Shown piece by piece: positions 1-64,000 of a stretch of 64,000 nucleotides of DNA. Positions within the stretch are counted from its first letter, which is position 1. Each line of letters starts with the position of its first letter. Source of the stretch: Bacillus sp. ISL-45. Lineage in GTDB: Bacteria; Bacillota; Bacilli; Bacillales; Cytobacillaceae. The notes under the pieces were generated by a model. That model was not told the DNA's origin. It made no database searches and was given only the letters and a program-made list of their open reading frames with translations. A program made the translations under genes and the position numbers. The DNA lies in the NCBI RefSeq assembly GCF_018613195.1, contig NZ_JAGGQQ010000009.1, positions 124,001 through 188,000 of the forward strand, given 5' to 3'.

Positions 1-32
1 AAAAAGAAATATGCTTCCTAGGAGTGATCAAC

Positions 33-299
33 ATGCCGAAAGTTGTGCGCCTGTTTAATGAGCAGGAGAAAAATCAAATGGGCTTGGTAAAACATATTGA
101 GGAACTTCTTGAAAAGGCCAAGAGTGGAGAAATACAGAATGTTATGGTTGCTGCGGAAGCATCAGACCGGACGATCATGACGGGTTATTACAATCTGGAC
201 GCTCAAGAAAAACAGTACATGCTGGGCCATGTTCAAGCGGATATCACAATGGCTATTGTAGAAGCGAATGTCGATAGATTGATTGAATTTATCGATTAG
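33..299 (+). CDS. Small prophage protein of unknown function
   Basis: Eighty-eight residues, acidic and probably helical, with no family I recognise. I chose the ATG at 33 because GGAG at 21-24 lies 8 nt upstream; the GTG at 24 overlaps that Shine-Dalgarno sequence. It sits 15 bp before the Prp-like protease and in the same direction as the head genes, so it is probably co-transcribed with the head module. The function is not known. Confidence 0.7.
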   Translation: MPKVVRLFNEQEKNQMGLVKHIEELLEKAKSGEIQNVMVAAEASDRTIMTGYYNLDAQEKQYMLGHVQADITMAIVEANVDRLIEFID

Positions 300-314
300 A
301 AAGGAGAGGCTTAT

Positions 315-500
315 TTGACTAAGGTAACTGTCACCGTTGGCGAAGATGGTTATATGAAAATTGAAACGGATGGACATGCTCAAAGCGTGGTTTGTGCCTC
401 TGTATCCACTCTCTTGCAATCGTCCGTCAGGTTTCTGCAGGAGCTTTCCCAACAGTACCCGGATGATCTTCAAGTGACAATTAAACAAAGAACAGATTGA
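315..500 (+). CDS. Miniature Prp-like cysteine protease (capsid/scaffold processing candidate)
   Basis: Sixty-one residues with the Prp (ribosomal-processing cysteine protease, DUF464) signature: GHA at 20-22 with His21, then VVCASVSTL with Cys27. His and Cys form the catalytic dyad in this family. Known bacterial Prp proteins are about 105-110 residues and have a longer loop between the two (about 12 residues; 6 here), so this is a shortened version. The start is TTG with AAAGGAGAGG upstream. It lies directly before the scaffold and capsid genes, whose N-termini share a VNIKQF segment resembling the Prp site of ribosomal protein L27. Known: Prp trims L27 and, in staphylococcal phage 80alpha, capsid and scaffold proteins. 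Inferred: this copy does the same for its phage. Confidence 0.72.
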   Translation: MTKVTVTVGEDGYMKIETDGHAQSVVCASVSTLLQSSVRFLQELSQQYPDDLQVTIKQRTD

Positions 501-584
501 CCTGGGCAAGTCATTAAAAGGCTTATTTTTTTATACCCATTTTGACATGCAGGCTCGAACTGCATGGCTAGGAGGAAGTAGAAC

Positions 585-1232
585 GTGAAAAAATTCGATT
601 TTCTAAAGGTTAATATTAAGCAATTCGATGCCAGCACAATTAACCTTGCAGCAGTGAAAAAGTTCTTGGAAGATAACAAGGATCAGGAAGAAGTGAAAAC
701 CTATCTTGGGGAACTTTCTGCCGTGTCAGCAGACAAGGTGAAAGGTTTCTTGGATACGGAGGATGGAAAGAGGCTACTTCAGCCACGGCTAGACAGCTAT
801 TTCACCAAGGGGTTAGATTCCTGGAAGGCCAACAACCTTGAGGCTCTAGTCTCTGAAGAGGTCGCTAAACGTAACCCTGCCCAGACAGAGGAGCAGAAAC
901 GAATCGCGGCACTTGAGAAGGCTCTTGAGGACCAGCAAAGGGAATCACAACGAGAAAAACTTATGAACCTTGCAATCAAGCAGGCTACGGAGAAGAAACT
1001 TCCTGTTGACCTGGTTAGTTATTTCCTTGCGGAAGATGAGGAGAAAACCACTGCTAACCTTGCGAAACTTGAAGAAACATACAACAAGGCCATCCAGGAA
1101 GCTGTAGACAGCAAATTCAAGGATAAAGGCCGGGATATACAACAAGGCGGCAGCACAGGTGGCGGTACAATCAAATCCATTCAGGAAATGGCTGCAGCAC
1201 ACAATATTCGTAATCAAAGTCAAAACAATTAA
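585..1232 (+). CDS. Phage scaffold protein (DUF4355 type)
   Basis: A 215-residue protein with a GTG start and GGAGG at 571-575. The centre (about residues 80-180) is charged and predicted coiled coil, and the C-terminus is short and polar, as in phage scaffolds that occupy the procapsid and are then removed. The gene sits immediately upstream of the major capsid gene, the usual order. Residues 8-14 read KVNIKQF, which is nearly repeated in the capsid N-terminus and may be a common processing site for the small protease encoded upstream. The family assignment rests on order, size and composition. Confidence 0.85.
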   Translation: MKKFDFLKVNIKQFDASTINLAAVKKFLEDNKDQEEVKTYLGELSAVSADKVKGFLDTEDGKRLLQPRLDSYFTKGLDSWKANNLEALVSEEVAKRNPAQTEEQKRIAALEKALEDQQRESQREKLMNLAIKQATEKKLPVDLVSYFLAEDEEKTTANLAKLEETYNKAIQEAVDSKFKDKGRDIQQGGSTGGGTIKSIQEMAAAHNIRNQSQNN

Positions 1233-1248
1233 AAGGAGGCCATCATAA

Positions 1249-2235
1249 ATGGCAGTAGCATTGGCAACATCATTAGTAACATCTTTACTCGCAGTTAACA
1301 TTAAGCAATTTGAAGAGCAAACGTATACTCCAGATCATGTATTAATGCAAAACGCGAAAACAGGGTTAATTCCTCAGGAAGAGGGCGGTCTGATCATTGA
1401 GGATGTGATCAAAGGATCAACCATCATGAAGCTTGCAAAATATGAGCCTATGACTAAGCCAAAGAAGACATTCTCCTTCAAGGCTAAAGGAGCCGGCGCG
1501 TACTGGGTATCAGAAACAGAAGTTATCAAGACTTCAACAGTTGAATGGCTTACTGCTTCAATGCAGGCAGAAAAGCTAGGTGTCATTATCCCATTCTCTA
1601 AAGAATTCTTACGCTATACAGCTAAAGACTTCTTCAATGAAGTTAAACCGTTGGTTGCTGAGGCGTTTTATCAAACATTTGATATTGCTGCATTGTTCGG
1701 TACAAACTCGCCATTTGCTACTCATACTAGTGGTAAGGCAATCTTCACTGGCGCAACTGATGAAGGAAACCTGATTGCGTTGGGATCTGGTACTGACCTC
1801 CAGGATGAAGTCTTTGACTTAATGGCCCTTATCGAGGCAGGTGGATTTACTCCTGATGGGATGGTAGCAACAAATGCATTCAAACAGAACCTGCGCCGTG
1901 CAAGGAACGCTACAAATGGTGAAAGGTACTACACGAACCTAAATGACGTGGAAGGCCTGGCTGTAACTTACTCCAAGCCTGAAGCATTCGACGCTACTAA
2001 AGCTGCAGCTCTCATGGGCGACTGGGACTATGCACGTTACGGAATCCTTCAGAATATTGAATATGCAGTTTCTGAAGATGCGCAGCTGTCTTCAATCGTT
2101 GACGCTTCCGGTAAGCCTATCAATCTATTTGAACGCGATATGTTCGCTCTTCGTGCGACAATGCATATCGGTTACATGAATATCAAACCAGACGCTTTTG
2201 GTGCCTTAACACCACCAGCTGTAGTAACAGCATAA
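1249..2235 (+). CDS. Phage major capsid protein (HK97 fold)
   Basis: A 328-residue shell protein. The mid-region has the typical HK97-type pattern, including the segment around AYWVSETEVIKTS and later the long helix with FYQTFDIAALFG. AAAAGGAGG lies before the ATG. The first about 24 residues are hydrophobic and end in VNIKQF (residues 17-22), matching the scaffold N-terminus; cleavage there would remove a short leader. It follows the scaffold gene by 16 bp and is followed by the head-tail connector genes. Confidence 0.93.
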   Translation: MAVALATSLVTSLLAVNIKQFEEQTYTPDHVLMQNAKTGLIPQEEGGLIIEDVIKGSTIMKLAKYEPMTKPKKTFSFKAKGAGAYWVSETEVIKTSTVEWLTASMQAEKLGVIIPFSKEFLRYTAKDFFNEVKPLVAEAFYQTFDIAALFGTNSPFATHTSGKAIFTGATDEGNLIALGSGTDLQDEVFDLMALIEAGGFTPDGMVATNAFKQNLRRARNATNGERYYTNLNDVEGLAVTYSKPEAFDATKAAALMGDWDYARYGILQNIEYAVSEDAQLSSIVDASGKPINLFERDMFALRATMHIGYMNIKPDAFGALTPPAVVTA

Positions 2236-2267
2236 TAGGGTAGAACGAAAAAAAGGAGGAATAATCA

Positions 2268-2573
2268 ATGGCTAAATATGTGAAAGCTTCAGACAGTATG
2301 GTAGTTGTTAAAGACCACTACGGCAAGACACACAGGGTTACAGAAAGAGCATATAACATCGTGTATAAGGAAAAGGGTTATACCTTGGTAGACGCCCCGG
2401 AAACGCCTGAAAGCCAAAATGACGGGTCAGGTGTTGACTTTTTTACACTTACTCGTGAAGAACTGCAGGAAATCAAAAATGATGATCTGAAGGATTTTCT
2501 CGACAAGGAAGAGATTCAGTATAAATCAAACGCTACTAAAGAGGATTTAATCGATTTAATCCTCGGAGAGTAG
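2268..2573 (+). CDS. Small head protein with HeH/LEM-like C-terminal domain
   Basis: A 101-residue protein with a basic N-terminus that reads like a short beta domain (KDHYGKTHRVTERAYN). A C-terminal helix-extended-helix motif follows (TREELQEIK...ATKEDLIDLILGE), as in HeH/LEM or Rho N-terminal-like modules. Proteins of this type commonly sit between the capsid and connector genes of Firmicutes siphophages, and their role there is not established. A strong AAAGGAGG precedes the ATG. Confidence 0.7.
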   Translation: MAKYVKASDSMVVVKDHYGKTHRVTERAYNIVYKEKGYTLVDAPETPESQNDGSGVDFFTLTREELQEIKNDDLKDFLDKEEIQYKSNATKEDLIDLILGE

Positions 2574-2580
2574 GTGGAAT

Positions 2581-2922
2581 ATGTATAAACCTACCGATGA
2601 TGAAGTAAAAGAAATCATGCTGATTAATGGGGAGAGTCGTACGGAACAAATGGAGCATTACCGTACGATGCTCCCTCTTCTTTTTGACCATGTGAAGGAA
2701 GAATGTAATAACACATTCGGGGACAGTGAAACAACTTCTCCTGTCATCCCTGGAGGAGTCAAAATTTTTATGGCTAAGGCCATTGAATTTTATCAAAACA
2801 AAACCGGTCTGAGGAATCGTTCGATGGGCACCGTCTCTTACTCTTTTGAAAGTGAATTACCGAGGTCCTTATATAATAATTTGAGGGCTTACAGGAAGGT
2901 GAGATTCCGTGCTCAACGATGA
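2581..2922 (+). CDS. Phage head-tail connector protein
   Basis: A 113-residue, helical protein of the gp6/gp15-like connector type: it follows the capsid gene, has an early acidic helix and a late basic tail (RAYRKVRFRAQR). Connectors dock on the portal ring after DNA packaging. It starts 8 bp after the previous gene, and its 3' end overlaps the head-closure gene by 14 bp, which suggests translational coupling. The assignment is by order and size. Confidence 0.8.
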   Translation: MYKPTDDEVKEIMLINGESRTEQMEHYRTMLPLLFDHVKEECNNTFGDSETTSPVIPGGVKIFMAKAIEFYQNKTGLRNRSMGTVSYSFESELPRSLYNNLRAYRKVRFRAQR

Positions 2923-3235
2923 ATTTCCCCATGAAGTAACCTTTTGGGAGCAAAGAAAGGTGCCAGATGGCGGAGGCGGCCATGAATTGGCTTTCGCTGT
3001 AGTTTTAACGATGAAAGGGTTTATGGACACACCTTCAAGCCGTGAAATTTACGAGTTTCAAAAATTGGACAATCAACTGGACAGGGTACTCTATTATCCA
3101 TACAGAACGGATATCAAAACAGATATGCGCGTGACGTACCAGGGGGAGACTTATGAGGTTGTGGGTAGACCCCAGGATCAAGGGGGGCAGGGCGAAATCA
3201 TGCGCCTGCCTTTAAAGTTGGTTCCTAATGGTTAA
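2909..3235 (+). CDS. Phage head closure / head-tail adaptor protein
   Basis: A 108-residue beta-rich protein of the SPP1 gp16/PF05521 type: an N-terminal strand (EVTFWEQRKVPDGGGGHE), then the conserved section ending in MRVTYQGETYEVVGRPQDQGG. The family plugs the connector to hold DNA in the head. It starts with GTG, overlaps the connector gene by 14 bp, and overlaps the next gene by 8 bp. Confidence 0.88.
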   Translation: MLNDEFPHEVTFWEQRKVPDGGGGHELAFAVVLTMKGFMDTPSSREIYEFQKLDNQLDRVLYYPYRTDIKTDMRVTYQGETYEVVGRPQDQGGQGEIMRLPLKLVPNG

Positions 3236-3647
3236 TATCAGGTTTGGCAATAGAAGAATGTCTAGGTCTGCCCGGCAGTTCGGCGAAGGTGTGGTTGAAA
3301 AAGCAAAAAGAATTGTCATGGAAACGGCCTATCTGATACAAGCTAATGCTCGATCATTGGCACCATCTGACGATGGCAATCTTAGAAAATCGATTGAAGT
3401 TGAGATCAGAGACGGTGGCCTAACCTCAGTAGTAACTGTCGGAGCTCACTATGCGATTTATGTAGAATTTGGGACAGGCATATATGCAGTAAATGGGGAT
3501 GGTCGTCAAACTCCATGGACTTACTATTCGGACAAGCTTGGGCGGTTTATTAATACAAGAGGAATGCGTGCTAAACCGTACTGGTACCCTGCTATAGAGG
3601 TAGGTAGAAGATACTACCGAACCGAGATGAACAGGTTGGTGAACTAA
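3228..3647 (+). CDS. HK97 gp10-type tail completion protein
   Basis: A 139-residue protein with the HK97-gp10 signature: an N-terminal helix, then AYLIQANARSLAPSDDGNLRKSI and VGAHYAIYVEFGTG, then KPYWYPAI near the end. The family works at the head-tail junction. It overlaps the head-closure gene by 8 bp and ends 1 bp before the tail terminator gene. Confidence 0.92.
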   Translation: MVNIRFGNRRMSRSARQFGEGVVEKAKRIVMETAYLIQANARSLAPSDDGNLRKSIEVEIRDGGLTSVVTVGAHYAIYVEFGTGIYAVNGDGRQTPWTYYSDKLGRFINTRGMRAKPYWYPAIEVGRRYYRTEMNRLVN

Positions 3648-3648
3648 C

Positions 3649-4053
3649 ATGTCCTATGATACAGCTTTATGGCCGTTGCAGGAGGCTATTTTTCAAAGAT
3701 TAGACTCCGATGTATCCCTGAAGGAGATGATTACCGGAGTTTTTGATGCTGTCCCAAAAGACCAGGTATATCCTTACGTGGTTATTGGAGAACCGACATT
3801 GCTTCCTTTTGACACGAAAACAGTGCCTGGTGAAGAAATATCTTTAGTTATCCATGCTTGGTCTGATTACGCTGGGAAGAAAGAGACTTACAACATATTA
3901 AACTCTTGCCAGAAGGCATTGTCTTACAAACTGGAATTGCCGGGCTTTCAAGTCCTTAAAGTGGAGCGGCTCGGTATCCAAGTGTTTGACGACATCGACC
4001 CACGCATAAGGCACGGGGTGTTGCGAATAAAATACACATTGAGGAGTGAATAG
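3649..4053 (+). CDS. Tail terminator protein (DUF3168 type)
   Basis: A 134-residue protein with the DUF3168 pattern: an N-terminal ALWPLQEAIFQRL, then PYVVIGEPT and a C-terminal RIRHGVLRIKYTL. The family caps the tail tube and joins it to the head connector. Its position between the gp10-like protein and the major tail protein matches that role. Confidence 0.9.
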   Translation: MSYDTALWPLQEAIFQRLDSDVSLKEMITGVFDAVPKDQVYPYVVIGEPTLLPFDTKTVPGEEISLVIHAWSDYAGKKETYNILNSCQKALSYKLELPGFQVLKVERLGIQVFDDIDPRIRHGVLRIKYTLRSE

Positions 4054-4054
4054 G

Positions 4055-4579
4055 ATGCAACAAGGAAAAGATTCCATTCTATTAGTGCAATCTACAGATG
4101 CTGCTTTGGGAGCAGCGGGGTTACTTATTGGTAACCTAACAGAAAACTCATATTCTATTGAAAATGACATTATCGATGAGTCGACGAAGTTCGGACGAAT
4201 TGTCGGGTACGGCCAGAACAGTGAGTCATTCGAATTCACAGCATACGGTGAGACTGGTGACCCAGGCCAAAAAGCTGTAATGGATGCCATCAAGAATAAA
4301 AGACAAATCAAGGTCTGGGAAGTGGATCTTAACCTTAACGCCAATGGTAAGCACCCAGCCGTCTTCGGCTATTGCATTGTTGAAAGTGCAGAAAAATCAA
4401 GCCCACAAGATGGGTTTGTTGAAGTTTCAGCTACAGTACAGGTGATTGGTTCAACGCAAGAGGGGGAAATAGCCCCACTGCCACCAGAAATGATTGAATT
4501 TGCTCGTTATGGTTTTGAAGCTCCTGGTGCGGCGACAGGAGAGTTCCCTGAACAAACAACATCAACAACAACTGTATAA
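4055..4579 (+). CDS. Phage major tail protein
   Basis: A 174-residue tube protein of the TP901-1/SPP1 major tail type, with conserved features such as DESTKFGRIVGYGQNSES and a C-terminal acidic stretch ending in threonines. I chose the ATG at 4055, with GAGGAG at 4041-4046 placed 8 nt upstream; the upstream GTG lies within that signal. A hairpin with a U-run follows, which may keep expression of this abundant protein above that of the downstream genes. Confidence 0.85.
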   Translation: MQQGKDSILLVQSTDAALGAAGLLIGNLTENSYSIENDIIDESTKFGRIVGYGQNSESFEFTAYGETGDPGQKAVMDAIKNKRQIKVWEVDLNLNANGKHPAVFGYCIVESAEKSSPQDGFVEVSATVQVIGSTQEGEIAPLPPEMIEFARYGFEAPGAATGEFPEQTTSTTTV

Positions 4580-4586
4580 AACATTG

Positions 4587-4607
4587 AGGCGGGATATAAT
4601 CCTGCCT
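4587..4607 (+). terminator. Intrinsic terminator/attenuator after major tail gene
   Basis: Stem AGGCGGGA / TCCTGCCT with a 5-nt loop, then TTTTATTATTTTATTTT. It lies inside the tail operon, so it is more likely partial attenuation than a full stop. Confidence 0.75.
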
Positions 4608-4639
4608 TTTATTATTTTATTTTGTGGAGGTAATGGAAA

Positions 4640-5092
4640 ATGGCTTTTTTAGAGATTAACGGAAAAGAGTTTGAGGCTAAGTGTATATTTCGATTTGAAA
4701 GATTAGCAGACAAGAAATACTCCGAACAAGATAAGGATGGTAATGAAGTAGGCGGCTTCCATGGTTTATATACCAACTTGCTGCAGTATTCCAACAAGCA
4801 TCTGTTAGCATTCTGGGATTGTGCTTTGGATTACTTGGTGAAAGATAAGCCGAAACTTGAAGAAATTGAAGCTGCTATCGAAAAACGCATTGAAGAAGAC
4901 GGGGATACAGAAAAGCTATTTAAAGAGGCTTTCAACGCGGTGGACGAATCGGGTTTTTTCAAGAAACAAGCCAAGAGTTATTGGAAAAATATCGAGACTT
5001 ACAAGAAGACCGGGAAAACGGAAGAAGAAAAGGCGGAAAGGGAGCAACAAGCGGAAATGCTATTCCAAATGCGCAAAGAAATGAAGGAATAG
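4640..5092 (+). CDS. Tail assembly chaperone, short form (gpG-like)
   Basis: A 150-residue protein with a compact N-terminal domain (AFLEINGKEFEAKCIFRFER) and a charged C-terminal part. In siphophages the gene before the tape measure encodes a chaperone made in short and frameshifted forms. Here the next open frame overlaps in the -1 direction, and an ideal slippery heptamer lies at 4954-4960 within the overlap. Without slippage translation continues to the TAG at 5090-5092. Confidence 0.85.
   Translation: MAFLEINGKEFEAKCIFRFERLADKKYSEQDKDGNEVGGFHGLYTNLLQYSNKHLLAFWDCALDYLVKDKPKLEEIEAAIEKRIEEDGDTEKLFKEAFNAVDESGFFKKQAKSYWKNIETYKKTGKTEEEKAEREQQAEMLFQMRKEMKE
4954..4960 (+). promoter_or_regulatory. 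Programmed -1 frameshift slippery heptamer T TTT TTC
   Basis: Read in the chaperone frame the codons are GGT TTT TTC, so T-TTT-TTC has the X XXY YYZ form with correct phase. The -1 frame has a stop at 4921-4923, is open from 4924 to the stop at 5431-5433, and leads into the downstream chaperone domain. I saw no clear downstream pseudoknot. Confidence 0.75.
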
Positions 5093-5433
5093 ATTACGAC
5101 CAATTGTTTGTCAACGCAGCTCATTACCTCGAAGTTTATGATGCTGATTTGATTTTATCCTGGACGCCAAGGCAGTTCAAAAACTTTATAAAAGGGTCCC
5201 AATTAAGAATAGTGGACCAGTATGAAGGCATGGCAAAACAGGCGATGTTTAATCGGTATGCCCAGAACGCCAAGCGAGCCAGGGAAAACAAAATGTTCGA
5301 TGCGAAAACTGCGCGTAAAAGGATTATGAGCGGTTCTGACAATTGGAAAGAAAGCAGAGTACCAAGAATCAACCTGGAACGATATAGAAAAGCAAAGGAA
5401 GCTATGAAATCTTACAAAATGAAAGGAGGATAA
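4960..5433 (+). CDS. Tail assembly chaperone T domain (frameshift extension, gpGT-like)
   Basis: This is the -1-frame continuation of the chaperone gene; coordinates begin at the first codon after slippage. The conserved part starts near 5090 (DYDQLFVNAAHYLEVYD) and holds TPRQFKNFIKGSQLR, typical of the protein directly before the tape measure in Bacillus phages. No convincing Shine-Dalgarno sequence precedes an internal start near 4981. Separate initiation (TTG at 4981) is the alternative. The GT fusion is expected to recruit tail subunits to the tape measure. Confidence 0.72.
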   Translation, partial: QETSQELLEKYRDLQEDRENGRRKGGKGATSGNAIPNAQRNEGIDYDQLFVNAAHYLEVYDADLILSWTPRQFKNFIKGSQLRIVDQYEGMAKQAMFNRYAQNAKRARENKMFDAKTARKRIMSGSDNWKESRVPRINLERYRKAKEAMKSYKMKGG

Positions 5434-5436
5434 AAC

Positions 5437-8400
5437 ATGCAAGAGAATTTTGCTGCCAAAATCACTGCGGATATCAATGAATTTATGAGACAGATGACTG
5501 AAGTTGATGAAGCGATCAGAAAAACGGCCTTTGGTGCCACAGCTTCTATTACAGCTGATATTACGAACTTCATCTCAAGCATTCAGCGCGCTAATTCTGA
5601 ACTAAATGAAATTCCGAGTGTACGGGAAACAAATATTCAAGCTGATGTTACCCGGTTTAACCATCAAATGCAGCAGACCCAGGCAAAGGTTTTAGCCCTT
5701 ACTCGCCAAGTGAATGATTTAACAGCTGAGTTAGCCTATACTCAGCGACAAATGCAAAGAACAGGCAATCAGGCTTTACAAACAGGTAACCGAATTTACA
5801 ATGCGGGATACCAAACCCATAGAATGTATCGAGGCACTTCCGAAGAAGCCAGAAGAATGCGTCAGGAAATGCAATCAGCGTTTGCTCAACAATCCTTAAC
5901 GATGAGTGAATTCCGAGATGACATGATTAAAGCGCAATACGGCTATTTCAAGCTGGCACAAAGTGCAAAAAAATATTCCGGATCTAATAATCAGTTCATG
6001 GATGAGGTTACAGCTCTTGGCGCTGCACATAAAAAAGCTACCGACAACATGATGAAGAACAATGAACTGATGAAAATCAGCATGATCCAGACTGCCGGCA
6101 CAATGCTTAACATGTCCACCCAGGCTGAGAAGATAAGCGCTAACTATGGCCGTATGAAAAACCCTTTGTTACAAATCAACAAAGGCGGTCTCGCGGTTGC
6201 TCACTCCTTAAATAAAATGGCGAATTCCGGTAATGCATCTGTCCTGGCTTTAAAACTGCTAGGTCCTACTGCGAATATGAAAGAATTAAACGACATGACC
6301 AGGATGATTACGCAAGGTATGATGCGTTTTCAGATGGTTGCTCTCGGGGCAGCAGTGACCTCTGCTCTGGTGTATTCAGCATTGCATAAAGGTGCAATGG
6401 ATACGGTAAAAGGGTATGAAGAGTCATTCGATCGAATGAAGGCTGCTGTTCGCCAGGCTTTCCAACCAATGGTGGACGTTTTCGGCGCGGTGATGATGAA
6501 GATTTATGATTTCATTACAGCAATCGCGAACATGGTCATACAGTTTAACGAAGCGCACCCTGTTCTAGCTAAAATCATTCAGGGAACCATGATGTTAGTT
6601 CCTGCCCTTACTCTCCTTTTATCCCCACTTGCTGTAGGGATAGGGCTATTTGCTGGATTTAAGGCTGCATTGGCATCTGTTTGGCCGTTAATCAGTCCGT
6701 TAGTAACAGGACTTGCAGCGATGAGTGCTACAGTATGGATTGTAGCTGCGGCAATTGTCGGTTTAACTGCAGGCATTGTTTACTTATGGAAAAATAACGA
6801 AGGTTTCAGGAAAGCGGTACTTTCCGCGTGGACCGCCATAAAGAATAAAGCTATTGAAGTGTTTGGCTGGTTAGCTTCTTTTGCAAGTCCAGTTATTGAT
6901 AAAGTCAAGAGTGCCTTCACGAATATGAGCAAAGCCATAATATCTGCTTTAAACGGCGACTTCAGTAAGCTTGGTGAGATTTTCGTGAAAATCATTCCAA
7001 CGATCATAGCGGCATTGGTTGGAGGAATTCCAGGATTAATTATTACTGCATCCCGCTTTATTCCGGCTATCTCTCAAGGTATCACTAGTAATGCAGGTAA
7101 GTTATCTACCACTATCACTCAAATTACAGACAGCATAGTCACGTTTTTGACAACAAAGTTACCTATATTCATCCAAGAAGGAAGTAAGATTATTAGCGGA
7201 ATCGTCAGTGGTATTGCCCGAACGTTACCTACTATCGCGGCTGCGATTGTCAAAATTGTAACGATGATCGTTCCGATTATTGCTCAAATGTTACCTGTCT
7301 TAATGGATGCTGGCATTCAAATTGTACAAGCATTGCTCAACGGTATAATATCAATAATTCCTATTGTAATTACAACAGGAATTATGATAATTGATTCTTT
7401 AATCAATATAATTACACAAAATTTACCGTTATTGATTAATGCAGGAATTAATATTCTAAACTCCTTAATTAATGGTGTTATTAAAATTCTTCCTCAATTG
7501 ATTAATACAGCGGTGAAGTTAATAACTACTATCCTAGAGGCATTGATTGTAAACTTACCTAAAATCATTGATGCCGGAATAAAAATATTAGTGGCGTTAA
7601 TAGATGGGATTGTTAAAATCCTACCAAAACTTATTGATGCTTCGATTAATCTGATAATGCAGATTACTAATGCATTAATAAAAAATTTACCTAAAATAAT
7701 TGACGCGGGCATTAAGATTCTTAATGCATTGATTAACGGGATAATTAAGATATTGCCAAAATTAATAGAAACAGCGGTAACCCTGATTATAGCCATATTT
7801 ACAGGGATTGTTGAGAACCTCCCCAAAATCATTGATGCAGGTATTAAAATAATCACAGCACTTATTGTTGGAATCGTTAAGTTGCGGAGCCAATTAGTAA
7901 CAACGATAAAGAACGATGTCATAGATCCGATTGTCAATAAGCTTAAATCTCTGGACTTAAAAGAGATTGGTAAGAACATCATACAAGGTCTTATTAATGG
8001 AATTAAGTCCATGGCAGGTTCTGTCGCTTCTGCAATTTCTGATATCGCAGGTAACATCAAATCCAAAATAACCGGAACTCTTAACATTCATTCCCCTTCT
8101 CGCTGGATGAGGGACGTCGTAGGAAAGAATATTGTTTCAGGGGTAATAGTCGGATTGCAGAAAATGAATGGTGCTGCAGTGAAAGCAACGGATTTCTTAG
8201 CATCATCTATTACCAGTGCCTTTACACCGGAATTAGCCGTTGCAGATGTTGGAATAGGTCGTGCTTCAATCGATACTGGATTCCAGATGGATGAAATTAA
8301 GCAACAAATTAAGGATGAACTAGATGTAGATTTATGGATTCATCAAAAGGATGGTACAGGAGGACTCGGAGACTTTAAACAAGAGGTGCATCTTCATTCT

Positions 8401-8484
8401 CCAACACCTTTATCACCTTCGGAAAATGCAAGACAATTAAAGCGAGTAGGTCAGCAACAGGCAATGGAATGGGGGTTCAGGTAA
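5437..8484 (+). CDS. Phage tail tape measure protein
   Basis: A 1015-residue protein. The N-terminal third is polar and coiled-coil, the middle (about residues 300-480) has several hydrophobic segments, and residues about 540-830 hold imperfect repeats of 38-40 residues built on LPKIIDAGIKIL..LI.GI.KILPKLI. The C-terminus has LNIHSPSRWMRDVVGK, a common tape-measure motif. It sets tail length and is ejected with DNA. It is the longest gene in the tail module apart from the fibre gene, and is followed with no gap by the distal tail protein gene. Confidence 0.95.
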   Translation: MQENFAAKITADINEFMRQMTEVDEAIRKTAFGATASITADITNFISSIQRANSELNEIPSVRETNIQADVTRFNHQMQQTQAKVLALTRQVNDLTAELAYTQRQMQRTGNQALQTGNRIYNAGYQTHRMYRGTSEEARRMRQEMQSAFAQQSLTMSEFRDDMIKAQYGYFKLAQSAKKYSGSNNQFMDEVTALGAAHKKATDNMMKNNELMKISMIQTAGTMLNMSTQAEKISANYGRMKNPLLQINKGGLAVAHSLNKMANSGNASVLALKLLGPTANMKELNDMTRMITQGMMRFQMVALGAAVTSALVYSALHKGAMDTVKGYEESFDRMKAAVRQAFQPMVDVFGAVMMKIYDFITAIANMVIQFNEAHPVLAKIIQGTMMLVPALTLLLSPLAVGIGLFAGFKAALASVWPLISPLVTGLAAMSATVWIVAAAIVGLTAGIVYLWKNNEGFRKAVLSAWTAIKNKAIEVFGWLASFASPVIDKVKSAFTNMSKAIISALNGDFSKLGEIFVKIIPTIIAALVGGIPGLIITASRFIPAISQGITSNAGKLSTTITQITDSIVTFLTTKLPIFIQEGSKIISGIVSGIARTLPTIAAAIVKIVTMIVPIIAQMLPVLMDAGIQIVQALLNGIISIIPIVITTGIMIIDSLINIITQNLPLLINAGINILNSLINGVIKILPQLINTAVKLITTILEALIVNLPKIIDAGIKILVALIDGIVKILPKLIDASINLIMQITNALIKNLPKIIDAGIKILNALINGIIKILPKLIETAVTLIIAIFTGIVENLPKIIDAGIKIITALIVGIVKLRSQLVTTIKNDVIDPIVNKLKSLDLKEIGKNIIQGLINGIKSMAGSVASAISDIAGNIKSKITGTLNIHSPSRWMRDVVGKNIVSGVIVGLQKMNGAAVKATDFLASSITSAFTPELAVADVGIGRASIDTGFQMDEIKQQIKDELDVDLWIHQKDGTGGLGDFKQEVHLHSPTPLSPSENARQLKRVGQQQAMEWGFR

Positions 8485-9354
8485 ATGGAGCGTATCATTT
8501 ATACAAGTTCGAATGGTGAAATCATTCGCTTCGATGGCCCCCCATTTTATTTGAGTCGAATTAGCGGATTAGGTGAGGTTGATGCGGAATTACAGCTTCA
8601 GAAATCACCTTATCAAGACGGTAGCTCGCTAATGGGCAGTGTTCTACAGGAAAGAGAAGTCACGGTTGAATTCCTGATTGAACAACAAGCTTATTCTGAA
8701 GTTTCCGATTCAAGAGCTAAAATAGCACGGGCATTTAATCCAAAGCTTAAACCTGGCATTATTCGTTATGAAAATGACTTTGTTGTGAGGGAAATTGAGG
8801 CCATTGCAGATTCAGTTCCCATTTATCCAGACGGTCATTCTAATCGCAGCATGACATTGCAAAAAGGGATGATCACCCTAACGTGTCCAAATCCATACTG
8901 GAAAAGTGAAGACCAGGTGGAGCAATTAGCTGTTTTCGAAAGTGGGTTGACGTTTCCTGTCACCTTTCCTACAGCCTTTGCACAACAATCTCCTAGTAAA
9001 TCAAAACTCATCATGAATGAAGGTGATGTAGATACACCAATCGAGGTGACATTCACTGGACCAGCCACTGCCCCAATCATAATCCGTAATGAAACGACCG
9101 GAAAGATGATTGAGGTGAATCAGAGTTTACTAGATGGCGAGAAGCTGGTAATCAATACTGAGTTTGGGAAAAAGCGTGTGACAAAAGTGAGCACAACTGG
9201 AATAGAAACCAATGCGTTTAATCAAATCAACATCTCTACCTCTGAACTTTTCCAGCTGATTGCAGGGAATAATCTATTAAGCTATTCAACAGGTCAAGAC
9301 TACGAGCGTGCGCCGGTTATTATTAAGTGGAAGAATCGATACCTGGCAGTATAA
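8485..9354 (+). CDS. Distal tail protein (Dit-like)
   Basis: A 289-residue protein of the siphovirus tail component family (PF05709-like), with an N-terminal SRISGLGEVDAELQLQKSPYQDGSSL and a C-terminal galectin-like beta domain. Dit forms the hub at the tail tip. The ATG directly abuts the tape measure stop, which suggests coupled translation. Order and sequence both fit. Confidence 0.9.
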   Translation: MERIIYTSSNGEIIRFDGPPFYLSRISGLGEVDAELQLQKSPYQDGSSLMGSVLQEREVTVEFLIEQQAYSEVSDSRAKIARAFNPKLKPGIIRYENDFVVREIEAIADSVPIYPDGHSNRSMTLQKGMITLTCPNPYWKSEDQVEQLAVFESGLTFPVTFPTAFAQQSPSKSKLIMNEGDVDTPIEVTFTGPATAPIIIRNETTGKMIEVNQSLLDGEKLVINTEFGKKRVTKVSTTGIETNAFNQINISTSELFQLIAGNNLLSYSTGQDYERAPVIIKWKNRYLAV

Positions 9355-9367
9355 GAGAGGTGAGAAC

Positions 9368-10009
9368 ATGGAAGAGTACAGTTTTTTTAACAGTGTAAAC
9401 GGAGACAGGCAGTACGATGCGGATGAATTCGCGAAGTACTTCCGTCAGTTTTTAACCACAGGACTCTATCATAAAAACAATGTGCCCTCCTTAAAAGTGA
9501 CGGCCACCACAGGTCTTGGGACAAAGGTGGAGCCAGGAAGCGCATTTCTGGAAGGGTATATGTATCGAAACACTACGGACAAGGCATTGACTCATGATGC
9601 TGGTGATGCAACGAATCCTCGAATTGATCGTGTTGTCGTTCGACTTGACCGCAGTCTGGCCCAAAGGAGCATTCAGGCAGTCGTGAAAAAGGGAACACCA
9701 GCGACTAATCCTCTTCCTCCTGCATTGCAACGAGATGATATCATCTTTGAAATAAGTCTTGCGCAGGTCAGGGTTAATGCAGGAACTTCTACAATCAACA
9801 GTGTGACAGATGAGAGGCTAGATGTGAACGTGGCTGGACTGGTGTCCTCACTTATTACTGTACCCACAGATCAGTTCCAAGCGGAATGGAACAAATGGTT
9901 CGCAGGAATCCAATCAGGAGCACCCGCCATGGGTGGGATGAAGATCAGCGTTGGTACGGCTGCTCATGCTTCCCCAACTATAAACGACATTTGGATTGAT
10001 ACAAGATGA
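9368..10009 (+). CDS. Phage baseplate/tail structural protein
   Basis: A 213-residue protein with the pattern NSVNGDRQYDADEFAKYF then a beta-rich body with PRIDRVVVRLDRS. Such proteins lie between the Dit and fibre genes of Bacillus and Listeria prophages. The ATG at 9368 has GAGAGGTGA upstream; a longer frame would start inside the Dit gene. The C-terminal INDIWIDTR resembles the C-terminus of the large fibre gene (NILWIDTN), perhaps a shared contact motif. The exact role is unknown. Confidence 0.75.
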   Translation: MEEYSFFNSVNGDRQYDADEFAKYFRQFLTTGLYHKNNVPSLKVTATTGLGTKVEPGSAFLEGYMYRNTTDKALTHDAGDATNPRIDRVVVRLDRSLAQRSIQAVVKKGTPATNPLPPALQRDDIIFEISLAQVRVNAGTSTINSVTDERLDVNVAGLVSSLITVPTDQFQAEWNKWFAGIQSGAPAMGGMKISVGTAAHASPTINDIWIDTR

Positions 10010-13000
10010 GCAGCCTGAAAATCATTACACCAGCATTTGAATTCCTGGGGGAGATTGACGACTATGAGAGTCTGATTTTTACCCGTAAATGGAGCAAGCC
10101 TCATGACCTTCAAATTGTCATCGACTCCAGGAAGCAGCACACGGAACATTTGGTGAAAGGAAACATCATATTCCTTACACCTGAAAAAGCAGCCTATATC
10201 CTTCATGTTGAGAAGGACGCTGCTGGTGCATTGCAAATTAGAGGGCTGTCCCTAAAAGGATGGTTATCGAAAAGGATCACCGTTCCTCCTGCAGGGATTG
10301 CATACGACCGTTTAAACGCTGATGCAGAAACCATTATGAAGACTTATGTCGATAGAAACGCAGTGAACCCAGCTGATCCTAACAGAATCATTCCGGATCT
10401 CGAGATTGCACCCAATCAAAATAGGGGTGCTTCTTTTGTTTTTCAAACACGGTTTAAAAACCTTGATGAGGAGCTAGAAAAAATCTCTCTCTCATCCGGA
10501 TTAGGATGGGATATTCGGATTGATTTAGACAGAAGGAAGTTTGTCTTTGATGTTTATGAGGGCAGGGATTTAAGTGCGGAGCAATCACCCAATCCACCCG
10601 TATTCTTTTCCATTGATTTTGATAACGTGGAATCACAAACGTTCGTGGACAGCGAGCTTGGTCACAAAAATGCTGCTTTCGTGGGTGGCCAGGGTGAAGG
10701 TGTAGAGAGGGAAATCGTTCAGATAGGCAATGACCTTTCTGGTCTGGAACGGAATGAGGTCTTTATTGATGCGCGGGATATTGAAGATGGCAGTGACCTT
10801 CCATCACGTGGGGAGCAGAAACTAGCCGAATTCATGCCTGTACAATCCTTTGAAACCAAGGTCCTGCCTTATTCGACCTTCATCTATGAGGAGGACTGGG
10901 ATTTAGGTGACATAGTTACCACTCAGAATAAGGAATGGGGCATAACTGCAAATTTGCGAGTAACGGAAGTGACCGAGACATACGAACCTGGCGGGTTCCG
11001 TCTCGACGTTGTATTTGGCAAGTCCCTTCCGACTCTTGTTGAAAAAATCAAACAAGAGATAGATCAGCCTGTAGCCGAGAACATTTCGGGTGATCCTGGC
11101 ACTCCAGGTACTGACGGAACAGATGGAGTCGGATTGAACTACGCTTGGCAAGGAACATCCCTGGGTGTTAAGCGTGAGGATGAAACCATTTATGTTTTTA
11201 CCGACCTGAAGGGTCCACTGGGGGCACAGGGACCACAAGGTATTCAAGGGCCAAAAGGTGATAAGGGCGATAAAGGAGATACAGGAGATACAGGTCCGAT
11301 AGGCCCGCAGGGTATTCAAGGCGCCAAGGGGGAGACTGGGTCAACAGGTCCTGCTGGTCCAATTGGACCCCAGGGATTGCAAGGTCCAAAAGGGGATACC
11401 GGTCCACAAGGACCGATTGGATTGACTGGGCCACAAGGGACAAAAGGTGATACAGGGCTTACAGGCGCGACTGGACCTAAGGGGGATAAAGGTGATAAGC
11501 CACTCCATCAATGGAGCGGCACCTCCCTCAGATTTGAAAATCCTGACGGTACATTGGGAACCTACGTTAACCTGAAAGGTGATAAAGGTGACAAGGGCGA
11601 TACCGGAGAAATGGGACCACCCGGATCTTCACAGTCATATGTCCTGTTCGAGAAGGAATTCATCTCTACTGAAGGGCAGACGTTCTTTACCTGGTCGGAT
11701 ACCAAGATGTTCCCGGTAGGCATCAGGGCCGTTAACCTGTTCATCAATGGCGACAGGCAACCACAGGCGTCTTTTACCGAGCATACAGACGGGAAGGGAA
11801 TTACTATAGCTGCCGGTCTGCCGGCTGGACAATATGTATTGATTGCAGCTCAGATGGCTGTGGTGGATCTGCAGGGCCCTCAGGGCGAAAGCATCGAATA
11901 TCAGTGGAACGGGACACAGCTGGGAATCAAGCTCGAGACGGAGCAAGCCTTTTCTTATGTGGATTTAAAAGGTGCTAAGGGTGACACTGGAGCCACAGGT
12001 CCTCAGGGTCCAAAAGGTGATACTGGGGCCACTGGTCCTCAGGGTATACAGGGACCGATTGGACCACAAGGACCTGCCGGAGCGGAGGGGAAGACTTGGT
12101 ATACAGGAACAGTGGCGCCAGTTGCCTCGGTCGGAGTGATTGGCGATTTCTACCTAAATAGAACAACTTGGGATGTATATGAGAAGACTGCATCCACTAC
12201 ATGGACCTTGCGAGGGAACATCAAAGGTGCGATAGGCGCAACCGGACCACAAGGACCTCAAGGGATTCAGGGACCGAAAGGGGATACGGGGGCGACAGGA
12301 CCACAGGGACTAAAGGGTGATACCGGTGCCACAGGAGCGACTGGTCCTCAGGGGCCTCAAGGAATCCAAGGAGCGACTGGCCCCGCTGGACCCCAAGGTC
12401 CTAAAGGAGACAAGGGAGACACAGGAGCAACGGGACCGGTAGGTCCTCAAGGATTAACGGGGCCTCAGGGTGTTGGACTCAATTACAATTGGTCTGGAAC
12501 TTCGCTAGGTGTTAAGAGGGATGACGAAGCCTCATTTCAATACGTTAATCTCCAAGGCCCACAGGGTGCAGCAGTGGCCGATTCTGTGGAGTGGGAGAAT
12601 GTCCTGAATAAGCCGTCAGAGTACAGAGCTGAGAATACTGGGAGAACCTCGAAATTGAATCTCTCCTCAGCAGGATGGTACCGAATCGCTACTAATATTG
12701 GAAATAGGGCGATGGCTAGATTTGTTATAAAGGAGGAAACATCGGGTTCTCATCAGACAGCACAATTTATCGCAGGTATTCATTATGGAATGAACCCTCT
12801 TATTAACATATTGGCGAACTCTCATTACAGCGGAAACGGAGCTTTCCAAAAAATCCGGTTAGTGTATAAAAGCACTTATGACCCTGTATATCTCGAGGTT
12901 TATGTCGATAGGGCTACTGCTGGGAATGAAGCGTTCATGTATGAGAACATTCAGGTTAATGGTTTTACAATAGACAACTGGACGGCTGGATCGATTCCAG

Positions 13001-13113
13001 TTGGGTATTCAGCATTTGAGGCAAACCTCGACCAATCTAAAGGGTCAGATACCTTTTATGCAGGTATAACATCTCCAACTAATAAGAATATTCTCTGGAT
13101 CGATACGAATTAA
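10006..13113 (+). CDS. Tail hub protein (Gp37-like) fused to collagen-like fibre
   Basis: A 1035-residue chimera. Residues 1 to about 350 match the siphovirus ReqiPepy6 Gp37-like hub family (FEFLGEIDDYESLIFTRKWSKP). After that, G-X-Y collagen-like blocks (GPQGIQGPKGDKGDKG type) alternate with four copies of a module of about 30 residues: W.GTSLG.K......YV.LKG, at about residues 379, 501, 633 and 826. The C-terminal about 170 residues form a non-repetitive domain, possibly receptor binding. The hub at the N-terminus and fibre at the C-terminus suggest one chain spans tail tip to host surface. It overlaps the previous gene by 4 bp. Confidence 0.85.
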   Translation: MSSLKIITPAFEFLGEIDDYESLIFTRKWSKPHDLQIVIDSRKQHTEHLVKGNIIFLTPEKAAYILHVEKDAAGALQIRGLSLKGWLSKRITVPPAGIAYDRLNADAETIMKTYVDRNAVNPADPNRIIPDLEIAPNQNRGASFVFQTRFKNLDEELEKISLSSGLGWDIRIDLDRRKFVFDVYEGRDLSAEQSPNPPVFFSIDFDNVESQTFVDSELGHKNAAFVGGQGEGVEREIVQIGNDLSGLERNEVFIDARDIEDGSDLPSRGEQKLAEFMPVQSFETKVLPYSTFIYEEDWDLGDIVTTQNKEWGITANLRVTEVTETYEPGGFRLDVVFGKSLPTLVEKIKQEIDQPVAENISGDPGTPGTDGTDGVGLNYAWQGTSLGVKREDETIYVFTDLKGPLGAQGPQGIQGPKGDKGDKGDTGDTGPIGPQGIQGAKGETGSTGPAGPIGPQGLQGPKGDTGPQGPIGLTGPQGTKGDTGLTGATGPKGDKGDKPLHQWSGTSLRFENPDGTLGTYVNLKGDKGDKGDTGEMGPPGSSQSYVLFEKEFISTEGQTFFTWSDTKMFPVGIRAVNLFINGDRQPQASFTEHTDGKGITIAAGLPAGQYVLIAAQMAVVDLQGPQGESIEYQWNGTQLGIKLETEQAFSYVDLKGAKGDTGATGPQGPKGDTGATGPQGIQGPIGPQGPAGAEGKTWYTGTVAPVASVGVIGDFYLNRTTWDVYEKTASTTWTLRGNIKGAIGATGPQGPQGIQGPKGDTGATGPQGLKGDTGATGATGPQGPQGIQGATGPAGPQGPKGDKGDTGATGPVGPQGLTGPQGVGLNYNWSGTSLGVKRDDEASFQYVNLQGPQGAAVADSVEWENVLNKPSEYRAENTGRTSKLNLSSAGWYRIATNIGNRAMARFVIKEETSGSHQTAQFIAGIHYGMNPLINILANSHYSGNGAFQKIRLVYKSTYDPVYLEVYVDRATAGNEAFMYENIQVNGFTIDNWTAGSIPVGYSAFEANLDQSKGSDTFYAGITSPTNKNILWIDTN

Positions 13114-13128
13114 AAGGAAGGTGAAGAA

Positions 13129-13497
13129 ATGGCCAAGCAAAAATATTGGGATGGAGACTCCTGGGAGGTTATAGGAACGGACGCAGCCAAGGTGGACATT
13201 GTCGATGCGGGAAATCGTTTTGTAGCCACGACCGTTGAAGGGGCCCTACAGGAGATAAAGGAACCCTTAAGGGTCTATAAGAGTGGAAAGGACGCGAATG
13301 GAATCTTCACTGTTGTGGAGCTTAAAAGGAAATCAGATGGTACCCTGGCTGTAAAATCCACATTAAGTGGAGGTACAAGCCCGAAATACACCACTCGCAC
13401 AGTTGTTTATTACGCTGCCAATGGGACAACAACCATGAAAACAGATACCTTCACGCTTTCTTATGATGCGGATGGTGTTTTAGTGAGTGAGGTGTAA
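13129..13497 (+). CDS. Small tail fibre-associated protein
   Basis: A 122-residue protein. The N-terminal half carries DAGNRFVATTVEGALQEI, a motif frequent in phage fibre and tail-tip proteins; the C-terminal half is a beta-strand domain rich in Thr and Ser. AAGGAAGGTG lies before the ATG. It sits 15 bp after the collagen fibre gene and 2 bp before the next fibre gene, so it is probably part of the same appendage. Confidence 0.6.
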   Translation: MAKQKYWDGDSWEVIGTDAAKVDIVDAGNRFVATTVEGALQEIKEPLRVYKSGKDANGIFTVVELKRKSDGTLAVKSTLSGGTSPKYTTRTVVYYAANGTTTMKTDTFTLSYDADGVLVSEV

Positions 13498-13499
13498 GC

Positions 13500-14507
13500 A
13501 TGATTGATATTCGGGAACACGGTGGAAGCTTTGGCGGTGGCGGTAAGTATGGAAAAGATTCAGAACTTCCTTTCTTCGGTAGTTTGGGGTTTAAATTCGA
13601 CAAGGTTGCTGAGATTAGTATTTTCAGTGTTGGTAATAATATGATGGCAATGGATGACACTGGATATATATATTTAAAAGCCGGGTCGAGTGCGAGTACT
13701 GGTAATCAATTGATTAACAAGTACAGAGTTAGTGACGGCACATATATTAGTCAACTATCTGTATCAACAGGTGCACACGAGTATATATCCGGGGATGTTG
13801 ACGGGTTCTTTCATTCTAAAAATGGATTGAAAGGGGTGGACCGCTTCAACTCTAGTGGGGCACTTATTGGAAGTTATACTACTACAAACGACGTTGTATT
13901 AACACCGTTTAGATATGATAACTACCTTGTAGTCCCGGTTTCAAATTCTACATTTGGTGTTGCCATTTTCAATCTAGATACTGGAACTAAGCTGTATGAA
14001 TGGATAGGTGCAACGGCGTGGGGTGCTAGAGGGGTCAGTATTTCAAAAGACAAATCCAGAGTTGTTTTCTTTTACAGTGATGGAAACGTCAAGGTGTATT
14101 CAATCTCAGGTAGTCTTATACAAGCATATGATGATAGTTCGACGGCTATTCAAGCATACATGTCTGATGACAATTCGGAAGTATATTCATCTTGGGAGAC
14201 CGTAGAGCTCACAAAAAGGACGATTGGTGCAACATCGCCAACTCTTGTATCGAAAACATCCGTCGTTCAACCTATCAACAATTCTGTACCTATAAAAGAT
14301 GGGGCGTCTAGGTTAGTGTACGGAAATACTAATGGTTCGTACTATTCATATTTCTTGTACCCTAAAGGCGGGGCAACTCCGATTCATATTTTTGGCGATT
14401 CTGGAAGCTCTCCTAATACTTGGCGAGCAACTGCTAATAAAGAATATATCGCTATGCAGTGGTATGACAAAATTGTAATAGTAAAACTACGAGGAGTGAT
14501 TTTATAA
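13500..14507 (+). CDS. Beta-propeller-like tail protein
   Basis: A 335-residue protein with a glycine-rich start (HGGSFGGGGKYG). Repeating four-strand blocks of about 40-50 residues follow, with patterns such as DKSRVVFFYSDGNVKVYS and SDDNSEVYSSW, resembling a WD/PQQ-like propeller. Its place in the fibre cluster suggests a receptor-binding or adhesive role. I cannot assign a named family. It overlaps the next gene by one base. Confidence 0.6.
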   Translation: MIDIREHGGSFGGGGKYGKDSELPFFGSLGFKFDKVAEISIFSVGNNMMAMDDTGYIYLKAGSSASTGNQLINKYRVSDGTYISQLSVSTGAHEYISGDVDGFFHSKNGLKGVDRFNSSGALIGSYTTTNDVVLTPFRYDNYLVVPVSNSTFGVAIFNLDTGTKLYEWIGATAWGARGVSISKDKSRVVFFYSDGNVKVYSISGSLIQAYDDSSTAIQAYMSDDNSEVYSSWETVELTKRTIGATSPTLVSKTSVVQPINNSVPIKDGASRLVYGNTNGSYYSYFLYPKGGATPIHIFGDSGSSPNTWRATANKEYIAMQWYDKIVIVKLRGVIL

Positions 14508-14797
14508 TGTACAGGGTGTTTTTTGATGAAACGACCGGAGACATTCAAACGATTGTCAATGAAGAATATGTGGCGGAAAACATGAAATCACAAGGATTGT
14601 TAGTGGAATCCTTGCCGACATTGGAACCGGTAGCCGGAAAAGCTGAACACCGATATGTCGATGTGATTGAACGGACATTGAAAGTGAAGTACATTGATCG
14701 TGTTCTTTCTCCAGAAGAAGAATTGGCAAATGTGAAAAAGGAACAGAAGCTCATACAGAAGGCGCTCGATGACTTAATCTTCGGAGGTACATTCTAA
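14507..14797 (+). CDS. Small tail protein with C-terminal helix
   Basis: A 96-residue protein with an N-terminal beta part (YRVFFDETTGDIQTIV) and a C-terminal amphipathic helix (SPEEELANVKKEQKLIQKALDDLI). Proteins like this often precede XkdX-type genes at the end of the tail operon. GAGGAG lies upstream, and it is coupled to both neighbours by one-base stop/start overlaps. Confidence 0.6.
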   Translation: MYRVFFDETTGDIQTIVNEEYVAENMKSQGLLVESLPTLEPVAGKAEHRYVDVIERTLKVKYIDRVLSPEEELANVKKEQKLIQKALDDLIFGGTF

Positions 14798-14934
14798 TGG
14801 CAGCTTACATGGGGCAACGAATAATCGATGGAGTCTATAGCTATGATTATGTAATCTTAAAGCGTCCAGACCTAAAAGAGGGTATCGACGCTTATTTAAT
14901 TTCAGAGGATAGACAGGATTTAATTACACAATAA
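14797..14934 (+). CDS. XkdX-like small phage protein
   Basis: A 45-residue protein. The C-terminal part, LKEGIDAYLISEDRQDLIT, resembles the XkdX family, a short protein at the end of Bacillus phage tail operons whose function is unknown. Its ATG overlaps the previous stop (TAATG), and an intrinsic terminator follows 9 bp later. Confidence 0.65.
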   Translation: MAAYMGQRIIDGVYSYDYVILKRPDLKEGIDAYLISEDRQDLITQ

Positions 14935-14943
14935 GATGCACTC

Positions 14944-14970
14944 GAGAGCTGGCAGCCAGCTCTCTTTCTT
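14944..14970 (+). terminator. Terminator of tail operon
   Basis: Perfect 9-bp stem GAGAGCTGG / CCAGCTCTC with loop CAG, then TTTCTT. Confidence 0.85.
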
Positions 14971-14999
14971 ATGGGTAAATAGAGAGAGGGGGTATCAAA

Positions 15000-15260
15000 T
15001 TGGAGGCGACAGAACAAATGGATATCTGGAAAACATCCGTGCAGAGGGACATAGAGGAGATGAGAGGTGATATTCGCCGTCTTCAGGACAAGCAATTGTT
15101 ACAAGACCAAATTATCCAAAACATCCAAAGTGACCTTAAAGAAATTAAAGAGGATACCAAATGGCTGAAGAGGACAATAACGACAGCTCTAATCTCAGCA
15201 ACAGTAATAGGCGTTATCGGTGGAGTCATTGCCATTGTATTCGAAGTATTTAAAGGATAG
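15000..15260 (+). CDS. XhlA-type haemolysin/holin accessory protein
   Basis: An 86-residue protein: an N-terminal coiled coil (about residues 5-55, DIWKTSVQRDIEEMRGDIRR) and one C-terminal membrane segment (ALISATVIGVIGGVIAIVF). This is the layout of the XhlA family, which works with a holin in PBSX-type lysis. The start is TTG with AGAGGGGG upstream. It opens the lysis module. Confidence 0.85.
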   Translation: MEATEQMDIWKTSVQRDIEEMRGDIRRLQDKQLLQDQIIQNIQSDLKEIKEDTKWLKRTITTALISATVIGVIGGVIAIVFEVFKG

Positions 15261-15362
15261 TCGAGTAATAGTGGAAAAGTATTAATTATCTGGTAAATAA
15301 GTAGTTTCTAAGTACTATATAATGGTATAATTCTTCCACAAAGGTTAATGGGGGAATAGATT

Positions 15363-15557
15363 TTGCCAGAGGCGATGAAGAGGAAAAGGTATATAGTGGT
15401 CGTGGAGGGCAGCAACGAAACCCAAAGTGCAGTCATAATAGCAAGAAATCTTAAAGGGATGTATAGAGAAGTTAACCGGTTATATGGCCATTTACTTAAA
15501 GATGTAAATGGACGGGATATAGGAAAACTTTCTTTTAAAGAAACTGAACTTCAATGA
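15363..15557 (+). CDS. Small basic protein of unknown function
   Basis: A 64-residue protein with TTG start and GGGGGAA upstream. One beta-helix unit is suggested (RYIVVVEGSNETQSAVIIARNLKGMYREVNRLYG). It resembles small phage or plasmid regulators but I recognise no family. It sits alone between two lysis genes and has its own terminator 8 bp after the stop. Confidence 0.5.
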   Translation: MPEAMKRKRYIVVVEGSNETQSAVIIARNLKGMYREVNRLYGHLLKDVNGRDIGKLSFKETELQ

Positions 15558-15565
15558 TAACCAAG

Positions 15566-15590
15566 ACACCCATTTGGGTGTATTTTTTTT
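15566..15590 (+). terminator. Intrinsic terminator
   Basis: Stem ACACCCA / TGGGTGT with a 2-nt central loop, then ATTTTTTTT. It lies just before the holin gene. Confidence 0.85.
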
Positions 15591-15606
15591 GAAAGGGGAA
15601 ATTAAA

Positions 15607-15858
15607 ATGTACGAACAACCGAAAACGTGGAAAGACTGGGCCATCCTATTATCAGGGTGGCTTTCGTTATTGGCTTTAGGCCTGAAGGGAATCTTCAATG
15701 TGGATATCACACCCTTTGCCGGTGATATTGCAAACTTCGTTATCTTAAGCATCTTCATAGGCGTCAATGCCTGGTCTGTGTGGAAGAACACTTATGTTTC
15801 CAGGAATGCGCAGCTGCAGAAAAAAGCACTTATAGCACAAGGAAAGATGAAGAAATAA
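15607..15858 (+). CDS. Phage holin
   Basis: An 83-residue protein with two membrane segments (WAILLSGWLSLLALGLKGIF and FVILSIFIGVNAWSVW) and a basic C-terminal tail (KKALIAQGKMKK), as in class II holins. I chose the ATG at 15607 because GAAAGGGG precedes it. Its position between XhlA and the endolysin supports a role in timed membrane permeabilisation. Confidence 0.82.
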   Translation: MYEQPKTWKDWAILLSGWLSLLALGLKGIFNVDITPFAGDIANFVILSIFIGVNAWSVWKNTYVSRNAQLQKKALIAQGKMKK

Positions 15859-15881
15859 GTCACTCACTTGAGTGGCTTTTT
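15859..15881 (+). terminator. Intrinsic terminator after holin
   Basis: Stem GTCACTCA / TGAGTGGC with a very short loop, then TTTTTG. It abuts the holin stop codon. Confidence 0.7.
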
Positions 15882-15982
15882 GTTTTGCCTGAAAGGAGTT
15901 GATTGGGATGTAAAATTTGGGGCTAAATCATAATATGAACTCATTTAACTCGAATATAAAAATTAACTAGGAGTGGTTTTAA

Positions 15983-16672
15983 ATGGTAAAAGTATTTATT
16001 GATCCAGGTCATGGCGGTACAGATCCAGGTGCAGTAGGAAACGGACTAAGGGAAAAGGATTTGACGCTCCAAATTGCAACGAGAGTCAAAAACATCCTAA
16101 TTCAGGAATACGACAACGTTTCTGTGTTGATGAGTCGTACTGGTGATCAAACAGTTTCATTAACTGAAAGAACGAACGCAGCCAACGCTTGGGGTGCTAA
16201 CTTCCTTCTTTCCATCCACATTAATGCTGGTGGAGGAACAGGTTACGAAGATTTCATTTATCCTGGTGTAGGAACACCGACAACTACTTACCAAAGTAAT
16301 ATTCATGCAGCAGTCCTGGCCCTTGTTGATTTCTATGATCGTGGAAAGAAAACAGCAAACTTCCACATGCTACGTGAATCAAACATGCCAGCTCTTTTAA
16401 CCGAGAATGGTTTCATTGACAATTCGAACGATGCAGCTAAACTTAAATCCAGTTCGTTCATTGAAAATATTGCTCGTGGTCATGCGAATGGGATTGTTAA
16501 AAGTTTCAATCTTCCTAAGAAGGCGACGGCAGTTTATCACACAGTTGTTTCTGGTGATACAGTTTATTCTCTAAGCAGGACATACGGCAGTACTACCCAA
16601 CAAATCAAGGATTGGAACAACCTAGATGATAATTACACTATTTATCCAGGCCAAGTTCTTCGAGTTAAGTAA
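15983..16672 (+). CDS. Endolysin: N-acetylmuramoyl-L-alanine amidase with LysM
   Basis: A 229-residue protein. Residues 1 to about 175 form an Amidase_3 domain with zinc and catalytic residues His10 (DPGHGG), Glu24, His79 (SIHINA) and Glu141 (LLTENGF). A C-terminal LysM (about 184-229; YHTVVSGDTVYSLSRTYG) binds peptidoglycan. There is no signal peptide, so it needs the holin for export. It cuts the bond between muramic acid and L-alanine during host lysis. The start has AGGAG upstream. Confidence 0.96.
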   Translation: MVKVFIDPGHGGTDPGAVGNGLREKDLTLQIATRVKNILIQEYDNVSVLMSRTGDQTVSLTERTNAANAWGANFLLSIHINAGGGTGYEDFIYPGVGTPTTTYQSNIHAAVLALVDFYDRGKKTANFHMLRESNMPALLTENGFIDNSNDAAKLKSSSFIENIARGHANGIVKSFNLPKKATAVYHTVVSGDTVYSLSRTYGSTTQQIKDWNNLDDNYTIYPGQVLRVK

Positions 16673-16694
16673 AATGGCACAGCAGAAAGACTTA

Positions 16695-16720
16695 AAGCCC
16701 TTCTACATATAGAAGGGCTT
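16695..16720. terminator. Bidirectional terminator between endolysin and reverse-strand gene
   Basis: Perfect 11-bp stem AAGCCCTTCTA / TAGAAGGGCTT with loop CATA. It lies between convergent genes and can serve both. Confidence 0.85.
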
Positions 16721-16732
16721 GATTTTCTTCTT

Positions 16733-17221
16733 TTAATATCCGGTTATGCTCTCTTTCCCTTTAACTTTATCCAACAGCTTTAACAAACCCACGAATCCTC
16801 TAATCGTAAATAAAGTGAAATTAACACTCACAAAAGTATGGAAAGGTGACCATTTATTCCATTTAAATAACTTTGTGTTTTTCTCCATAAACCATTGGCC
16901 ATAACTCATTGGTATACTAAAGATCAAGCTTTTTAATAAAATTCGCAAGAGATTATCATTGTATGAAATCCTCACCCAGATAACACTTAAAATTGGGAAA
17001 AACAATATGTCATAAAGAATATTCGTCCTAAAAACTTTAGGAAAAGGTCTAACTGGATATTCCACTCTCTTTGTTCCTACTACATAAGCATCAACAAGAG
17101 TAGCAAGGACTCCTTTTGAAAAAAATATTACCAAATTCTCTCTCATTTTCTTACCCTTAAATAAAAATGGCAAAGAAATAAAACACAAAGACACGAGTAA
17201 TCTTAGCAGTTTTTTCTCCAT
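16733..17221 (-). CDS. Multipass membrane protein, CBO0543-like
   Basis: A 162-residue protein with about four membrane segments and an end-to-end hydrophobic layout typical of the CBO0543 family seen in Bacillus and Clostridium; function is unknown. It runs against the lysis genes inside the prophage and is A+T rich, consistent with an accessory (moron) gene. GGGTG precedes the ATG. Confidence 0.65.
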   Translation of the reverse strand: MEKKLLRLLVSLCFISLPFLFKGKKMRENLVIFFSKGVLATLVDAYVVGTKRVEYPVRPFPKVFRTNILYDILFFPILSVIWVRISYNDNLLRILLKSLIFSIPMSYGQWFMEKNTKLFKWNKWSPFHTFVSVNFTLFTIRGFVGLLKLLDKVKGKESITGY

Positions 17222-17318
17222 AAAAACACCCTTCTAATGTGTTCTAAACTGACCTTATTAAAATTACCTAAATTTAGGGACATTATTCCTTTGAGAAACT
17301 TTGTAAAGTAAATAAATA

Positions 17319-17349
17319 AAAGTCCTTATCATTTGAGAAGGGCTTTTTA
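17319..17349. terminator. Terminator between reverse-strand accessory genes
   Basis: Stem AAAAGTCCTT / AAGGGCTTTTT with U-runs on both strands. It fits the end of the VOC gene read on the minus strand. Confidence 0.65.
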
Positions 17350-17388
17350 AAATTGTACTTAATGGATTAACACACATCCATTAAAAAG

Positions 17389-17742
17389 TTAACACTTACA
17401 AACCATCATATGATTACCGTAAGGGTCTTTAAAATTAAACCAGTGTTCGTGCTCAATTTCCGTAATTAATTCGACATTCTTACCCTTCATATATTCATAG
17501 GCTTCTTCAATATTGTTAGTATTAAAATGAAAAGCTGGTGTTTTGAAAGTGTTTTTTTCTGAAAAAATCTTGCTATCTAAAACAATACCAGTTCCATTTG
17601 TAGTTGGCAAAACGAATAAATGGCCAAACAGGATCTCACCTTGCACATTTAATCCTAAAATATCACAATACCAATCCCGAGCTTCTTCAATATTCCCCGC
17701 AGGTATAAAAACTGTTCCAATTTGAGTCAAAATAGGGTTCAT
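17389..17742 (-). CDS. VOC (glyoxalase/bleomycin resistance) family protein
   Basis: A 117-residue protein with the paired beta-alpha-beta-beta-beta layout of the vicinal oxygen chelate fold: AGNIEEARDWYCDILGL in the first half and a C-terminal NFKDPYGNHMMVC. His and Glu at strand ends could bind metal. The substrate is unknown. GGAGG precedes the ATG, and it lies among reverse-strand prophage accessory genes. Confidence 0.85.
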   Translation of the reverse strand: MNPILTQIGTVFIPAGNIEEARDWYCDILGLNVQGEILFGHLFVLPTTNGTGIVLDSKIFSEKNTFKTPAFHFNTNNIEEAYEYMKGKNVELITEIEHEHWFNFKDPYGNHMMVCKC

Positions 17743-17815
17743 TACATACCTCCAAAAATAAATTTTTACTAAGTATTATTCGAGTTAGTTTAAAATTCCC
17801 CTTTATTTTTCATGA

Positions 17816-17850
17816 GTAAAAGTCCTTCTCAATCTAGAGGGACTTTTATC
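17816..17850. terminator. Terminator hairpin
   Basis: Stem AAAAGTCC / GGGACTTTT with an internal loop, flanked by A/T runs. It lies between two minus-strand genes. Confidence 0.65.
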
Positions 17851-17866
17851 AGTTTTATGAAATTCT

Positions 17867-18226
17867 TTAGATAGCTCCCATACCTTTAAGAATAGTTTTT
17901 GCATCAGCATTCAAGTACGCAAGGCTATCCTTTCTTATTAAAAGGTTTGGATTACCCTTAAGAAGCATCTTGATTCCTCTAACATCAAACTTATTAGCAT
18001 ATGTATTAACTGCATTAAGAATTGCTAAGTCCTTTCTGGTCAATGGCTCTCCGTTACCAGCTTGGAGTTCCAGAAGGAAATTTAAAAGTTCTCTTGCATT
18101 CTTATTCAACAGATTCTTATGTTCATTTAATATTTTAATGTTTTCTTCGATAAAAACCCTTGCTGTTGAATATTCCATCTCATCTACATTTTTGTTAATC
18201 TTTGCTGTTAGAACTTCTAAATTCAA
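17867..18226 (-). CDS. Hypothetical helical protein in prophage
   Basis: About 119 residues, mostly helical and without cysteine (EYSTARVFIEENIKILNEHKNLLNKNARELLNFLLELQ). I know of no family. The TTG at 18226 is 9 nt from AGGGGG; the first ATG three codons upstream directly abuts that signal, so TTG is preferred. It precedes the small Xre genes on the same strand. Confidence 0.55.
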   Translation of the reverse strand: MNLEVLTAKINKNVDEMEYSTARVFIEENIKILNEHKNLLNKNARELLNFLLELQAGNGEPLTRKDLAILNAVNTYANKFDVRGIKMLLKGNPNLLIRKDSLAYLNADAKTILKGMGAI

Positions 18227-18324
18227 TGCATACATCCCCCTGTGAGTATTTACATTGTTATATCGGTTAAAATTATAAATTATAAATTATAAAGATGAAA
18301 ATTTCTTCATTGGAGAGAATGGCT

Positions 18325-18522
18325 TTACTTAATTTCTTGAGGATCTAATTCATAGAAATCAATTAACTTATTTAGAGTTGATTGACGAGGGTTACCTTTG
18401 TCATTCTCTATGTTGCTTAGAGTCCTGGTTGTCATATTAAGTTTTTCGCAAACTGACTCTTGAGACATATTTCTTTTACATCGTTCTAATCTTAACTGAG
18501 TACCTATGCTTTCATTATTCAT
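18325..18522 (-). CDS. Xre-type HTH regulator (65 aa)
   Basis: A protein that is almost only a helix-turn-helix: QLRLERCKRNMSQESVCEKLNMTTRTLSNIENDKGNP. It lacks any effector domain. TTAGGAGG precedes the ATG. It is a paralogue of the gene just upstream of it on the minus strand (similar RMER/LERCKRNLSQE..C text), suggesting recent duplication. Confidence 0.85.
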   Translation of the reverse strand: MNNESIGTQLRLERCKRNMSQESVCEKLNMTTRTLSNIENDKGNPRQSTLNKLIDFYELDPQEIK

Positions 18523-18586
18523 CTAATAACCTCCTAATTGGATTTATACAAACATATTCCTCCTAATAAAAAAAATAAAACCCTTC

Positions 18587-18787
18587 TCATTGGAGATGGG
18601 TTAGTTTATATCCTAATTCATAATAATCGATCAACCTTTTAATGGTCTTTCCATTTACACTCTTATCGTTTTCAATCTTACTTAACGTTTTTATATTCAT
18701 TTGAATAGCTTCACAAACCTGTTCTTGTGAAAGGTTTCTTTTGAACCTTTCCATCCTTAAAATCGTTCCTAAGCTTTCTCGGTACAC
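18587..18787 (-). CDS. Xre-type HTH regulator (66 aa), paralogue
   Basis: A bare HTH protein (TILRMERFKRNLSQEQVCEAIQMNIKTLSKIENDKS). AGGTG precedes the GTG at 18787 by 6 nt, so I prefer it to the GTG at 18796 within that signal. Its similarity to the preceding HTH gene suggests gene duplication inside the prophage. Confidence 0.78.
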   Translation of the reverse strand: MYRESLGTILRMERFKRNLSQEQVCEAIQMNIKTLSKIENDKSVNGKTIKRLIDYYELGYKLTHLQ

Positions 18788-18803
18788 ATAAATCACCTGA
18801 CAT

Positions 18804-19010
18804 TTATGAAGGATTTTCCTTTACTCTGTCAGTTATATCGACACCATCAGCTTCAACTTTTAGTACCTCCCCAACATCCATTTCCTTTTTTATCTCGTTG
18901 ATCCAGTCAGCTGCAATCTTTTCAGGTGTCCTTCTTCTTTTTTGAAAAGACCCTTTACGTTGCACTCTTATTCCCCTGGAAAGAAAAGTTAATGTAATCG
19001 TAAAATTCAT
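18804..19010 (-). CDS. Small prophage protein next to repressor
   Basis: A 68-residue protein starting at the ATG at 19010, with GGAG 8 nt upstream. It has an N-terminal beta segment with basic patch (TLTFLSRGIRVQRKGSFQKRRRTPE) and an acidic end. Similar small proteins adjoin Xre repressors in Bacillus prophages, but no function is known. Confidence 0.6.
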   Translation of the reverse strand: MNFTITLTFLSRGIRVQRKGSFQKRRRTPEKIAADWINEIKKEMDVGEVLKVEADGVDITDRVKENPS

Positions 19011-19051
19011 TATAATCACTCCAAACACCATTTTACCAAGCGCTTGGGAAT

Positions 19052-19279
19052 TTACATATCCCAAAAATCATCACTTTTGATATTAGGATCTATTTCTCGA
19101 ATTGCCTTTAATATTTTTTTCATTGTCGGTAGTGTAGGTTCATGTTCACCATTAGCACTGCATAGTTCACTAACCGTTGACCGACTCACTTCAGATTTAT
19201 TTGCCAACCATTGCTGAGAAATCCCTCTGTTATCCAACCAGCGCCCCAACCTTGAACGCTTCTTTCCTAATCCAAACAT
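19052..19279 (-). CDS. Phage repressor-like Xre HTH protein
   Basis: A 75-residue protein with an N-terminal HTH (RLGRWLDNRGISQQWLANKSEVSRSTVSELC). It is read away from the plus-strand gene at 19421, and three related sites fill the space between the two, so it may repress both directions. CGGAGGTG precedes the ATG. Confidence 0.8.
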   Translation of the reverse strand: MFGLGKKRSRLGRWLDNRGISQQWLANKSEVSRSTVSELCSANGEHEPTLPTMKKILKAIREIDPNIKSDDFWDM

Positions 19280-19305
19280 TTGAATACACCTCCGTTAACC
19301 ATTCA

Positions 19306-19378
19306 TGTCCAATTATCCGAAGTTTTATACAAAAATGCATGATATATCGGAATATTGGACAAGCAGGGTCCAATATCC
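19306..19378. promoter_or_regulatory. Triple operator-like sites between divergent prophage genes
   Basis: TGTCCAATTATCCGA (19306-19320) recurs inverted as TCGGAATATTGGACA (19347-19361), with a third, partial copy GTCCAATATCC (19368-19378). This spacing around a divergent promoter is what a phage repressor operator set looks like. The binding protein is inferred to be the Xre protein read from 19279. Confidence 0.6.
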
Positions 19379-19420
19379 TTTATCAAGGACGTCACAAGAC
19401 GTCTAAAAGGAGGCAATGAA

Positions 19421-19843
19421 ATGTATAGACCTACGGTACGTTATGCAGATAGTTATCAACAATATGTGGATAAAATGTTTCAATCAACACATCTGGACCG
19501 AAATCAAATCATAAGGGCAGCATTATTCACAGCTGCATACTCGGAAGAATTTCTTAAGCTAATGAGCCAAAATAAAAAGGGCGACGTCCCTCTTCCCTCC
19601 CCTTTATGGGAGCTGGATAATACTCCGTTATGGAGGGAGCAATCACCTAAAATAACAGGAGAGGGGAGGGAAGTCAATGATCATAATGACAGAAAGGGAG
19701 AAGTTGAGGATTATAGCCGAGTTGTTAAATCAGGAGCTAACATCACCAGTATCGAGGGACGTCAGCACCAGGTCCAGAGATCAGAAAGGCCGGTTCCAGA
19801 AAAAATCCAGACGTCAGGAGAAATCAAAATACGGATCGGTTAG
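19421..19843 (+). CDS. Hypothetical prophage/plasmid-type protein
   Basis: A 140-residue protein with strong AAAAGGAGG 7 nt before the ATG. The first about 85 residues look conserved (YRPTVRYADSYQQYVDKMF...DRNQIIRAALFTAAYS), possibly a ribbon-helix-helix or small HTH. The last about 55 overlap the next gene in another frame and look unconstrained. That C-terminal tail may be accidental, or the gene may have lost its original end. Confidence 0.55.
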   Translation: MYRPTVRYADSYQQYVDKMFQSTHLDRNQIIRAALFTAAYSEEFLKLMSQNKKGDVPLPSPLWELDNTPLWREQSPKITGEGREVNDHNDRKGEVEDYSRVVKSGANITSIEGRQHQVQRSERPVPEKIQTSGEIKIRIG

Positions 19844-19973
19844 GGAGATTAAATTGAAAAAGGTGAGGGGAAGCTATGGGTCCTACATCGTGAAAACAAG
19901 GATTTTGTCTGAAGAGGACTTAGCTTATCTATATGGTATTCTTGGTGTCATTTTTCTGGCTATTGTTATTTGA
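19677..19973 (+). CDS. Basic prophage protein with C-terminal membrane segment
   Basis: A 98-residue protein: an N-terminal helix (TEREKLRIIAELLNQEL), a lysine/arginine-rich middle, and one C-terminal membrane segment (YLYGILGVIFLAIVI). The ATG at 19677 has AGGGGAGG upstream; the ATG at 19686 is also possible. It overlaps the preceding gene by 167 bp in another frame, which is unusual. It is the last phage gene before the attachment junction. Confidence 0.5.
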   Translation: MIIMTEREKLRIIAELLNQELTSPVSRDVSTRSRDQKGRFQKKSRRQEKSKYGSVREIKLKKVRGSYGSYIVKTRILSEEDLAYLYGILGVIFLAIVI

Positions 19974-20012
19974 ATTCAACATTAGCTTTTTAATATTATT
20001 GGCTCCCCAGAA
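19974..20012. other. Putative prophage right attachment junction (attR)
   Basis: Phage coding ends at 19973, and a truncated host UPF0145/YbjQ-like reading frame begins immediately after. The family pattern (SGEAIMGAN) breaks off after SGE near 20003, so the crossover core probably lies within this stretch. The left end is outside the window, so no direct-repeat core could be confirmed. Confidence 0.6.
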
Positions 20013-20074
20013 ACTATCCCTAGATATTTCTCGATTTCCCTGTCCTGCAAAGTCGAAGTTGTAGTTACGATCAT
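19982..20074 (-). pseudogene. 5' stub of UPF0145/YbjQ-like gene cut by the prophage
   Basis: Thirty codons with a proper GGAGG and ATG: MIVTTTSTLQ...YLGIVSGE, then divergence and a stop. UPF0145 (YbjQ) proteins are about 105 residues and begin this way. The remainder is missing, replaced by prophage sequence, so the gene is the probable integration target. Confidence 0.75.
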
Positions 20075-20169
20075 ATTAATTCCTCCTCCAATTCTTGTTA
20101 TTCTGTTAAAAAACTGTGAATAACTACTTATACGATTCCCTCTGGAAAAAGGTTTCAATAAAAAAAGAA

Positions 20170-20189
20170 CCCGGCTATTATTTGCCAGG
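20170..20189 (-). terminator. Terminator of small reverse-strand gene
   Basis: On the minus strand CCTGGC and GCCGGG pair around an 8-nt loop, followed by TTCTTTTTTTATT. Confidence 0.7.
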
Positions 20190-20201
20190 TCCAGCCATTA
20201 T

Positions 20202-20366
20202 TTATGCTTCGTCTTCCTCTACACGGTTTTTGAACGCCTCCTGGACGACTAGGAATTCCTCATCTTCCTGCGCCTCTGTTTCAGGACGCTTTGGTTTTAA
20301 GGCGCCTGAGGGCAGGTCTCCTGGATGGCCTTTTTTCTTGTGGTTGAACCCTTTGCCTCTGCTCAT
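20202..20366 (-). CDS. Small hydrophilic protein (54 aa), YfhD-like layout
   Basis: Basic N-terminus (SRGKGFNHKKKGHPGD) and acidic C-terminus (EAQEDEEFLVVQEAFKNRVEEDEA), like the small cytosolic or spore-associated proteins of bacilli. AAAGGAGGG lies 8 nt before the ATG, and a terminator follows. Function is unknown. It is read away from the peroxiredoxin gene. Confidence 0.65.
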   Translation of the reverse strand: MSRGKGFNHKKKGHPGDLPSGALKPKRPETEAQEDEEFLVVQEAFKNRVEEDEA

Positions 20367-20441
20367 TCATGAACCCTCCTTTCTTGTTCAATCTAGTTTT
20401 TCCTGTTGGAACCTGAAATATAAGAAATCAGCTGCATATGA

Positions 20442-20455
20442 TTGTATAGATACAA
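20442..20455. promoter_or_regulatory. Operator-like dyad upstream of peroxiredoxin
   Basis: TTGTAT-AG-ATACAA is a perfect 6-bp dyad overlapping the likely -10 region of the peroxiredoxin promoter. It does not match the PerR consensus. The regulator is unknown. Confidence 0.35.
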
Positions 20456-20480
20456 ATTTAAATAAAGGAGGGCGGCTGCA

Positions 20481-21092
20481 ATGGATGAAAAATTGTACGC
20501 TGAGGATTTGGTTGAATGTCCGACTGTTTTTTGTGCGAACCGGGATGACCAGGCCCCGCTTTTTACAGCTGATGCATTGATCAATGGTGACATAAAGAAG
20601 ATTAACCTTGAGGATTATCGGGGAAAGTGGGTCATCTTATTTTTCTACCCAAGTAATTTTACCTTTGTTTGACCGACAGAGCTGGCGGCGGTCGCCGCTG
20701 TATACCCTTATATAAAAGCGCTGGGTGCTGAATTGCTGGCAATCAGCACTGACAGTGTTTATTCACACAAGGTTTTTAAAGAGACTTCTCCTTCTTTGAA
20801 AAATGTTACGTATCCAATGGTAAGCGACAGGACGCAGGTAATCAGCCGCGCATATAGAATCCTGGATGAAACAACAGGGGCCTGCTTCAGGACTTCAGTT
20901 TTCATCGACCCCGGTGGCATTATCAGAGCGAAGCTTACTTATCCCGGAAATGTCGGCCGCAACCTTCCTGAGCACGTAAGGATGCTGCAGGCTTTCGAGT
21001 ATGCAAAACAAACAGGAAAAGGTGTGCCGGCGAACTGGGTGCCGGGCCAGCAAGGAGTCAGTACAGACCCATCAAATATAGGAAATATTTAA
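20481..21092 (+). CDS. Peroxiredoxin with in-frame TGA at the catalytic position (candidate selenoprotein)
   Basis: One AhpC/TSA-type peroxiredoxin of 203 residues is split by a TGA at 20670-20672. The text reads [19 protein letters not shown]; in the family the residue here is the peroxidatic Cys (FTFVCPTEL), so TGA stands exactly at residue 64 in its place. The frame stays open and conserved after it ([29 protein letters not shown]). A hairpin with a GG-initial loop starts soon after the TGA. The usual resolving-Cys motif (VCPA.W) is VPANW here. The N-terminus carries an extra C13/C18 pair. Reading: selenocysteine at residue 64. The alternative is a nonsense mutation that inactivated the gene. 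AAAGGAGGG precedes the ATG. Confidence 0.72.
20673..20701 (+). promoter_or_regulatory. SECIS-like hairpin after the TGA
   Basis: GCGGC (20685-20689) pairs with GCCGC (20694-20698) around loop GGUC, with G20684-U20699 extending the stem. The loop starts 17 nt after the TGA, and its first two bases are G. Bacterial SECIS elements need a loop G among the first two positions, about 16-37 nt from the TGA, so the fit is good. Confidence 0.6.
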
Positions 21093-21126
21093 TGCGTGCA
21101 GGTCCTGATAATCAGGGCCTGTTTTT

Positions 21127-21175
21127 ATGTCAAGCTCCAGCGCTTGTCGGGACTGACCAAGGCGATACGTTATTC
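21127..21175. repeat. Short copy of a dispersed intergenic element
   Basis: Contains CAAGCTCCAGCGCTTGTCGG then GACTGACCAAGGCG, matching parts of the longer element at 59,705-59,950 and the piece at 63,590. It lies downstream of the peroxiredoxin gene. Confidence 0.55.
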
Positions 21176-21282
21176 TTGTTTGTCTGTGACCAGCATCACA
21201 ATTGATGGATAAAAATGTCACAAATTCTCAACAAAAATCTTCGATATCACTCACAAAGTTTTTTTAAAATAGAATTGAGATT

Positions 21283-21300
21283 ATGTTAAAAAATTCACAA
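21283..21300. promoter_or_regulatory. Rex-like operator before cydAB
   Basis: ATGTTAAAAAATTCACAA matches the Rex palindrome TTGTGAAAAAATTCACAA at 16 of 18 positions. It lies 25 bp before the cydA start. In B. subtilis Rex represses cyd genes when NADH is low, so an NADH-responsive control is likely. Confidence 0.55.
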
Positions 21301-21324
21301 ACAATAAATAAGGAGGTATCAAAG

Positions 21325-22677
21325 ATGGATGAGGTCCTGATATTAAGCCGGATCCAGTTTGCTGTGACTGTTTTTTATCATTTTTTATTTGTCCCATTAA
21401 CGATTGGTTTAGTCATTCTCGTTGCCATCATGGAGACAAAGTATGCACGCACCCTGGACCAGACATATAAGCGAATGGCGGATTATTGGGGAAAACTGTT
21501 CGCGATCAACTTTGTGCTTGGTGTGATTACCGGCATTACGATGGAATTTCAGTTTGGCACGAACTGGTCAGAATACTCGAAGTATATGGGTGATATTTTC
21601 GGGTCGCCGCTCGCGATTGAAGCTCTAGTCGCCTTTTTCCTTGAATCTACCTTCATGGGCATCTGGCTGTTCGGAAAGGATAAGTTTACACCAAAACTGC
21701 GGGCATTTTCGATCTGGATGGTCGCTCTCGGTACGAATATTTCCGCTCTCTGGATCATTACTGCCAATGGCTTCATGCAAAACCCGGTCGGCTATGTCCT
21801 TAACAATGGCCGAGTCGAATTGAACAGCTTCCGGGAGCTCGTCACTAATCCTTATGCCTGGTATATGTTTGTACACACTGTTGTAAGTGCCTATATTGTG
21901 GGGGCGTTTTTCATGATGGCCATCAGTGCTTACCACCTGCTCAGGAAAAACGAAACGGCATTTTATAAAAAGTCATTCAAGTACGGTCTTGCCATGGCCT
22001 TGTTTTCTGCGACTCTCACACCAATCATCGGGCACCAGTCCGGTGTTTTTGCTGCTAAAATGCAGCCGGCAAAAGGAGCGGCTATGGAGGCAGTCTGGGA
22101 GACACAAAAGGACATGCCATTCCATCTTATCCAGATTCCCGATCAGGAAAACGAGCGCAATGCTTTTGAGGCAATCAGCATTCCGAAATTGGGCAGCTTC
22201 TTCTACACCAACTCCTTTGATGGGGAAGTCACAGGTTTGAAAGACATTCCCAAGGATGAACGGCCTAACGTGGAACTGGTCTTTTATGCGTTCAGGGTAA
22301 TGGTCGCTCTAGGAGTCTTTTTCCTGGCTGTTTCCTGGTACGGCTTGTACCTTTATCGGAAAAACAAACTGGAGAACTCACCAAAATACTTGAAGCTGGT
22401 CCTATATTCTGTACTGCTGCCGTATCTGGCGATTAATGCCGGCTGGATGGTAGCAGAGGCGGGACGACAGCCATGGGTTGTGTACGGATTGATGAAGACA
22501 TCTGAGGGTGTGTCGCCAATCGCGTTGTCCCAGGTGATCTTCTCCTTGGCAGCTCTCGTCATTTTTTACACAGTTTTATTGATAGCAGATGTCTATTTGA
22601 TCATCAAATATGCGAAAAAAGGTCCGGAATCAGAGGTTAAATATGGCCTTGAAGGAGGCGTGAAACATGTCTCATGA
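21325..22677 (+). CDS. cydA: Cytochrome bd-type quinol oxidase subunit I
   Basis: A 450-residue membrane protein with the bd-I fold: an N-terminal SRIQFAVTVFYHFLFVPLTIGL with heme-ligand His19, then conserved GVITGITMEFQFGTNW and NGFMQNPVGY. The Q loop is short, as in Gram-positive forms. It oxidises quinol and reduces oxygen with high affinity. Start ATG at 21325 has AAGGAGG upstream. Partner subunit II follows, and no cydCD assembly transporter is present nearby. A YthA-type paralogue is possible. Confidence 0.93.
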   Translation: MDEVLILSRIQFAVTVFYHFLFVPLTIGLVILVAIMETKYARTLDQTYKRMADYWGKLFAINFVLGVITGITMEFQFGTNWSEYSKYMGDIFGSPLAIEALVAFFLESTFMGIWLFGKDKFTPKLRAFSIWMVALGTNISALWIITANGFMQNPVGYVLNNGRVELNSFRELVTNPYAWYMFVHTVVSAYIVGAFFMMAISAYHLLRKNETAFYKKSFKYGLAMALFSATLTPIIGHQSGVFAAKMQPAKGAAMEAVWETQKDMPFHLIQIPDQENERNAFEAISIPKLGSFFYTNSFDGEVTGLKDIPKDERPNVELVFYAFRVMVALGVFFLAVSWYGLYLYRKNKLENSPKYLKLVLYSVLLPYLAINAGWMVAEAGRQPWVVYGLMKTSEGVSPIALSQVIFSLAALVIFYTVLLIADVYLIIKYAKKGPESEVKYGLEGGVKHVS

Positions 22678-23695
22678 TACACTTGCAATCATTTGGTTCG
22701 GTTTGTGGGGATTGATTTGGACGGTTTATTTTATCCTCGATGGATACACCCTTGGGACCGGAATGCTGTTCCCGTTCATCGCTAAAAACCGCCAGGAGCG
22801 TAACCAGCTCCAGGAGGCGGTCGGACCTTTCTGGGGCGGGAATGAGGTCTGGCTGATCACAGCTGGAGGAGCGACATTTGCGGCCTTCCCGGCTGTCTAC
22901 GCGGACATGTTCAGCTTTTTGTATACGCCGTTGTTCCTGGTGCTGATTGCTTTGTTCATTCGGGCAATCGGACTTGAATTCATGCATAAGGACGACAACC
23001 CACTATGGCAGGCAGGGTGTAAATGGGGCTTCTTCACCGGCAGCTTTTTGATCGCCTTCTTATTCGGCGTCACCTTCGCCAATCTGTACCGAGGATTATT
23101 GATCGGTGCCAATGGCTATGAAGGCAATTTGTTCAGCTTGTTGAATGGTTATGGCATTTTGGGAGGATTGCTGTTTGTCTCATTGTTCCTTCTGTCTGGT
23201 TCATTATGGATTCAGTTGAAGACAGCAGGGCAAACCGCAGTCCGAGCATACAAAATATCACGGATAATGGCTGGCGTGGCTCCGGCGATGCTGTCGCTTT
23301 TTTTTCTGGCGACAGTGAACAGGACGCCATTGCTGGATAATTACTCACAGCAACCGATCCTCTGGACTGTGCCGGTAATCGCACTGGCTGCGATGCTCGC
23401 GGCAGTCTACTTTATTTTTAAAAAGAAAATCGGCTATGCCTTTACCGCTGTCTGCTTGACGATTTTCACAAAAATGGCCTTCGGCTTCGTAGGGATGTTC
23501 CCGAACATGCTGCCATCAAGAATAGACAATGCCTACAGCGTGACACTTTTTGATGCTGCAGGCAGCAAGCTCAACCTGACCATCATGTTCGTCGTTGCAG
23601 TCATTTTCGTGCCAATTATCATTGCCTACCAGTCCTGGAGCTACACACTTTTCAAGGATAAAATATTAAAGGAAAGCGCAAAGGGATATCAATAA
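22667..23695 (+). CDS. cydB: Cytochrome bd-type quinol oxidase subunit II
   Basis: A 342-residue protein with about eight membrane segments. The N-terminal IIWFGLWGLIWTVYFILDGYTLGTGMLFPF and the central GPFWGGNEVWLITAGGATFAAFP match CydB. It overlaps cydA by 11 bp, so translation is coupled. It supports heme and quinone handling by subunit I. A strong terminator follows directly. Confidence 0.93.
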   Translation: MSHDTLAIIWFGLWGLIWTVYFILDGYTLGTGMLFPFIAKNRQERNQLQEAVGPFWGGNEVWLITAGGATFAAFPAVYADMFSFLYTPLFLVLIALFIRAIGLEFMHKDDNPLWQAGCKWGFFTGSFLIAFLFGVTFANLYRGLLIGANGYEGNLFSLLNGYGILGGLLFVSLFLLSGSLWIQLKTAGQTAVRAYKISRIMAGVAPAMLSLFFLATVNRTPLLDNYSQQPILWTVPVIALAAMLAAVYFIFKKKIGYAFTAVCLTIFTKMAFGFVGMFPNMLPSRIDNAYSVTLFDAAGSKLNLTIMFVVAVIFVPIIIAYQSWSYTLFKDKILKESAKGYQ

Positions 23696-23697
23696 GG

Positions 23698-23727
23698 AAA
23701 GGCGTCTGGGTGACCAGACGCCTTTGA
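23698..23727 (+). terminator. Terminator of cydAB
   Basis: Perfect 12-bp stem AAAGGCGTCTGG / CCAGACGCCTTT with loop GTGA, then GATT. Confidence 0.9.
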
Positions 23728-23798
23728 TTATGTGGGGAATTGCTTTAATGCTTGTCCAGCAGGTAGAGTTTCAAGACGGCAAATAAGAAGTGGATAAT

Positions 23799-24150
23799 AG
23801 ACATTTCCGGAGCATCGAAATCTTAAAATGTCTATTGTAAAGGATTTAATAGACATTTCCAGCAAAGAGCAGCAGCAAAATGTCTAATAAAAGGGGTTTA
23901 ATAGGCATTTCCAGCAAAGAGCAGCCTCAAAATGTCTAATAAAAGGGGTTTAATGGACATTTCAGGCAAGGAGCAGCAGTAAAATGTCTAATAAAAGAGG
24001 TTTAATGGACATTACCGGCAAGAAGCAGCAACATAATGTCTAATAAAAGAGGTTTACTAGACATTTCCAGCAAGGAGCAGCAGCAAAATGTCTAATAAAA
24101 GAGGTTTAATGGACATTTCAGGTAAGGAAAGGCTACGAAATGTCTATTAA
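23799..24150. repeat. Array of seven 52-bp hairpin units
   Basis: Units start at 23799, 23851, 23903, 23955, 24007, 24059 and 24111: exactly 52 bp apart. Each has an [A/G]GACATTT arm and an AAATGTCT arm around an about 20-nt loop rich in AGCAG, so each can fold as a hairpin. The last arm ends near 24,150. The stretch from 23,728 to 24,194 has no gene. Confidence 0.9.
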
Positions 24151-24194
24151 CTATTCTCCCTAGGAGTAATCCAAGCTGATCTGTTTAAAAAATA

Positions 24195-24222
24195 GAGACC
24201 TACCAGCACAATGATAGGTCTC
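24195..24222. terminator. Terminator of symporter gene
   Basis: Stem GAGACCTA / TAGGTCTC with a 12-nt loop; it lies just beyond the stop of the reverse-strand symporter. Confidence 0.7.
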
Positions 24223-24232
24223 AAAATACAAA

Positions 24233-26047
24233 TCAATATTCTGTTGTGGTCGGTTTAAGCTTTGTTCTATCCAATGTTTTTTCCTTGTTTGCTTTAACCG
24301 GATTTTCTGTCAAGAGATAACCGGCATAGGCTTTGTTCCATTTTTTGATTGCCAGATAAGATAGTAAGACTGTAATCGCAAGTATCCCAGTGATGATTGG
24401 CCAAAATGCTGAAGAAACATAACCTCCATCGTACGCTAATCCAATTGGCGAGAAGACGACGTAGATGATGGCAACGAGAGCCAGCAGGACAACAGATACA
24501 GGCAACGAGTACTTCCATGGTACCATGTCGACTGCTGCCTCGGAGTGGAAAGTATATGGCTTTGCTGTTGGTTTCCACATTCCGATGGCGATCATAATTG
24601 CCACTTCGACTACAAACAAGATTGCGTAAATGTGGATAAAATGAATCGGTACAGCAAAATCGAATAGATGCTGCGTACCCCAAACGAGCATATAGTAAGT
24701 GATCACGTGGAAGATGATCACGACTTTAGCTGCAAGTGCAGGTACTCGTTTTGTGAAAATCCCGACAAGCAAGATGACGATGATTGGAATATTGAAAAAG
24801 CCTGTGAACCTTCTGATTAAATCCCATAATCCTTCGGGTGCGTTCATCAGCATCGGGGCGATACATAATGATACGACAGCCAGCAGTGTCCCAGCTATTT
24901 TACTTACCGATATTATTTTGCGGTCATCTGCTTCAGGGTTAAAGCGTGCTTTATAAATATCAAGCGCGAACATCGTTGCTGCGCTATTCAATAATGAGTT
25001 GAATGAGCTTAGTACTGCGCCAAGCAGGACAGCCAGAAAGAAGCCGGACATCCAGGTTGGCAATACATCGGAAATCAACGCTGGATAAGCCAAGTCAACT
25101 GACTTCAGCCCATCTCCGTACATATGGAAGGCAATGACGCCGGGAATCATCATCGTCAGCGGCACTAGCAGCTTATAGAATCCGGAAATCAAAACGCCTT
25201 TTTGGCCTTCAGCCAGGTTTTTCGCTCCAAGTGTACGCTGGATGACATATTGGTTTGAAGCCCAGTAGAATAAGTTAGCGAAAATCATCCCGGTAAAAAT
25301 GGTGCCGAATGGAACGGAATCTTGCTTTGTCCCAATTGAATTCATTTTTTCAGGGTTCGTAGTAGCGATTTGTTTCATCCCGTCCCCAATATTGCCATCG
25401 CCTAGTGCGATCAGGCCCAGTATTGGGACAAGAAGGCCAATGATAATCAAGCCAATCCCATTCAATGTATCCGAAATCGCAACAGCTTTCAGTCCGCCGA
25501 AAATCGCATAGATGGCCCCGATGATTCCGATGAGCCAGATGACAATCCAGACAGATGCTTCATACGAGATGCCGAACAGCTCTGGAAAGTTGAAAAGCTG
25601 CAATACGGCAAGTGCACCTGAATAGAGCATCGAAGGCGCGGTAACAAGAATGTATCCAAGCATAAAAAGAAGAACCGTATACTGTCTGACACCTTCATCA
25701 TATCGTTTGCTCAAAAATTCAGGCAGCGTTGTGAAATTGCCGCGAAGATACTTTGGCAGCAAATAGATGGCCATGATGATGATGGCAAAAGCAGCTGTCA
25801 CTTCCCATGCCATGTTGGAAAGATTGGTACGGTAGGCTTGTCCATTCAGGCCTACCAACTGTTCTGCCGAAAGGTTGGTGAGCAGGAGAGAACCTGCAAT
25901 AAAGCCGCCGGTCAACCCGCGGCCGGCTAGAAAATATCCAGCTGAATCGCTGACTTCTCCTTTTGTCTTTACATACGAATACCACGCGACGAGCCCCATG
26001 AAAAAGGCTGCTGAAATAAGAGTAAATCCTATACCCCCAAAAATCAT
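24233..26047 (-). CDS. Sodium:solute symporter (SSS family, SGLT/YidK-like)
   Basis: A 604-residue transporter with about 14 membrane segments. The N-terminal GYFLAGRGLTGGFIAGSLLLTNLSAEQLVGLNGQAY and the later GLKAVAISDTLNGIGL match the SSS family's sodium-coupled sugar and organic-solute branch (SglT/YidK-like). The substrate is not deducible. GGGGTG precedes the ATG. The gene is monocistronic between terminators. Confidence 0.9.
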   Translation of the reverse strand: MIFGGIGFTLISAAFFMGLVAWYSYVKTKGEVSDSAGYFLAGRGLTGGFIAGSLLLTNLSAEQLVGLNGQAYRTNLSNMAWEVTAAFAIIIMAIYLLPKYLRGNFTTLPEFLSKRYDEGVRQYTVLLFMLGYILVTAPSMLYSGALAVLQLFNFPELFGISYEASVWIVIWLIGIIGAIYAIFGGLKAVAISDTLNGIGLIIIGLLVPILGLIALGDGNIGDGMKQIATTNPEKMNSIGTKQDSVPFGTIFTGMIFANLFYWASNQYVIQRTLGAKNLAEGQKGVLISGFYKLLVPLTMMIPGVIAFHMYGDGLKSVDLAYPALISDVLPTWMSGFFLAVLLGAVLSSFNSLLNSAATMFALDIYKARFNPEADDRKIISVSKIAGTLLAVVSLCIAPMLMNAPEGLWDLIRRFTGFFNIPIIVILLVGIFTKRVPALAAKVVIIFHVITYYMLVWGTQHLFDFAVPIHFIHIYAILFVVEVAIMIAIGMWKPTAKPYTFHSEAAVDMVPWKYSLPVSVVLLALVAIIYVVFSPIGLAYDGGYVSSAFWPIITGILAITVLLSYLAIKKWNKAYAGYLLTENPVKANKEKTLDRTKLKPTTTEY

Positions 26048-26226
26048 CTTGTCGACACCCCTTGATGTGTAATTATTTTACATACTAAATAACCTGCTTG
26101 CTAACTCTTTAAACCTTTAGCGTGATAAAATCATCTCTTTTACCAAATATTTAAATTAGAAAATACTGGATTAAAATAATATAATAATAGGAGAAATACT
26201 AAAAATGGACGACTGGAGTGGTTCAG

Positions 26227-26601
26227 ATGGATTTTTCAATGGTGGTGTCGGAGGATCGAATCAAGCGTGCATACAAAGATGGAGAGTTTGAAAATTTGCC
26301 TGGCTACGGAAAGCCTTTGAATCTGGAAGATATGTCAGCCGTGCCAGAGGACCTGAGAATGGCCTACAAGATGCTGAAAAATGCAGGTTTTTCTCCGGAA
26401 GAACAGAGGCTCAGGCAGGAAGTGATGTCCATCGAGGATTTGATACGCAACTGTGAAAATCCTGATGAGAAAAACAGACTGAACCAGGAACTTAGCCAAA
26501 AATTGCTAAGATACAATAAAATAATGTCCAGCAGGGGAGCTAAAACAAATTCCTATCTATTTAAAAATTACGAACGGAAAATTGAAAAGAAGCTGTTATA
26601 A
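26227..26601 (+). CDS. DUF1992 (DnaJ-C28-like) protein
   Basis: A 124-residue protein with the DUF1992 pattern EDRIKRAYKDGEFENLPGYGKPLNLED and MAYKMLKNAGFSPEE. The function in bacteria is unknown; the family has a J-domain-associated relative in eukaryotes. The ATG at 26227 has GGAG 8 nt upstream, so the GTG at 26218 is not preferred. It is followed by a terminator. Confidence 0.88.
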   Translation: MDFSMVVSEDRIKRAYKDGEFENLPGYGKPLNLEDMSAVPEDLRMAYKMLKNAGFSPEEQRLRQEVMSIEDLIRNCENPDEKNRLNQELSQKLLRYNKIMSSRGAKTNSYLFKNYERKIEKKLL

Positions 26602-26605
26602 AATA

Positions 26606-26645
26606 AAGGGCCAGGCGGAGAAAACTCCAGCCTGGCCCTTCTGTT
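26606..26645. terminator. Bidirectional terminator
   Basis: Perfect 11-bp stem AAGGGCCAGGC / GCCTGGCCCTT between convergent genes. Confidence 0.85.
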
Positions 26646-26676
26646 ATTAAGATGTTTCAATCAACTACGGATTTGC

Positions 26677-28158
26677 TTACGCTCCGAGTGTTTTGATTTT
26701 TTCAGCAGCTGCTGCTGTTTGGCTGACGTATGCTGCGATTGTCTCATTATCGTCATTCAATGTTTCAATCGTTGCGTTCATTTCTTCCAGGCCTGCTGTT
26801 GCCTGCTCAATGATGGCCGCCAGCTCACGTGTTGAGGCTTCAACACCGCCTGTCTGATTTTTAACATCACTGACAGTCAATTCGAATTGGCTGAATTGGT
26901 TCGTCAGTTCACGAAGGGTGCTGCTGACTTCCGTGAAGAAACCAGAAACCTCTCCGACTGCGGAACGGCTCTCTGCCAGCTTTTCACTGCTGTCGTTCAT
27001 TTTCTCCAGAGCTGCTGAGTTTGTTTCATTAACAGAAGTAAGGTTCTCGGTAATTTGGATTGCTGTTTCTTTCGTCATTTCCGCAAGCTTGCGTATCTCA
27101 TTGGCAACAACTGAGAAGCCTTTGCCTGCCTCACCGGCGCGTGCAGCTTCAATCGAGGCATTGAGGGCAAGAAGATTTGTTTGCTCTGTGATGTTGCGGA
27201 TGTTGACGATGAACCCGTTCGTTTCTTCAATCTTCTTCGTGAGCATGGAGAATGTCTGGCTGAGTTCGGAAATTGAAGCAGCCAGCTCCTTCATGTCGCC
27301 CTGGAGCTCGGTGAGTTTAACGGAGCCGCTCTCGGATGCTTTTGCAGCCTGCAAAGTATTGTCAGAGAGCAGGACGGACATATCGGACATTTCATCCATT
27401 CTTTGCTTTGTCAGTTCTGCATTTTCGGAAATTTGGTTAATCTGTTCAGTCTGAACCTGGCTTCCGGCAGAAATTTCATTTACAGCGATTTTCATTTCTG
27501 TTTGCGAAGACAGATGGGTCTGGATTTGTCCATTTATTTTACCGAGACTCTCCGTCACGACGAGCAGCTCACCATGCAGCAGGGCACTATGCTGCTCTTT
27601 GCGGACTTTTTCATTTTCAGATTCCGCAAGAAAAGCTTCCAGTGATTTAAAGGCATTTCCATTTAGACGGATCAAGACGAACAGCACTGCGCCAAGCAAA
27701 ATATAGCAAAGGAGAATCGCTGTGAATGTGCTGCCTAAAAAGTCCTGGTTTTCTGTGGCCAGCAACGTGTTCAATACGACTCCCACCAGCCCGAGGGTGT
27801 ATCCGGTAACAAAGATCTTTATTTCAAAATGGATGGCCGAAAAGACCGCCAGGAATAGCAGGACGAGCAAAAATCCCCCATTGCCTCCGAACATTCCGAT
27901 ATAAAAGTAATGATGGATGAAGATTGCCGCAAAAGCAGCATAAGGGAACAAGGACTCCTTCTTAAGCCATAGCTGGAATATCAGGAAAAACAGTACAAAA
28001 AATGTTAATTCGCTTACATAAACCATCGTTTTCAAAATCGGTTCTTTTTCAATGAGGGTGTATGCAGATGTCGCAATCAAGGATACCGAATAAGTGCTGA
28101 GCATCAAGATGTTTTTCTTTCTCGTATCCTGCCTGCGGAGATTTTGAATAGCCTCCAC
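26677..28158 (-). CDS. Methyl-accepting chemotaxis protein with seven-TM N-terminus
   Basis: A 493-residue protein. Residues 1 to about 185 hold 5-6 hydrophobic segments but no extracellular ligand domain. The rest is a cytoplasmic receptor with the conserved hairpin tip [25 protein letters not shown]. It signals to CheA/CheW. With few or no external residues, sensing may be of membrane or energetic state. GTG start with AAGGAGG. It lies next to motAB but in the opposite direction. Confidence 0.93.
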
Positions 28159-28359
28159 GTAAAATCCTCCTTAGATGTTCTTAGTTCTTACTTATACTAT
28201 ATCGGCATAAGAAATCTGAATCTTTATTGTTCATGAAAAATTATTTTTACGGGCCATCACTTAAGATTTTTTAAAATATGTCGAAATAAAAAGAGATATT
28301 TATGACTGTTGGAAGACCTAAAGACAGAAATAGAAGTAAAGCAGACAGGGGAGTCGTAC

Positions 28360-29154
28360 ATGGATAAGTCGTCGATCATTGGTGTCATATTAGCGATCAT
28401 TGCAGTAGGAGTCGGGATGGTGTTCAAAGGGGTTAGTCCGAGTGCCCTTGCCAATCCGGCAGCGATCTTAATTATATTGGTGGGTACTGTTGCAGCGGTG
28501 ACAATTGCCTTTCCTGCAAAAGAACTGAAGAAAGTACCCAAGCTTTTCAAGATTTTATTCAAGGAACAGGAAAGTGCGGATTTACCTTCATTGATCCGTT
28601 TATTTTCTGAATGGGCCCAGCTAGCCCGAAAAGAAGGCTTGCTTGCACTTGAAGCGAAAACAAGTGAAATCGATGATGAGTTTCTAAAGAATGGGCTTTC
28701 GCTTGCGGTAGATGGCCAGAGCGCTGATTATATCAGGGACGTTTTAACAGAAGAAGTTGAAGCGATGGAAGAACGCCACCTCTCAGGAGCGGCCATTTTC
28801 ACCCAGGCTGGAACATATGCTCCGACATTGGGAGTTCTTGGTGCAGTAGTGGGTTTGATTGCGGCGCTGAGCCATATGGACAATACCGATGAACTTGGCA
28901 GAGCGATCAGTGCTGCTTTCGTGGCGACACTATTGGGGATTTTCACTGGTTACGTTCTATGGCATCCATTCGCCAATAAACTGAAGCGCAAATCAAAACA
29001 GGAAGCACAAGTGAAATACATGATGATTGAGGGGATTCTTTCAATCCTTGAAGGTGAAGCACCAAGGGTAATTGAGCAGAAGCTTGCCTCCTATCTGCCA
29101 GCTGGCGAACGGAAAATGATCCTCGAAGAAAGCAGCGTGGCGAAGGATGAGTAG
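28360..29154 (+). CDS. motA: Flagellar motor stator subunit MotA
   Basis: A 264-residue protein with four membrane segments. The sequence (MDKSSIIGVILAIIAVGVG, LPSLIRLFSEWAQLARKEGLL, THIL not present; GTYAPTLGVLGAVVGLIAAL) is close to B. subtilis MotA. It forms the proton channel with MotB and drives rotation. The ATG at 28360 has CAGGGGAG 6 nt upstream, so the longer frame from 28309 is not used. It overlaps motB by 8 bp. Confidence 0.96.
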   Translation: MDKSSIIGVILAIIAVGVGMVFKGVSPSALANPAAILIILVGTVAAVTIAFPAKELKKVPKLFKILFKEQESADLPSLIRLFSEWAQLARKEGLLALEAKTSEIDDEFLKNGLSLAVDGQSADYIRDVLTEEVEAMEERHLSGAAIFTQAGTYAPTLGVLGAVVGLIAALSHMDNTDELGRAISAAFVATLLGIFTGYVLWHPFANKLKRKSKQEAQVKYMMIEGILSILEGEAPRVIEQKLASYLPAGERKMILEESSVAKDE

Positions 29155-29911
29155 GAAAAGGAAGAAGAAGCATCATGAGGAGCATATGGATGAGTCCTGG
29201 CTGATCCCGTATGCCGATCTGCTCACTCTCCTGCTCGCATTGTTCATTGTTCTATTTGCGATGAGCTCAGTCGATGCCACTAAGTTCCAGCAACTGTCGA
29301 AGGCCTTCAATGATGTTTTTGCCGGGGGTACTGGAGTATTCGAATTCCAGAGTCCAATGCCGGAAGGCCAAATGGAATTGCCTGACGTACGCAAGGAAGA
29401 TGTCGAAAAGAATGACCAGGATGATAACGCCAAGGATCAAATGGAGCTTCTGGCCATCCAGCAGAAGGTCAACTCTTATATAAAAGAGAAAAGGCTGACA
29501 GATAAATTGGATACGAAGCTGACGGACGAGGGACTGCTGCTGACAATCCGTGACAATGTCCTGTTTGAATCAGGACGGGCGGAGGTCCGTACGTCAGATA
29601 TGAATATTGCAAATGAAATTGCGAACTTGCTGGTAATGGAGCCGCCGCGGAACATCATAATCAGCGGCCACACTGACAATGTGCCAATCAGGACCGCCAG
29701 ATATGAATCAAACTGGGAACTCAGCGTCATGCGTGCCGTCGAATTCATGAAGATCATCTTGAAAAATGAACAACTTGACCCGCGCTGGTTCAGCGCCAAG
29801 GGTTTCGGTGAATTCCAGCCAGTGGCTGCGAATGATACCGTCGAAGGCAAAGCAAGGAACAGACGGGTAGAAATTTTAATCCTACCAAGGACAAGCAATA
29901 ATCCGGGATAA
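29147..29911 (+). CDS. motB: Flagellar motor stator subunit MotB
   Basis: A 254-residue protein: one membrane segment near residues 18-40 with the proton-binding Asp in WLIPYADLLTLLLALFIVLFA, a linker, then a C-terminal OmpA-like peptidoglycan-binding domain (SGHTDNVPIRTARYESNWELS). It anchors the stator to the wall. It is translated with motA through an 8-bp overlap. Confidence 0.96.
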   Translation: MSRKRKKKHHEEHMDESWLIPYADLLTLLLALFIVLFAMSSVDATKFQQLSKAFNDVFAGGTGVFEFQSPMPEGQMELPDVRKEDVEKNDQDDNAKDQMELLAIQQKVNSYIKEKRLTDKLDTKLTDEGLLLTIRDNVLFESGRAEVRTSDMNIANEIANLLVMEPPRNIIISGHTDNVPIRTARYESNWELSVMRAVEFMKIILKNEQLDPRWFSAKGFGEFQPVAANDTVEGKARNRRVEILILPRTSNNPG

Positions 29912-29921
29912 TAAGATCAAG

Positions 29922-29957
29922 AACCGCTGCCATGTTAGTTGGCGGCGGTTTTTATTT
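29922..29957 (+). terminator. Terminator of motAB
   Basis: Stem AACCGCTGCC / GGCGGCGGTT with a 9-nt loop, then TTTATTTT. Confidence 0.85.
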
Positions 29958-30029
29958 TACAAAAGGTATTTTCATAAATTTGGTTATTTGCTATGATTTA
30001 GGAATCTGAAATTACGAGGTAAACCAAAA

Positions 30030-31247
30030 ATGAATAAACTTAAAAACTATTACCGGCAATTCCATCCGATTGTATGGGTTCTGCTGAGCGGGACTGTTCT
30101 TGCAAGGGGTTCAGCGTTTGCGACGCTTCCTTTCCTGGCCATTTACTTATCCAGGAATCTTGATTTGCATCCAGTATTAATCGGGATCACGATTGGGATT
30201 AGCCCATTATCAGGCGTGGTCGGCGGTTTCCTGGGCGGACATTTATCTGACCGATTTGGACGCAAGCCAGTCATGATCGGTTCATTGTTTTCGATGTCGC
30301 TCGTCTATTTCGGCTTTATGATCGCCGAGACCCCGGGATGGTTCATTATTCTTAATGCGCTGAATGGTTTAAGCGGGTCATTTTTCGAACCAACCGGCCA
30401 GGCGCTGATTGCCGATCTGACTGAAAAAAGCAAGCGAATGAGAGCGTTCTCTCTAAGGTATACGGCGATCAATATCGGAGCTTCGGTTGGCCCGTTGCTC
30501 GGTGCCTATCTCGCGGTGGTTTCAGCAAAATCGGCTTTCATGGTAACAGGGATCATGTATTTCATATATGTACTGATTCTGGCACTGATGATGAAGAAAT
30601 ACAATTTGGGGAATCCAGCAAGTCAAACAGTCTCTAAAGTAACGATCGCCAGCTCCCTGAAAATAATTAGCAAAGATAAGGCATTAAGGTACTTGATTTT
30701 AGGAACAATCATCATTAATTTTGGATATTCGCAAATGGAATCAAATGTCCCGCAGTATCTTGAATCAACAATTGCTAATGGAGTTTTCGTATATTCAGTG
30801 ATGTTGTCCATCAATGCTGTCATGGTCGTCTTGCTGCAGATGCCGATCAGCCACTTTGCAGAAAGGTTCAAAACGATGCAGGTCATGATGGCCGGTGCAG
30901 TCTTCCTATCAGCGGGCATGCTGGCATTCGGGTTTGTAACAGGTTGGTATACAGGCATATTGGCGATTGTCTTCATCACAATAGGGGAAATCTTGATCTT
31001 CCCCTCAAGCAGTTATCTTGTCGATCAGCTCGCAACAGATGAACTTCGGGGAACCTATTTCGGGGCAGCGCAGTTCCGGAGAATCGGCCATTTCCTCGGT
31101 CCGATTGCGGGAGGTTATTTATTGAATGAAGCAGGAGGTACGGTTTTATTCTCGTTCATCGCCCTTGCAGTGCTCGGAAGTATCATCTTTTTCATTCAGG
31201 GGAACAAGATATTCGTAAAAACAGCAGCAACAGCCGTTAAGGGATGA
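30030..31247 (+). CDS. MFS transporter
   Basis: A 405-residue, 12-segment transporter. The loop 2-3 motif GGHLSDRFGRKPVM is the major facilitator signature, and the drug:proton antiporter pattern is suggested by PLLGAYL in helix 5. The substrate is unknown. GAGGT precedes the ATG. It has its own terminator. Confidence 0.92.
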   Translation: MNKLKNYYRQFHPIVWVLLSGTVLARGSAFATLPFLAIYLSRNLDLHPVLIGITIGISPLSGVVGGFLGGHLSDRFGRKPVMIGSLFSMSLVYFGFMIAETPGWFIILNALNGLSGSFFEPTGQALIADLTEKSKRMRAFSLRYTAINIGASVGPLLGAYLAVVSAKSAFMVTGIMYFIYVLILALMMKKYNLGNPASQTVSKVTIASSLKIISKDKALRYLILGTIIINFGYSQMESNVPQYLESTIANGVFVYSVMLSINAVMVVLLQMPISHFAERFKTMQVMMAGAVFLSAGMLAFGFVTGWYTGILAIVFITIGEILIFPSSSYLVDQLATDELRGTYFGAAQFRRIGHFLGPIAGGYLLNEAGGTVLFSFIALAVLGSIIFFIQGNKIFVKTAATAVKG

Positions 31248-31250
31248 TAA

Positions 31251-31286
31251 AAAAGCAAGATTCCACAAGGAATCTTGCTTTTTTTT
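31251..31286 (+). terminator. Terminator of MFS gene
   Basis: Perfect 14-bp stem AAAAGCAAGATTCC / GGAATCTTGCTTTT with loop ACAA and a U-run. Confidence 0.92.
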
Positions 31287-31350
31287 GTGCAGATTAGCCT
31301 GAATATAAGGCATTATTGCCTCGAAAATTACGTTGAAAGGGTGGCTTTTT

Positions 31351-31415
31351 TAGCGGAAAATTCTTTTTTATAGCGACTTTTTCATTTATATAGCGAGAAA
31401 TTCTTTTTTATAGCG
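31351..31415. repeat. 20-bp tandem units (TAGCG type), four copies
   Basis: TAGCG recurs at 31351, 31371, 31391 and 31411, exactly 20 bp apart, followed by A/T-rich text. It is the reverse complement of the CGCTATAAAAA units at 40,029 and 48,000. The stretch 31,287-31,469 has no gene. Confidence 0.75.
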
Positions 31416-31469
31416 AAATGGTAACTACATGTCTTAAATACCATCTTTCTGTTAAAAAAAGCCCCATCA

Positions 31470-31583
31470 TTACTCGGCTTCCTGTTCCGGTGTATCCGGC
31501 TGGCACATTTTATCGATACCGACACCGATCACGAGCATCATCGCAATCGGAATGGAGAAGTTTAAAATATGAACAATTGTCAT
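31470..31583 (-). CDS. Small single-span membrane protein (37 aa)
   Basis: A 37-residue protein with one membrane segment (ILNFSIPIAMMLVIGVGI) and an acidic C-terminus with one Cys (KMCQPDTPEQEAE). GGGAGG lies 8 nt upstream of the ATG, so it is very likely translated. It is divergent from nosD, so it might belong to copper-enzyme maturation or respiration, but there is no family match. Confidence 0.65.
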   Translation of the reverse strand: MTIVHILNFSIPIAMMLVIGVGIDKMCQPDTPEQEAE

Positions 31584-31824
31584 GTCCAAGTCCTCCCTTA
31601 ACCTTAATAAGGTTTACATATTAATAACATTATATTTTATTTGTCACAAAATAGACACAAATACTTTTAATTATTCTGAAAACTTCAAAATTTTAACGAA
31701 TTAACCCCTATTTTCACAGTAATTCACATCATTAACTTCAACGATTCCCAACAAATATTTCAAGGTTTCATCACATTTATTTGCTAGTTTTAAAAAGAGA
31801 ATAAAGCCGGGAGGAGGCAGCTGT

Positions 31825-33171
31825 ATGCGGAAGCTGAAAAAGCCATTTGCAATCTTTATCTTTTTGCTTCTTTTGCTCGTCCCTGTTAATGCCTTTGCCG
31901 ATGAGTTCACAGTGGAGAGCGGCCAATCGATCCAGAGTGCCGTCGAAGGTGCCAAAAATGGAGATACCATCCATGTCTCTCCTGGAGTTTTTAAAGAAAA
32001 TGTGATGATCACTAAGGAAATCTCCATAAAAGGAGAAGAAGGAGCCGTAATCGATGGCGGTGGAAAAGGGAATGTCATTATGGTCACAGTTTCAAATGTG
32101 GTCCTTGAGGGACTCACGATCCAGAATAGCGGTACTGGTCAGGAAGACAGCGGGATCTACATTAAAAAAGCCCATTATAATGTGATCAAGAACAATACAT
32201 TGAAAAATGTCCAGAATGGAATTTATATAGCGAACAGCAATGAAAACAAGCTGCATGGAAATAGGATTGCAAGCAATGAATCTCATTTCTCTAAGCGTGG
32301 GAACGGAATCCATATGTTTAAGGGTGGAGGCCATTTACTGAAAGAGAATGAGATTTCCAATGTTCAGGATGGAATTTATTTTGATTTTACGAAAGGCATC
32401 AAGGTGCAAAGGAATCACATCAGGGACTCACGCTATGGCATGCATTTCATGTTCAGTGAAGGCATACTGGCAGAAAGAAACCATGTAGAAAAAAATGTGA
32501 CAGGCCTCATGGTAATGGATTCGGTCAGCATTGATTTTATTGAAAACAAGGTAACCGACCACTTTCACTTCCGCGGCTATGGAATCCTGATTTATGAAAC
32601 AGAAGACGTCCTCCTTGAGGGGAATGAAATACTTCGGAACAGCACTGGGCTGTCCCTGGAATACGGGATTAATACCTTGATCAACAAGAATCAGATTGCC
32701 GCCAATCAAGTTGGCCTGGAATTCATGGGCAAGAACGAAAATAACACGTTTTCAGAAAACAATTTTATCGGAAATGTCGTTCAATCAAAGATTTCAGGGG
32801 AGGACATGAGGCTCGATGATGGAGTGAAGGGAAATTACTGGGATGATTACAGCAGTTTTGACCTTTCAGGTGATGGTGTGGGAGAAGAAGCATACAAGGC
32901 AGGTTCACTGTACGATCGCCTTTTGCGCAAACAGCCTTACTGGCAATTCTTTTTTGAAAGCCCATCGATCAAGCTGTGGACCAAGGCGGAAGCTTTGTTT
33001 CCTTCATTTGGGTCAGCAGATGTGTATGATGCCCGCCCGCTGGTCGAACCGGTTACCATGCTTCAGGAAACCGAACAGTACAGCAAAGACCGGATGATCC
33101 CCGGAATTATAGGCATACTGTTTATTTTGTTCTCGATATTTGTCATTGTGAAAGGAAGGAAACTGCGATGA
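31825..33171 (+). CDS. nosD: NosD-type periplasmic copper-insertion protein
   Basis: A 448-residue protein: signal peptide (LLLLLVPVNAFADE), a long right-handed beta-helix of about 25-residue units (NENKLHGNRIAS type repeats, CASH/NosD domain), and a C-terminal membrane anchor (IIGILFILFSIFVIVKG). In nitrous-oxide reducers NosDFY matures the copper cluster of NosZ. It leads a four-gene operon with nosL, nosY and nosF; overlap with nosL is 4 bp. NosZ itself is not in this window. Confidence 0.93.
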   Translation: MRKLKKPFAIFIFLLLLLVPVNAFADEFTVESGQSIQSAVEGAKNGDTIHVSPGVFKENVMITKEISIKGEEGAVIDGGGKGNVIMVTVSNVVLEGLTIQNSGTGQEDSGIYIKKAHYNVIKNNTLKNVQNGIYIANSNENKLHGNRIASNESHFSKRGNGIHMFKGGGHLLKENEISNVQDGIYFDFTKGIKVQRNHIRDSRYGMHFMFSEGILAERNHVEKNVTGLMVMDSVSIDFIENKVTDHFHFRGYGILIYETEDVLLEGNEILRNSTGLSLEYGINTLINKNQIAANQVGLEFMGKNENNTFSENNFIGNVVQSKISGEDMRLDDGVKGNYWDDYSSFDLSGDGVGEEAYKAGSLYDRLLRKQPYWQFFFESPSIKLWTKAEALFPSFGSADVYDARPLVEPVTMLQETEQYSKDRMIPGIIGILFILFSIFVIVKGRKLR

Positions 33172-33632
33172 TCAAAAAGCTTGGAGTTTTTTTGATAATG
33201 TCGGCAGCGGTAGTATCGGGCTGCAATAACAGCAAGATGGAGCCGGAGGAAATCAACCCGGAAATCGATGTATGCGAGGTGTGCAACATGGGTCTAGCCC
33301 ATGAGCACTTTGCTGCCGAGGTCGTCACTGCTGATGGTGAAGTGTATAAATTTGATGATATAGGATGTATGGATGAATTCATGGAGATGGAAGAACATCT
33401 CAAGGAAGAAAATGCGGCAAAACAATATGTGCGTGATGTGGACACAGGCGAATGGGTCGAGCTTGAAAAAGCCTTCCATGCGTACCACCCTGATTTCTGG
33501 ACACCAATGGCAAATGGCGTTGTCAGTTTCAAGGATCAACAGAGCGCTGAAAAATATATTAAGGAACAGGGAATGGGCGAAGTGCTGGATTATGAGTCAT
33601 TAAAGAAACATGAGTGGAGCTGGGAGCAATGA
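33168..33632 (+). CDS. nosL: NosL copper chaperone lipoprotein
   Basis: A 154-residue protein with a lipobox (VVSGC, Cys19-20 region) and NosL's CEVCNMGL motif, which binds copper. NosL delivers copper to NosDFY/NosZ on the outer face of the membrane. It lies between nosD and nosY with small overlaps. A second NosL is encoded at 35,270. Confidence 0.93.
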   Translation: MIKKLGVFLIMSAAVVSGCNNSKMEPEEINPEIDVCEVCNMGLAHEHFAAEVVTADGEVYKFDDIGCMDEFMEMEEHLKEENAAKQYVRDVDTGEWVELEKAFHAYHPDFWTPMANGVVSFKDQQSAEKYIKEQGMGEVLDYESLKKHEWSWEQ

Positions 33633-34447
33633 GGCACATCGCGAGGCAGCAAATGACCTTGATGATGAGAAGCCATTGGCTTGCCGGCTTTGGCTTATTG
33701 TTCTCATCCCTGGCGGTAATGGTCGCTTTCCTTGGGAACACCGGCGGAACTGGGTTTGATGGTTTTAACAGGATGACAGCAAGCTTGCTGAATATCAACT
33801 TACTGCTGATTCCCTTGCTGTCTTTGCTGATCGGCAGCCTGTTCCTATCAGGCGAAAAGGAAGACCGGGGGCTAATGCTGCTGCTGACATACCCGATTTC
33901 GCCGTGGGCAGTTATCCTGGGGAAGTATGCAGGATTATTCGTTTCCGTCTGGTCTGTTTTGACGTTTGGGTATGGTGCAGCCTTGCTCGTTATCTTCTTC
34001 GCCGGCGGGGGATTCTCTGTTTCCTTGCTGATATTATTTTATCTGTATTCGATCCTGTTGGCGTCTACCTTCCTGTCGCTGGCAATGATGATTGGCATAA
34101 TCGCCAAAACACGATTCCAGGCACTGGGGATAAGCCTGATTGTCTGGGCTTTCCTTGTGCTTTTCTATGAATTTATCATCATGGGATTAAGCATGTTCTT
34201 GATGAAGCAATGGCTGCTGCCAATGCTTACTGTTTCCATCTTTCTGAATCCGGTGGAGTTGATCCGCGTCCAGTCAATTTTGTCGCTGGAGGGAGCATCA
34301 GTATTCGGCCCGCGCTTATATGATTTAACAATCTGGGCAGATGGATGGATCGGGAAAACGTTATTTGTACTTGCCGTTTTGCTCTGGACGGTACTGCCTG
34401 TCCTATACACAGTGTACAGGACGAAACGGGGGGTTAGTGATGAATAG
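33629..34447 (+). CDS. nosY: NosY-type ABC permease
   Basis: A 272-residue protein with six membrane segments (LINLLLIPLLSLLIGSLFL, ILLASTFLSLAMMIGIIAKTRF), the ABC-2 type permease pattern of NosY. GGAG lies 9 nt before the ATG at 33629. It pairs with the NosF ATPase and NosD. Confidence 0.88.
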   Translation: MRHIARQQMTLMMRSHWLAGFGLLFSSLAVMVAFLGNTGGTGFDGFNRMTASLLNINLLLIPLLSLLIGSLFLSGEKEDRGLMLLLTYPISPWAVILGKYAGLFVSVWSVLTFGYGAALLVIFFAGGGFSVSLLILFYLYSILLASTFLSLAMMIGIIAKTRFQALGISLIVWAFLVLFYEFIIMGLSMFLMKQWLLPMLTVSIFLNPVELIRVQSILSLEGASVFGPRLYDLTIWADGWIGKTLFVLAVLLWTVLPVLYTVYRTKRGVSDE

Positions 34448-35150
34448 CAGCGAATGGATGCGGATTGAAGGACTGGCAAAACATTACAGTGAGACGAAAA
34501 AGATTACCGACATTGACTTGACCATCAACAAGCCTGAAATCTTTGCATTATGCGGCGGAAACGGCGCAGGTAAGAGTACGTTGATCAAAATGCTTACAGG
34601 GATGATGAAACCGACTGCCGGAAAAATTCTGTTGGACGGTAAGGTAATCGACCCGCAAAAACAAGGATTCAAAAAACTGTTTTCTTATATGCCGGATGAA
34701 ATGCTCTTTCCTCGACAGCTGACAGGTTCGGAGGTTTTGACCTTTTTTGCTAGGTTAAGAGGAATAAGTGATGAAAAAGTAATGGAAGCTCTTAAGCAGG
34801 TTGGGTTATTTGAAGTAAAGAATATGCAGATTAAACAATACTCTAAAGGAATGCAGCAACGTCTTTCACTGGCGCAGGCGCTATTGCCGGATGTCCCTCT
34901 TCGAATCCTCGACGAACCAACCAATGGGCTAGATCCATTGTGGGTGTTCCGCTTCAAGGAAATTATCCTGGAAGAGAAAAAACAGGGCAGGACGATTCTT
35001 TTTACTACCCACATCCTTAGTCTCGTTGAGGAATTGGCAGACCGGGCTGCGTTCATGCAGGAGGGGCAGCTTCAGTATTGTGATTCAGTAAAATCACTTA
35101 TAGAAAATAACGGTGTCTATACACCGCTTGAAAAAGTCTTCTTTCATTAA
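34440..35150 (+). CDS. nosF: NosF-type ABC ATPase
   Basis: A 236-residue ATPase with Walker A GGNGAGKST, signature YSKGMQQRLS and Walker B LRILDEPTNG. It energises NosDFY. ATG at 34440 has GGGGGG upstream and overlaps nosY by 8 bp. A hairpin with U-run ends the operon. Confidence 0.92.
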   Translation: MNSSEWMRIEGLAKHYSETKKITDIDLTINKPEIFALCGGNGAGKSTLIKMLTGMMKPTAGKILLDGKVIDPQKQGFKKLFSYMPDEMLFPRQLTGSEVLTFFARLRGISDEKVMEALKQVGLFEVKNMQIKQYSKGMQQRLSLAQALLPDVPLRILDEPTNGLDPLWVFRFKEIILEEKKQGRTILFTTHILSLVEELADRAAFMQEGQLQYCDSVKSLIENNGVYTPLEKVFFH

Positions 35151-35203
35151 TTCTTGATTGTTTCCAGAGCTTGAATGAGAAAACAATCATACATGCAATG
35201 CAA

Positions 35204-35240
35204 AAAATCCCGGGGCTGATTTGTGCACCGGGATTTTATT
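35204..35240 (+). terminator. Terminator of nosDLYF
   Basis: Stem AAAATCCCGG / CCGGGATTTT, then TATTT. It also lies downstream of the convergent second NosL gene. Confidence 0.75.
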
Positions 35241-35269
35241 TAAAATACTTTTCTTTTCGTGACCTAAAC

Positions 35270-35908
35270 TTAATGGCCGCTTTCCTCTTCGCTGTCGCTA
35301 TGAATATCATTTTCCTGATCCTGATCCTGATCCTTATCCATGCTATCGCCATTCATCTTCATTTTTTTCATATAGCGTTCGTTTGCGATTTGGTCGATTT
35401 GCTCCCATGTTGCCATTGCAGGATTTTTGTTGCCGTTTTCTGAAATGAATTTCTCCGCGCTTTCATTATCCGTGAAGAAAGCATAGCCGTATTTCATGGG
35501 TGTTTTCAGGTCTGCTTTTACAGGTATCGCGGAATCTGCTTCGATCCATTCTGACGTAATATAGTCACGTACCCAATTTTCTTCAAATTCCACATCATCA
35601 CGCCGTGTGATATTCAACAGACATCCGGAGTCGTCAAAGAATACATACTCTCCGTCTTTCGTTTTAGCCTGCGCTGTGAATACACCCATAGGGTCAGCTT
35701 CCTTGTATACTTTCATATTGCAGAAAGCACAAACATCATCGGCACCAGGTTCATGAGGGCCATCTGCATGATCATCATGATTGTGTTTTACCTCTGTGGC
35801 CGCAGGCTCCTGACCGTCTTTCTGCTCGTTTTCAGCAGCTTCATCTCCGCAGGCAGAAACAATTATCAATAAAAAGAATGCTATCATGACAGCAAAAAAT
35901 TTCTTCAT
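35270..35908 (-). CDS. Second NosL-like copper lipoprotein
   Basis: A 212-residue protein with a lipobox (IVSAC), a His-rich linker (HNHDDHADGPHEPG, a metal-binding look), and the CAFCNMKV copper motif of NosL followed by the conserved GEYVFFDDSGC. The C-terminal tail is very acidic (DKDQDQDQEND). It is convergent with nosF. Two NosL types around one nos cluster suggest distinct copper donors or targets. Confidence 0.85.
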   Translation of the reverse strand: MKKFFAVMIAFFLLIIVSACGDEAAENEQKDGQEPAATEVKHNHDDHADGPHEPGADDVCAFCNMKVYKEADPMGVFTAQAKTKDGEYVFFDDSGCLLNITRRDDVEFEENWVRDYITSEWIEADSAIPVKADLKTPMKYGYAFFTDNESAEKFISENGNKNPAMATWEQIDQIANERYMKKMKMNGDSMDKDQDQDQENDIHSDSEEESGH

Positions 35909-36153
35909 TTAATTCTCCCCCTTTGATCGATTTTAATCCTATCAAGGAGTTGTGATTAAAATACGAAAAAACAATGGGGAAAACGTGAGAAGCTCACTGT
36001 TTTTATGACTATTTTGTGACAGATCTTCAATCCTTGTACATGGTATGCCTGATCGTAGTGGCTGAATGACTTCCTGGTGTGTTCGTTTAGCACAATGAAC
36101 ATAAAAATACATGGTCTAAAGAGAGAACTAGCATTGTAATTTATATAAAAGCT

Positions 36154-36483
36154 TTACTGTTTATCCTGTTTATTCATGCTTTTAAACTTCATGAAATCCA
36201 GATAGTAAGCAAAATCTTCCTTGCTGATTCCACTTTTTATTGCTTCATCGACGAGCCCAGCCCATTCCTCATCAACTGGCATCATTGGCTGCCCCATCAA
36301 ATAGTCAACGGTTGTATCCAGATTGTCTGCCAATCTGGAAAGCACCTGCACCGAAGGGTTTTCCTGGATTCCCCTTTCGATGTAACTGAGATAGGATTTG
36401 GAAACATTCGCTTTTTCTGATAGTTCGCTAATAGAATACTTTTTTTCTAGTCTCAAGCTTTTAATCTTCTCGCCAACCGTCAT
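36154..36483 (-). CDS. SinR-like repressor (first copy)
   Basis: A 109-residue protein: Xre HTH (MTVGEKIKSLRLEKKYSISELSEKANVSKSYLSYIERG) and a C-terminal SinR/SinI-type dimer domain (EEWAGLVDEAIKSGISKEDFAYYLDFMKF). It differs from the second copy at 37,474 and lacks a nearby SinI on its own strand. Perfect GTTC/GAAC dyads precede it, suggesting autoregulation. AAAGGAG precedes the ATG. Confidence 0.88.
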   Translation of the reverse strand: MTVGEKIKSLRLEKKYSISELSEKANVSKSYLSYIERGIQENPSVQVLSRLADNLDTTVDYLMGQPMMPVDEEWAGLVDEAIKSGISKEDFAYYLDFMKFKSMNKQDKQ

Positions 36484-36523
36484 ATGGGAATCTCCTTTTT
36501 AATTCACGTTAATTCATTATAAC

Positions 36524-36537
36524 GAACAAAATAGTTC
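36524..36537. promoter_or_regulatory. SinR-operator-like dyad GAAC-N6-GTTC
   Basis: GAACAAAATAGTTC lies 41 bp before the first sinR-like gene. SinR of B. subtilis recognises GTTCTYT boxes, so this is a plausible self-control site. Confidence 0.5.
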
Positions 36538-36572
36538 TTTTAAAAATACAAGAAATTAAGATAAACGGAGCG

Positions 36573-36613
36573 TTTTCTTAAAAAAGAACGATTTTCGTTC
36601 TTTTTTAAGAAAA
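36573..36613. promoter_or_regulatory. Long SinR-like palindrome with 17-bp perfect arms
   Basis: TTTTCTTAAAAAAGAAC and GTTCTTTTTTAAGAAAA face each other across GATTTTC. Each arm holds a GTTCTTTT box like the SinR consensus GTTCTYT. It lies between the divergent sinR-like and zinc-ribbon genes and may control both. A terminator-like hairpin is less likely, because no gene ends here. Confidence 0.6.
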
Positions 36614-36703
36614 AAAGCCATATTTTAGACTTTTTCAAGAATGGTACAAATGAACTATACTTCAATGGAATAATGCAGCAAGGCACTTTAAAAAGGGGGC
36701 TGG

Positions 36704-36916
36704 ATGGCCGTGTACAGAAAAAATTGTGATCGATGCAATCGTCCTTCGTTTAGCAGCAGCGAGGTTGGGGAGTGGCTCTGCCCGATTTGCGGAAATGATT
36801 TAACGAGATATCCGTTCTTTAATGCCATCAGTCTTGAAAAAGTGGCCAATTTAGCAGACTGGAAAAAGCAAAGATATAAAAAATCTACCCACCCATCAGT
36901 TTATGGGGGTAAATAA
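36704..36916 (+). CDS. Small zinc-ribbon protein (70 aa)
   Basis: Two CxxC knuckles (CDRC, CPIC) about 19 residues apart make a zinc ribbon. A basic tail follows (WKKQRYKKSTHPS). AAAGGGGG precedes the ATG. The space upstream holds the long SinR-like palindrome. Function is unknown. Confidence 0.7.
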   Translation: MAVYRKNCDRCNRPSFSSSEVGEWLCPICGNDLTRYPFFNAISLEKVANLADWKKQRYKKSTHPSVYGGK

Positions 36917-37119
36917 ATAAAAAGAGTTCAACAATTAAGGGGATTATATGACAAAAAACACGATTAAATGGTTGTAATTTTCAGATAAGTAATTATAAAA
37001 GCTGTGATTTTGTAATTGTTTGGAAGAAAAAAGAAAAAAAACCTTCTATTGTTGGCGACAAATACTTACATGTTAAATATATAGAACACGGTACAATGAC
37101 ATTGGGAGTTCAGAAGTGA

Positions 37120-37216
37120 GTAAAAAGGTACAGAAAAAGGCAAACTTGTTGAAAAACTAGGACGCAAAGTCACGGATCTAAGGTGCAATTTACTATGATG
37201 GCCGGACTGCCTGGAA
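37120..37216 (+). ncRNA. Cyclic di-GMP-I (GEMM) riboswitch
   Basis: The aptamer core is clear: AAAAAGGCAAAC, then GAAAAACTAGGACGCAAAGT, CACGGATCTAAGG, a variable arm, then TATGATGGCCGGACTGCC. The conserved GGACGCAAAG and GCCGG elements match the class. The boundary bases are approximate. No terminator lies between it and the sinI-like TTG, so control may act on translation or on a downstream signal. It is the 5' leader of the sinI-like gene. Confidence 0.92.
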
Positions 37217-37243
37217 TACTAACTGTATTTTGGGGGGAAGAAC

Positions 37244-37372
37244 TTGATTAAAGAGCAGGTAGTTTTCGAAGAACTGGATACAGAATGGATGCAGCTAATA
37301 TTGGAAGCATTAGAAATAGGCATTAACAAAGAAGAAATAAGGGAATTTTTAATGAAGACAAAAAATAGTTAA
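37244..37372 (+). CDS. sinI: SinI-like antirepressor (42 aa)
   Basis: LDTEWMQLILEALEIGINKEEIREFLMK matches the SinI dimer helix pair (cf. B. subtilis DQEWVELMVEAKEANISPEEIRKYLL). TTG start with GGGGGGAAG upstream. SinI binds SinR and blocks its DNA binding. It is alone here, with a c-di-GMP riboswitch in its leader, and the two SinR-like genes lie on the opposite strand on either side. Confidence 0.85.
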   Translation: MIKEQVVFEELDTEWMQLILEALEIGINKEEIREFLMKTKNS

Positions 37373-37444
37373 GTGATTTATACATAGACAGTTTAAGTGC
37401 GATCGAGCAGCTCTTATGGAGGTGCTTTTATTTTTTGCATAAAA

Positions 37445-37469
37445 AAGGACAGCCATGAAAGCTGTCCTT
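37445..37469. terminator. Terminator between sinI and second sinR
   Basis: Perfect 9-bp stem AAGGACAGC / GCTGTCCTT with a 7-nt loop and U-runs; it ends the minus-strand sinR gene and may also stop sinI. Confidence 0.8.
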
Positions 37470-37473
37470 AAAA

Positions 37474-37794
37474 TTATTTATTGTTGAGTCTCCATTTATT
37501 GAATTCCAGGAACTCACGGAATTGGTCCTTTGTGATTCCTGAATCCATTGCCTCTTTTACAAGATTGACCCAGTCTGAATCCATGTTCTCTTTATCGGGC
37601 TGCTCATGAATGAGATGGTCCACCGGTACATTCAGTACTCCAGCTATTTTTTCTAAAAATTGGATTGAGGGATTTGTTTGAAGATTTCGCTCCAGGGAAC
37701 TCAAATATGATTTGGCCACGCCAGCTTGTTCTGCCATTTCGGATAGGGACATTCTTTTCTCTTGTCGAAGTTTTTTGACGCGTTCACCGATCAA
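37474..37794 (-). CDS. sinR: SinR-like repressor (second copy)
   Basis: A 106-residue protein: HTH (MIGERVKKLRQEKRMSLSEMAEQAGVAKSYLSSLERNLQTNPSIQFLEKIAGVLNV) and SinI-like dimer domain (SDWVNLVKEAMDSGITKDQFREFLEFNKW). It is close to B. subtilis SinR in both domains. The TTG at 37794 gives the family's normal start (MIGERV), 9 nt after AAGGTG. It is convergent with sinI. In B. subtilis SinR represses matrix genes. Confidence 0.9.
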   Translation of the reverse strand: MIGERVKKLRQEKRMSLSEMAEQAGVAKSYLSSLERNLQTNPSIQFLEKIAGVLNVPVDHLIHEQPDKENMDSDWVNLVKEAMDSGITKDQFREFLEFNKWRLNNK

Positions 37795-37848
37795 TGTTAT
37801 CCACACCTTATCAATTTATAGTTATATCATAACAAATCTGATAAAATA

Positions 37849-37864
37849 GTTCCATATTGAGAAC
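37849..37864. promoter_or_regulatory. SinR-like dyad upstream of second sinR
   Basis: GTTC-N8-GAAC with a further GAAC at 37873, in the promoter area of the second sinR. The spacing resembles other SinR sites. Confidence 0.4.
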
Positions 37865-38088
37865 AACTTATAGAACAATTATAACCAAACACAAAGTGTT
37901 TTTGGTCTGCTTTTATTAAAAAACATGTTGGGAAAAACTTGTTGCTTTTATATCGGCCATTTCAGTGAACAGTTGTACTTCATTTTACGGATAATTTATG
38001 AAAATTCCATACACAGTTGTCCATTGTATTCAAACGGGCATAAAAAAGGTAAAATGGTAGCAATCAGACAAGATACGGGTGATGTGTT

Positions 38089-38814
38089 GTGCAGAAAAAG
38101 TATTTATTGATCTATGAAGAAATTTCGAAACAGATCCAGGAAGGAGCTTATCCTCCTAAAACGATTTTGCCTTCTGAAAACGAATTTGCGGATATGTATC
38201 AAACTTCCAGGGAGACCATTCGCAAAGCACTGAATCTACTTGCTCAGAATGGATTTATCCAAAAAATCCGCGGCAAAGGTTCACTTGTGCTCGATTTGAA
38301 AAGACATCAGTTTCCGATAACCGGTTTGATCAGCTTTAAAGAGCTGGCGGAGAACATGGGCGGAAAAGCGAAAACTTCTGTGGAAGAATTCACTCTCGAG
38401 CAGGCTGGCCGGGAAATTGCCAGGGAATTGAATGTAGCGGATGATGAAAAAGTTTGGAAGGTAAAAAGAGTCCGGCATATTGATGATGAACGAGTGATTC
38501 TCGATAAGGATTATCTCGTAGAAAAGCATGTGCCAGGACTGTCGTGCGAGAAATGCGAAAACTCGATATTTGAATACATTGAAGGTCAGCTTGAGAAGAA
38601 AATCAGCTTTGCGAAGAAAGAATTCACGGTGGAGGAACCCAGCGAGGAAGACCGGAAGCTTCTTGATATGGAAGGATTCCATGCAATCGTCATCGTGAAA
38701 AACTATATTTATTTTGATGATGCCACCCTGTTCCAATATACAGAATCCAGGCACCGTCCCGACAAGTTCCGCTTCGTTGATTTTGCCAGACGAATGGATA
38801 CCCAGACTCTATGA
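38089..38814 (+). CDS. treR: GntR-family repressor, TreR type
   Basis: A 241-residue protein: N-terminal GntR winged helix (YEEISKQIQEGAYPPKTILPSENEFADMYQTSRETIRKAL) and a UTRA sugar-binding domain (residues about 85-235). It resembles the trehalose operon repressor, but no treP or treA gene is close, so it may act at a distance or respond to another sugar. GTG start with a weak ribosome site. Terminator follows directly. Confidence 0.8.
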   Translation: MQKKYLLIYEEISKQIQEGAYPPKTILPSENEFADMYQTSRETIRKALNLLAQNGFIQKIRGKGSLVLDLKRHQFPITGLISFKELAENMGGKAKTSVEEFTLEQAGREIARELNVADDEKVWKVKRVRHIDDERVILDKDYLVEKHVPGLSCEKCENSIFEYIEGQLEKKISFAKKEFTVEEPSEEDRKLLDMEGFHAIVIVKNYIYFDDATLFQYTESRHRPDKFRFVDFARRMDTQTL

Positions 38815-38822
38815 ATAAAAAG

Positions 38823-38876
38823 AAGCTGCCATTGATGATGCCGGATTAACCAGGCATCATCAATGGCAGCTTTTAT
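38823..38876 (+). terminator. Strong terminator after treR
   Basis: A 20-bp perfect stem (arms 38823-38842 and 38853-38872) with a 10-nt loop, then TTTTATTTTT. Confidence 0.92.
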
Positions 38877-38941
38877 TTTTCGGTAAGAAAAACTTAGAGA
38901 CGTGCCCTGCTCCAGCAGACAAGCACCCTGCACTTTTCTGA

Positions 38942-39217
38942 TTAATGCTTCGGATACTTCCCGACAAGATGGATGGCGCTGATGATTCTTTTATTGATCC
39001 AGGATCTGTTTTCCTGGGTGTTAAGCTGTTCATAGACCATCTTCCGGCCATCTTCTGTAGTGACATAGTGACTTGGAAGAGTGTTCAGGCTGATGGCGAT
39101 GATATCGTTCCGGCACTTCTGGCAATTGCAAAAAGTCTGGTAATCTGGGCTCATCATCAGCACATTGACCAGAGTCGAAACGACCTCTTCCATTACATTG
39201 ACATAACTAAATTTCAT
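38942..39217 (-). CDS. comFB: ComFB family protein
   Basis: A 91-residue protein with CNCQKCRNDIIAISLNTLPSHYVTT, the cysteine-containing core of ComFB. The family was named from the late competence operon of B. subtilis; recent work on cyanobacteria describes ComFB proteins as cyclic dinucleotide receptors. It lies about 1.1 kb from sinR and not beside comFA/comFC, so it is an orphan copy. GGAG precedes the ATG. Confidence 0.88.
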   Translation of the reverse strand: MKFSYVNVMEEVVSTLVNVLMMSPDYQTFCNCQKCRNDIIAISLNTLPSHYVTTEDGRKMVYEQLNTQENRSWINKRIISAIHLVGKYPKH

Positions 39218-39418
39218 GGTGCCTCTCTCCCTATTGATGTCCTAAGTTAAATTATAGTTGAAAGACAGAAATATAAAATCATTTTTTTATCTTTGTTATA
39301 AGATGAGTCTAATTACACAGAATTATATAAAATAATGGAAATGCAACAGAATGTTTCATAGTTGGAGGACAGGGAATTTTAAATAGTGGAGACTTTTTTA
39401 AAAGGAGATGTTGAAGCT

Positions 39419-39934
39419 ATGGGTAAAAAAATTGCCTGTGTAATAACAGACTTATTTGAAGATGTCGAATACCTTGAGCCTTCGCGTGCTTTTACCGAAG
39501 CGGGGCATGAGGTTGTAACAATCGAAAAAGAAAAAGGGAAGACTGTAACAGGCAAGCAGGGCAAAGCCGAGGTCAAGATTGACGAGAGCATCGACAACGT
39601 CAAGCCGGAAGATTTCGATGCCTTATTCATTCCAGGCGGCTTTTCTCCAGACCAGCTGCGTGAGGATGACCGATTCGTGCAATTCGCCAAATACTTCATG
39701 GATGAGAAGAAGCCAGTCTTCGCGATCTGCCATGGACCTCAGCTGCTGTTGACAGCTAAAACACTCGAAGGCAGAGGCGCAACAGGCTACAAGTCCATCC
39801 GGGTCGACATGGAATATGCCGGAGCGAAATACATGGACAAAGAGGTAGTCGTCTGCTGCAATCAGCTGGTGACCAGCAGAGAACCTAAAGACATCCCGGC
39901 ATTCAATCGTGAAGCACTAAAAGTGTTGGAATAA
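39419..39934 (+). CDS. DJ-1/PfpI family protein (YfkM/GSP18-like)
   Basis: A 171-residue class I glutamine amidotransferase-like protein: an N-terminal KIACVITDLFEDVEYLEP and nucleophile Cys in FAICHGPQLLL. Such proteins act in general stress and protein repair. AAAGGAGATG lies 8 nt before the ATG at 39419. Its substrate is unknown. Confidence 0.9.
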   Translation: MGKKIACVITDLFEDVEYLEPSRAFTEAGHEVVTIEKEKGKTVTGKQGKAEVKIDESIDNVKPEDFDALFIPGGFSPDQLREDDRFVQFAKYFMDEKKPVFAICHGPQLLLTAKTLEGRGATGYKSIRVDMEYAGAKYMDKEVVVCCNQLVTSREPKDIPAFNREALKVLE

Positions 39935-40028
39935 TATTGGTGAAGAACCCTTTTGCTGAGGCAGGAGGGTTTTTTATTTTGGATATTGAATGCGGAAACT
40001 GGAAAAATTCGTATAGAATTTCCAATGC

Positions 40029-40148
40029 GCTATAAAAGCTGGAAACTCGCTATAAAAATGAAAAAGTCGCTATAAAATAGAAATTTTCGCTATAAAAACG
40101 TGAAACTTGCAATAAAAATAAATTTCCCGCTATAAAAAAGGCTAACAG
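40029..40148. repeat. 20-bp tandem units (GCTATAAAA type), six copies
   Basis: GCTATAAAA (one GCAATAAAA) recurs at 40029, 40049, 40069, 40089, 40109 and 40129, exactly 20 bp apart, with A/T-rich fill. The 39,935-40,307 gap holds no gene apart from a short poly-T hairpin after the protease gene. Confidence 0.85.
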
Positions 40149-40307
40149 AGATTTTTTATATGATTTATACCAAGAAAAGGGTTTATATGATATGCGATCC
40201 AGTAAAGTAAGGCTATTTTCATTTTACCCTTCGGTGAACTGGTTCATTTTGCGAAATTTTACGTATAAGATAATATAGAGGATGAAATGAATCAGGGAGA
40301 TGACGGA

Positions 40308-41057
40308 ATGATTGTTTTAAAATCGGCACGAGAGATTGAAAATATGAAGGAAGCAGGCCGGCTGCTCGCTTCCGTGCATAAAGAATTGCGCAAACTTATC
40401 AAGCCGGGGGTAACCACTTGGGAAATCGACCAGTTTGTTGAGGATTACTTGAAAAAGCATGGAGCCACACCTCAGCAGAAAGGCTACCGTAACTATCAAT
40501 ATGCGACGTGCGCCAGCATCAATGATGAGGTTTGCCACGGCTTTCCTCGGAGAGAGGCGTTGAACGATGGCGATATCGTCACGATCGACATGGTCGTCAA
40601 CTTGAATGGCGCCCTCGCTGATTCAGCCTGGAGCTATGCAGTCGGCAATATCAGCGAACAGTCACAAAGGCTGCTGGAGGTAACAAAAGAGGCATTATAT
40701 CGCGGTATTTCTGCATCCGTACCAGGAAATCGGGTCGGCGATATCGGCCATGCGATCCAGTCATATGTGGAGGGTGAAGGCTTTTCTGTTGTGCGCGAGT
40801 TCATCGGCCATGGCATTGGCTCTGTTATTCATGAAAAGCCTGATATTCCCCACTATGGCCTGCCAGGCAAGGGGCCGAGGCTCAAGGAAGGCATGGTGTT
40901 CACGATCGAGCCGATGGTCAATGTCGGTGAGTGGAAAACAAAGATGGACGATAATGGCTGGACAGCAAGAACAGTGGACGGAAAGCTGTCTGCCCAGTAT
41001 GAGCATACCATTGCGATCATGAAGGACGGTCCTGTCATTCTGACGGAACAGGATTAA
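40308..41057 (+). CDS. map: Methionine aminopeptidase, type I
   Basis: A 249-residue enzyme with the metal ligands of MetAP I: Asp in DIVTIDMVV, Asp in LADSAW, His in EFIGHGIG, and Glu in FTIEPMV and AQYEHTI. It removes N-terminal Met. I start at ATG 40308 with GGGAGATGA upstream. It sits away from the ribosomal protein cluster, so it is probably the second (YflG-like) gene found in bacilli. Confidence 0.93.
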   Translation: MIVLKSAREIENMKEAGRLLASVHKELRKLIKPGVTTWEIDQFVEDYLKKHGATPQQKGYRNYQYATCASINDEVCHGFPRREALNDGDIVTIDMVVNLNGALADSAWSYAVGNISEQSQRLLEVTKEALYRGISASVPGNRVGDIGHAIQSYVEGEGFSVVREFIGHGIGSVIHEKPDIPHYGLPGKGPRLKEGMVFTIEPMVNVGEWKTKMDDNGWTARTVDGKLSAQYEHTIAIMKDGPVILTEQD

Positions 41058-41145
41058 AAAATGCTTCGGTCTAAACCTTAGTTTGGTCCGGTCATTCTAA
41101 CAGAACAAGATTAACTTATTCATCGGGCTAAACCAAAGTTTGGCC
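41029..41145 (+). repeat. 57-bp tandem duplication covering the map 3' end and terminator
   Basis: The last codons and following hairpin of map (from 41029) recur from 41086. Each copy ends in a hairpin with a CTAAACC arm and a GTTTGG arm. The first copy includes the true stop; the second is a nearly identical relic. Confidence 0.7.
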
Positions 41146-41162
41146 CGAACATTTTATTAATT

Positions 41163-41179
41163 ATGAAAAAAATTTTCAT
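41163..41179. promoter_or_regulatory. 17-bp palindrome upstream of rpiR
   Basis: ATGAAAAAAATTTTCAT; an identical copy lies at 42107-42123. Two identical sites flanking an RpiR-family gene suggest the operator for that protein. Confidence 0.65.
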
Positions 41180-41243
41180 CATTCGTAAATAATGATGAAA
41201 ATTATTTGGTAAAATAAAGTAGTCAGAAAAGGGGGGCGGAAAA

Positions 41244-42104
41244 ATGGCCAGTGAACTGAATGGAAAAAATGTCATTGTTAAAATAAACGCGATCTACTCA
41301 TCTCTTTCCTCAAAGGAGAAAACGGTCGCAGATTACATATTAAATAATACTCAAGAAATCATCCATCTATCGATCACCGAATTTTCGGAGCATGCCTCTG
41401 TTGCCGAAGCAACGATTTTCCGCTTTTGCAAAAGGCTTGGATTCAGGGGATATCAAGCTTTCAAAATCGCCCTTGCGAGTGAACTCGTGGAACCGATCAA
41501 GAATATCCATGAGGAAATAAAGGAAGAAGATGAGGTCGTCACCCTTGCGCAAAAAGTTTTCGCAGGGCATGTCGAAGCAATGAAAGAAACGCTGGATCTA
41601 TTGGATGCCACCGTGCTTGAAAGCATCATCGAAGTTCTTGGCAAAGCTTCGAGAATCGATTTTTACGGATCAGGAGGGTCATCGGCTATCGCACTTGATG
41701 CCTACCATAAATTTCTCCGGACAGGCATTCATTGCAATGCCCACAGTGATGGCCACCAGCAAATCATTTCGGCAGCGCTGCTCGGCTCCGGGCAGGCGGC
41801 GATCGGCATTTCGCATAGCGGCAGTAATAAAGATGTCATAGAAGCATTGAAGATAGCAAAAGCTAACGGGGCAGCGACCATCGCGATCACAGGCCATTAC
41901 AAGTCGCCTCTGTCGAAAGAAGCGGATTATGTACTATATACGACATCAAGGGAAACGTTGTTCAGGTCAGAAGCACTGGCGTCAAGACTGGTTCAGTTAA
42001 GCTTGATTGATGTGCTTCACGTCGCTGTATCCGTCCGCAGGCAGGAACAAACTCTTGGCAACCTGCAAAAAATTAGGGAAGCGATATCGATTAAAAGATA
42101 TTAA
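41244..42104 (+). CDS. MurR/RpiR family transcriptional regulator
   Basis: A 286-residue protein: N-terminal HTH (SITEFSEHASVAEATIFRFCKRLGFRGYQAFKIALA) and a C-terminal SIS sugar-phosphate-binding domain (DFYGSGGSSAIALDAYHKF, IGISHSGSNKDVI). It probably senses a phosphosugar and controls the following 6-phosphogluconate dehydrogenase. GGGGGG precedes the ATG. An identical palindrome lies on both sides of the gene. Confidence 0.92.
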   Translation: MASELNGKNVIVKINAIYSSLSSKEKTVADYILNNTQEIIHLSITEFSEHASVAEATIFRFCKRLGFRGYQAFKIALASELVEPIKNIHEEIKEEDEVVTLAQKVFAGHVEAMKETLDLLDATVLESIIEVLGKASRIDFYGSGGSSAIALDAYHKFLRTGIHCNAHSDGHQQIISAALLGSGQAAIGISHSGSNKDVIEALKIAKANGAATIAITGHYKSPLSKEADYVLYTTSRETLFRSEALASRLVQLSLIDVLHVAVSVRRQEQTLGNLQKIREAISIKRY

Positions 42105-42106
42105 TC

Positions 42107-42123
42107 ATGAAAAAAATTTTCAT
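42107..42123. promoter_or_regulatory. 17-bp palindrome between rpiR and the dehydrogenase
   Basis: Identical to 41163-41179 (ATGAAAAAAATTTTCAT). It begins 3 bp after the rpiR stop and 125 bp before the dehydrogenase start. Confidence 0.65.
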
Positions 42124-42247
42124 AAAATAGATATACATACGAAAAAATATTTGATACTATCAGATTATAACGAAGCTCTTTCGGAATAACGGAGACCAGT
42201 AGGGAAGTTCATTCGAAAAAGAGCCTGACGAAAAGGAGTGCATCGAT

Positions 42248-43150
42248 GTGAAGATAGGAATGGTTGGCCTTGGGAAAATGGGCTATAACTTGGTATTGAA
42301 TTTAATGGAAAATGGCCATGAGGTTGTTGCGAACGATATTAATGAGCAAGCAATGCAGGACATCAAAGCAGAGGGTGCAGAGATTGCTGCTGATTATAAG
42401 ACAATGGCAGATATGCTGCCAAAGCCGCGTGTCATCTGGCTGATGATTCCTGCAGGTGAATTGATCGACCAGGTGATCGAGAAGTTCACACCATATTTAG
42501 AAGAAGGTGACATCCTTATCGATGGAGGGAACTCAAACTATAAGGATACATTAAGACGTGCTGATAAGCTTTCAGCGGCTGGCATTCACTTCATGGATGT
42601 CGGGACAAGCGGCGGAATGGAGGGTGCCCGTAATGGTGCCTGCACAATGATTGGCGGGGATGCGGAAGTTTTTGCGCATGTAGAGCCAATCTTCAAGGAC
42701 ATTTCGATTGAAAAGGGCTACCTTTACACAGGTAAGGCTGGCAGCGGCCACTTCCTGAAAATGGTGCATAACGGAATAGAGTACGGCATGATGCAGGCGA
42801 TGGCGGAAGGGTTCGAGATCCTTGAGAAAAGTCCGTTTGATTACGACTATAAGGAAGTTTCACGCGTATGGAACCATGGTTCTGTCATCCGCAGCTGGCT
42901 GATGGAATTGATGGAAAACGCATTCGATAAAGAACCAAAGCTTGAAAGCATCAAAGGGGTCATGCATTCATCAGGCGAAGGAAAATGGACAGTCGAAACT
43001 GCGCTTGACCTCCAAACAGCTGCGCCGGTCATCGCACTGTCATTAATGATGAGATATCGCTCTCTGGAAGAAGATACTTTTACAGGAAAAGTGGTTGCTG
43101 CGCTAAGAAATGAGTTTGGCGGCCATGCGGTTGAAAGAAAAGAAAATTAA
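42248..43150 (+). CDS. 6-phosphogluconate dehydrogenase (decarboxylating), short class
   Basis: A 300-residue enzyme of the YqeC/GndZ class: Rossmann MVGLGKMGYNL, DGGNSNYKDT, catalytic Lys in HFLKMVHNGIEYGMMQA. It converts 6-phosphogluconate to ribulose 5-phosphate and CO2. GTG start with AAAAGGAG 8 nt upstream. It is likely controlled by the upstream RpiR protein. Confidence 0.93.
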   Translation: MKIGMVGLGKMGYNLVLNLMENGHEVVANDINEQAMQDIKAEGAEIAADYKTMADMLPKPRVIWLMIPAGELIDQVIEKFTPYLEEGDILIDGGNSNYKDTLRRADKLSAAGIHFMDVGTSGGMEGARNGACTMIGGDAEVFAHVEPIFKDISIEKGYLYTGKAGSGHFLKMVHNGIEYGMMQAMAEGFEILEKSPFDYDYKEVSRVWNHGSVIRSWLMELMENAFDKEPKLESIKGVMHSSGEGKWTVETALDLQTAAPVIALSLMMRYRSLEEDTFTGKVVAALRNEFGGHAVERKEN

Positions 43151-43156
43151 AAACTA

Positions 43157-43187
43157 GGTTCTCCTCTATATGAGGGGAACCTTTTTT
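43157..43187 (+). terminator. Terminator after 6-phosphogluconate dehydrogenase
   Basis: Stem GGTTCTCCTC / GAGGGGAACC with a 5-nt loop and TTTTTT. Confidence 0.9.
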
Positions 43188-43276
43188 ATGTTCATAAAAT
43201 TATCCTTTTTATCAAGATGGCTACGTTGCTTTTTCCGTTATAGTGGAAGTGACTACTGGAAATGGGGGCGGAGGCT

Positions 43277-44281
43277 GTGAAAACAAAGTGGTATTTCTTT
43301 TTTCTGACAACGATAGCCATTTCGGCTCTTTTATATGCTTTTCTCGGAATCAAGGGAGATAAGCCGACAGAAGTTGGCGTCCTGATGATCGGCGAAAACC
43401 GTTATGAGAAATTCACTGGTCTGGAAGCGGGATTAAAGGATCTGGGATATAGCGCGAAAGAAGTCCATTTTACGGTGAAAAATGCACATGATGATGAAGA
43501 GCTGATTGACAAGCAAATCGATCAGCTTCTAAAAGAAGGTCCAGACCTGATCGTTACGCTCGGCGGAATTGAAACACTTAGGCTAAAGGAAAAAATGGAT
43601 GAGGCCAATATCGAGATTCCGGTTGTTTTTGCAGGTCTTGCTGCACCGAAGGAACTTGGTTTGATCAAAGATTACAAGTCACCAGGAGGCCTTTTTACAG
43701 GAATTAATAACTACCATGCGAGTATCTCTGGAAAGCGTCTCGAGATGCTGACTTCACTGGTGCCCGCTATTGGCAGGGTGCATGTAATTTATGACAGCAA
43801 GATTGATGTCAGCAAATTGAGTCTTGAGGAAACGAGGCATGCCGCCAGAGAGTTGGGAGTGGCCATCGCCCCATGTGATGCTTCAAAACGATGTCTGGAT
43901 ACTCTGTGGAAATCGGTGGGTGATGGAGAGGCGATCCTTGTTCTTCCCAGTTTCAGGATTGAATCTCTTACAGAGGAGATTGTGAAGCTGACAGAGGAGA
44001 AAAAAATCCCGGCGATGGGATTGTATGATTTTGAAGCGGAGAAAGGGCTGCTGGCAAGCTACGGATCCAGCTTTTATTCACAGGGCTACCAGGCTTCAAG
44101 GTTCGTCAGCCTGATTCTTCAGGGAAACAAGCCGGGGGAGTTGCCTGTTGAACTGCCAGATGGGATTCGTTTTGTTGTCAACCAGCAGACGAAGGACGCG
44201 CTTGGAGTCACCATTAATCAGGATTTGCTGCATATCGCCGAACTGATCCATCCTGAGGTCCAAGGAGGCAGGAAGCGATGA
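43277..44281 (+). CDS. ABC-type substrate-binding protein used as sensor partner
   Basis: A 334-residue protein of the ABC_sub_bind (PF04392) fold: an N-terminal membrane anchor (WYFFFLTTIAISALLYAF), then a two-lobe binding domain (VGVLMIGENRYEKFTGLEAGLKDLGY, ARELGVAIAPCD). No lipobox, ABC permease or ATPase is present, but a sensor kinase follows with a 4-bp overlap. So it probably senses a ligand outside the cell and passes the signal to the kinase. GTG start at 43277. Confidence 0.82.
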   Translation: MKTKWYFFFLTTIAISALLYAFLGIKGDKPTEVGVLMIGENRYEKFTGLEAGLKDLGYSAKEVHFTVKNAHDDEELIDKQIDQLLKEGPDLIVTLGGIETLRLKEKMDEANIEIPVVFAGLAAPKELGLIKDYKSPGGLFTGINNYHASISGKRLEMLTSLVPAIGRVHVIYDSKIDVSKLSLEETRHAARELGVAIAPCDASKRCLDTLWKSVGDGEAILVLPSFRIESLTEEIVKLTEEKKIPAMGLYDFEAEKGLLASYGSSFYSQGYQASRFVSLILQGNKPGELPVELPDGIRFVVNQQTKDALGVTINQDLLHIAELIHPEVQGGRKR

Positions 44282-46638
44282 GAGTACTGATTGATTTCAT
44301 GCACTCGCAGACAATCCGCAACAAGGTCCTTGTATTCGGAGTAGTGATGTCGACCATTCCCTTGCTGCTGATCAGTTTATATTACTATTCTTTTGTAAAA
44401 GCGGATTTGGAAACAAGAATCGTGGAAAAACAGCATCTGGTGCTCGAGAATCTGTCCCGGGAAATCGAATATGATTTCAGCCAGACATTCCAGCGGATCC
44501 ATGTCCTTGCATCACTTAATCTTTTGAATGAAAAACAAAGCGCTTTATATGAGCTCCTGCAGCAAAGCGAATCAATCGAGGAGGTCATCATCGCGGATGA
44601 TAATGGCTTTGTGGAAAAAAGGGTGTCCCGCTACGAGCTTAATATTACAGGGAATAACGAGCGCTGGTTCACGGATGATATGTGGTTCCAGCTGCAAACT
44701 CGTGACAAGGTGTACGGCCAGGTGGAGTTCAACCAATATGGCCAGCCTGTCATGAAATTGGCGATCCCTTTTTACGAAGGTGAGTCGAAAAAAGCAATTG
44801 GAGTCGTTGTCCAGCTGCAGAAGATCATCGGGAAAATCTCCTCGATGAGGCAGGATCATTCCGCATATATTTATCTAGTCGATGATAACGACCGGGTCAT
44901 CGCCCATCAGGATTACAGCAAGCTCTGGCGAAAACAGACATCTGGCAGCCAGGACGAGATTGGTGTAACGGCAGAAATTGAAGACTTGAACTGGGCGCTG
45001 GTGATGGAGCAGCCGAAAACAACGGCTTTTGCCCCAATCAACAGGATGCTGCAAAGCGGCATAGGTGCAGTTGCCCTGCTGATTTTAACCGTCAGCTTGA
45101 TCAGCGTTTGGGCAGGGCTTTATTTTACAAGGCCAATAGTTTCAATTGACAGGGAAATGAACAACTTGAAGAAAGGCCGCAAAATCGAACCGGTGAAGAT
45201 GAAACGGACAGATGAGTTGGGAAAGCTTGCTGATTCGTTCAATGATATGAGCAAGGAGTTGCTTGAAAAATCAAGGCTGCTTGAGCAGGAGAAGGAAAGG
45301 CTCGATGTGGTTGTCAACGGAATTGGTGCCGGGCTGGCGCTTGTGACAAAAGAATACCGGATCACCTGGATGAACCCGATTTTAAAAGGGTGGCTGAAGG
45401 AGGACCGGTTGACGCTGCCTTGTTACGCTGTGATTGGCGGGGAAAGTATGCCTTGCCTGAATTGTCCGATTACCTGTCCGGACCTTGATAAAATCGCCGA
45501 CGAAGTCATGAAATTCAAGGACGGTGCCAATGGTGAGCGGATTTTCAGGCACAGAGTATTTCCGCTCAACCACGCGATCGAAGAAGAGGGAGAATTCCTT
45601 GTCGTGCTAGAGGATATCACCGAGCAAAAACAAATGGAAGAAACAATGATCCAGACAGATAAACTAAGCGCGCTCGGGATCATGGCTTCGAGCTTTGCGC
45701 ATGAGGTCAATAACCCGCTGGCGACAATCAATGTCTACGCAGAGGATTTGATCGACAGAATCCAGGGTGGTGACGATGACCTGGATGAACAGGAAATGGA
45801 GCATTATCTCCGTAAAATCAAGGAAAATACCGAGCGCTGCAAACGGATTACCGGAAACCTGCTGAATTTTTCCCGGAAGAATGACTGGACAGATGACCGG
45901 ATTCGAGTGAAGGAAATCATTGAAAATAGTGTCAGCCTGGTTGAGCATCAATTGAAAAAGCAGCGAATCCAGCTTGAAATTCATGTTGATGAAGGCTTGC
46001 CAGCCGTGAATGGGGATGGCCTAAAGCTGATGCAGGTCATCGTCAACCTGATCAACAACGCCGTGGATGCGATGGAAAGCGAAGGAAAACTGATTGTTTC
46101 CGCGTCAGTAAGCAGCCGGGAAGCAGTTTCAATAAAAGTGACCGACAGCGGCCACGGAATCCCCGCAGAAGCGATGGATAAACTGTTTGACCCATTCTTT
46201 ACGACCAAGCCAGTCGGCAAAGGAACCGGCCTTGGTTTGTCAGTATGCTACGGCATCATCCAGCAATTCGGCGGAAATATTTTGATAGACAGCAAACCAG
46301 CAGAAGGAACGACAGTGGAAATCCAATTGCCTGCAGGGGGTGCACTGGATGTGGAGAAGCAGCCAATAGTGATGGATCGCAGTAACGGCAGTCGTGTCCC
46401 AGGAGATAAATCAGCAATGGATCAGAGTATCAGCAGTCGTGTCCCAGGAGATAGATCAGCAGTGGATCAGAGTATCAGCAGTCGTGTCCCGGGAGATAGA
46501 TCAGCAGTGGACCGCAGTAACGCCAGTCGTGTCCCAGGAGATAAATCAGCAATGGATCGCGAAGAAAACGGCGAGCCGCCGAAACAAGAAACAATGGAGG
46601 TGGGCTGCGATGTCAGCAACAAGATTGCTAGTCGTTGA
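44278..46638 (+). CDS. Hybrid-layout sensor histidine kinase with HAMP, PAS-type cysteine cluster and C-terminal repeats
   Basis: A 786-residue protein: two membrane segments (about 18-38 and 262-282) around an extracytoplasmic region with PAS/CACHE-like text ([18 protein letters not shown]), HAMP, then a PAS-like domain carrying C382, C393, C396 and C400 ([10 protein letters not shown]), a possible redox or metal site. HisKA has phospho-acceptor His475 ([13 protein letters not shown]), followed by HATPase_c ([20 protein letters not shown]). Residues 699-758 are four near-identical 15-residue units from a 45-bp repeat. It pairs with the sigma-54 regulator downstream (overlap 29 bp). Confidence 0.9.
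46372..46551 (+). repeat. Four 45-bp repeats inside the kinase gene
   Basis: Units start at 46372, 46417, 46462 and 46507 and encode [M/V]D[RQ]S..SRVPGD[KR]SA. The repeat also stays open in the frame of the downstream regulator, whose apparent frame therefore extends upstream to 46394. Confidence 0.92.
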
Positions 46639-47950
46639 CGATGAACAGGATTTGCTTGAGCTTTTGGTAAGAAGGCTGAAGCGTAAGGGATTTGATGTGG
46701 ACAGCGCTGGCACGGCCGAGGATGCCCTTGAACTGGTAAAGAGGAAGGATTACGATATTGGCGTCTATGATATCAGGCTGCCGAATATGGACGGCATCGA
46801 GCTTTTAAAAGAAACAAAGAAAATCCAGCCCGATGTAGAAGTGTTGATTCTGACCGGGCACGGGACGATTGATACCGCAATTGAAGCGATGAAAGTGGGG
46901 GCCTTCGATTATATCACAAAGCCTTATAATCTATCTGAATTGGAATTGACGATCGGGAAGGCTGCAGAGAATAAAGCGTTGAAAGAAAAAAACGATTCTA
47001 TGAAAAAAATTATCGCCCAGCATAATGGGTTCAATATCATTGGCGACAGTGCCAATTTTTGCGAAGTACTTGAGATGACCAGGAGGATTGCCGACAGCGA
47101 TGTACCTGTCCTGATTGAGGGTGAAAGCGGCACCGGGAAGGAGCTGTTCGCGAAGGCCCTCCATTATTGGAGCAGCCGTGCTGATGAACCATTCGTGCCG
47201 GTGAACTCCGGTGCGCTCCCTGAACATCTGCTGGAAAGTGAATTGTTCGGGCATGCCCGCGGTGCTTTTACCGGAGCGAGCCAGGATAAGAAAGGGCTTG
47301 TTGAAGCTGCAAAAGGCGGAACCTTATTTTTAGATGAGTTAGGGGAAATGCCGCTGGCGCTTCAGGTAAAGTTGCTGCGCTTCCTGGAAACGGGAGAATT
47401 CCGCCGGGTCGGCGATGTCAGGGAAAGGCATGTTACTGTCCGCGTCGTCGCTGCCACGAACCGCGACATGGTAAAAGAAGTGGCTGAAGGACGTTTCCGT
47501 GAAGACCTGTATTACCGGTTGAATGTCGTCAAGCTGACCATCCCGCCGCTGCGTGAACGAAAGGATGACCTGCCTGCGCTGATCGACCATTTCATCGGTA
47601 AAACCAAAGATCCATCGAAGCGGCTGTCGGCAGAAGCCTGGCTCGCGCTGGGGAAATATGATTTTCCGGGAAATGTCCGCGAGCTCAGCCATCTGATTGA
47701 ACGCGGCGTGCTATTATCAAAAGGTAGTTTGATTGAAGCGGAAGATCTGCTTTTGCCTCAGTCTGTAAAAACAAAAGCTGAGACAGAAGTTCGGCTTTCT
47801 CCGCTATGCTCTTTGGAAGAAGTCGAAAAAGTGCATATCGAAAACGCCTTGAAACAATTGAACTGGAACAAAACAAAGGCTGCGGACGTGCTGGGAATCA
47901 GCGTCCGGAATCTTTATCGGAAGATTGATCAGTATGGGTTGAAAGAATAG
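46610..47950 (+). CDS. Sigma-54-dependent response regulator (NtrC family)
   Basis: A 446-residue protein: receiver domain with Asp54 (DIGVYDIRLPNMDG), AAA+ domain with Walker A GESGTGKELF and the sigma-54 contact loop GAFTGA (HARGAFTGAS), and a Fis-type HTH at the end (NWNKTKAADVLGISVRNLYRKI). ATG at 46610 has GGAGGTGGG upstream. It is the effector of the upstream kinase. A perfect -24/-12 promoter lies at 49,499. Confidence 0.93.
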   Translation: MSATRLLVVDDEQDLLELLVRRLKRKGFDVDSAGTAEDALELVKRKDYDIGVYDIRLPNMDGIELLKETKKIQPDVEVLILTGHGTIDTAIEAMKVGAFDYITKPYNLSELELTIGKAAENKALKEKNDSMKKIIAQHNGFNIIGDSANFCEVLEMTRRIADSDVPVLIEGESGTGKELFAKALHYWSSRADEPFVPVNSGALPEHLLESELFGHARGAFTGASQDKKGLVEAAKGGTLFLDELGEMPLALQVKLLRFLETGEFRRVGDVRERHVTVRVVAATNRDMVKEVAEGRFREDLYYRLNVVKLTIPPLRERKDDLPALIDHFIGKTKDPSKRLSAEAWLALGKYDFPGNVRELSHLIERGVLLSKGSLIEAEDLLLPQSVKTKAETEVRLSPLCSLEEVEKVHIENALKQLNWNKTKAADVLGISVRNLYRKIDQYGLKE

Positions 47951-47999
47951 TTTTTGGATGGACGGCGAACTGGAAAAAATCGCTTGGAATTTCCAGTTC

Positions 48000-48115
48000 G
48001 CTATAATAATTTTATTTGCGCTATATAATTTAAAAACTCGCTATAAAAAAGAAAAACTCGCTATATAAATGAGAAACTCGCTATAAAAACAAAAAACTCG
48101 CTATAAAAATTTTAG
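48000..48115. repeat. 20-bp tandem units (GCTATA type), six copies
   Basis: GCTATA recurs at 48000, 48020, 48040, 48060, 48080 and 48100, exactly 20 bp apart. The interval between the regulator (47950) and the NERD gene (48188) holds no other gene. Confidence 0.85.
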
Positions 48116-48187
48116 TGAAATGATAAAAGGGTTTTGAAGAGTGGAAAGAGAATCATTATAGAGGAAAAATAAAAGGGAGTGATGTGC

Positions 48188-49165
48188 TTGATTGAAAAAA
48201 ATCGGGATTTTCCAAGAGAAATTACTGTTTTGAAGACAATATTAAAGAGATTCAGCTTAAATCCGCAGCTGAAATCAGAGCTTGAAAGCAAATTATCAAG
48301 AAAATTAGCAGGCTACAAAGGTGAAAAGGAACTAGACTACCATTTGTCGCAATTTGACCACACAAAGTTCTATATTTTACATGATTTAAGGATTCCACAT
48401 AAGAATACTCACTTCCAGATTGATTCCCTCCTAATATCAGACAACTTCATGCTTATCATTGACTCAAAAAATTACGCTGGCACTTTGGATTTCTATCCGG
48501 AATTCAATTATTTGCTTCAAACATGGAATGGAATTGAAAAAGTCTATCCAGATCCAATCCTGCAAACGAGAACCCAGGCTTCACAATTAAAATCCTTCCT
48601 AATTAAAAATCATTTTTCCCCACCCCCAATCGAATTCCTTGTTTCCATCAGCAACTCACAGGCTATAATCAGAAATCCTGGGAACAACCAGGAAGTAAAA
48701 ATGAGGGTTTGTAAAACACCTGCTGTTGCCTATAAGATTCAGTCCTTTAACGACAAATATCATAACGAGGTTTTATCAACTAAAGAAATCAGAAAAATCA
48801 CCAAGCTGTTATTGAAAAGCCATGAACCGTATATTCCTGATATTTCTTCAATGAACTTGCCTATGGATCAAGTACAGAAGGGAGTCCAATGTCCGGAATG
48901 CCGCCAGATCGGCATGAAAAAAATTTATGGCAACTGGGTTTGTAAAAAATGCGGACATTTATCGAAAGATGCTCATATTGATGGGCTTAACGATTTTTTC
49001 ATCATTTATGGTCCTGCGATTACGAGCAGACAATTCAGCAATTTCCTCAACATTTCATCCATCCACCAGTCAAAAAGGCTGCTTTCGGCGCTGGACCTTG
49101 ATAGTGCTGGATCCACAAAAGGAAAAATTTACACCCCGGGCAAAAACTTTCACTTATGGGAATGA
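48188..49165 (+). CDS. NERD (nuclease-related) domain protein with zinc ribbon
   Basis: A 325-residue protein: an N-terminal NERD domain (residues about 40-165; FQIDSLLISDNFMLIIDSKNYAGTL, the catalytic-like D..E.K-type pattern) and a C-terminal zinc ribbon (CPECRQ, CKKCGH). The family resembles phage and restriction-type nucleases; substrates are unknown. GGGAG precedes the start; TTG at 48188 has the best spacing (9 nt), and ATG at 48182 is the alternative. It separates the sensor genes from the reductase operon. Confidence 0.75.
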   Translation: MIEKNRDFPREITVLKTILKRFSLNPQLKSELESKLSRKLAGYKGEKELDYHLSQFDHTKFYILHDLRIPHKNTHFQIDSLLISDNFMLIIDSKNYAGTLDFYPEFNYLLQTWNGIEKVYPDPILQTRTQASQLKSFLIKNHFSPPPIEFLVSISNSQAIIRNPGNNQEVKMRVCKTPAVAYKIQSFNDKYHNEVLSTKEIRKITKLLLKSHEPYIPDISSMNLPMDQVQKGVQCPECRQIGMKKIYGNWVCKKCGHLSKDAHIDGLNDFFIIYGPAITSRQFSNFLNISSIHQSKRLLSALDLDSAGSTKGKIYTPGKNFHLWE

Positions 49166-49216
49166 ACTAGGCCAGACCTGCACGACATGTAAAATTAGTA
49201 CTAAGTTAAATGTAAC

Positions 49217-49354
49217 GTGCCCAAAATTGCAGCCCCATGGCAAAAAAATGTACCATGCCATGATTGCAGTCCATTCTAATAATCTAACATGCCCAAATTG
49301 CAGTACCATGCCAAAATGTCACATGTCAAAATTGCAGTACCATGCCAAAATGTC
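49217..49354. repeat. 34-bp repeats after the NERD gene
   Basis: Two near-perfect 34-bp units (49287-49320 and 49321-49354) start with ACATG and end with AAAATGTC; two degenerate copies lie upstream near 49,220 and 49,257. ATTGCAG is the constant core. They lie 140-280 bp before the sigma-54 promoter. Confidence 0.75.
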
Positions 49355-49364
49355 ATATAACCAG

Positions 49365-49407
49365 CGGATGAGATCGAACCAAAAATTCGATTTCATCCGT
49401 TTTTTCT
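49365..49407 (+). terminator. Terminator of NERD gene
   Basis: Stem CGGATGAGATCGAA / TTCGATTTCATCCG with a 7-nt loop, then TTTTTTC. Confidence 0.85.
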
Positions 49408-49498
49408 AGTTCACAAAAGTGTCACGATTACCCCGCGCCTTACTCCCATAAGCACTCCAGCAGTCCAGTTCCTTAAAAACCAACCATATCAAATAAGT

Positions 49499-49513
49499 TG
49501 GCACGCAGCTTGC
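49499..49513 (+). promoter_or_regulatory. Sigma-54 (-24/-12) promoter of tatA-reductase operon
   Basis: TGGCAC-N5-TTGC (TGGCACGCAGCTTGC) matches the sigma-54 consensus at every position. The tatA start is 44 bp downstream. The NtrC-type regulator at 46,610 is the likely activator. Confidence 0.88.
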
Positions 49514-49556
49514 ATTATAAGTAAGCAAAGAAAAAATTTAAAAAGGAAGTGGCATT

Positions 49557-49757
49557 ATGCTATCCAATATTGGGATTCCTGGTTTGATTTTAATCCTCAC
49601 CCTGGCGTTGATCATCTTTGGTCCGAAAAAGCTGCCTGAAATCGGCAGGGCGTTCGGACAGACGCTGAAGGAATTCAAGAAATCGACTCGTGAACTGACA
49701 AGTGATATTACCGATGATATCGCGGATGACAACAAGGAAATCAAAAAAGAAATCTAA
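49557..49757 (+). CDS. tatA: TatA, twin-arginine translocase subunit
   Basis: A 66-residue protein: N-terminal membrane segment ([33 protein letters not shown]) and an amphipathic helix, the standard TatA layout, ending in an acidic tail. It forms the Tat pore. It leads an operon whose catalytic subunit has a twin-arginine signal, so a dedicated TatA is likely; TatC is elsewhere. AAAAAGGAAG precedes the ATG. Confidence 0.93.
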
Positions 49758-49781
49758 ACGCATAAAAAGAGGTGAGTGGAA

Positions 49782-50669
49782 ATGGGTCTTTTTTTAAATG
49801 AGAAAAAGGTAGATTACGATAAAATCGTCGACAAGATGCTTCCAGATGCTAAGAAGGAAATGGATGAATCACAGTATGACACAGAGCTTGGCCTGAACAT
49901 GGCACGCGATGCCAGGAAGGTCATCAGCGGCAAATTGAAAATCGAAGACTTCCATAAAGTCTATTCTTCATCACTGACAAAGGAATTCGGCAACTACTAC
50001 ACTTCAGCTGATGGACCGGATATCAGGAAGGGTGACGGCCCGAAATGGGCGATGGTCATTGACCTGAAAAAATGCGTAGGCTGCGATACATGTACGGTTA
50101 GCTGCAAGGCGGAGAACAGGACGCCGCCGGGAATCTCCTACAACGTCGTCATGGAATCACTTGAAGGAGAATTCCCGAACATCAAGGCGGTCAACCTGCC
50201 AAGGCCGTGCATGCAGTGTGACAAACCGGCTTGTGCCCAGGTTTGTCCGACAAGAGCGACTTATAAAATGGAAAACGGAATTGTCGCGATCGACAATGAC
50301 CGCTGCATCGGCTGCCGCTACTGCATCGTTGCCTGTCCTTATGGAGCGCGCTCCTTCGATTTCGGCGAAAGCTATGAACAGGAAATGCAAGGCGCGAATG
50401 ATGTAACAAGCCCTGAATACGGCGTCGAACGCGGCAGCCGCGAAAAAGGTAAGACACCGATTGGCACAGTCCGTAAGTGCAGCTTCTGCTTCCACCGTTT
50501 GCAAAGAGGCGAAGAGCCGGCTTGCGTGGAAACATGCATTGGCGATGCCCGCTTCTTCGGTGATATCAGTGACCCGAACAGTGTGGTATCGAAGCTTGCT
50601 GCAAGTCCAAGAGCATTCCGCCTGAAGGAAGAGCTTGGAACTCATCCAAATGTAATTTATCTAAGATAG
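49782..50669 (+). CDS. Iron-sulfur electron-transfer subunit of molybdoenzyme (TtrB/SrdB-like)
   Basis: A 295-residue ferredoxin-type protein with sixteen Cys in four CxxCxxC/CxxxC-type [4Fe-4S] motifs: CVGCDTCTVSC, CMQCDKPACAQVC, CIGCRYCIVAC, CSFCFHR plus CVETCIG. It carries electrons between the NrfD subunit and the catalytic subunit. ATG at 49782 has AGAGGTGA upstream. The order B-C-A matches ttrBCA and srdBCA operons. Confidence 0.9.
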   Translation: MGLFLNEKKVDYDKIVDKMLPDAKKEMDESQYDTELGLNMARDARKVISGKLKIEDFHKVYSSSLTKEFGNYYTSADGPDIRKGDGPKWAMVIDLKKCVGCDTCTVSCKAENRTPPGISYNVVMESLEGEFPNIKAVNLPRPCMQCDKPACAQVCPTRATYKMENGIVAIDNDRCIGCRYCIVACPYGARSFDFGESYEQEMQGANDVTSPEYGVERGSREKGKTPIGTVRKCSFCFHRLQRGEEPACVETCIGDARFFGDISDPNSVVSKLAASPRAFRLKEELGTHPNVIYLR

Positions 50670-50681
50670 GAGGGACTGGCG

Positions 50682-51974
50682 ATGGCCAATCTTGCTGTTG
50701 ATTTAAAAGAGAAAAGCACATCAAAATCAAAAATCAATGTGACCGTATCAAAAGCTTTTAAAATATGGATTTCAGCCCTAACTGTTGCCTTTTTGATCGG
50801 CGGTTACTTTATTGTAGAGCGCTTCATCACCGGGCTGGCGGCTACGAATCTATCAAGCATCACTCCCTGGGGAGCATGGATTGCTTTTTACATCTTCTTT
50901 GTTGGTTTGAGTGCGGGTTCATTCCTGCTTTCGACCCTGATCTACGTTTTCGGGATGGAAGAGTATGAGAGAGTCGGTAAGGCGGCGCTCTTTACCGCGA
51001 TAGTCTGTATGATCGTCGCACTGACCTTCGTCCTGATGGACCTTGGACGTCCGGAGCGCATGCTCAATGCGATCATCTACTGGAATGTTACTTCACCGCT
51101 TGCCTGGGAAGTCCACTTTTATTTAGTCTATATCGGACTTCTGGCAGTTGAGCTTTACATCGCGATGAGGGAAGACCTCGTCCGCGCTGCAAAAACGAAC
51201 TCATTGAAAGGCTTTGTCGCAAAATTGATCACGTTCAAAAACGCAACCATCAATGCGGCTACGAAAAAGCGTGACCATATGTGGATGAAAATTCTCGGCA
51301 CCATCGGGATTCCGCTTGCGATCCTCGGGGTCCACGGCGGAACAGGAACCATTTTCGCTGTGGTAAAAGCACGCCCGGCCTGGCATACAGCCCTTTTCCC
51401 AATCATCTTCGTCGTATCCGCGATGGTTTCGGGAACGGCTCTTCTTTTAGCCATGTATATCATTAAGAAAAAGGTGCAGAAACAGCCAATTGACCAGGGA
51501 ATGGTTGTATCACTGGCAAAACTGATGGTCGGCTTCCTGATCATCGACCTGGGCCTACAATTCTATGAATATCTGATTGGCTGGTACGGCCTTGAGGCAG
51601 AACACCTTGATACGCTGGCAACAATGATGGCCAGTGAAAAAGCCTGGTCGTTCTGGATAGTGCAAATGCTCATGGGAGCAGTCATACCAATCACCATTGT
51701 TTTCTGGAAAAAAACAAGCCAGAACGTCAATGCGCTTCTTGCAGCCGCGGTACTGATAGTTATCGGGATTATCGGCGTCCGCTTCAATATTGTTCTGCCG
51801 CCGCTTGTGGTGCCTGTGTTCCACGAACTGCCATGGGGCAATTACGCGCCAACGATCAAGGAATGGATGGTCAGCGTCGGCGTCGTCGCGATGGGGCTAT
51901 TAATCTACTCATTCGGCGAGCTGCTGCTGCCAATCGAAGAAACTTCTGACGAGGTGAGCCATAATGGAAAATAA
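50682..51974 (+). CDS. NrfD-family membrane anchor of molybdoenzyme (TtrC/SrdC-like)
   Basis: A 430-residue protein with about nine membrane segments (ITPWGAWIAFYIFFVGLSAGSFLLS, MIVALTFVLMDLGRPERML). The NrfD/PsrC family oxidises quinol and passes electrons to the iron-sulfur subunit. GGAGG precedes the ATG; it overlaps the next gene by 11 bp. Confidence 0.9.
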   Translation: MANLAVDLKEKSTSKSKINVTVSKAFKIWISALTVAFLIGGYFIVERFITGLAATNLSSITPWGAWIAFYIFFVGLSAGSFLLSTLIYVFGMEEYERVGKAALFTAIVCMIVALTFVLMDLGRPERMLNAIIYWNVTSPLAWEVHFYLVYIGLLAVELYIAMREDLVRAAKTNSLKGFVAKLITFKNATINAATKKRDHMWMKILGTIGIPLAILGVHGGTGTIFAVVKARPAWHTALFPIIFVVSAMVSGTALLLAMYIIKKKVQKQPIDQGMVVSLAKLMVGFLIIDLGLQFYEYLIGWYGLEAEHLDTLATMMASEKAWSFWIVQMLMGAVIPITIVFWKKTSQNVNALLAAAVLIVIGIIGVRFNIVLPPLVVPVFHELPWGNYAPTIKEWMVSVGVVAMGLLIYSFGELLLPIEETSDEVSHNGK

Positions 51975-54900
51975 ACCAATGAAACGCCGTGGGTTTTTAA
52001 AAGCGCTCGGAACGCTCGGAGCGGTCGCGTTCGTCGGACCGGCATTCGTCGGGCCAATTAAGCAGGTCATGGGCGATGTCTGGATCGATTCACCGCATGG
52101 AACCGGGACGGATTATCAGGATTACACGGCCGAAAATGTCATTTTCACGTCATGCCAGCAGTGTAATGCGACATGTACGATCAAAACCTATATTACAGCC
52201 GGAGCGGCAGGCGGGGCATACTCCTCCATCGTCCGCAAGATTGCCGGAAACCAGTACAGCCCCATCAATATGGTGCAAATCGGACATATCAACTACGACA
52301 CTCCAGTATCACAGGCTGTGAAAGGTACAGGGGATGTCGCTAAAACGGGGCGCGGACTCCGCGGCGGACGAACCTGCTTGAAAGGGCAGGCCGGCATCCA
52401 GACAAACTATGATGCTTTCAGGATCCAGAAGCCGCTCAAGCGTGTTGGTGAAAGAGGCAGCGGCGTCTGGAAAACGGTCAGCTGGGAAGAGGCTTATAAG
52501 GAAATCCTCGAGGGCAGCAAGGACCTTCGAACTCCTGGGTTAAAAGAAATGTGGAAATACGTACCGGAAGCAGCGGTCATGGCCGACTGGGAAAAATTTA
52601 AGGCTGGCGAAATGACCAAAGCTGAATTTGATAAAAAATACAAGGATGTCCTGATCGACACGAATCACCCGGACTTTGGCCCGAAAGCAAATCAAATTGC
52701 GGTCATGGCAGGACATCGGCGTGAATTCATCGAGCGTCTCGCAGCCAACAGCCTTGGTACAGCCAACTATTATGATCACGGCGGCTATTGCGGTATTACC
52801 AGCGTTATGGGTAATGTCCGCTCGCATGATTCTGAAAAGCCGAAGAAGCGGATGATTCCGGACTATGATAATGCTGAAATGGTCATTGTCTGGGGTACAA
52901 ACCCGATGGTGGCAAACCGCGGGCCGACTACATTTGCTCCGCAAATTACCAATGCAATTGACCGCGGCATGAAAATGGTCGTGATCGATCCGCGTTTCAG
53001 CAAGACAGCCGAAAAAGCGCATGTCTGGGTTCCGGTAAAACCGGGCGGGGACGGTGCGCTAGCGATGGCGATGTCCCGCTGGATCATTGAAAACAACCGA
53101 TATGACGATATTTACCTTCGCAACCCGAACCAGGAAGCAGCGAATGAGGATGGCGAAACAACCTGGAGCGATGCCTCTTTCCTTGTCAATGTCGGCGAAA
53201 AGAAGCGTCCGTTCGTCCGTGCCCAGGATCTTGGAATCGGCGGCGAGGAGTTTGTGGTCATCGAAAATGGCAAGCCAGTTTCACATGCCAAGGCAAGAAA
53301 CGGCGAGCTTGATGTTGATACAACAATAAATGGCATCAAAGTGAAATCTGTCTTCCGGATTTTTAAAGAAAGGGTCATGGAAAAATCGATCGAAGAATAT
53401 GCAAAGCAGGCAGATGTGCCAGTCGACCAGATTGTCCAGATTGCCCGTGAATTCACATCCCATGGCAAAAAGGTCGGGATCCATTCCTACCGCGGACCGG
53501 CGATGCATACGAATGGCTACTATAGCGTACGCGCCATCAATATGCTGAACCACCTTGTCGGCAACCACGACTGGAAGGGCGGCGATACTGTCCTTGGAGC
53601 CAAGTACAAAGCAACCGAAGGACGATACGATCTTGCGACAGTACCGAATGCGAACAAAGGCTGGGGCATCCCGGTCACAAGGCATAAAGTACCTTATGAA
53701 AAAACATCATTATTTGAAAAAGATGGCTATCCTGCAAAACGCCCGTGGTATCCATTCGGCAATAAACTGATCCATGATGTCCTTCCAAGCTCGGCTGAAG
53801 GCTATCCATACAAAATCAGGGCATTGCTCATCAATAGGACTTCACCTGTCATGTCTGCGCCAAGATCGGAAATGCAGGCGAAATTCATCAGGGATCCTAA
53901 GGTGGTTGAACTGGTTGTGGCATCAGATGTCATCATTGGTGAGACTTCCAAGTATGCAGACTTCATCCTGCCGGATCTTGCGTACCTGGAAAGCTGGAAT
54001 GCGGAAGACATCTTCCCGATCCTGAAGCATAAGTTCGCAGGTGTCATCCAGCCGGTGACAAGGGTTGTACCTGACGCACGGCCAACGGAGCAAGTTTATA
54101 TCGATTTACTAAAAGGTTTGGGCCTTCCAGGTGTCGGAAACAATGCATTGGCTGATGGATCGGCGATACACACACCTGAAGACTACTACTTGAAACGCAT
54201 CGCAAACATCGCCTTTGACGGCAAGAAGCCGGTCAAGGACGCAAACGCTGAAGAGCTGGCGATTTTTGAAAAAGCAAGACAAAAAGCGCTCGGTAAATAT
54301 TTTGACATCCAAAAGCTCAAAAGTGCTGTGAAACCGGAAGAATGGAAGAAGGTTGTCTACGTGCTGAATCGCGGCGGACGCTTTGAGGCAGCAGGCGATG
54401 AATATATCGGCAACAAGCTTAAGTATCAGTGGGCAAAACAGGTTTATTTTTACGATGAAAAAGCAGCAGGCTTCAAGAGTGCTTACACGGGCAAGTTCTT
54501 TGAAGGCGTGCCGGTGGCAGAGGCAATCAAGACTTACGACGGCGAAGTTTACAAGCCAAACAAACCGCTGCAGTTCATCAACTGGAAATCAAGGAATATG
54601 GCAACGCACCGTACTGAAGGAAATGCCTGGCTCCGTGAAGTGAAGCCGGAAAACTATCTGTGGATCAACCCGATCGACGCGAAGAAAAAAGGCATCAAGA
54701 CTGATGATGAAATCTACATTTCATCCAATAACTCAAGAGTAAAAGGCCGCGCGCTCGTAACACCAGGAATCAAGCCGGGTGTGGTCGGAGCGAACTTTAG
54801 CTTTGGCCATGATGCTTATGGCTCTAAGGCAGTCAAAGTGGACGGCAAAACAATCGAGCCAGCCGGCAAATACGGGCATACAAGCTATGAATTCAATAAA

Positions 54901-55062
54901 CCGCTCCATGAAGAATCTGGCTATGCAAAACCGCGTGGACTGGGCTTCTCAGTCAATGCCTTATCAGACCGGGATGGAAGCTACTTCGAAGGCTATCTCG
55001 CAGACTTACTGATCGGCGGACCGGCACAGCAGGACGTATTCGTGGAAGTGGAAAGAGTGTAA
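51964..55062 (+). CDS. Molybdopterin oxidoreductase catalytic subunit (TtrA/SrdA type)
   Basis: A 1032-residue enzyme. The start carries a twin-arginine signal (KRRGFLKALG at 7-16). A [4Fe-4S] site follows: C64, C67, C71 and C138. The molybdenum ligand is probably C276 (GGYCGITS). It has the two-MGD domains of the DMSO reductase family, tetrathionate/selenate/thiosulfate-type group. It is exported by Tat and reduces a sulfur or selenium oxyanion outside the membrane. The substrate cannot be decided from sequence alone; the B-C-A order fits both ttrBCA and the srdBCA selenate reductase described for Bacillus selenatarsenatis. Confidence 0.88.
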   Translation: MENKPMKRRGFLKALGTLGAVAFVGPAFVGPIKQVMGDVWIDSPHGTGTDYQDYTAENVIFTSCQQCNATCTIKTYITAGAAGGAYSSIVRKIAGNQYSPINMVQIGHINYDTPVSQAVKGTGDVAKTGRGLRGGRTCLKGQAGIQTNYDAFRIQKPLKRVGERGSGVWKTVSWEEAYKEILEGSKDLRTPGLKEMWKYVPEAAVMADWEKFKAGEMTKAEFDKKYKDVLIDTNHPDFGPKANQIAVMAGHRREFIERLAANSLGTANYYDHGGYCGITSVMGNVRSHDSEKPKKRMIPDYDNAEMVIVWGTNPMVANRGPTTFAPQITNAIDRGMKMVVIDPRFSKTAEKAHVWVPVKPGGDGALAMAMSRWIIENNRYDDIYLRNPNQEAANEDGETTWSDASFLVNVGEKKRPFVRAQDLGIGGEEFVVIENGKPVSHAKARNGELDVDTTINGIKVKSVFRIFKERVMEKSIEEYAKQADVPVDQIVQIAREFTSHGKKVGIHSYRGPAMHTNGYYSVRAINMLNHLVGNHDWKGGDTVLGAKYKATEGRYDLATVPNANKGWGIPVTRHKVPYEKTSLFEKDGYPAKRPWYPFGNKLIHDVLPSSAEGYPYKIRALLINRTSPVMSAPRSEMQAKFIRDPKVVELVVASDVIIGETSKYADFILPDLAYLESWNAEDIFPILKHKFAGVIQPVTRVVPDARPTEQVYIDLLKGLGLPGVGNNALADGSAIHTPEDYYLKRIANIAFDGKKPVKDANAEELAIFEKARQKALGKYFDIQKLKSAVKPEEWKKVVYVLNRGGRFEAAGDEYIGNKLKYQWAKQVYFYDEKAAGFKSAYTGKFFEGVPVAEAIKTYDGEVYKPNKPLQFINWKSRNMATHRTEGNAWLREVKPENYLWINPIDAKKKGIKTDDEIYISSNNSRVKGRALVTPGIKPGVVGANFSFGHDAYGSKAVKVDGKTIEPAGKYGHTSYEFNKPLHEESGYAKPRGLGFSVNALSDRDGSYFEGYLADLLIGGPAQQDVFVEVERV

Positions 55063-55125
55063 AACAACATCGGGGGATGCCTGGTGGGCACCCCTGAAAT
55101 CTTGTTGAAAATGAAGGTGGAGACA

Positions 55126-55710
55126 ATGATGGAAGAACGATATGGAAAGCTGGCGATTGCGAATATCATGACAAGCATCTGGCTGGGGGACTGGGACACC
55201 TATGAAGCATTCCTGAATGACGTCCCTGAAGGAATGCGGAAGGAGCTCTCATTTCATTCCTTATACAATCGGGATGAAGTGCAGCTCTGGTATGACAATC
55301 ACTTTTTCATACCGGGAGATCATTTTGTCTCCCCTTACTTTTCTTCTTATACAAAAAATAATGAAGATGAAGAAGCCCGCAGGCATGAATTGCTTTGCCT
55401 GATCGGCCTTTATGAAAAAACAGCCTTTTACTTCCCGCTCGAGCAAGATCGGCTGCCAGACCATTTTGGCAGCATGACAGCGTTCATGAGTTCGATTTTA
55501 CAGGGAGAGATCAAAGCGGAACAAGAAGGCGATCGGGAATACCTCCAGCAGCTTGAAGAAATAGAGGCAGAGATGCTGACAAGATTCATCAAGCCGGTCC
55601 TGAAACCATTGCTCGAGAACGCGGATGCAAAAATCAACCATCCATTCTTTATGGAGTTTCTCAACTTTTATTCTGAATTGATGAGTGAAGACTGGGTGGA
55701 GGCAGCATAA
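55126..55710 (+). CDS. TorD/DmsD-type chaperone of the molybdoenzyme
   Basis: A 194-residue helical protein with GDHFVSPYFSSYTKN and LCLIGLYEKTAFYFPLEQDRLPDHFG, the TorD family pattern. It keeps the apo-reductase folded and shields its Tat signal until cofactor insertion. ATG at 55126 or 55129 has GGTGGAG upstream. It is the last gene of the operon and is followed by a terminator. Confidence 0.88.
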   Translation: MMEERYGKLAIANIMTSIWLGDWDTYEAFLNDVPEGMRKELSFHSLYNRDEVQLWYDNHFFIPGDHFVSPYFSSYTKNNEDEEARRHELLCLIGLYEKTAFYFPLEQDRLPDHFGSMTAFMSSILQGEIKAEQEGDREYLQQLEEIEAEMLTRFIKPVLKPLLENADAKINHPFFMEFLNFYSELMSEDWVEAA

Positions 55711-55746
55711 ATGAAACGGTCCCCATAATTGGGGACCGTTTCATTT
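55711..55746 (+). terminator. Terminator of reductase operon
   Basis: Stem GAAACGGTCCCC / GGGGACCGTTTC with a 6-nt loop, then ATTTT. Confidence 0.9.
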
Positions 55747-55765
55747 TATTCAAAATTTGCTGTTT

Positions 55766-55882
55766 CTACTTATTCTGTTTAAAGAGATCAATAAACGCTT
55801 GATAAAACTCTAAACTCTGATAAAACATGAAGCCCATTGCAGTCATAGAAAAGAAACCAATCATCAGAAACCGGAACCACAT
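55766..55882 (-). CDS. Small single-span membrane protein (38 aa)
   Basis: Thirty-eight residues with one membrane segment (FRFLMIGFFSMTAMGFMFY) and a short tail. GGAGG lies 8-9 nt before the ATG. No family match. It lies downstream of the 104-residue membrane protein on the same strand. Confidence 0.6.
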   Translation of the reverse strand: MWFRFLMIGFFSMTAMGFMFYQSLEFYQAFIDLFKQNK

Positions 55883-55917
55883 ACTATCATTCCTCCTTGA
55901 TTTTATTAGAGAAAAAA

Positions 55918-56232
55918 TCAAAGAGACTTGATCACATAATTCGACTGGAAAAAGACTGCAGTTAGAAAAGCGGCAAAAGCCGAAATCCTGTTTGTTCTGT
56001 ATATTGTTTTGCTTAAAAAACTGGTTAAAACAAGAAGTACAAATACGGGTGGGATGAATGCAACTTGTTTGTCTTCTTTACCCGGGCCGGAACCATCCTC
56101 GTGCATTTGGTCCATGGCGATGATTGCTTTTGATTTAGGCTCGAATAATTTCAGTTTTTCGGCAGGAAGAGCACCGTAGCTGAGTAAAAGCAAAATGAAT
56201 AGACTCAGAGAATAAATGGTCAGCTTTTTCAC
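55918..56232 (-). CDS. Hypothetical membrane protein with two TM segments
   Basis: A 104-residue protein: N-terminal segment (TIYSLSLFILLLLSYGAL), a polar middle (MDQMHEDGSGPGKEDK) and a C-terminal segment (FIPPVFVLLVLTSFL). GTG start at 56232 with GGGAG upstream; the longer frame to 56286 lacks a good ribosome site. Function is unknown. Confidence 0.6.
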   Translation of the reverse strand: MKKLTIYSLSLFILLLLSYGALPAEKLKLFEPKSKAIIAMDQMHEDGSGPGKEDKQVAFIPPVFVLLVLTSFLSKTIYRTNRISAFAAFLTAVFFQSNYVIKSL

Positions 56233-56328
56233 GGTCCCACACTCCCTTCCAAAAGTAGTAATACAATCGTATAACAATATATGCACAGTGGAAACAAAAA
56301 AGTTTTGACGTTTTTCTCAAAACAAAAA

Positions 56329-56350
56329 CAGGCACCTTAACAAGTGCCTG
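56329..56350 (-). terminator. Terminator of DUF1128 gene
   Basis: On the minus strand CAGGCACTT and AAGGTGCCTG pair, then TTTTTG. Confidence 0.75.
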
Positions 56351-56356
56351 CTCCAA

Positions 56357-56590
56357 TTACTGCTTTCTTAAGTTTCCAAGCTCTTCAGCGATCGCCTGCA
56401 TTTCATTCGGGCTGAAGGTGTTTTTTCGCATGATCATATCATAGATTTCCTTCAGTTCTTCATACATCTCGCCGTCGAAATGTGATGATTTGATAGCGCC
56501 GAGGTTCATGACATTCAATTTTTCCTTGATTTTTTCGATCATGAAATCAACGTTTTCAGGGGAATTTTTAGTTAAGTCCACTCCGTTCAT
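56357..56590 (-). CDS. DUF1128 family protein (YfkK-like)
   Basis: A 77-residue helical protein (NSPENVDFMIEKIKEKLNVMN, FDGEMYEELKEIYDMI) matching DUF1128, a small Bacillus family of unknown function. The start is ATG with GAAAGG upstream. Confidence 0.9.
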   Translation of the reverse strand: MNGVDLTKNSPENVDFMIEKIKEKLNVMNLGAIKSSHFDGEMYEELKEIYDMIMRKNTFSPNEMQAIAEELGNLRKQ

Positions 56591-56646
56591 CCTTTCAATG
56601 GTTGTACAACCATCTTTCCATGTCCGTCAAAAAAAGTCAATTACAA

Positions 56647-56672
56647 ATCCGGCGCCTTTCGAACGCCGGATT
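56647..56672 (-). terminator. Terminator of AGCS symporter gene
   Basis: AATCCGGCG / CGCCGGATT with an 8-nt loop; on the minus strand a U-run follows. Confidence 0.75.
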
Positions 56673-56676
56673 GCAA

Positions 56677-58032
56677 TCAGGTACTATACGTGTCAGGTTG
56701 GTTCTTTTCTTCTTTAATCGCATTCAGGATATTTCGGGTCTCAACTACAACTACGCCGGACAATCCGAGAAGTCCAATCAGATTCGGGAAGGCCATCAAA
56801 CCGTTCATGACATCGGCTATGCCCCATACAATTTCTAGCTGGGAAATTGCTCCGATGAATACAGCAGCGACAAACGCGATTCGATAGTATAACACGACCT
56901 TTTTGCTGAACAGATAGGAGAAGCATTTCTCCCCGTAATAAGACCAGCCGATGATCGTCGATGATGCGAAGAACATCAATCCGACCGCAACGATTACAGA
57001 TCCGGTCTGGCCAAGGAACTTGCCGAAGGTCGCAGAAGTAAGGTCGGCTGCTGTTGTATCTCCTGTGTACAACCCGCCCATTACAATGGTAATTCCCGTG
57101 ATCGAACAGATGACGATTGTATCAATGAATACCTGGGTCATCGACACAAGGGCCTGTCGTCCAGGCAAGTCCGTCTTAGCTGCGGCAGCCGCAATAGGTG
57201 CCGAGCCAAGACCAGCTTCGTTCGAGAAGACACCGCGGGCAACACCCATCCGGATGACTGTTCCAAGTGCCCCGCCAGCTACCGCTTCTCCAGTGAAGGC
57301 ATCTGTAAAAATAAGTGCAACGGCCGCTGGAACAAGGTCAAAGTTCATGATCATGACCACAAGGCCGGCAAGAAGGTAAAATGCAGCCATCACTGGCACG
57401 AAAAGCGCAGTGATTTTTCCGATGCTCTTAATCCCGCCAATCAGGGCAAGTGCAGTGAAGACAGTGAGTACAATACCAGTTACCCAGGCAGGCACCGAAA
57501 AGGTTGATTGGACGACGCTCGCAACGGAATTTGATTGAACAAGGTTGCCAATCCCGAAAGCTGCAATCGCGCCAAAGAAGGCAAATAAAACACCAAGCCA
57601 TTTTTGGCCAAGACCTCGTTCAAGATAATACATCGGTCCGCCGGACATCTCTCCATCCTTGTCCTCGACCCGGTATTTAACGGCTAAAACAGCTTCCGCG
57701 TATTTTGTAGCCATTCCGAAAAATGCTGTAATCCACATCCAGAAAACGGCACCCGGACCGCCAGTAAAGATCGCTGTAGCGACACCGGCTATATTACCAG
57801 TACCCACAGTTGCAGCTAGTGCAGTCATCAATGCCTGGAAATGTGAAATATCACCTTCCGATTTTTTGTCCTGTTTTTTAGTAAATGCCAGCTTGAGTGA
57901 GTAAGGCAGCAGCCTCATTTGCAAGAAGCCAATGCGGAAGGTCAGGTAGATCCCCGTCCCAACAAGCAGGATCAATAGAGGCGGGCCCCAAACCCAGCCG
58001 CTTATTTTTCCAACCCATTCTTCAAATGTCAT
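56677..58032 (-). CDS. Alanine/glycine:cation symporter (AGCS family)
   Basis: A 451-residue, about 10-segment transporter with AGCS text: GTGNIAGVATAIFTGGPGAVFWMWITAFFGMATKYAEAVLAVKYR and ARGVFSNEAGLGSAPIAAAAAKT. It takes up alanine or glycine with sodium. GGGGGAG precedes the ATG. The substrate is inferred from the family. No ligand riboswitch was seen upstream. Confidence 0.93.
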   Translation of the reverse strand: MTFEEWVGKISGWVWGPPLLILLVGTGIYLTFRIGFLQMRLLPYSLKLAFTKKQDKKSEGDISHFQALMTALAATVGTGNIAGVATAIFTGGPGAVFWMWITAFFGMATKYAEAVLAVKYRVEDKDGEMSGGPMYYLERGLGQKWLGVLFAFFGAIAAFGIGNLVQSNSVASVVQSTFSVPAWVTGIVLTVFTALALIGGIKSIGKITALFVPVMAAFYLLAGLVVMIMNFDLVPAAVALIFTDAFTGEAVAGGALGTVIRMGVARGVFSNEAGLGSAPIAAAAAKTDLPGRQALVSMTQVFIDTIVICSITGITIVMGGLYTGDTTAADLTSATFGKFLGQTGSVIVAVGLMFFASSTIIGWSYYGEKCFSYLFSKKVVLYYRIAFVAAVFIGAISQLEIVWGIADVMNGLMAFPNLIGLLGLSGVVVVETRNILNAIKEEKNQPDTYST

Positions 58033-58363
58033 AGTGCTCCCCCTTAGAAATTATATTCAAAAAATGTTCTTCAACAAGAATATTCTGATAATTAGTAGTA
58101 AGTCAAGCGATATCTATTAGGTAAAACTTAGGAGGGCAGGTGAAATCATACGTGAATAGTTGTCGCTAAGGGGTTTTTCCCTATAAAAATTATTATACAA
58201 CTTTAAAAATTTTATAGAGTACTTTAATTACTCATTTCGATTGGATATTTAAAAAAGTTTTCACAACACTTGCATGAAGTGATGGCAATCGTGGAAAATG
58301 TTAGTTAGGAGACAGGCAAACAGAACCTGCAATACGAAAAGGCAGACTCTAGGAGGAGAAAAA

Positions 58364-58726
58364 ATGGGCAGTTCGAAAAAATTTTGGATGGGCATGGTTT
58401 TAGGTGCGATGGCCGGCGGAGCGGTTACTCTTTTGGAAAAATCGACCCGGCTGGCTGTAAAAGAGGATTTCAGTAAGGTATCGAGCGGCGTTATGTATGT
58501 CGTCAAAAATCCAAATGAATTTATTGAAGACCTAAGGGAAACAGCGAATAAAGTGCGGACTACAGTGGAACAAGTAACAGAGGACGTGGCTTTTATCACT
58601 GAGAAGGTCGAAGAAATAAAGGATGTACCGCCTCAGGTTACTGAGCTGGTCAAAGATACAAAAGAAACGCTTAGGAAGATTGCCGCATCAGGGCAAACAC
58701 AGCAGCATATAGATGAAAAAGAATGA
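58364..58726 (+). CDS. YtxH-like general stress protein
   Basis: A 120-residue protein: N-terminal membrane segment with glycines (FWMGMVLGAMAGGAVTLLEKS) and a long coiled coil. This is the YtxH layout. GGAGG precedes the ATG at 58364. It lies 50 bp upstream of a YihY gene and may be co-transcribed with it. Confidence 0.75.
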   Translation: MGSSKKFWMGMVLGAMAGGAVTLLEKSTRLAVKEDFSKVSSGVMYVVKNPNEFIEDLRETANKVRTTVEQVTEDVAFITEKVEEIKDVPPQVTELVKDTKETLRKIAASGQTQQHIDEKE

Positions 58727-58776
58727 TGATTGACAAGCTCAAGGAAGGACAAGGAAAGCATAAATGAGGTGAAACA

Positions 58777-59592
58777 ATGATTGATATATCATTTTTCAGG
58801 CATATGTGGCAGAGGATACAGGAGGACGATGTTCCGGCACTTGCCGCACAGCTTGCATATTTCTTTTTGCTCTCCTTGTTTCCGCTGTTGATCTTTTTGG
58901 TCACATTGGTCCCTTATTTGCCCATTTCAGAAGTGGATATCCTCGGTTTTTTTGATGATTATGCGCCAGGTGACTCGATGGATCTGATCAAGAACAGCCT
59001 GGAGGATATCATGAAAAAAGACGGAAAATTGCTGAGCTTTGGTTTATTGGCGACAATTTGGTCAGCCTCGAACGGAATCAATGCGGTTGTAAGGGCATTT
59101 AACCGTGCGTACCGGGTAGAGGAAACCAGGTCGTTCATCGTAAACAGAATAATGGCGATCTTTTTGACATTTGCCATGATCTTCGTGTTTCTGGTCGCTT
59201 TGATCCTGCCAGTGTTCGGCAAAGAAATCGGCAGCTGGCTTTTTGCTAATTTCGGGCTGAAGGAAGAGTTCGTCTATGTTTGGAATATGTTCCGCTGGCT
59301 GATCAGTATCTTGATCTTGTTTATAGTTTTTCTCGGGCTATATTGGATCGCCCCCAATAAAAAACTGACGTGTATCAGTGGTGTGCCGGGATCGATTTTT
59401 GCTACCGGTGGATGGGTGCTCGTATCGTTGGGCTTCTCCTACTATGTCAGTAACTTCGCTTCCTATACTGCTACTTACGGCAGTATCGGAGCAATCATCG
59501 TCCTGATGATCTGGCTCTATTTGTCCGCATACATTATCATCATCGGCGGAGAAATCAATGCCTATTACAGTGATAAGAAAGCAGGCTGCTGA
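58777..59592 (+). CDS. YihY/BrkB family membrane protein
   Basis: A 271-residue protein with six membrane segments and the YihY pattern (DDVPALAAQLAYFFLLSLFPLLIFL, AIIVLMIWLYLSAYIIIIGGEINA). The family was once annotated as RNase BN, which is wrong; its role is uncertain. GAGGTG precedes the ATG. Confidence 0.92.
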   Translation: MIDISFFRHMWQRIQEDDVPALAAQLAYFFLLSLFPLLIFLVTLVPYLPISEVDILGFFDDYAPGDSMDLIKNSLEDIMKKDGKLLSFGLLATIWSASNGINAVVRAFNRAYRVEETRSFIVNRIMAIFLTFAMIFVFLVALILPVFGKEIGSWLFANFGLKEEFVYVWNMFRWLISILILFIVFLGLYWIAPNKKLTCISGVPGSIFATGGWVLVSLGFSYYVSNFASYTATYGSIGAIIVLMIWLYLSAYIIIIGGEINAYYSDKKAGC

Positions 59593-59704
59593 CACCATTA
59601 TTTATCCTGAAATTACCTCAGGTAAGGTCTGCTGTTTTAGCAGAAGATACTGTTGAGGCTTGCTCCTCATTTCTTAAAGTAGTTCGATTTTTGGAACTTA
59701 GATT

Positions 59705-59950
59705 GGTGTCCAGCTCCAGCGCCTAGCCAGTATTCATCTCGAGAATGCTTCCTCGAGTATCTTGCGAGAAGCGTTAGCTTTAAGCAGCTCGAGTCGTTTC
59801 GGTCCGCCCAATGAAGTCAAAGAGCGACTTCACCGGTTGGCCCTCTGAGGCACACGATGTGCTAGACCCGCCAGCCACAGGACGTGGCGTTATTGGGGGC
59901 AACGCTTGTCGGGGCTGTACAAGGCGCTTGCGCTATTCTTATAATAGGGG
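59705..59950. repeat. Dispersed intergenic element, long copy
   Basis: The stretch holds TCCAGCTCCAGCGCC, palindromic runs (CTCGAG, GACTTCA), CACACGATGTGC and AAGGCGCTTGCGC. Parts recur at 21,127 and 63,590. It is likely a structured, repeated element like REP or bcr-type sequences of bacilli. No transposase is present. It fills the gap 59,593-59,960. Confidence 0.6.
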
Positions 59951-59960
59951 GAATATCAGG

Positions 59961-60065
59961 ATGGCAAAGAAGACGAAAAAAGACGGAAGCACGAAGCAGA
60001 AAGGCAAAAGCAACCACAGCCAAAAAACATCCGGTTCAGCAAACGGATCAAACGGATATCACTAA
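59961..60065 (+). CDS. Small basic protein (34 aa), spore-type look
   Basis: Very polar, rich in Lys, Ser, Gly and Asn (MAKKTKKDGSTKQKGKSN). Such short proteins are common as minor spore proteins, but no family match is made. GGGGGAATATCAGG lies before the ATG. A terminator follows, which supports expression. Confidence 0.5.
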   Translation: MAKKTKKDGSTKQKGKSNHSQKTSGSANGSNGYH

Positions 60066-60070
60066 TGAAC

Positions 60071-60098
60071 AAGCGCCCCCTCGGTGGGCGCTTTTCTG
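60071..60098 (+). terminator. Terminator after small basic gene
   Basis: Stem AAGCGCCC / GGGCGCTT with a 7-nt loop and TTTTC. Confidence 0.85.
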
Positions 60099-60130
60099 TT
60101 GCGGAAATGCTTATAGATATTAGAGGAGAA

Positions 60131-60383
60131 ATGACGGACAGAAATCGGAGGAAACAATGAAAAAGTGTCCGTCATCGGATTCATGACGGACAGAAATCGG
60201 AGGAAACAATGAAAAAGTGTCCGTCATCAGGTTCATGACGGACAGAAATCGGCGGAAACAATGAAAAAGTGTCCGTCATCGGGTTCATGATGGACAGAAA
60301 TGGGTGGAACCAGAGAAAAAGTGTCCGTCATCGGACTCATGACGGACAAAAATCGGCAGAAACAATGAAAAAGTGTCCATCAT
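60131..60383. repeat. Array of five 52-bp hairpin units (second family)
   Basis: Units start at 60131, 60183, 60235, 60287 and 60339, exactly 52 bp apart. Each has a TGACGGACA arm and a TGTCCGTCA arm around an A-rich loop. The sequence is unrelated to the array at 23,799, but period and design are the same. It fills most of 60,099-60,413. Confidence 0.9.
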
Positions 60384-60413
60384 CTTGCACACTACATACA
60401 TAGTCGTTTCTAA

Positions 60414-60447
60414 GAAAAAAACTCCCACTGGGTTTTCCCGGTGAGAG
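60414..60447 (-). terminator. Terminator of metal ATPase gene
   Basis: AACTCTCACCGGG and CCCAGTGGGAGTT pair around AAAA, then TTTTT on the minus strand. Confidence 0.8.
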
Positions 60448-60453
60448 TTATAT

Positions 60454-62373
60454 TTACTTCAACAGCCTCAAGCTATTTAATATAACCAGAATCGTACTGC
60501 CTTCATGGCCGATGACGCCGTATGGCAGGTCTAGCAGCTGCAGGAAGTTGGATGCGATCAGCACCATGATGACCAGAATTGAAAAAACGATGTTTTGTTT
60601 GACGATCTTGTTCATCCGGCGTGACAGGTTGATGGCTTCGGCAATTTTTGGCAGGTCATTTTTCATCAGGACGACGTCTGCCGTTTCCAGGGCGACATCG
60701 GAACCTTCTCCCATGGCGATTCCTACATTCGCGGTCGCTAGCGCCGGGGCGTCGTTGATACCGTCTCCGACCATGGCAACCTGGCCATATTGTTCTTTCA
60801 ATTTCTTCAATTCCTCTACCTTTGTTTCTGGCAGACATTCAGCAATATATCCTTCGACATGGCTTTCGGCAGCGATCGCCTTACCAGTGTTTTGGCTGTC
60901 GCCTGTGAGCATGACGGTGTAGATGCCTTCTGACTTCAACAGGTCGATTGCCTGCTTCGTTTCTTCACGGACAACATCTTTAAGGGCAATCAGGCCGGCA
61001 AGCTGCCCATTCCGTTCGATAAACACGATCGTTTTTCCTTGTGCTGCAAGCTTTACTGCCGCTCCGCCAGAAAATGCTTCAGCAGCGTACTTTCCGACAA
61101 AGTCAGCTTTCCCGATTTTCCAATCCTCATTCTCAAAATGAGCCTTCACGCCCCATCCTGATACATCCTCGATGCTTTCTGGGTGAACAAGCTCCTTGCC
61201 AAGCTTCTCCTTTGAGTGTTTCACGATTGCGTTGGCCAAAGGGTGGTTCGAGTGGCTCTCAATCGATGCTGCTTTGAGCAGCACTTCCTCAGGATCCACT
61301 CCCTCAGCTACAATCACATCCGTCACTTCCGGCTTGCCCTTCGTCAGTGTTCCTGTTTTATCAAAAGCAATGGCTTTAAGATGGCTGAGGTTCTCAAGGT
61401 GGACGCCGCCTTTAAACAAAATTCCGTGCTTTGCGCCATTTGAGATCGCCGACAAAGTAGCAGGCATGATCGAGGCAACGAGTGCGCACGGTGAAGCGAC
61501 GACAAGCAGGATCATCGCTCGGTAAAACGTCTCCGTCCAGCTCCAGCCCAGCAAATAATGGGGAACGAACATCATTAGCACAACCACTGCCAGAACAACT
61601 TTTACGTAAGTGCCCTCAAACCTTTCAATGAACAGTTGGGAAGGAGACTTTTCACTTTGTGCGTTCTGGACAAGCTGAATAATTTTTTGAAACAATGTTT
61701 CATCATTTCGTTTTGTAATTTCGATTGTAAGTGATCCAGTCAGGTTGACCGTGCCGGCAAAAACATCGTCGCCGGAATCCTTTGAAACCGGAATCGATTC
61801 CCCGGTAATGGCAGCCTGGTCAATCGTCGTCTGTCCCCTGGCAACTTTCCCGTCAGAGGGAATTCTTTCACCTGGTTTCACCAAGATTAAATCGCCAATT
61901 TCAAGTTCTGCAACATGCACTCTTTCCTCAACGCCATCCGTAACCCTCAATGCTTCCTCCGGCTGCAGCTCCATCAAAGAGGAAATTTCCTTATGGCTTT
62001 TGTTCATCGTATACGTTTCAAGCGCTCCGCTCATCGCAAAAATGAAAATCAAAATCGCGCCTTCTGTCCAGTAACCAATGATGGCCGAGCCAATCGCAGC
62101 AAAGATCATCAACATCTCGACGTTCAATTCTTTGTCTTCGATTGTGGCTTCAATGCCTTCCTTCGCTTTAGCAAAACCGCCGATTACATAGGCCAGGATA
62201 AAAGCGATGACAGCTGCCGTTTGTGAATCTCCCTTGCTTAAAATCCAGCCTAAGACGATCAGGATTCCGCTGGTTCCGGCGGCGATCAGTTCCGCATGGG
62301 GCTGTATCTTTCCAAAAAAGCTAACTTCTGGAACCGAGTTTTCCTTTGCTAATGCATTTGCTCCCTGTGCCAT
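60454..62373 (-). CDS. zosA: P1B-type heavy metal ATPase, ZosA-like
   Basis: A 639-residue pump: membrane-metal motif SPCALV (SPC, not CPC), phosphorylation site DKTGTLTKG, TGES actuator, and MVGDGINDAPAL hinge. There is no N-terminal CXXC metal domain, as in ZosA of B. subtilis. It probably moves Zn(II) or a similar divalent metal. AAGGAGGAG precedes the ATG. A GCTGCCACC-type hairpin lies near 62,440-62,465 upstream. Confidence 0.9.
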   Translation of the reverse strand: MAQGANALAKENSVPEVSFFGKIQPHAELIAAGTSGILIVLGWILSKGDSQTAAVIAFILAYVIGGFAKAKEGIEATIEDKELNVEMLMIFAAIGSAIIGYWTEGAILIFIFAMSGALETYTMNKSHKEISSLMELQPEEALRVTDGVEERVHVAELEIGDLILVKPGERIPSDGKVARGQTTIDQAAITGESIPVSKDSGDDVFAGTVNLTGSLTIEITKRNDETLFQKIIQLVQNAQSEKSPSQLFIERFEGTYVKVVLAVVVLMMFVPHYLLGWSWTETFYRAMILLVVASPCALVASIMPATLSAISNGAKHGILFKGGVHLENLSHLKAIAFDKTGTLTKGKPEVTDVIVAEGVDPEEVLLKAASIESHSNHPLANAIVKHSKEKLGKELVHPESIEDVSGWGVKAHFENEDWKIGKADFVGKYAAEAFSGGAAVKLAAQGKTIVFIERNGQLAGLIALKDVVREETKQAIDLLKSEGIYTVMLTGDSQNTGKAIAAESHVEGYIAECLPETKVEELKKLKEQYGQVAMVGDGINDAPALATANVGIAMGEGSDVALETADVVLMKNDLPKIAEAINLSRRMNKIVKQNIVFSILVIMVLIASNFLQLLDLPYGVIGHEGSTILVILNSLRLLK

Positions 62374-62567
62374 CCTTTTCTCCTCCTTTTTAAATCTCTA
62401 AATGATACTAATAATCACAATCAATACCCTTAAAAAACACGAAAGCTGCCACCAAATTGGTGACAGCGAGAATCCAAGTCAAAAAATACATATTGTGTTC
62501 ACTATTATGTTACCATACAATATATGCTTTTTGAAAGAATAATGCGTCTGTCTAAGGAGATAGTTTA

Positions 62568-63506
62568 ATGACAACAAAAGACTTTTTTACCCACCCGCTT
62601 GGAATTGCTGTTTCGGCAGTCGGTGCGACCTTCCTTTGGGGAAGTGCCTTTCCGTTTATTAAGCTGAGCTATAACAGCCTTGATATCAGGCCGGAAGAGA
62701 TGGGTGAGCAAATGCTGTTCGCAGGATACCGCTTTCTGCTTGCCGGGCTGCTGATCCTGATCATGTTCCTCCTTTTGAAAAGGAATATGAGATTCAGGCC
62801 GGAAACGACGAAGTCTCTTCTGAAAATTGGCCTGTTCCAGACGTTTTTACAATATGTCCTGTTTTATATCGGACTCAGTTATTCAACCGGAATCCAGGGT
62901 TCGATCATTGCCGGAACAACTTCATTTTTCCAGATCCTGCTTGCGCATTTCCTTTACCCCGATGACAGGATGAGCCGTTTGAAGGTAGCTGGACTGATGG
63001 TCGGATTCACCGGGGTCATCTTCGCGAACTGGCCTAATGGGGATTATGAAATCAGCTTTGGCATCGGAGAGGTCCTACTAATGGGAGCTATGATGGCCGG
63101 TGCCTACGGAAATATCCTTGCCAAACAGGGAAGCGGAAAGATGGAGGTCATTTATTTAACAGCTTACCAGATGATTTTGGGCTCCCTTGGTCTTATTGCA
63201 ATCGGAGCTTTTTCAGTGGGGCTTGCTCCATTCGATTTCGACCTTAAGTCTGGTCTTATGCTCCTATATCTTGCGTTCCTATCAGCAGCAGGCTTTATTT
63301 TATGGAACAATGTCATGAAGTACAACCAGGTCGGCAAAGTGTCTTTGTACCTGTTCCTGGTCCCTGTATTCGGCGTCATTTTATCAGCGCTCCTGCTTGC
63401 TGAACCAATACATTATTTTGTCATTGCCGGATTAATATTTGTAGTCGTCGGTATCGTACTTGTCAACCGGCCGGCCCGAAAAAGAAACAGCCTCCCTGCG
63501 AAATAG
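62568..63506 (+). CDS. EamA-family DMT transporter
   Basis: A 312-residue protein with ten membrane segments in two EamA repeats (LWGSAFPFIKLSY; LKVAGLMVGFTGVIFANWP). The family exports metabolites or amino acids. TAAGGAGATAG precedes the ATG. The 63,488-63,515 hairpin ends it. Confidence 0.9.
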   Translation: MTTKDFFTHPLGIAVSAVGATFLWGSAFPFIKLSYNSLDIRPEEMGEQMLFAGYRFLLAGLLILIMFLLLKRNMRFRPETTKSLLKIGLFQTFLQYVLFYIGLSYSTGIQGSIIAGTTSFFQILLAHFLYPDDRMSRLKVAGLMVGFTGVIFANWPNGDYEISFGIGEVLLMGAMMAGAYGNILAKQGSGKMEVIYLTAYQMILGSLGLIAIGAFSVGLAPFDFDLKSGLMLLYLAFLSAAGFILWNNVMKYNQVGKVSLYLFLVPVFGVILSALLLAEPIHYFVIAGLIFVVVGIVLVNRPARKRNSLPAK

Positions 63507-63518
63507 GGAGGCTGTTTT
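63488..63518 (+). terminator. Terminator of EamA transporter gene
   Basis: Perfect 11-bp stem ACAGCCTCCCT / AGGGAGGCTGT, then TTTG. Confidence 0.85.
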
Positions 63519-63589
63519 GCATTGTTTACCAGGAACAAGATGTTTGCGCTTTTGGGTTTAAGATAAGAAAGTATAAATTTTCACTGCCA

Positions 63590-63652
63590 CACGATGTGGC
63601 GTTTTAGGCGGGCAGCGCTCGTCGGGGCTAAACAAGGCGCTTGCGCTTTTCT
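63590..63652. repeat. Dispersed intergenic element, short copy
   Basis: CACACGATGTGGCG, GTCGGGGCTAAACAAGGCG and CTTGCGCTTTTCT match the element at 59,705-59,950. Confidence 0.65.
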
Positions 63653-63654
63653 AA

Positions 63655-64000
63655 TTACACAGAGTTTGCCTGTTGTGTTGGACCATCATGCCGAACCGCC
63701 ACAAGGGCGATGAAAATCAGCAGGAGCATTGTGCTGATCACATAAAAGAAACTGATGCCTTTCAGCCACTGTATCGCCAGTCCGCCAATGAACGGACCGC
63801 TTATGCTGCCAAAGCTGAAGAATATCCCGCACATTAAATTACCTGCCGGCAGCAGCTGTTTCGGCAGCAAATCTGCCATATAGCTGATGCCGAGAGAGAA
63901 AGTGGAACCTACCACCGTTCCCGCTAAAAAGAAACAAATAAGCAGGCCAATTGTTGAATTTTCAAGCAAGCCAGCGGTGGTAAAGCTGATGAAACCGGCT
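63655..64000 (-). CDS. MFS transporter, C-terminal part (truncated by window edge)
   Basis: The reading frame stays open beyond the window; what is visible is the end of a major facilitator protein (FFLAGTVVGSTFSLGISYMADLLPKQLLPAGN and FSFGSISGPFIGGLAIQWL). The upstream part is outside. The type, possibly drug or sugar efflux, cannot be assigned. Confidence 0.8.
   Translation of the reverse strand, partial: AGFISFTTAGLLENSTIGLLICFFLAGTVVGSTFSLGISYMADLLPKQLLPAGNLMCGIFFSFGSISGPFIGGLAIQWLKGISFFYVISTMLLLIFIALVAVRHDGPTQQANSV

Follow-up and report, generated by a model that had tools for sequence, protein, structure and literature searches.

An in-frame TGA at the active site of a Bacillus peroxiredoxin gene is very probably read as selenocysteine

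The window (the whole 64,000-nt stretch of Bacillus sp. ISL-45 DNA analysed here) contains a peroxiredoxin gene with a TGA codon at its active site that, judging from the comparisons below, is very probably read as selenocysteine (Sec). That is, we consider it highly probable that the product of the gene is a functional selenoprotein: a peroxiredoxin with the AhpC/Prx1 fold and one catalytic selenocysteine, in which Sec64 would be inserted through SelB and a SECIS element and reset by an external thiol. Many related bacteria keep the same TGA, and the gene is therefore best regarded as a real selenium enzyme gene, not a broken one. The frame codes for 203 residues and ends with TAA, the TGA being its sole internal stop (Table 1). 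The product exceeds the Pfam cut-off for AhpC-TSA and its predicted fold is that of AhpC/Prx1-type peroxiredoxins. Codon 64 aligns with the peroxidatic Cys of AhpC/TSA proteins, where the best solved thioredoxin peroxidase reads FTFVCPTE. The first-pass annotation had described a single TGA at residue 64 of an AhpC/TSA frame, at the place of the peroxidatic Cys, and both the Pfam match and the alignment confirmed this. The TGA is thus in frame at a redox-active position, as expected of a selenoprotein gene. A ribosome-binding site precedes the start, and 91 of the 99 homologues described below have a 4-6 nt match to a list of Shine-Dalgarno strings before the chosen start, a count that depends on the starts having been chosen partly by such matches.

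Table 1. Positions of the peroxiredoxin gene, its signals and other features mentioned in the text (window positions unless a locus is named).
Feature	Position	Strand	Basis or remark
Peroxiredoxin gene, predicted to contain Sec	20481..21092	+	translation with TGA=U; PF00578 E 1.5e-35
In-frame TGA, codon 64, predicted Sec at the peroxidatic position	20670..20672	+	TGA in 99/99 family homologues
Ribosome-binding site AGGAGG	20466..20471	+	9 nt before ATG, read from sequence
Putative SECIS hairpin (GGCGGC stem, GGUC loop, GCCGCU stem)	20684..20699	+	16-mer fold -10.0 kcal/mol; co-variation; bSECIS model
Terminator-like hairpin 3′ of the gene	21098..21122	+	2 found in the region against 1.2 expected in shuffles; weak alone
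Upstream element	20434..20447	+	GCATATGATTGTAT, about 48 nt before the gene start
Small divergent ORF	20202..20366	-	54 aa (MSRGKGFNHKKKGHPGDLPSG...)
Gene remnant, presumably ybjQ-like	19994..20164	-	first part only, cut at 19994
Genes taken to be cytochrome bd	21283..23695		3′ of the peroxiredoxin gene
Gene taken by eye to be DUF1992-like	26218..26601	+	about 5 kb downstream of the peroxiredoxin gene
selD with its own in-frame TGA (TKAGUGCK)	locus L130, 4765..5901	+	selA adjoins on the same contig, opposite direction
Prx-like lipoprotein gene (FTGVGUDFC)	locus L129, 1465..1986	-	contig C12 (genome G000)

Taken by itself, the DNA shows a stop, and the only ORF listed 3′ of it under translation table 11 is one of 119 residues from an inner TTG, as would be the case if a peroxiredoxin gene were decaying and the TGA were a plain stop in it, or if the TGA were a sequencing error. 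The relatives make such a nonsense mutation highly improbable. Although the search query carried Cys at position 64, a bias that favours Cys homologues, the 96 of 193 family genomes with a close homologue (E 1e-40 or better) hold 99 copies, every one of which has TGA at codon 64 in an otherwise open frame. A second stop is listed in seven of these copies; the protein ends there 126-134 residues past Sec, as against 140, so that this is the terminal stop. In a scan of public genomes the TGA was present in 80/80 named loci, the best 80 of 163 relatives, down to 56% identity. Therefore the pattern that the first-pass annotation had associated with a nonsense mutation, Cys in close relatives together with scattered stops, is not the one observed. 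The downstream frame, which it had called open and family-like, proved to be so: Thr61, Thr66, Glu67, His96, Arg137, Arg160 and Trp186 accompany the TGA in 99/99 family copies.

The conservation extends beyond the family. A survey of 397 genomes of the order (E 1e-50, at most eight candidates scored per genome) gave 57 matches, 54 with TGA and three without (in G369, G291 and G215), and in 398 genomes of the phylum (at most seven candidates scored per genome) the best 45 rows all have TGA, rows without it starting at E 6.6e-50 and being interspersed with further TGA rows. Among the named relatives, Bacillus sp. ISL-41, Mesobacillus boroniphilus and M. selenatarsenatis are 94-99% identical, which makes Mesobacillus the most likely genus for the window; other named carriers belong to Cytobacillus, Neobacillus, Robertmurraya, Alkalibacillus, Salipaludibacillus, Schinkia, Ammoniphilus and Alicyclobacillus, and the deeper members with TGA come from genomes of the same phylum outside the class. 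The set of loci used for comparison numbered 152, with a usable match in 147; the other five are PF00578 loci of the source genome itself (L002, L004, L005, L007 and L008). Four loci of 72-89% identity (L138, L145, L149 and L156) come from records that bear the titles Chryseobacterium, Pseudomonas, Paenibacillus and Sporosarcina. Judged by the gene they look like Bacillaceae, and some of these titles may be mistaken.

Inside the clade, one homologue with Cys was found (L233, in G369); its codon at the site is TGT. Its loop codons are GCA ATG and the SECIS loop is absent, and a search for selA in this genome (estimated completeness 100) gave no match. Two other genomes of the same family, f26, keep the TGA and have selA (G459 and G555). 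In a tree of 105 rows (IQ-TREE), L233 falls within the Sec clade with support 97/86, its neighbour being the TGA copy in G509, from a different family, and two changes are needed to explain the Sec/Cys label; long branches meet at the Cys group, a warning attached to the tree, and the root is therefore not settled. Most simply, a lineage lacking the machinery would have returned from Sec to Cys, and its SECIS would then have decayed. Since L233 does not group with the TGA copies of G459 and G555, its history may also include horizontal transfer from one family to another. Such a pattern is predicted by a Sec codon in use and not by a nonsense mutation.

A hairpin with a GGUC loop does follow the TGA, as the first-pass annotation had claimed, but its placing of the start at 17 nt needs correction: 17 nt is the distance to the loop (20690-20693), and the stem (20684-20689 with 20694-20699) starts 11 nt after the TGA. 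According to the available excerpts of a 2026 review (PMC13188914), the bSECIS model has a loop of 3-9 nt with G in its first two positions, a stem of 4-16 bp, a spacing of 16-37 nt and an MFE at or below -7.5, and the loop ends N1/N2 are mostly paired. With a 4-nt loop (GGUC), a 6-bp stem, the 17-nt spacing and -10.0 to -11.1 kcal/mol, the window hairpin lies within these limits, which bears out the match to bacterial SECIS rules claimed earlier. When 59 nt of this RNA were folded as a single sequence the hairpin formed, but its stability was no better than that of shuffled sequences (z 0.28; 110/200 shuffles as good). A lone sequence therefore proves nothing about SECIS, and single-sequence stability was dropped as proof in favour of comparison. 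An Rfam scan of positions 15001-30000 of the window gave no match at the gathering score.

For the comparison, positions were numbered from the T of the TGA as 1, so that stem positions 15-20 pair with 25-30 and the loop is 21-24. Pair 18-27, both members of which are third codon positions, is GC in 51, AU in 32 and GU in 9 of the 92 distinct family copies, with no mismatch. Among 1431 variable third-position pairs of conserved residues (96 copies) it ranks first, with a normalised mutual information of 0.65 as against 0.35 for the runner-up. The loop codons are nearly fixed (Ala70 GCG and Val71 GTC, each in 91/92 distinct family copies), unlike those of the conserved Ala124, Ala184, Val98 and Val109, which use all four codons. 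Across the wider clade (153 distinct copies) the loop reads GGUC in 129, AGUU in 18 and CGUG in 6. That is, 22-23 are GU throughout, while 21 and 24 are always paired (G-C, A-U or C-G) with changes on both sides. Pair 18-27 is here AU in 80, GC in 57, GU in 15 and AA in 1, and a few copies have no pair at the base of the stem (15-30). On the tree, which includes the PrxU clade with AGUU copies of its own, the AGUU label requires seven changes, at least four of them forced by well-supported branches. It is this comparative evidence, not the single fold, that establishes selection on the putative SECIS, and the constrained and co-varying synonymous sites 3′ of the TGA again speak against a nonsense mutation. 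The clade copies amount to a natural mutational scan of the SECIS loop. In the E. coli SECIS a bulged U lies in the stem near the loop; the hairpin described here differs from this bacterial (E. coli fdhF) type in having no bulged U and a short, unbroken stem. Some of the PrxU-clade loci among L259-L273 read CAC-ATA or AGT-ATA in the loop columns, so the SECIS of that clade may lie in another register.

The source genome (4.6 Mb, 27 contigs, completeness 99.84) holds a complete Sec machinery: tRNA-Sec with anticodon UCA (58.3 bits, gathering score 47) and SelA, SelB and SelD at 560, 366 and 395 bits, each above its family cut-off. All four genes whose presence the first-pass annotation had proposed to check (selA, selB, selC for tRNA-Sec, and selD) are thus there, and together with the TGA in 99/99 homologues they support its claim of a selenoprotein gene. 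SelA was found in 172 of the 193 family genomes. It is present in 96/96 carriers of the gene, and the gene occurs in 0/21 genomes without selA; 76 genomes have selA and no gene copy at the search threshold. The association (Fisher p 2.8e-7) is uncorrected for kinship, and 13 of the 21 genomes without selA belong to one genus. Elsewhere in the source genome, a gene for a Prx-like lipoprotein carries a UxxC motif (L129), and its TGA is likewise followed by a hairpin, with GGUC within the loop. By its sequence, this lipoprotein-like gene is a probable second selenoprotein of the genome besides SelD.

Two other readings of the UGA were weighed. Decoding as another amino acid (e.g. Trp or Cys), through a suppressor tRNA or a generally altered code, would draw on nothing beyond the open frame, and we give it next to no credence: 19/99 copies of the gene end with TGA, so that UGA is not reassigned in general, the tRNA-Sec and the SECIS account for its reading, and the single copy within the clade that was found to lack TGA encodes Cys in a genome without selA. 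In bacteria, termination competes with the insertion of Sec. Given this, and given the solitary position of the gene, with a terminator-like hairpin after it, the UGA could in principle be a regulated stop that mostly terminates, with Sec a minor or selenium-dependent product and the gene a selenium-sensing switch. The stretch after the UGA, however, is conserved as protein in 99 homologues; the full product is therefore the selected one, and such a switch seems quite improbable. We thus return to Sec insertion as the preferred reading.

In the proposed mechanism, SelB loaded with Sec-tRNA(UCA) would bind the hairpin, with its loop 17 nt behind the UGA, and Sec would be inserted at residue 64. 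The Sec64 selenolate, set by Thr61 and Arg137, would attack the peroxide to give a selenenic acid, most likely reset by an external thiol (bacillithiol, bacilliredoxin or thioredoxin) and not by a C-terminal resolving Cys as in classical AhpC. In the column of that Cys (mapped by MAFFT) the window protein has V182, and Cys occurs in 0/99 family copies. It is likewise found in 0/142 Sec rows of a second set of loci, some of whose genomes are also in the first; these rows show V, T, I, M, L or A. L233 is also without Cys there, whereas the AhpC-type Cys copies have C in 3/3. The window protein thus lacks the feature that defines typical 2-Cys (AhpC) enzymes. Pro57 of the usual PxxxTxxC motif is P in just 73/99, which counts somewhat against the reading. 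Because no second Cys is invariant, as in 1-Cys-type (one chalcogen) enzymes, reduction by an external thiol is the most likely route.

The main rival to this one-Sec mechanism is a selenenylsulfide between Sec64 and Cys18 (or Cys13) in some members of the clade, which would make the protein a two-chalcogen peroxiredoxin with an atypical resolving Cys. Cys18 is found in 74/99 and Cys13 in 38/99 homologues, and the N-terminal stretch could move, residues 11-20 being modelled with lower confidence (mean pLDDT 63). On the other hand, 25/99 are without Cys18 and, with starts as chosen, 19/99 are without any Cys besides Sec; we judge the selenenylsulfide unlikely. One-Sec catalysis with external-thiol reset would be the simplest mechanism. 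The genome contains bshC (595.6 bits), which suggests that bacillithiol is made by the host and makes it a candidate reductant, although naming it is a guess. A broader proposal can be put forward tentatively, as possible though somewhat short of probable: these proteins may form, across Bacillota and apart from PrxU, a Sec-only peroxiredoxin subfamily in which one Sec stands in for both catalytic Cys of AhpC and is reset directly by bacillithiol or a bacilliredoxin. If so, Gram-positive bacteria would have in it their equivalent of glutathione peroxidase, one that is common among Bacillus relatives and that automatic annotation easily overlooks owing to the TGA.

The surroundings of the gene are variable. 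The terminator-like hairpin makes a single-gene transcript probable, and a similar hairpin with a T-run was seen by eye 3′ of the gene in many of the 21 copies from the genus. The first of what we take to be the cytochrome bd genes comes next in 21/99 homologous loci, window copy included, and other groups have other neighbours (ORFs of at least 100 codons within about 1.5 kb). With neighbours varying and the hairpin intervening, an operon role with these genes was rejected and no functional link is drawn. A presumably DUF1992-like ORF similar to the one in the window lies close downstream in 36/99 related loci, a hint of an older gene order. Upstream, a GCATA element occurs between -75 and -25 in 61/97 distinct regions, as against a shuffled mean of 5.3. 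The element near -48 was examined as a possible promoter, for sporulation or otherwise; the starts are self-chosen and no sigma factor could be assigned. The divergent 54-aa ORF is possibly a real small gene. The remainder of the presumed ybjQ-like gene is absent from the window, and relatives such as L031 have a longer version. Phage-like ORFs, recognised by eye within 13500-19973, lie to the left of the cut, so a prophage may have inserted in this gene, its other end lying outside the window.

The family of Bacillus relatives consists mostly of aerobic spore-formers. Within it the Sec peroxidase gene, present in the 96 of 193 genomes and always with Sec, bears on the view that links Sec use to low oxygen, a link drawn in the available text of a 2006 survey (PMC1794560) and already weakened in that of a 2016 survey (PMC5029168). 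The reversal to Cys in a genome without selA offers a natural experiment on Sec-Cys exchange, and standard annotation may miscall such genes as pseudogenes or fragments. Sec-peroxiredoxins as such are already known; new are the subfamily, the missing second thiol and the Sec-to-Cys reversal. In their available parts, four selenoproteome surveys (PMC1794560, PMC5029168, PMC9312934, PMC13188914) treat Prx with a TxxU motif as a known selenoprotein family, and the window protein shares this broad family and motif. One gives 91 Prx genes in 78 organisms (PMC5029168) and another counts three selenoproteins for all Bacillales (PMC1794560). The Bacilli clade is not named in those parts, though supplementary tables may count it; nor was it found named in the portions of the open-access literature searched, which is no proof of its being unpublished, and no curated name for the subfamily was found. 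In Sulfobacillus thermotolerans grown on ore, a Sec peroxiredoxin by the name of PrxU is reported to be up-regulated (PMC7409299).

The closest known systems are PrxU and AhpC. The PrxU type is said to be the Eubacterium acidaminophilum protein of Sohling and co-workers (2001), and the likeness to it that the first-pass annotation had drawn holds for the kind of protein but not for membership. Like PrxU (NF040737, Sec-containing thioredoxin-dependent peroxiredoxin), the window protein belongs to the AhpC/TSA family and has TxxU with Sec encoded by an in-frame TGA, and the PrxU-clade copies fetched also have no Cys at the AhpC resolving column. However, it scores 167.7 bits against the NF040737 cut-off of 270 and falls in a separate tree clade (81 Sec rows, against 20 in the PrxU clade), so that filing it as PrxU was rejected by the curated test. 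A deep non-Bacilli member of its clade scores 170.8 bits, and the 37/37 clade members scanned match the model with a best E of 8.7e-54 (from which we infer about 183 bits), whereas three PrxU-clade copies reach 331, 346 and 391 bits (E 4.6e-99 to 1.9e-117). The residue 10 before Sec is Cys in 20/20 PrxU-clade copies and Phe in 98/99 family copies and 120/121 others of the window clade, leaving out L258, which was grouped by index with the PrxU-like set in the SECIS analysis and lies on a very long branch in the window protein's clade of the tree. Both clades are represented in the genome G293, by one copy each. Compared with AhpC and other typical 2-Cys enzymes (TIGR03137; solved Salmonella AhpC 1n8j and human Prx2-4), Sec replaces the peroxidatic Cys, the C-terminal resolving Cys is missing, VPANW standing where three AhpC-type copies have VCPAKW, and the protein reaches 154.5 bits to TIGR03137, whose cut-off is 272.
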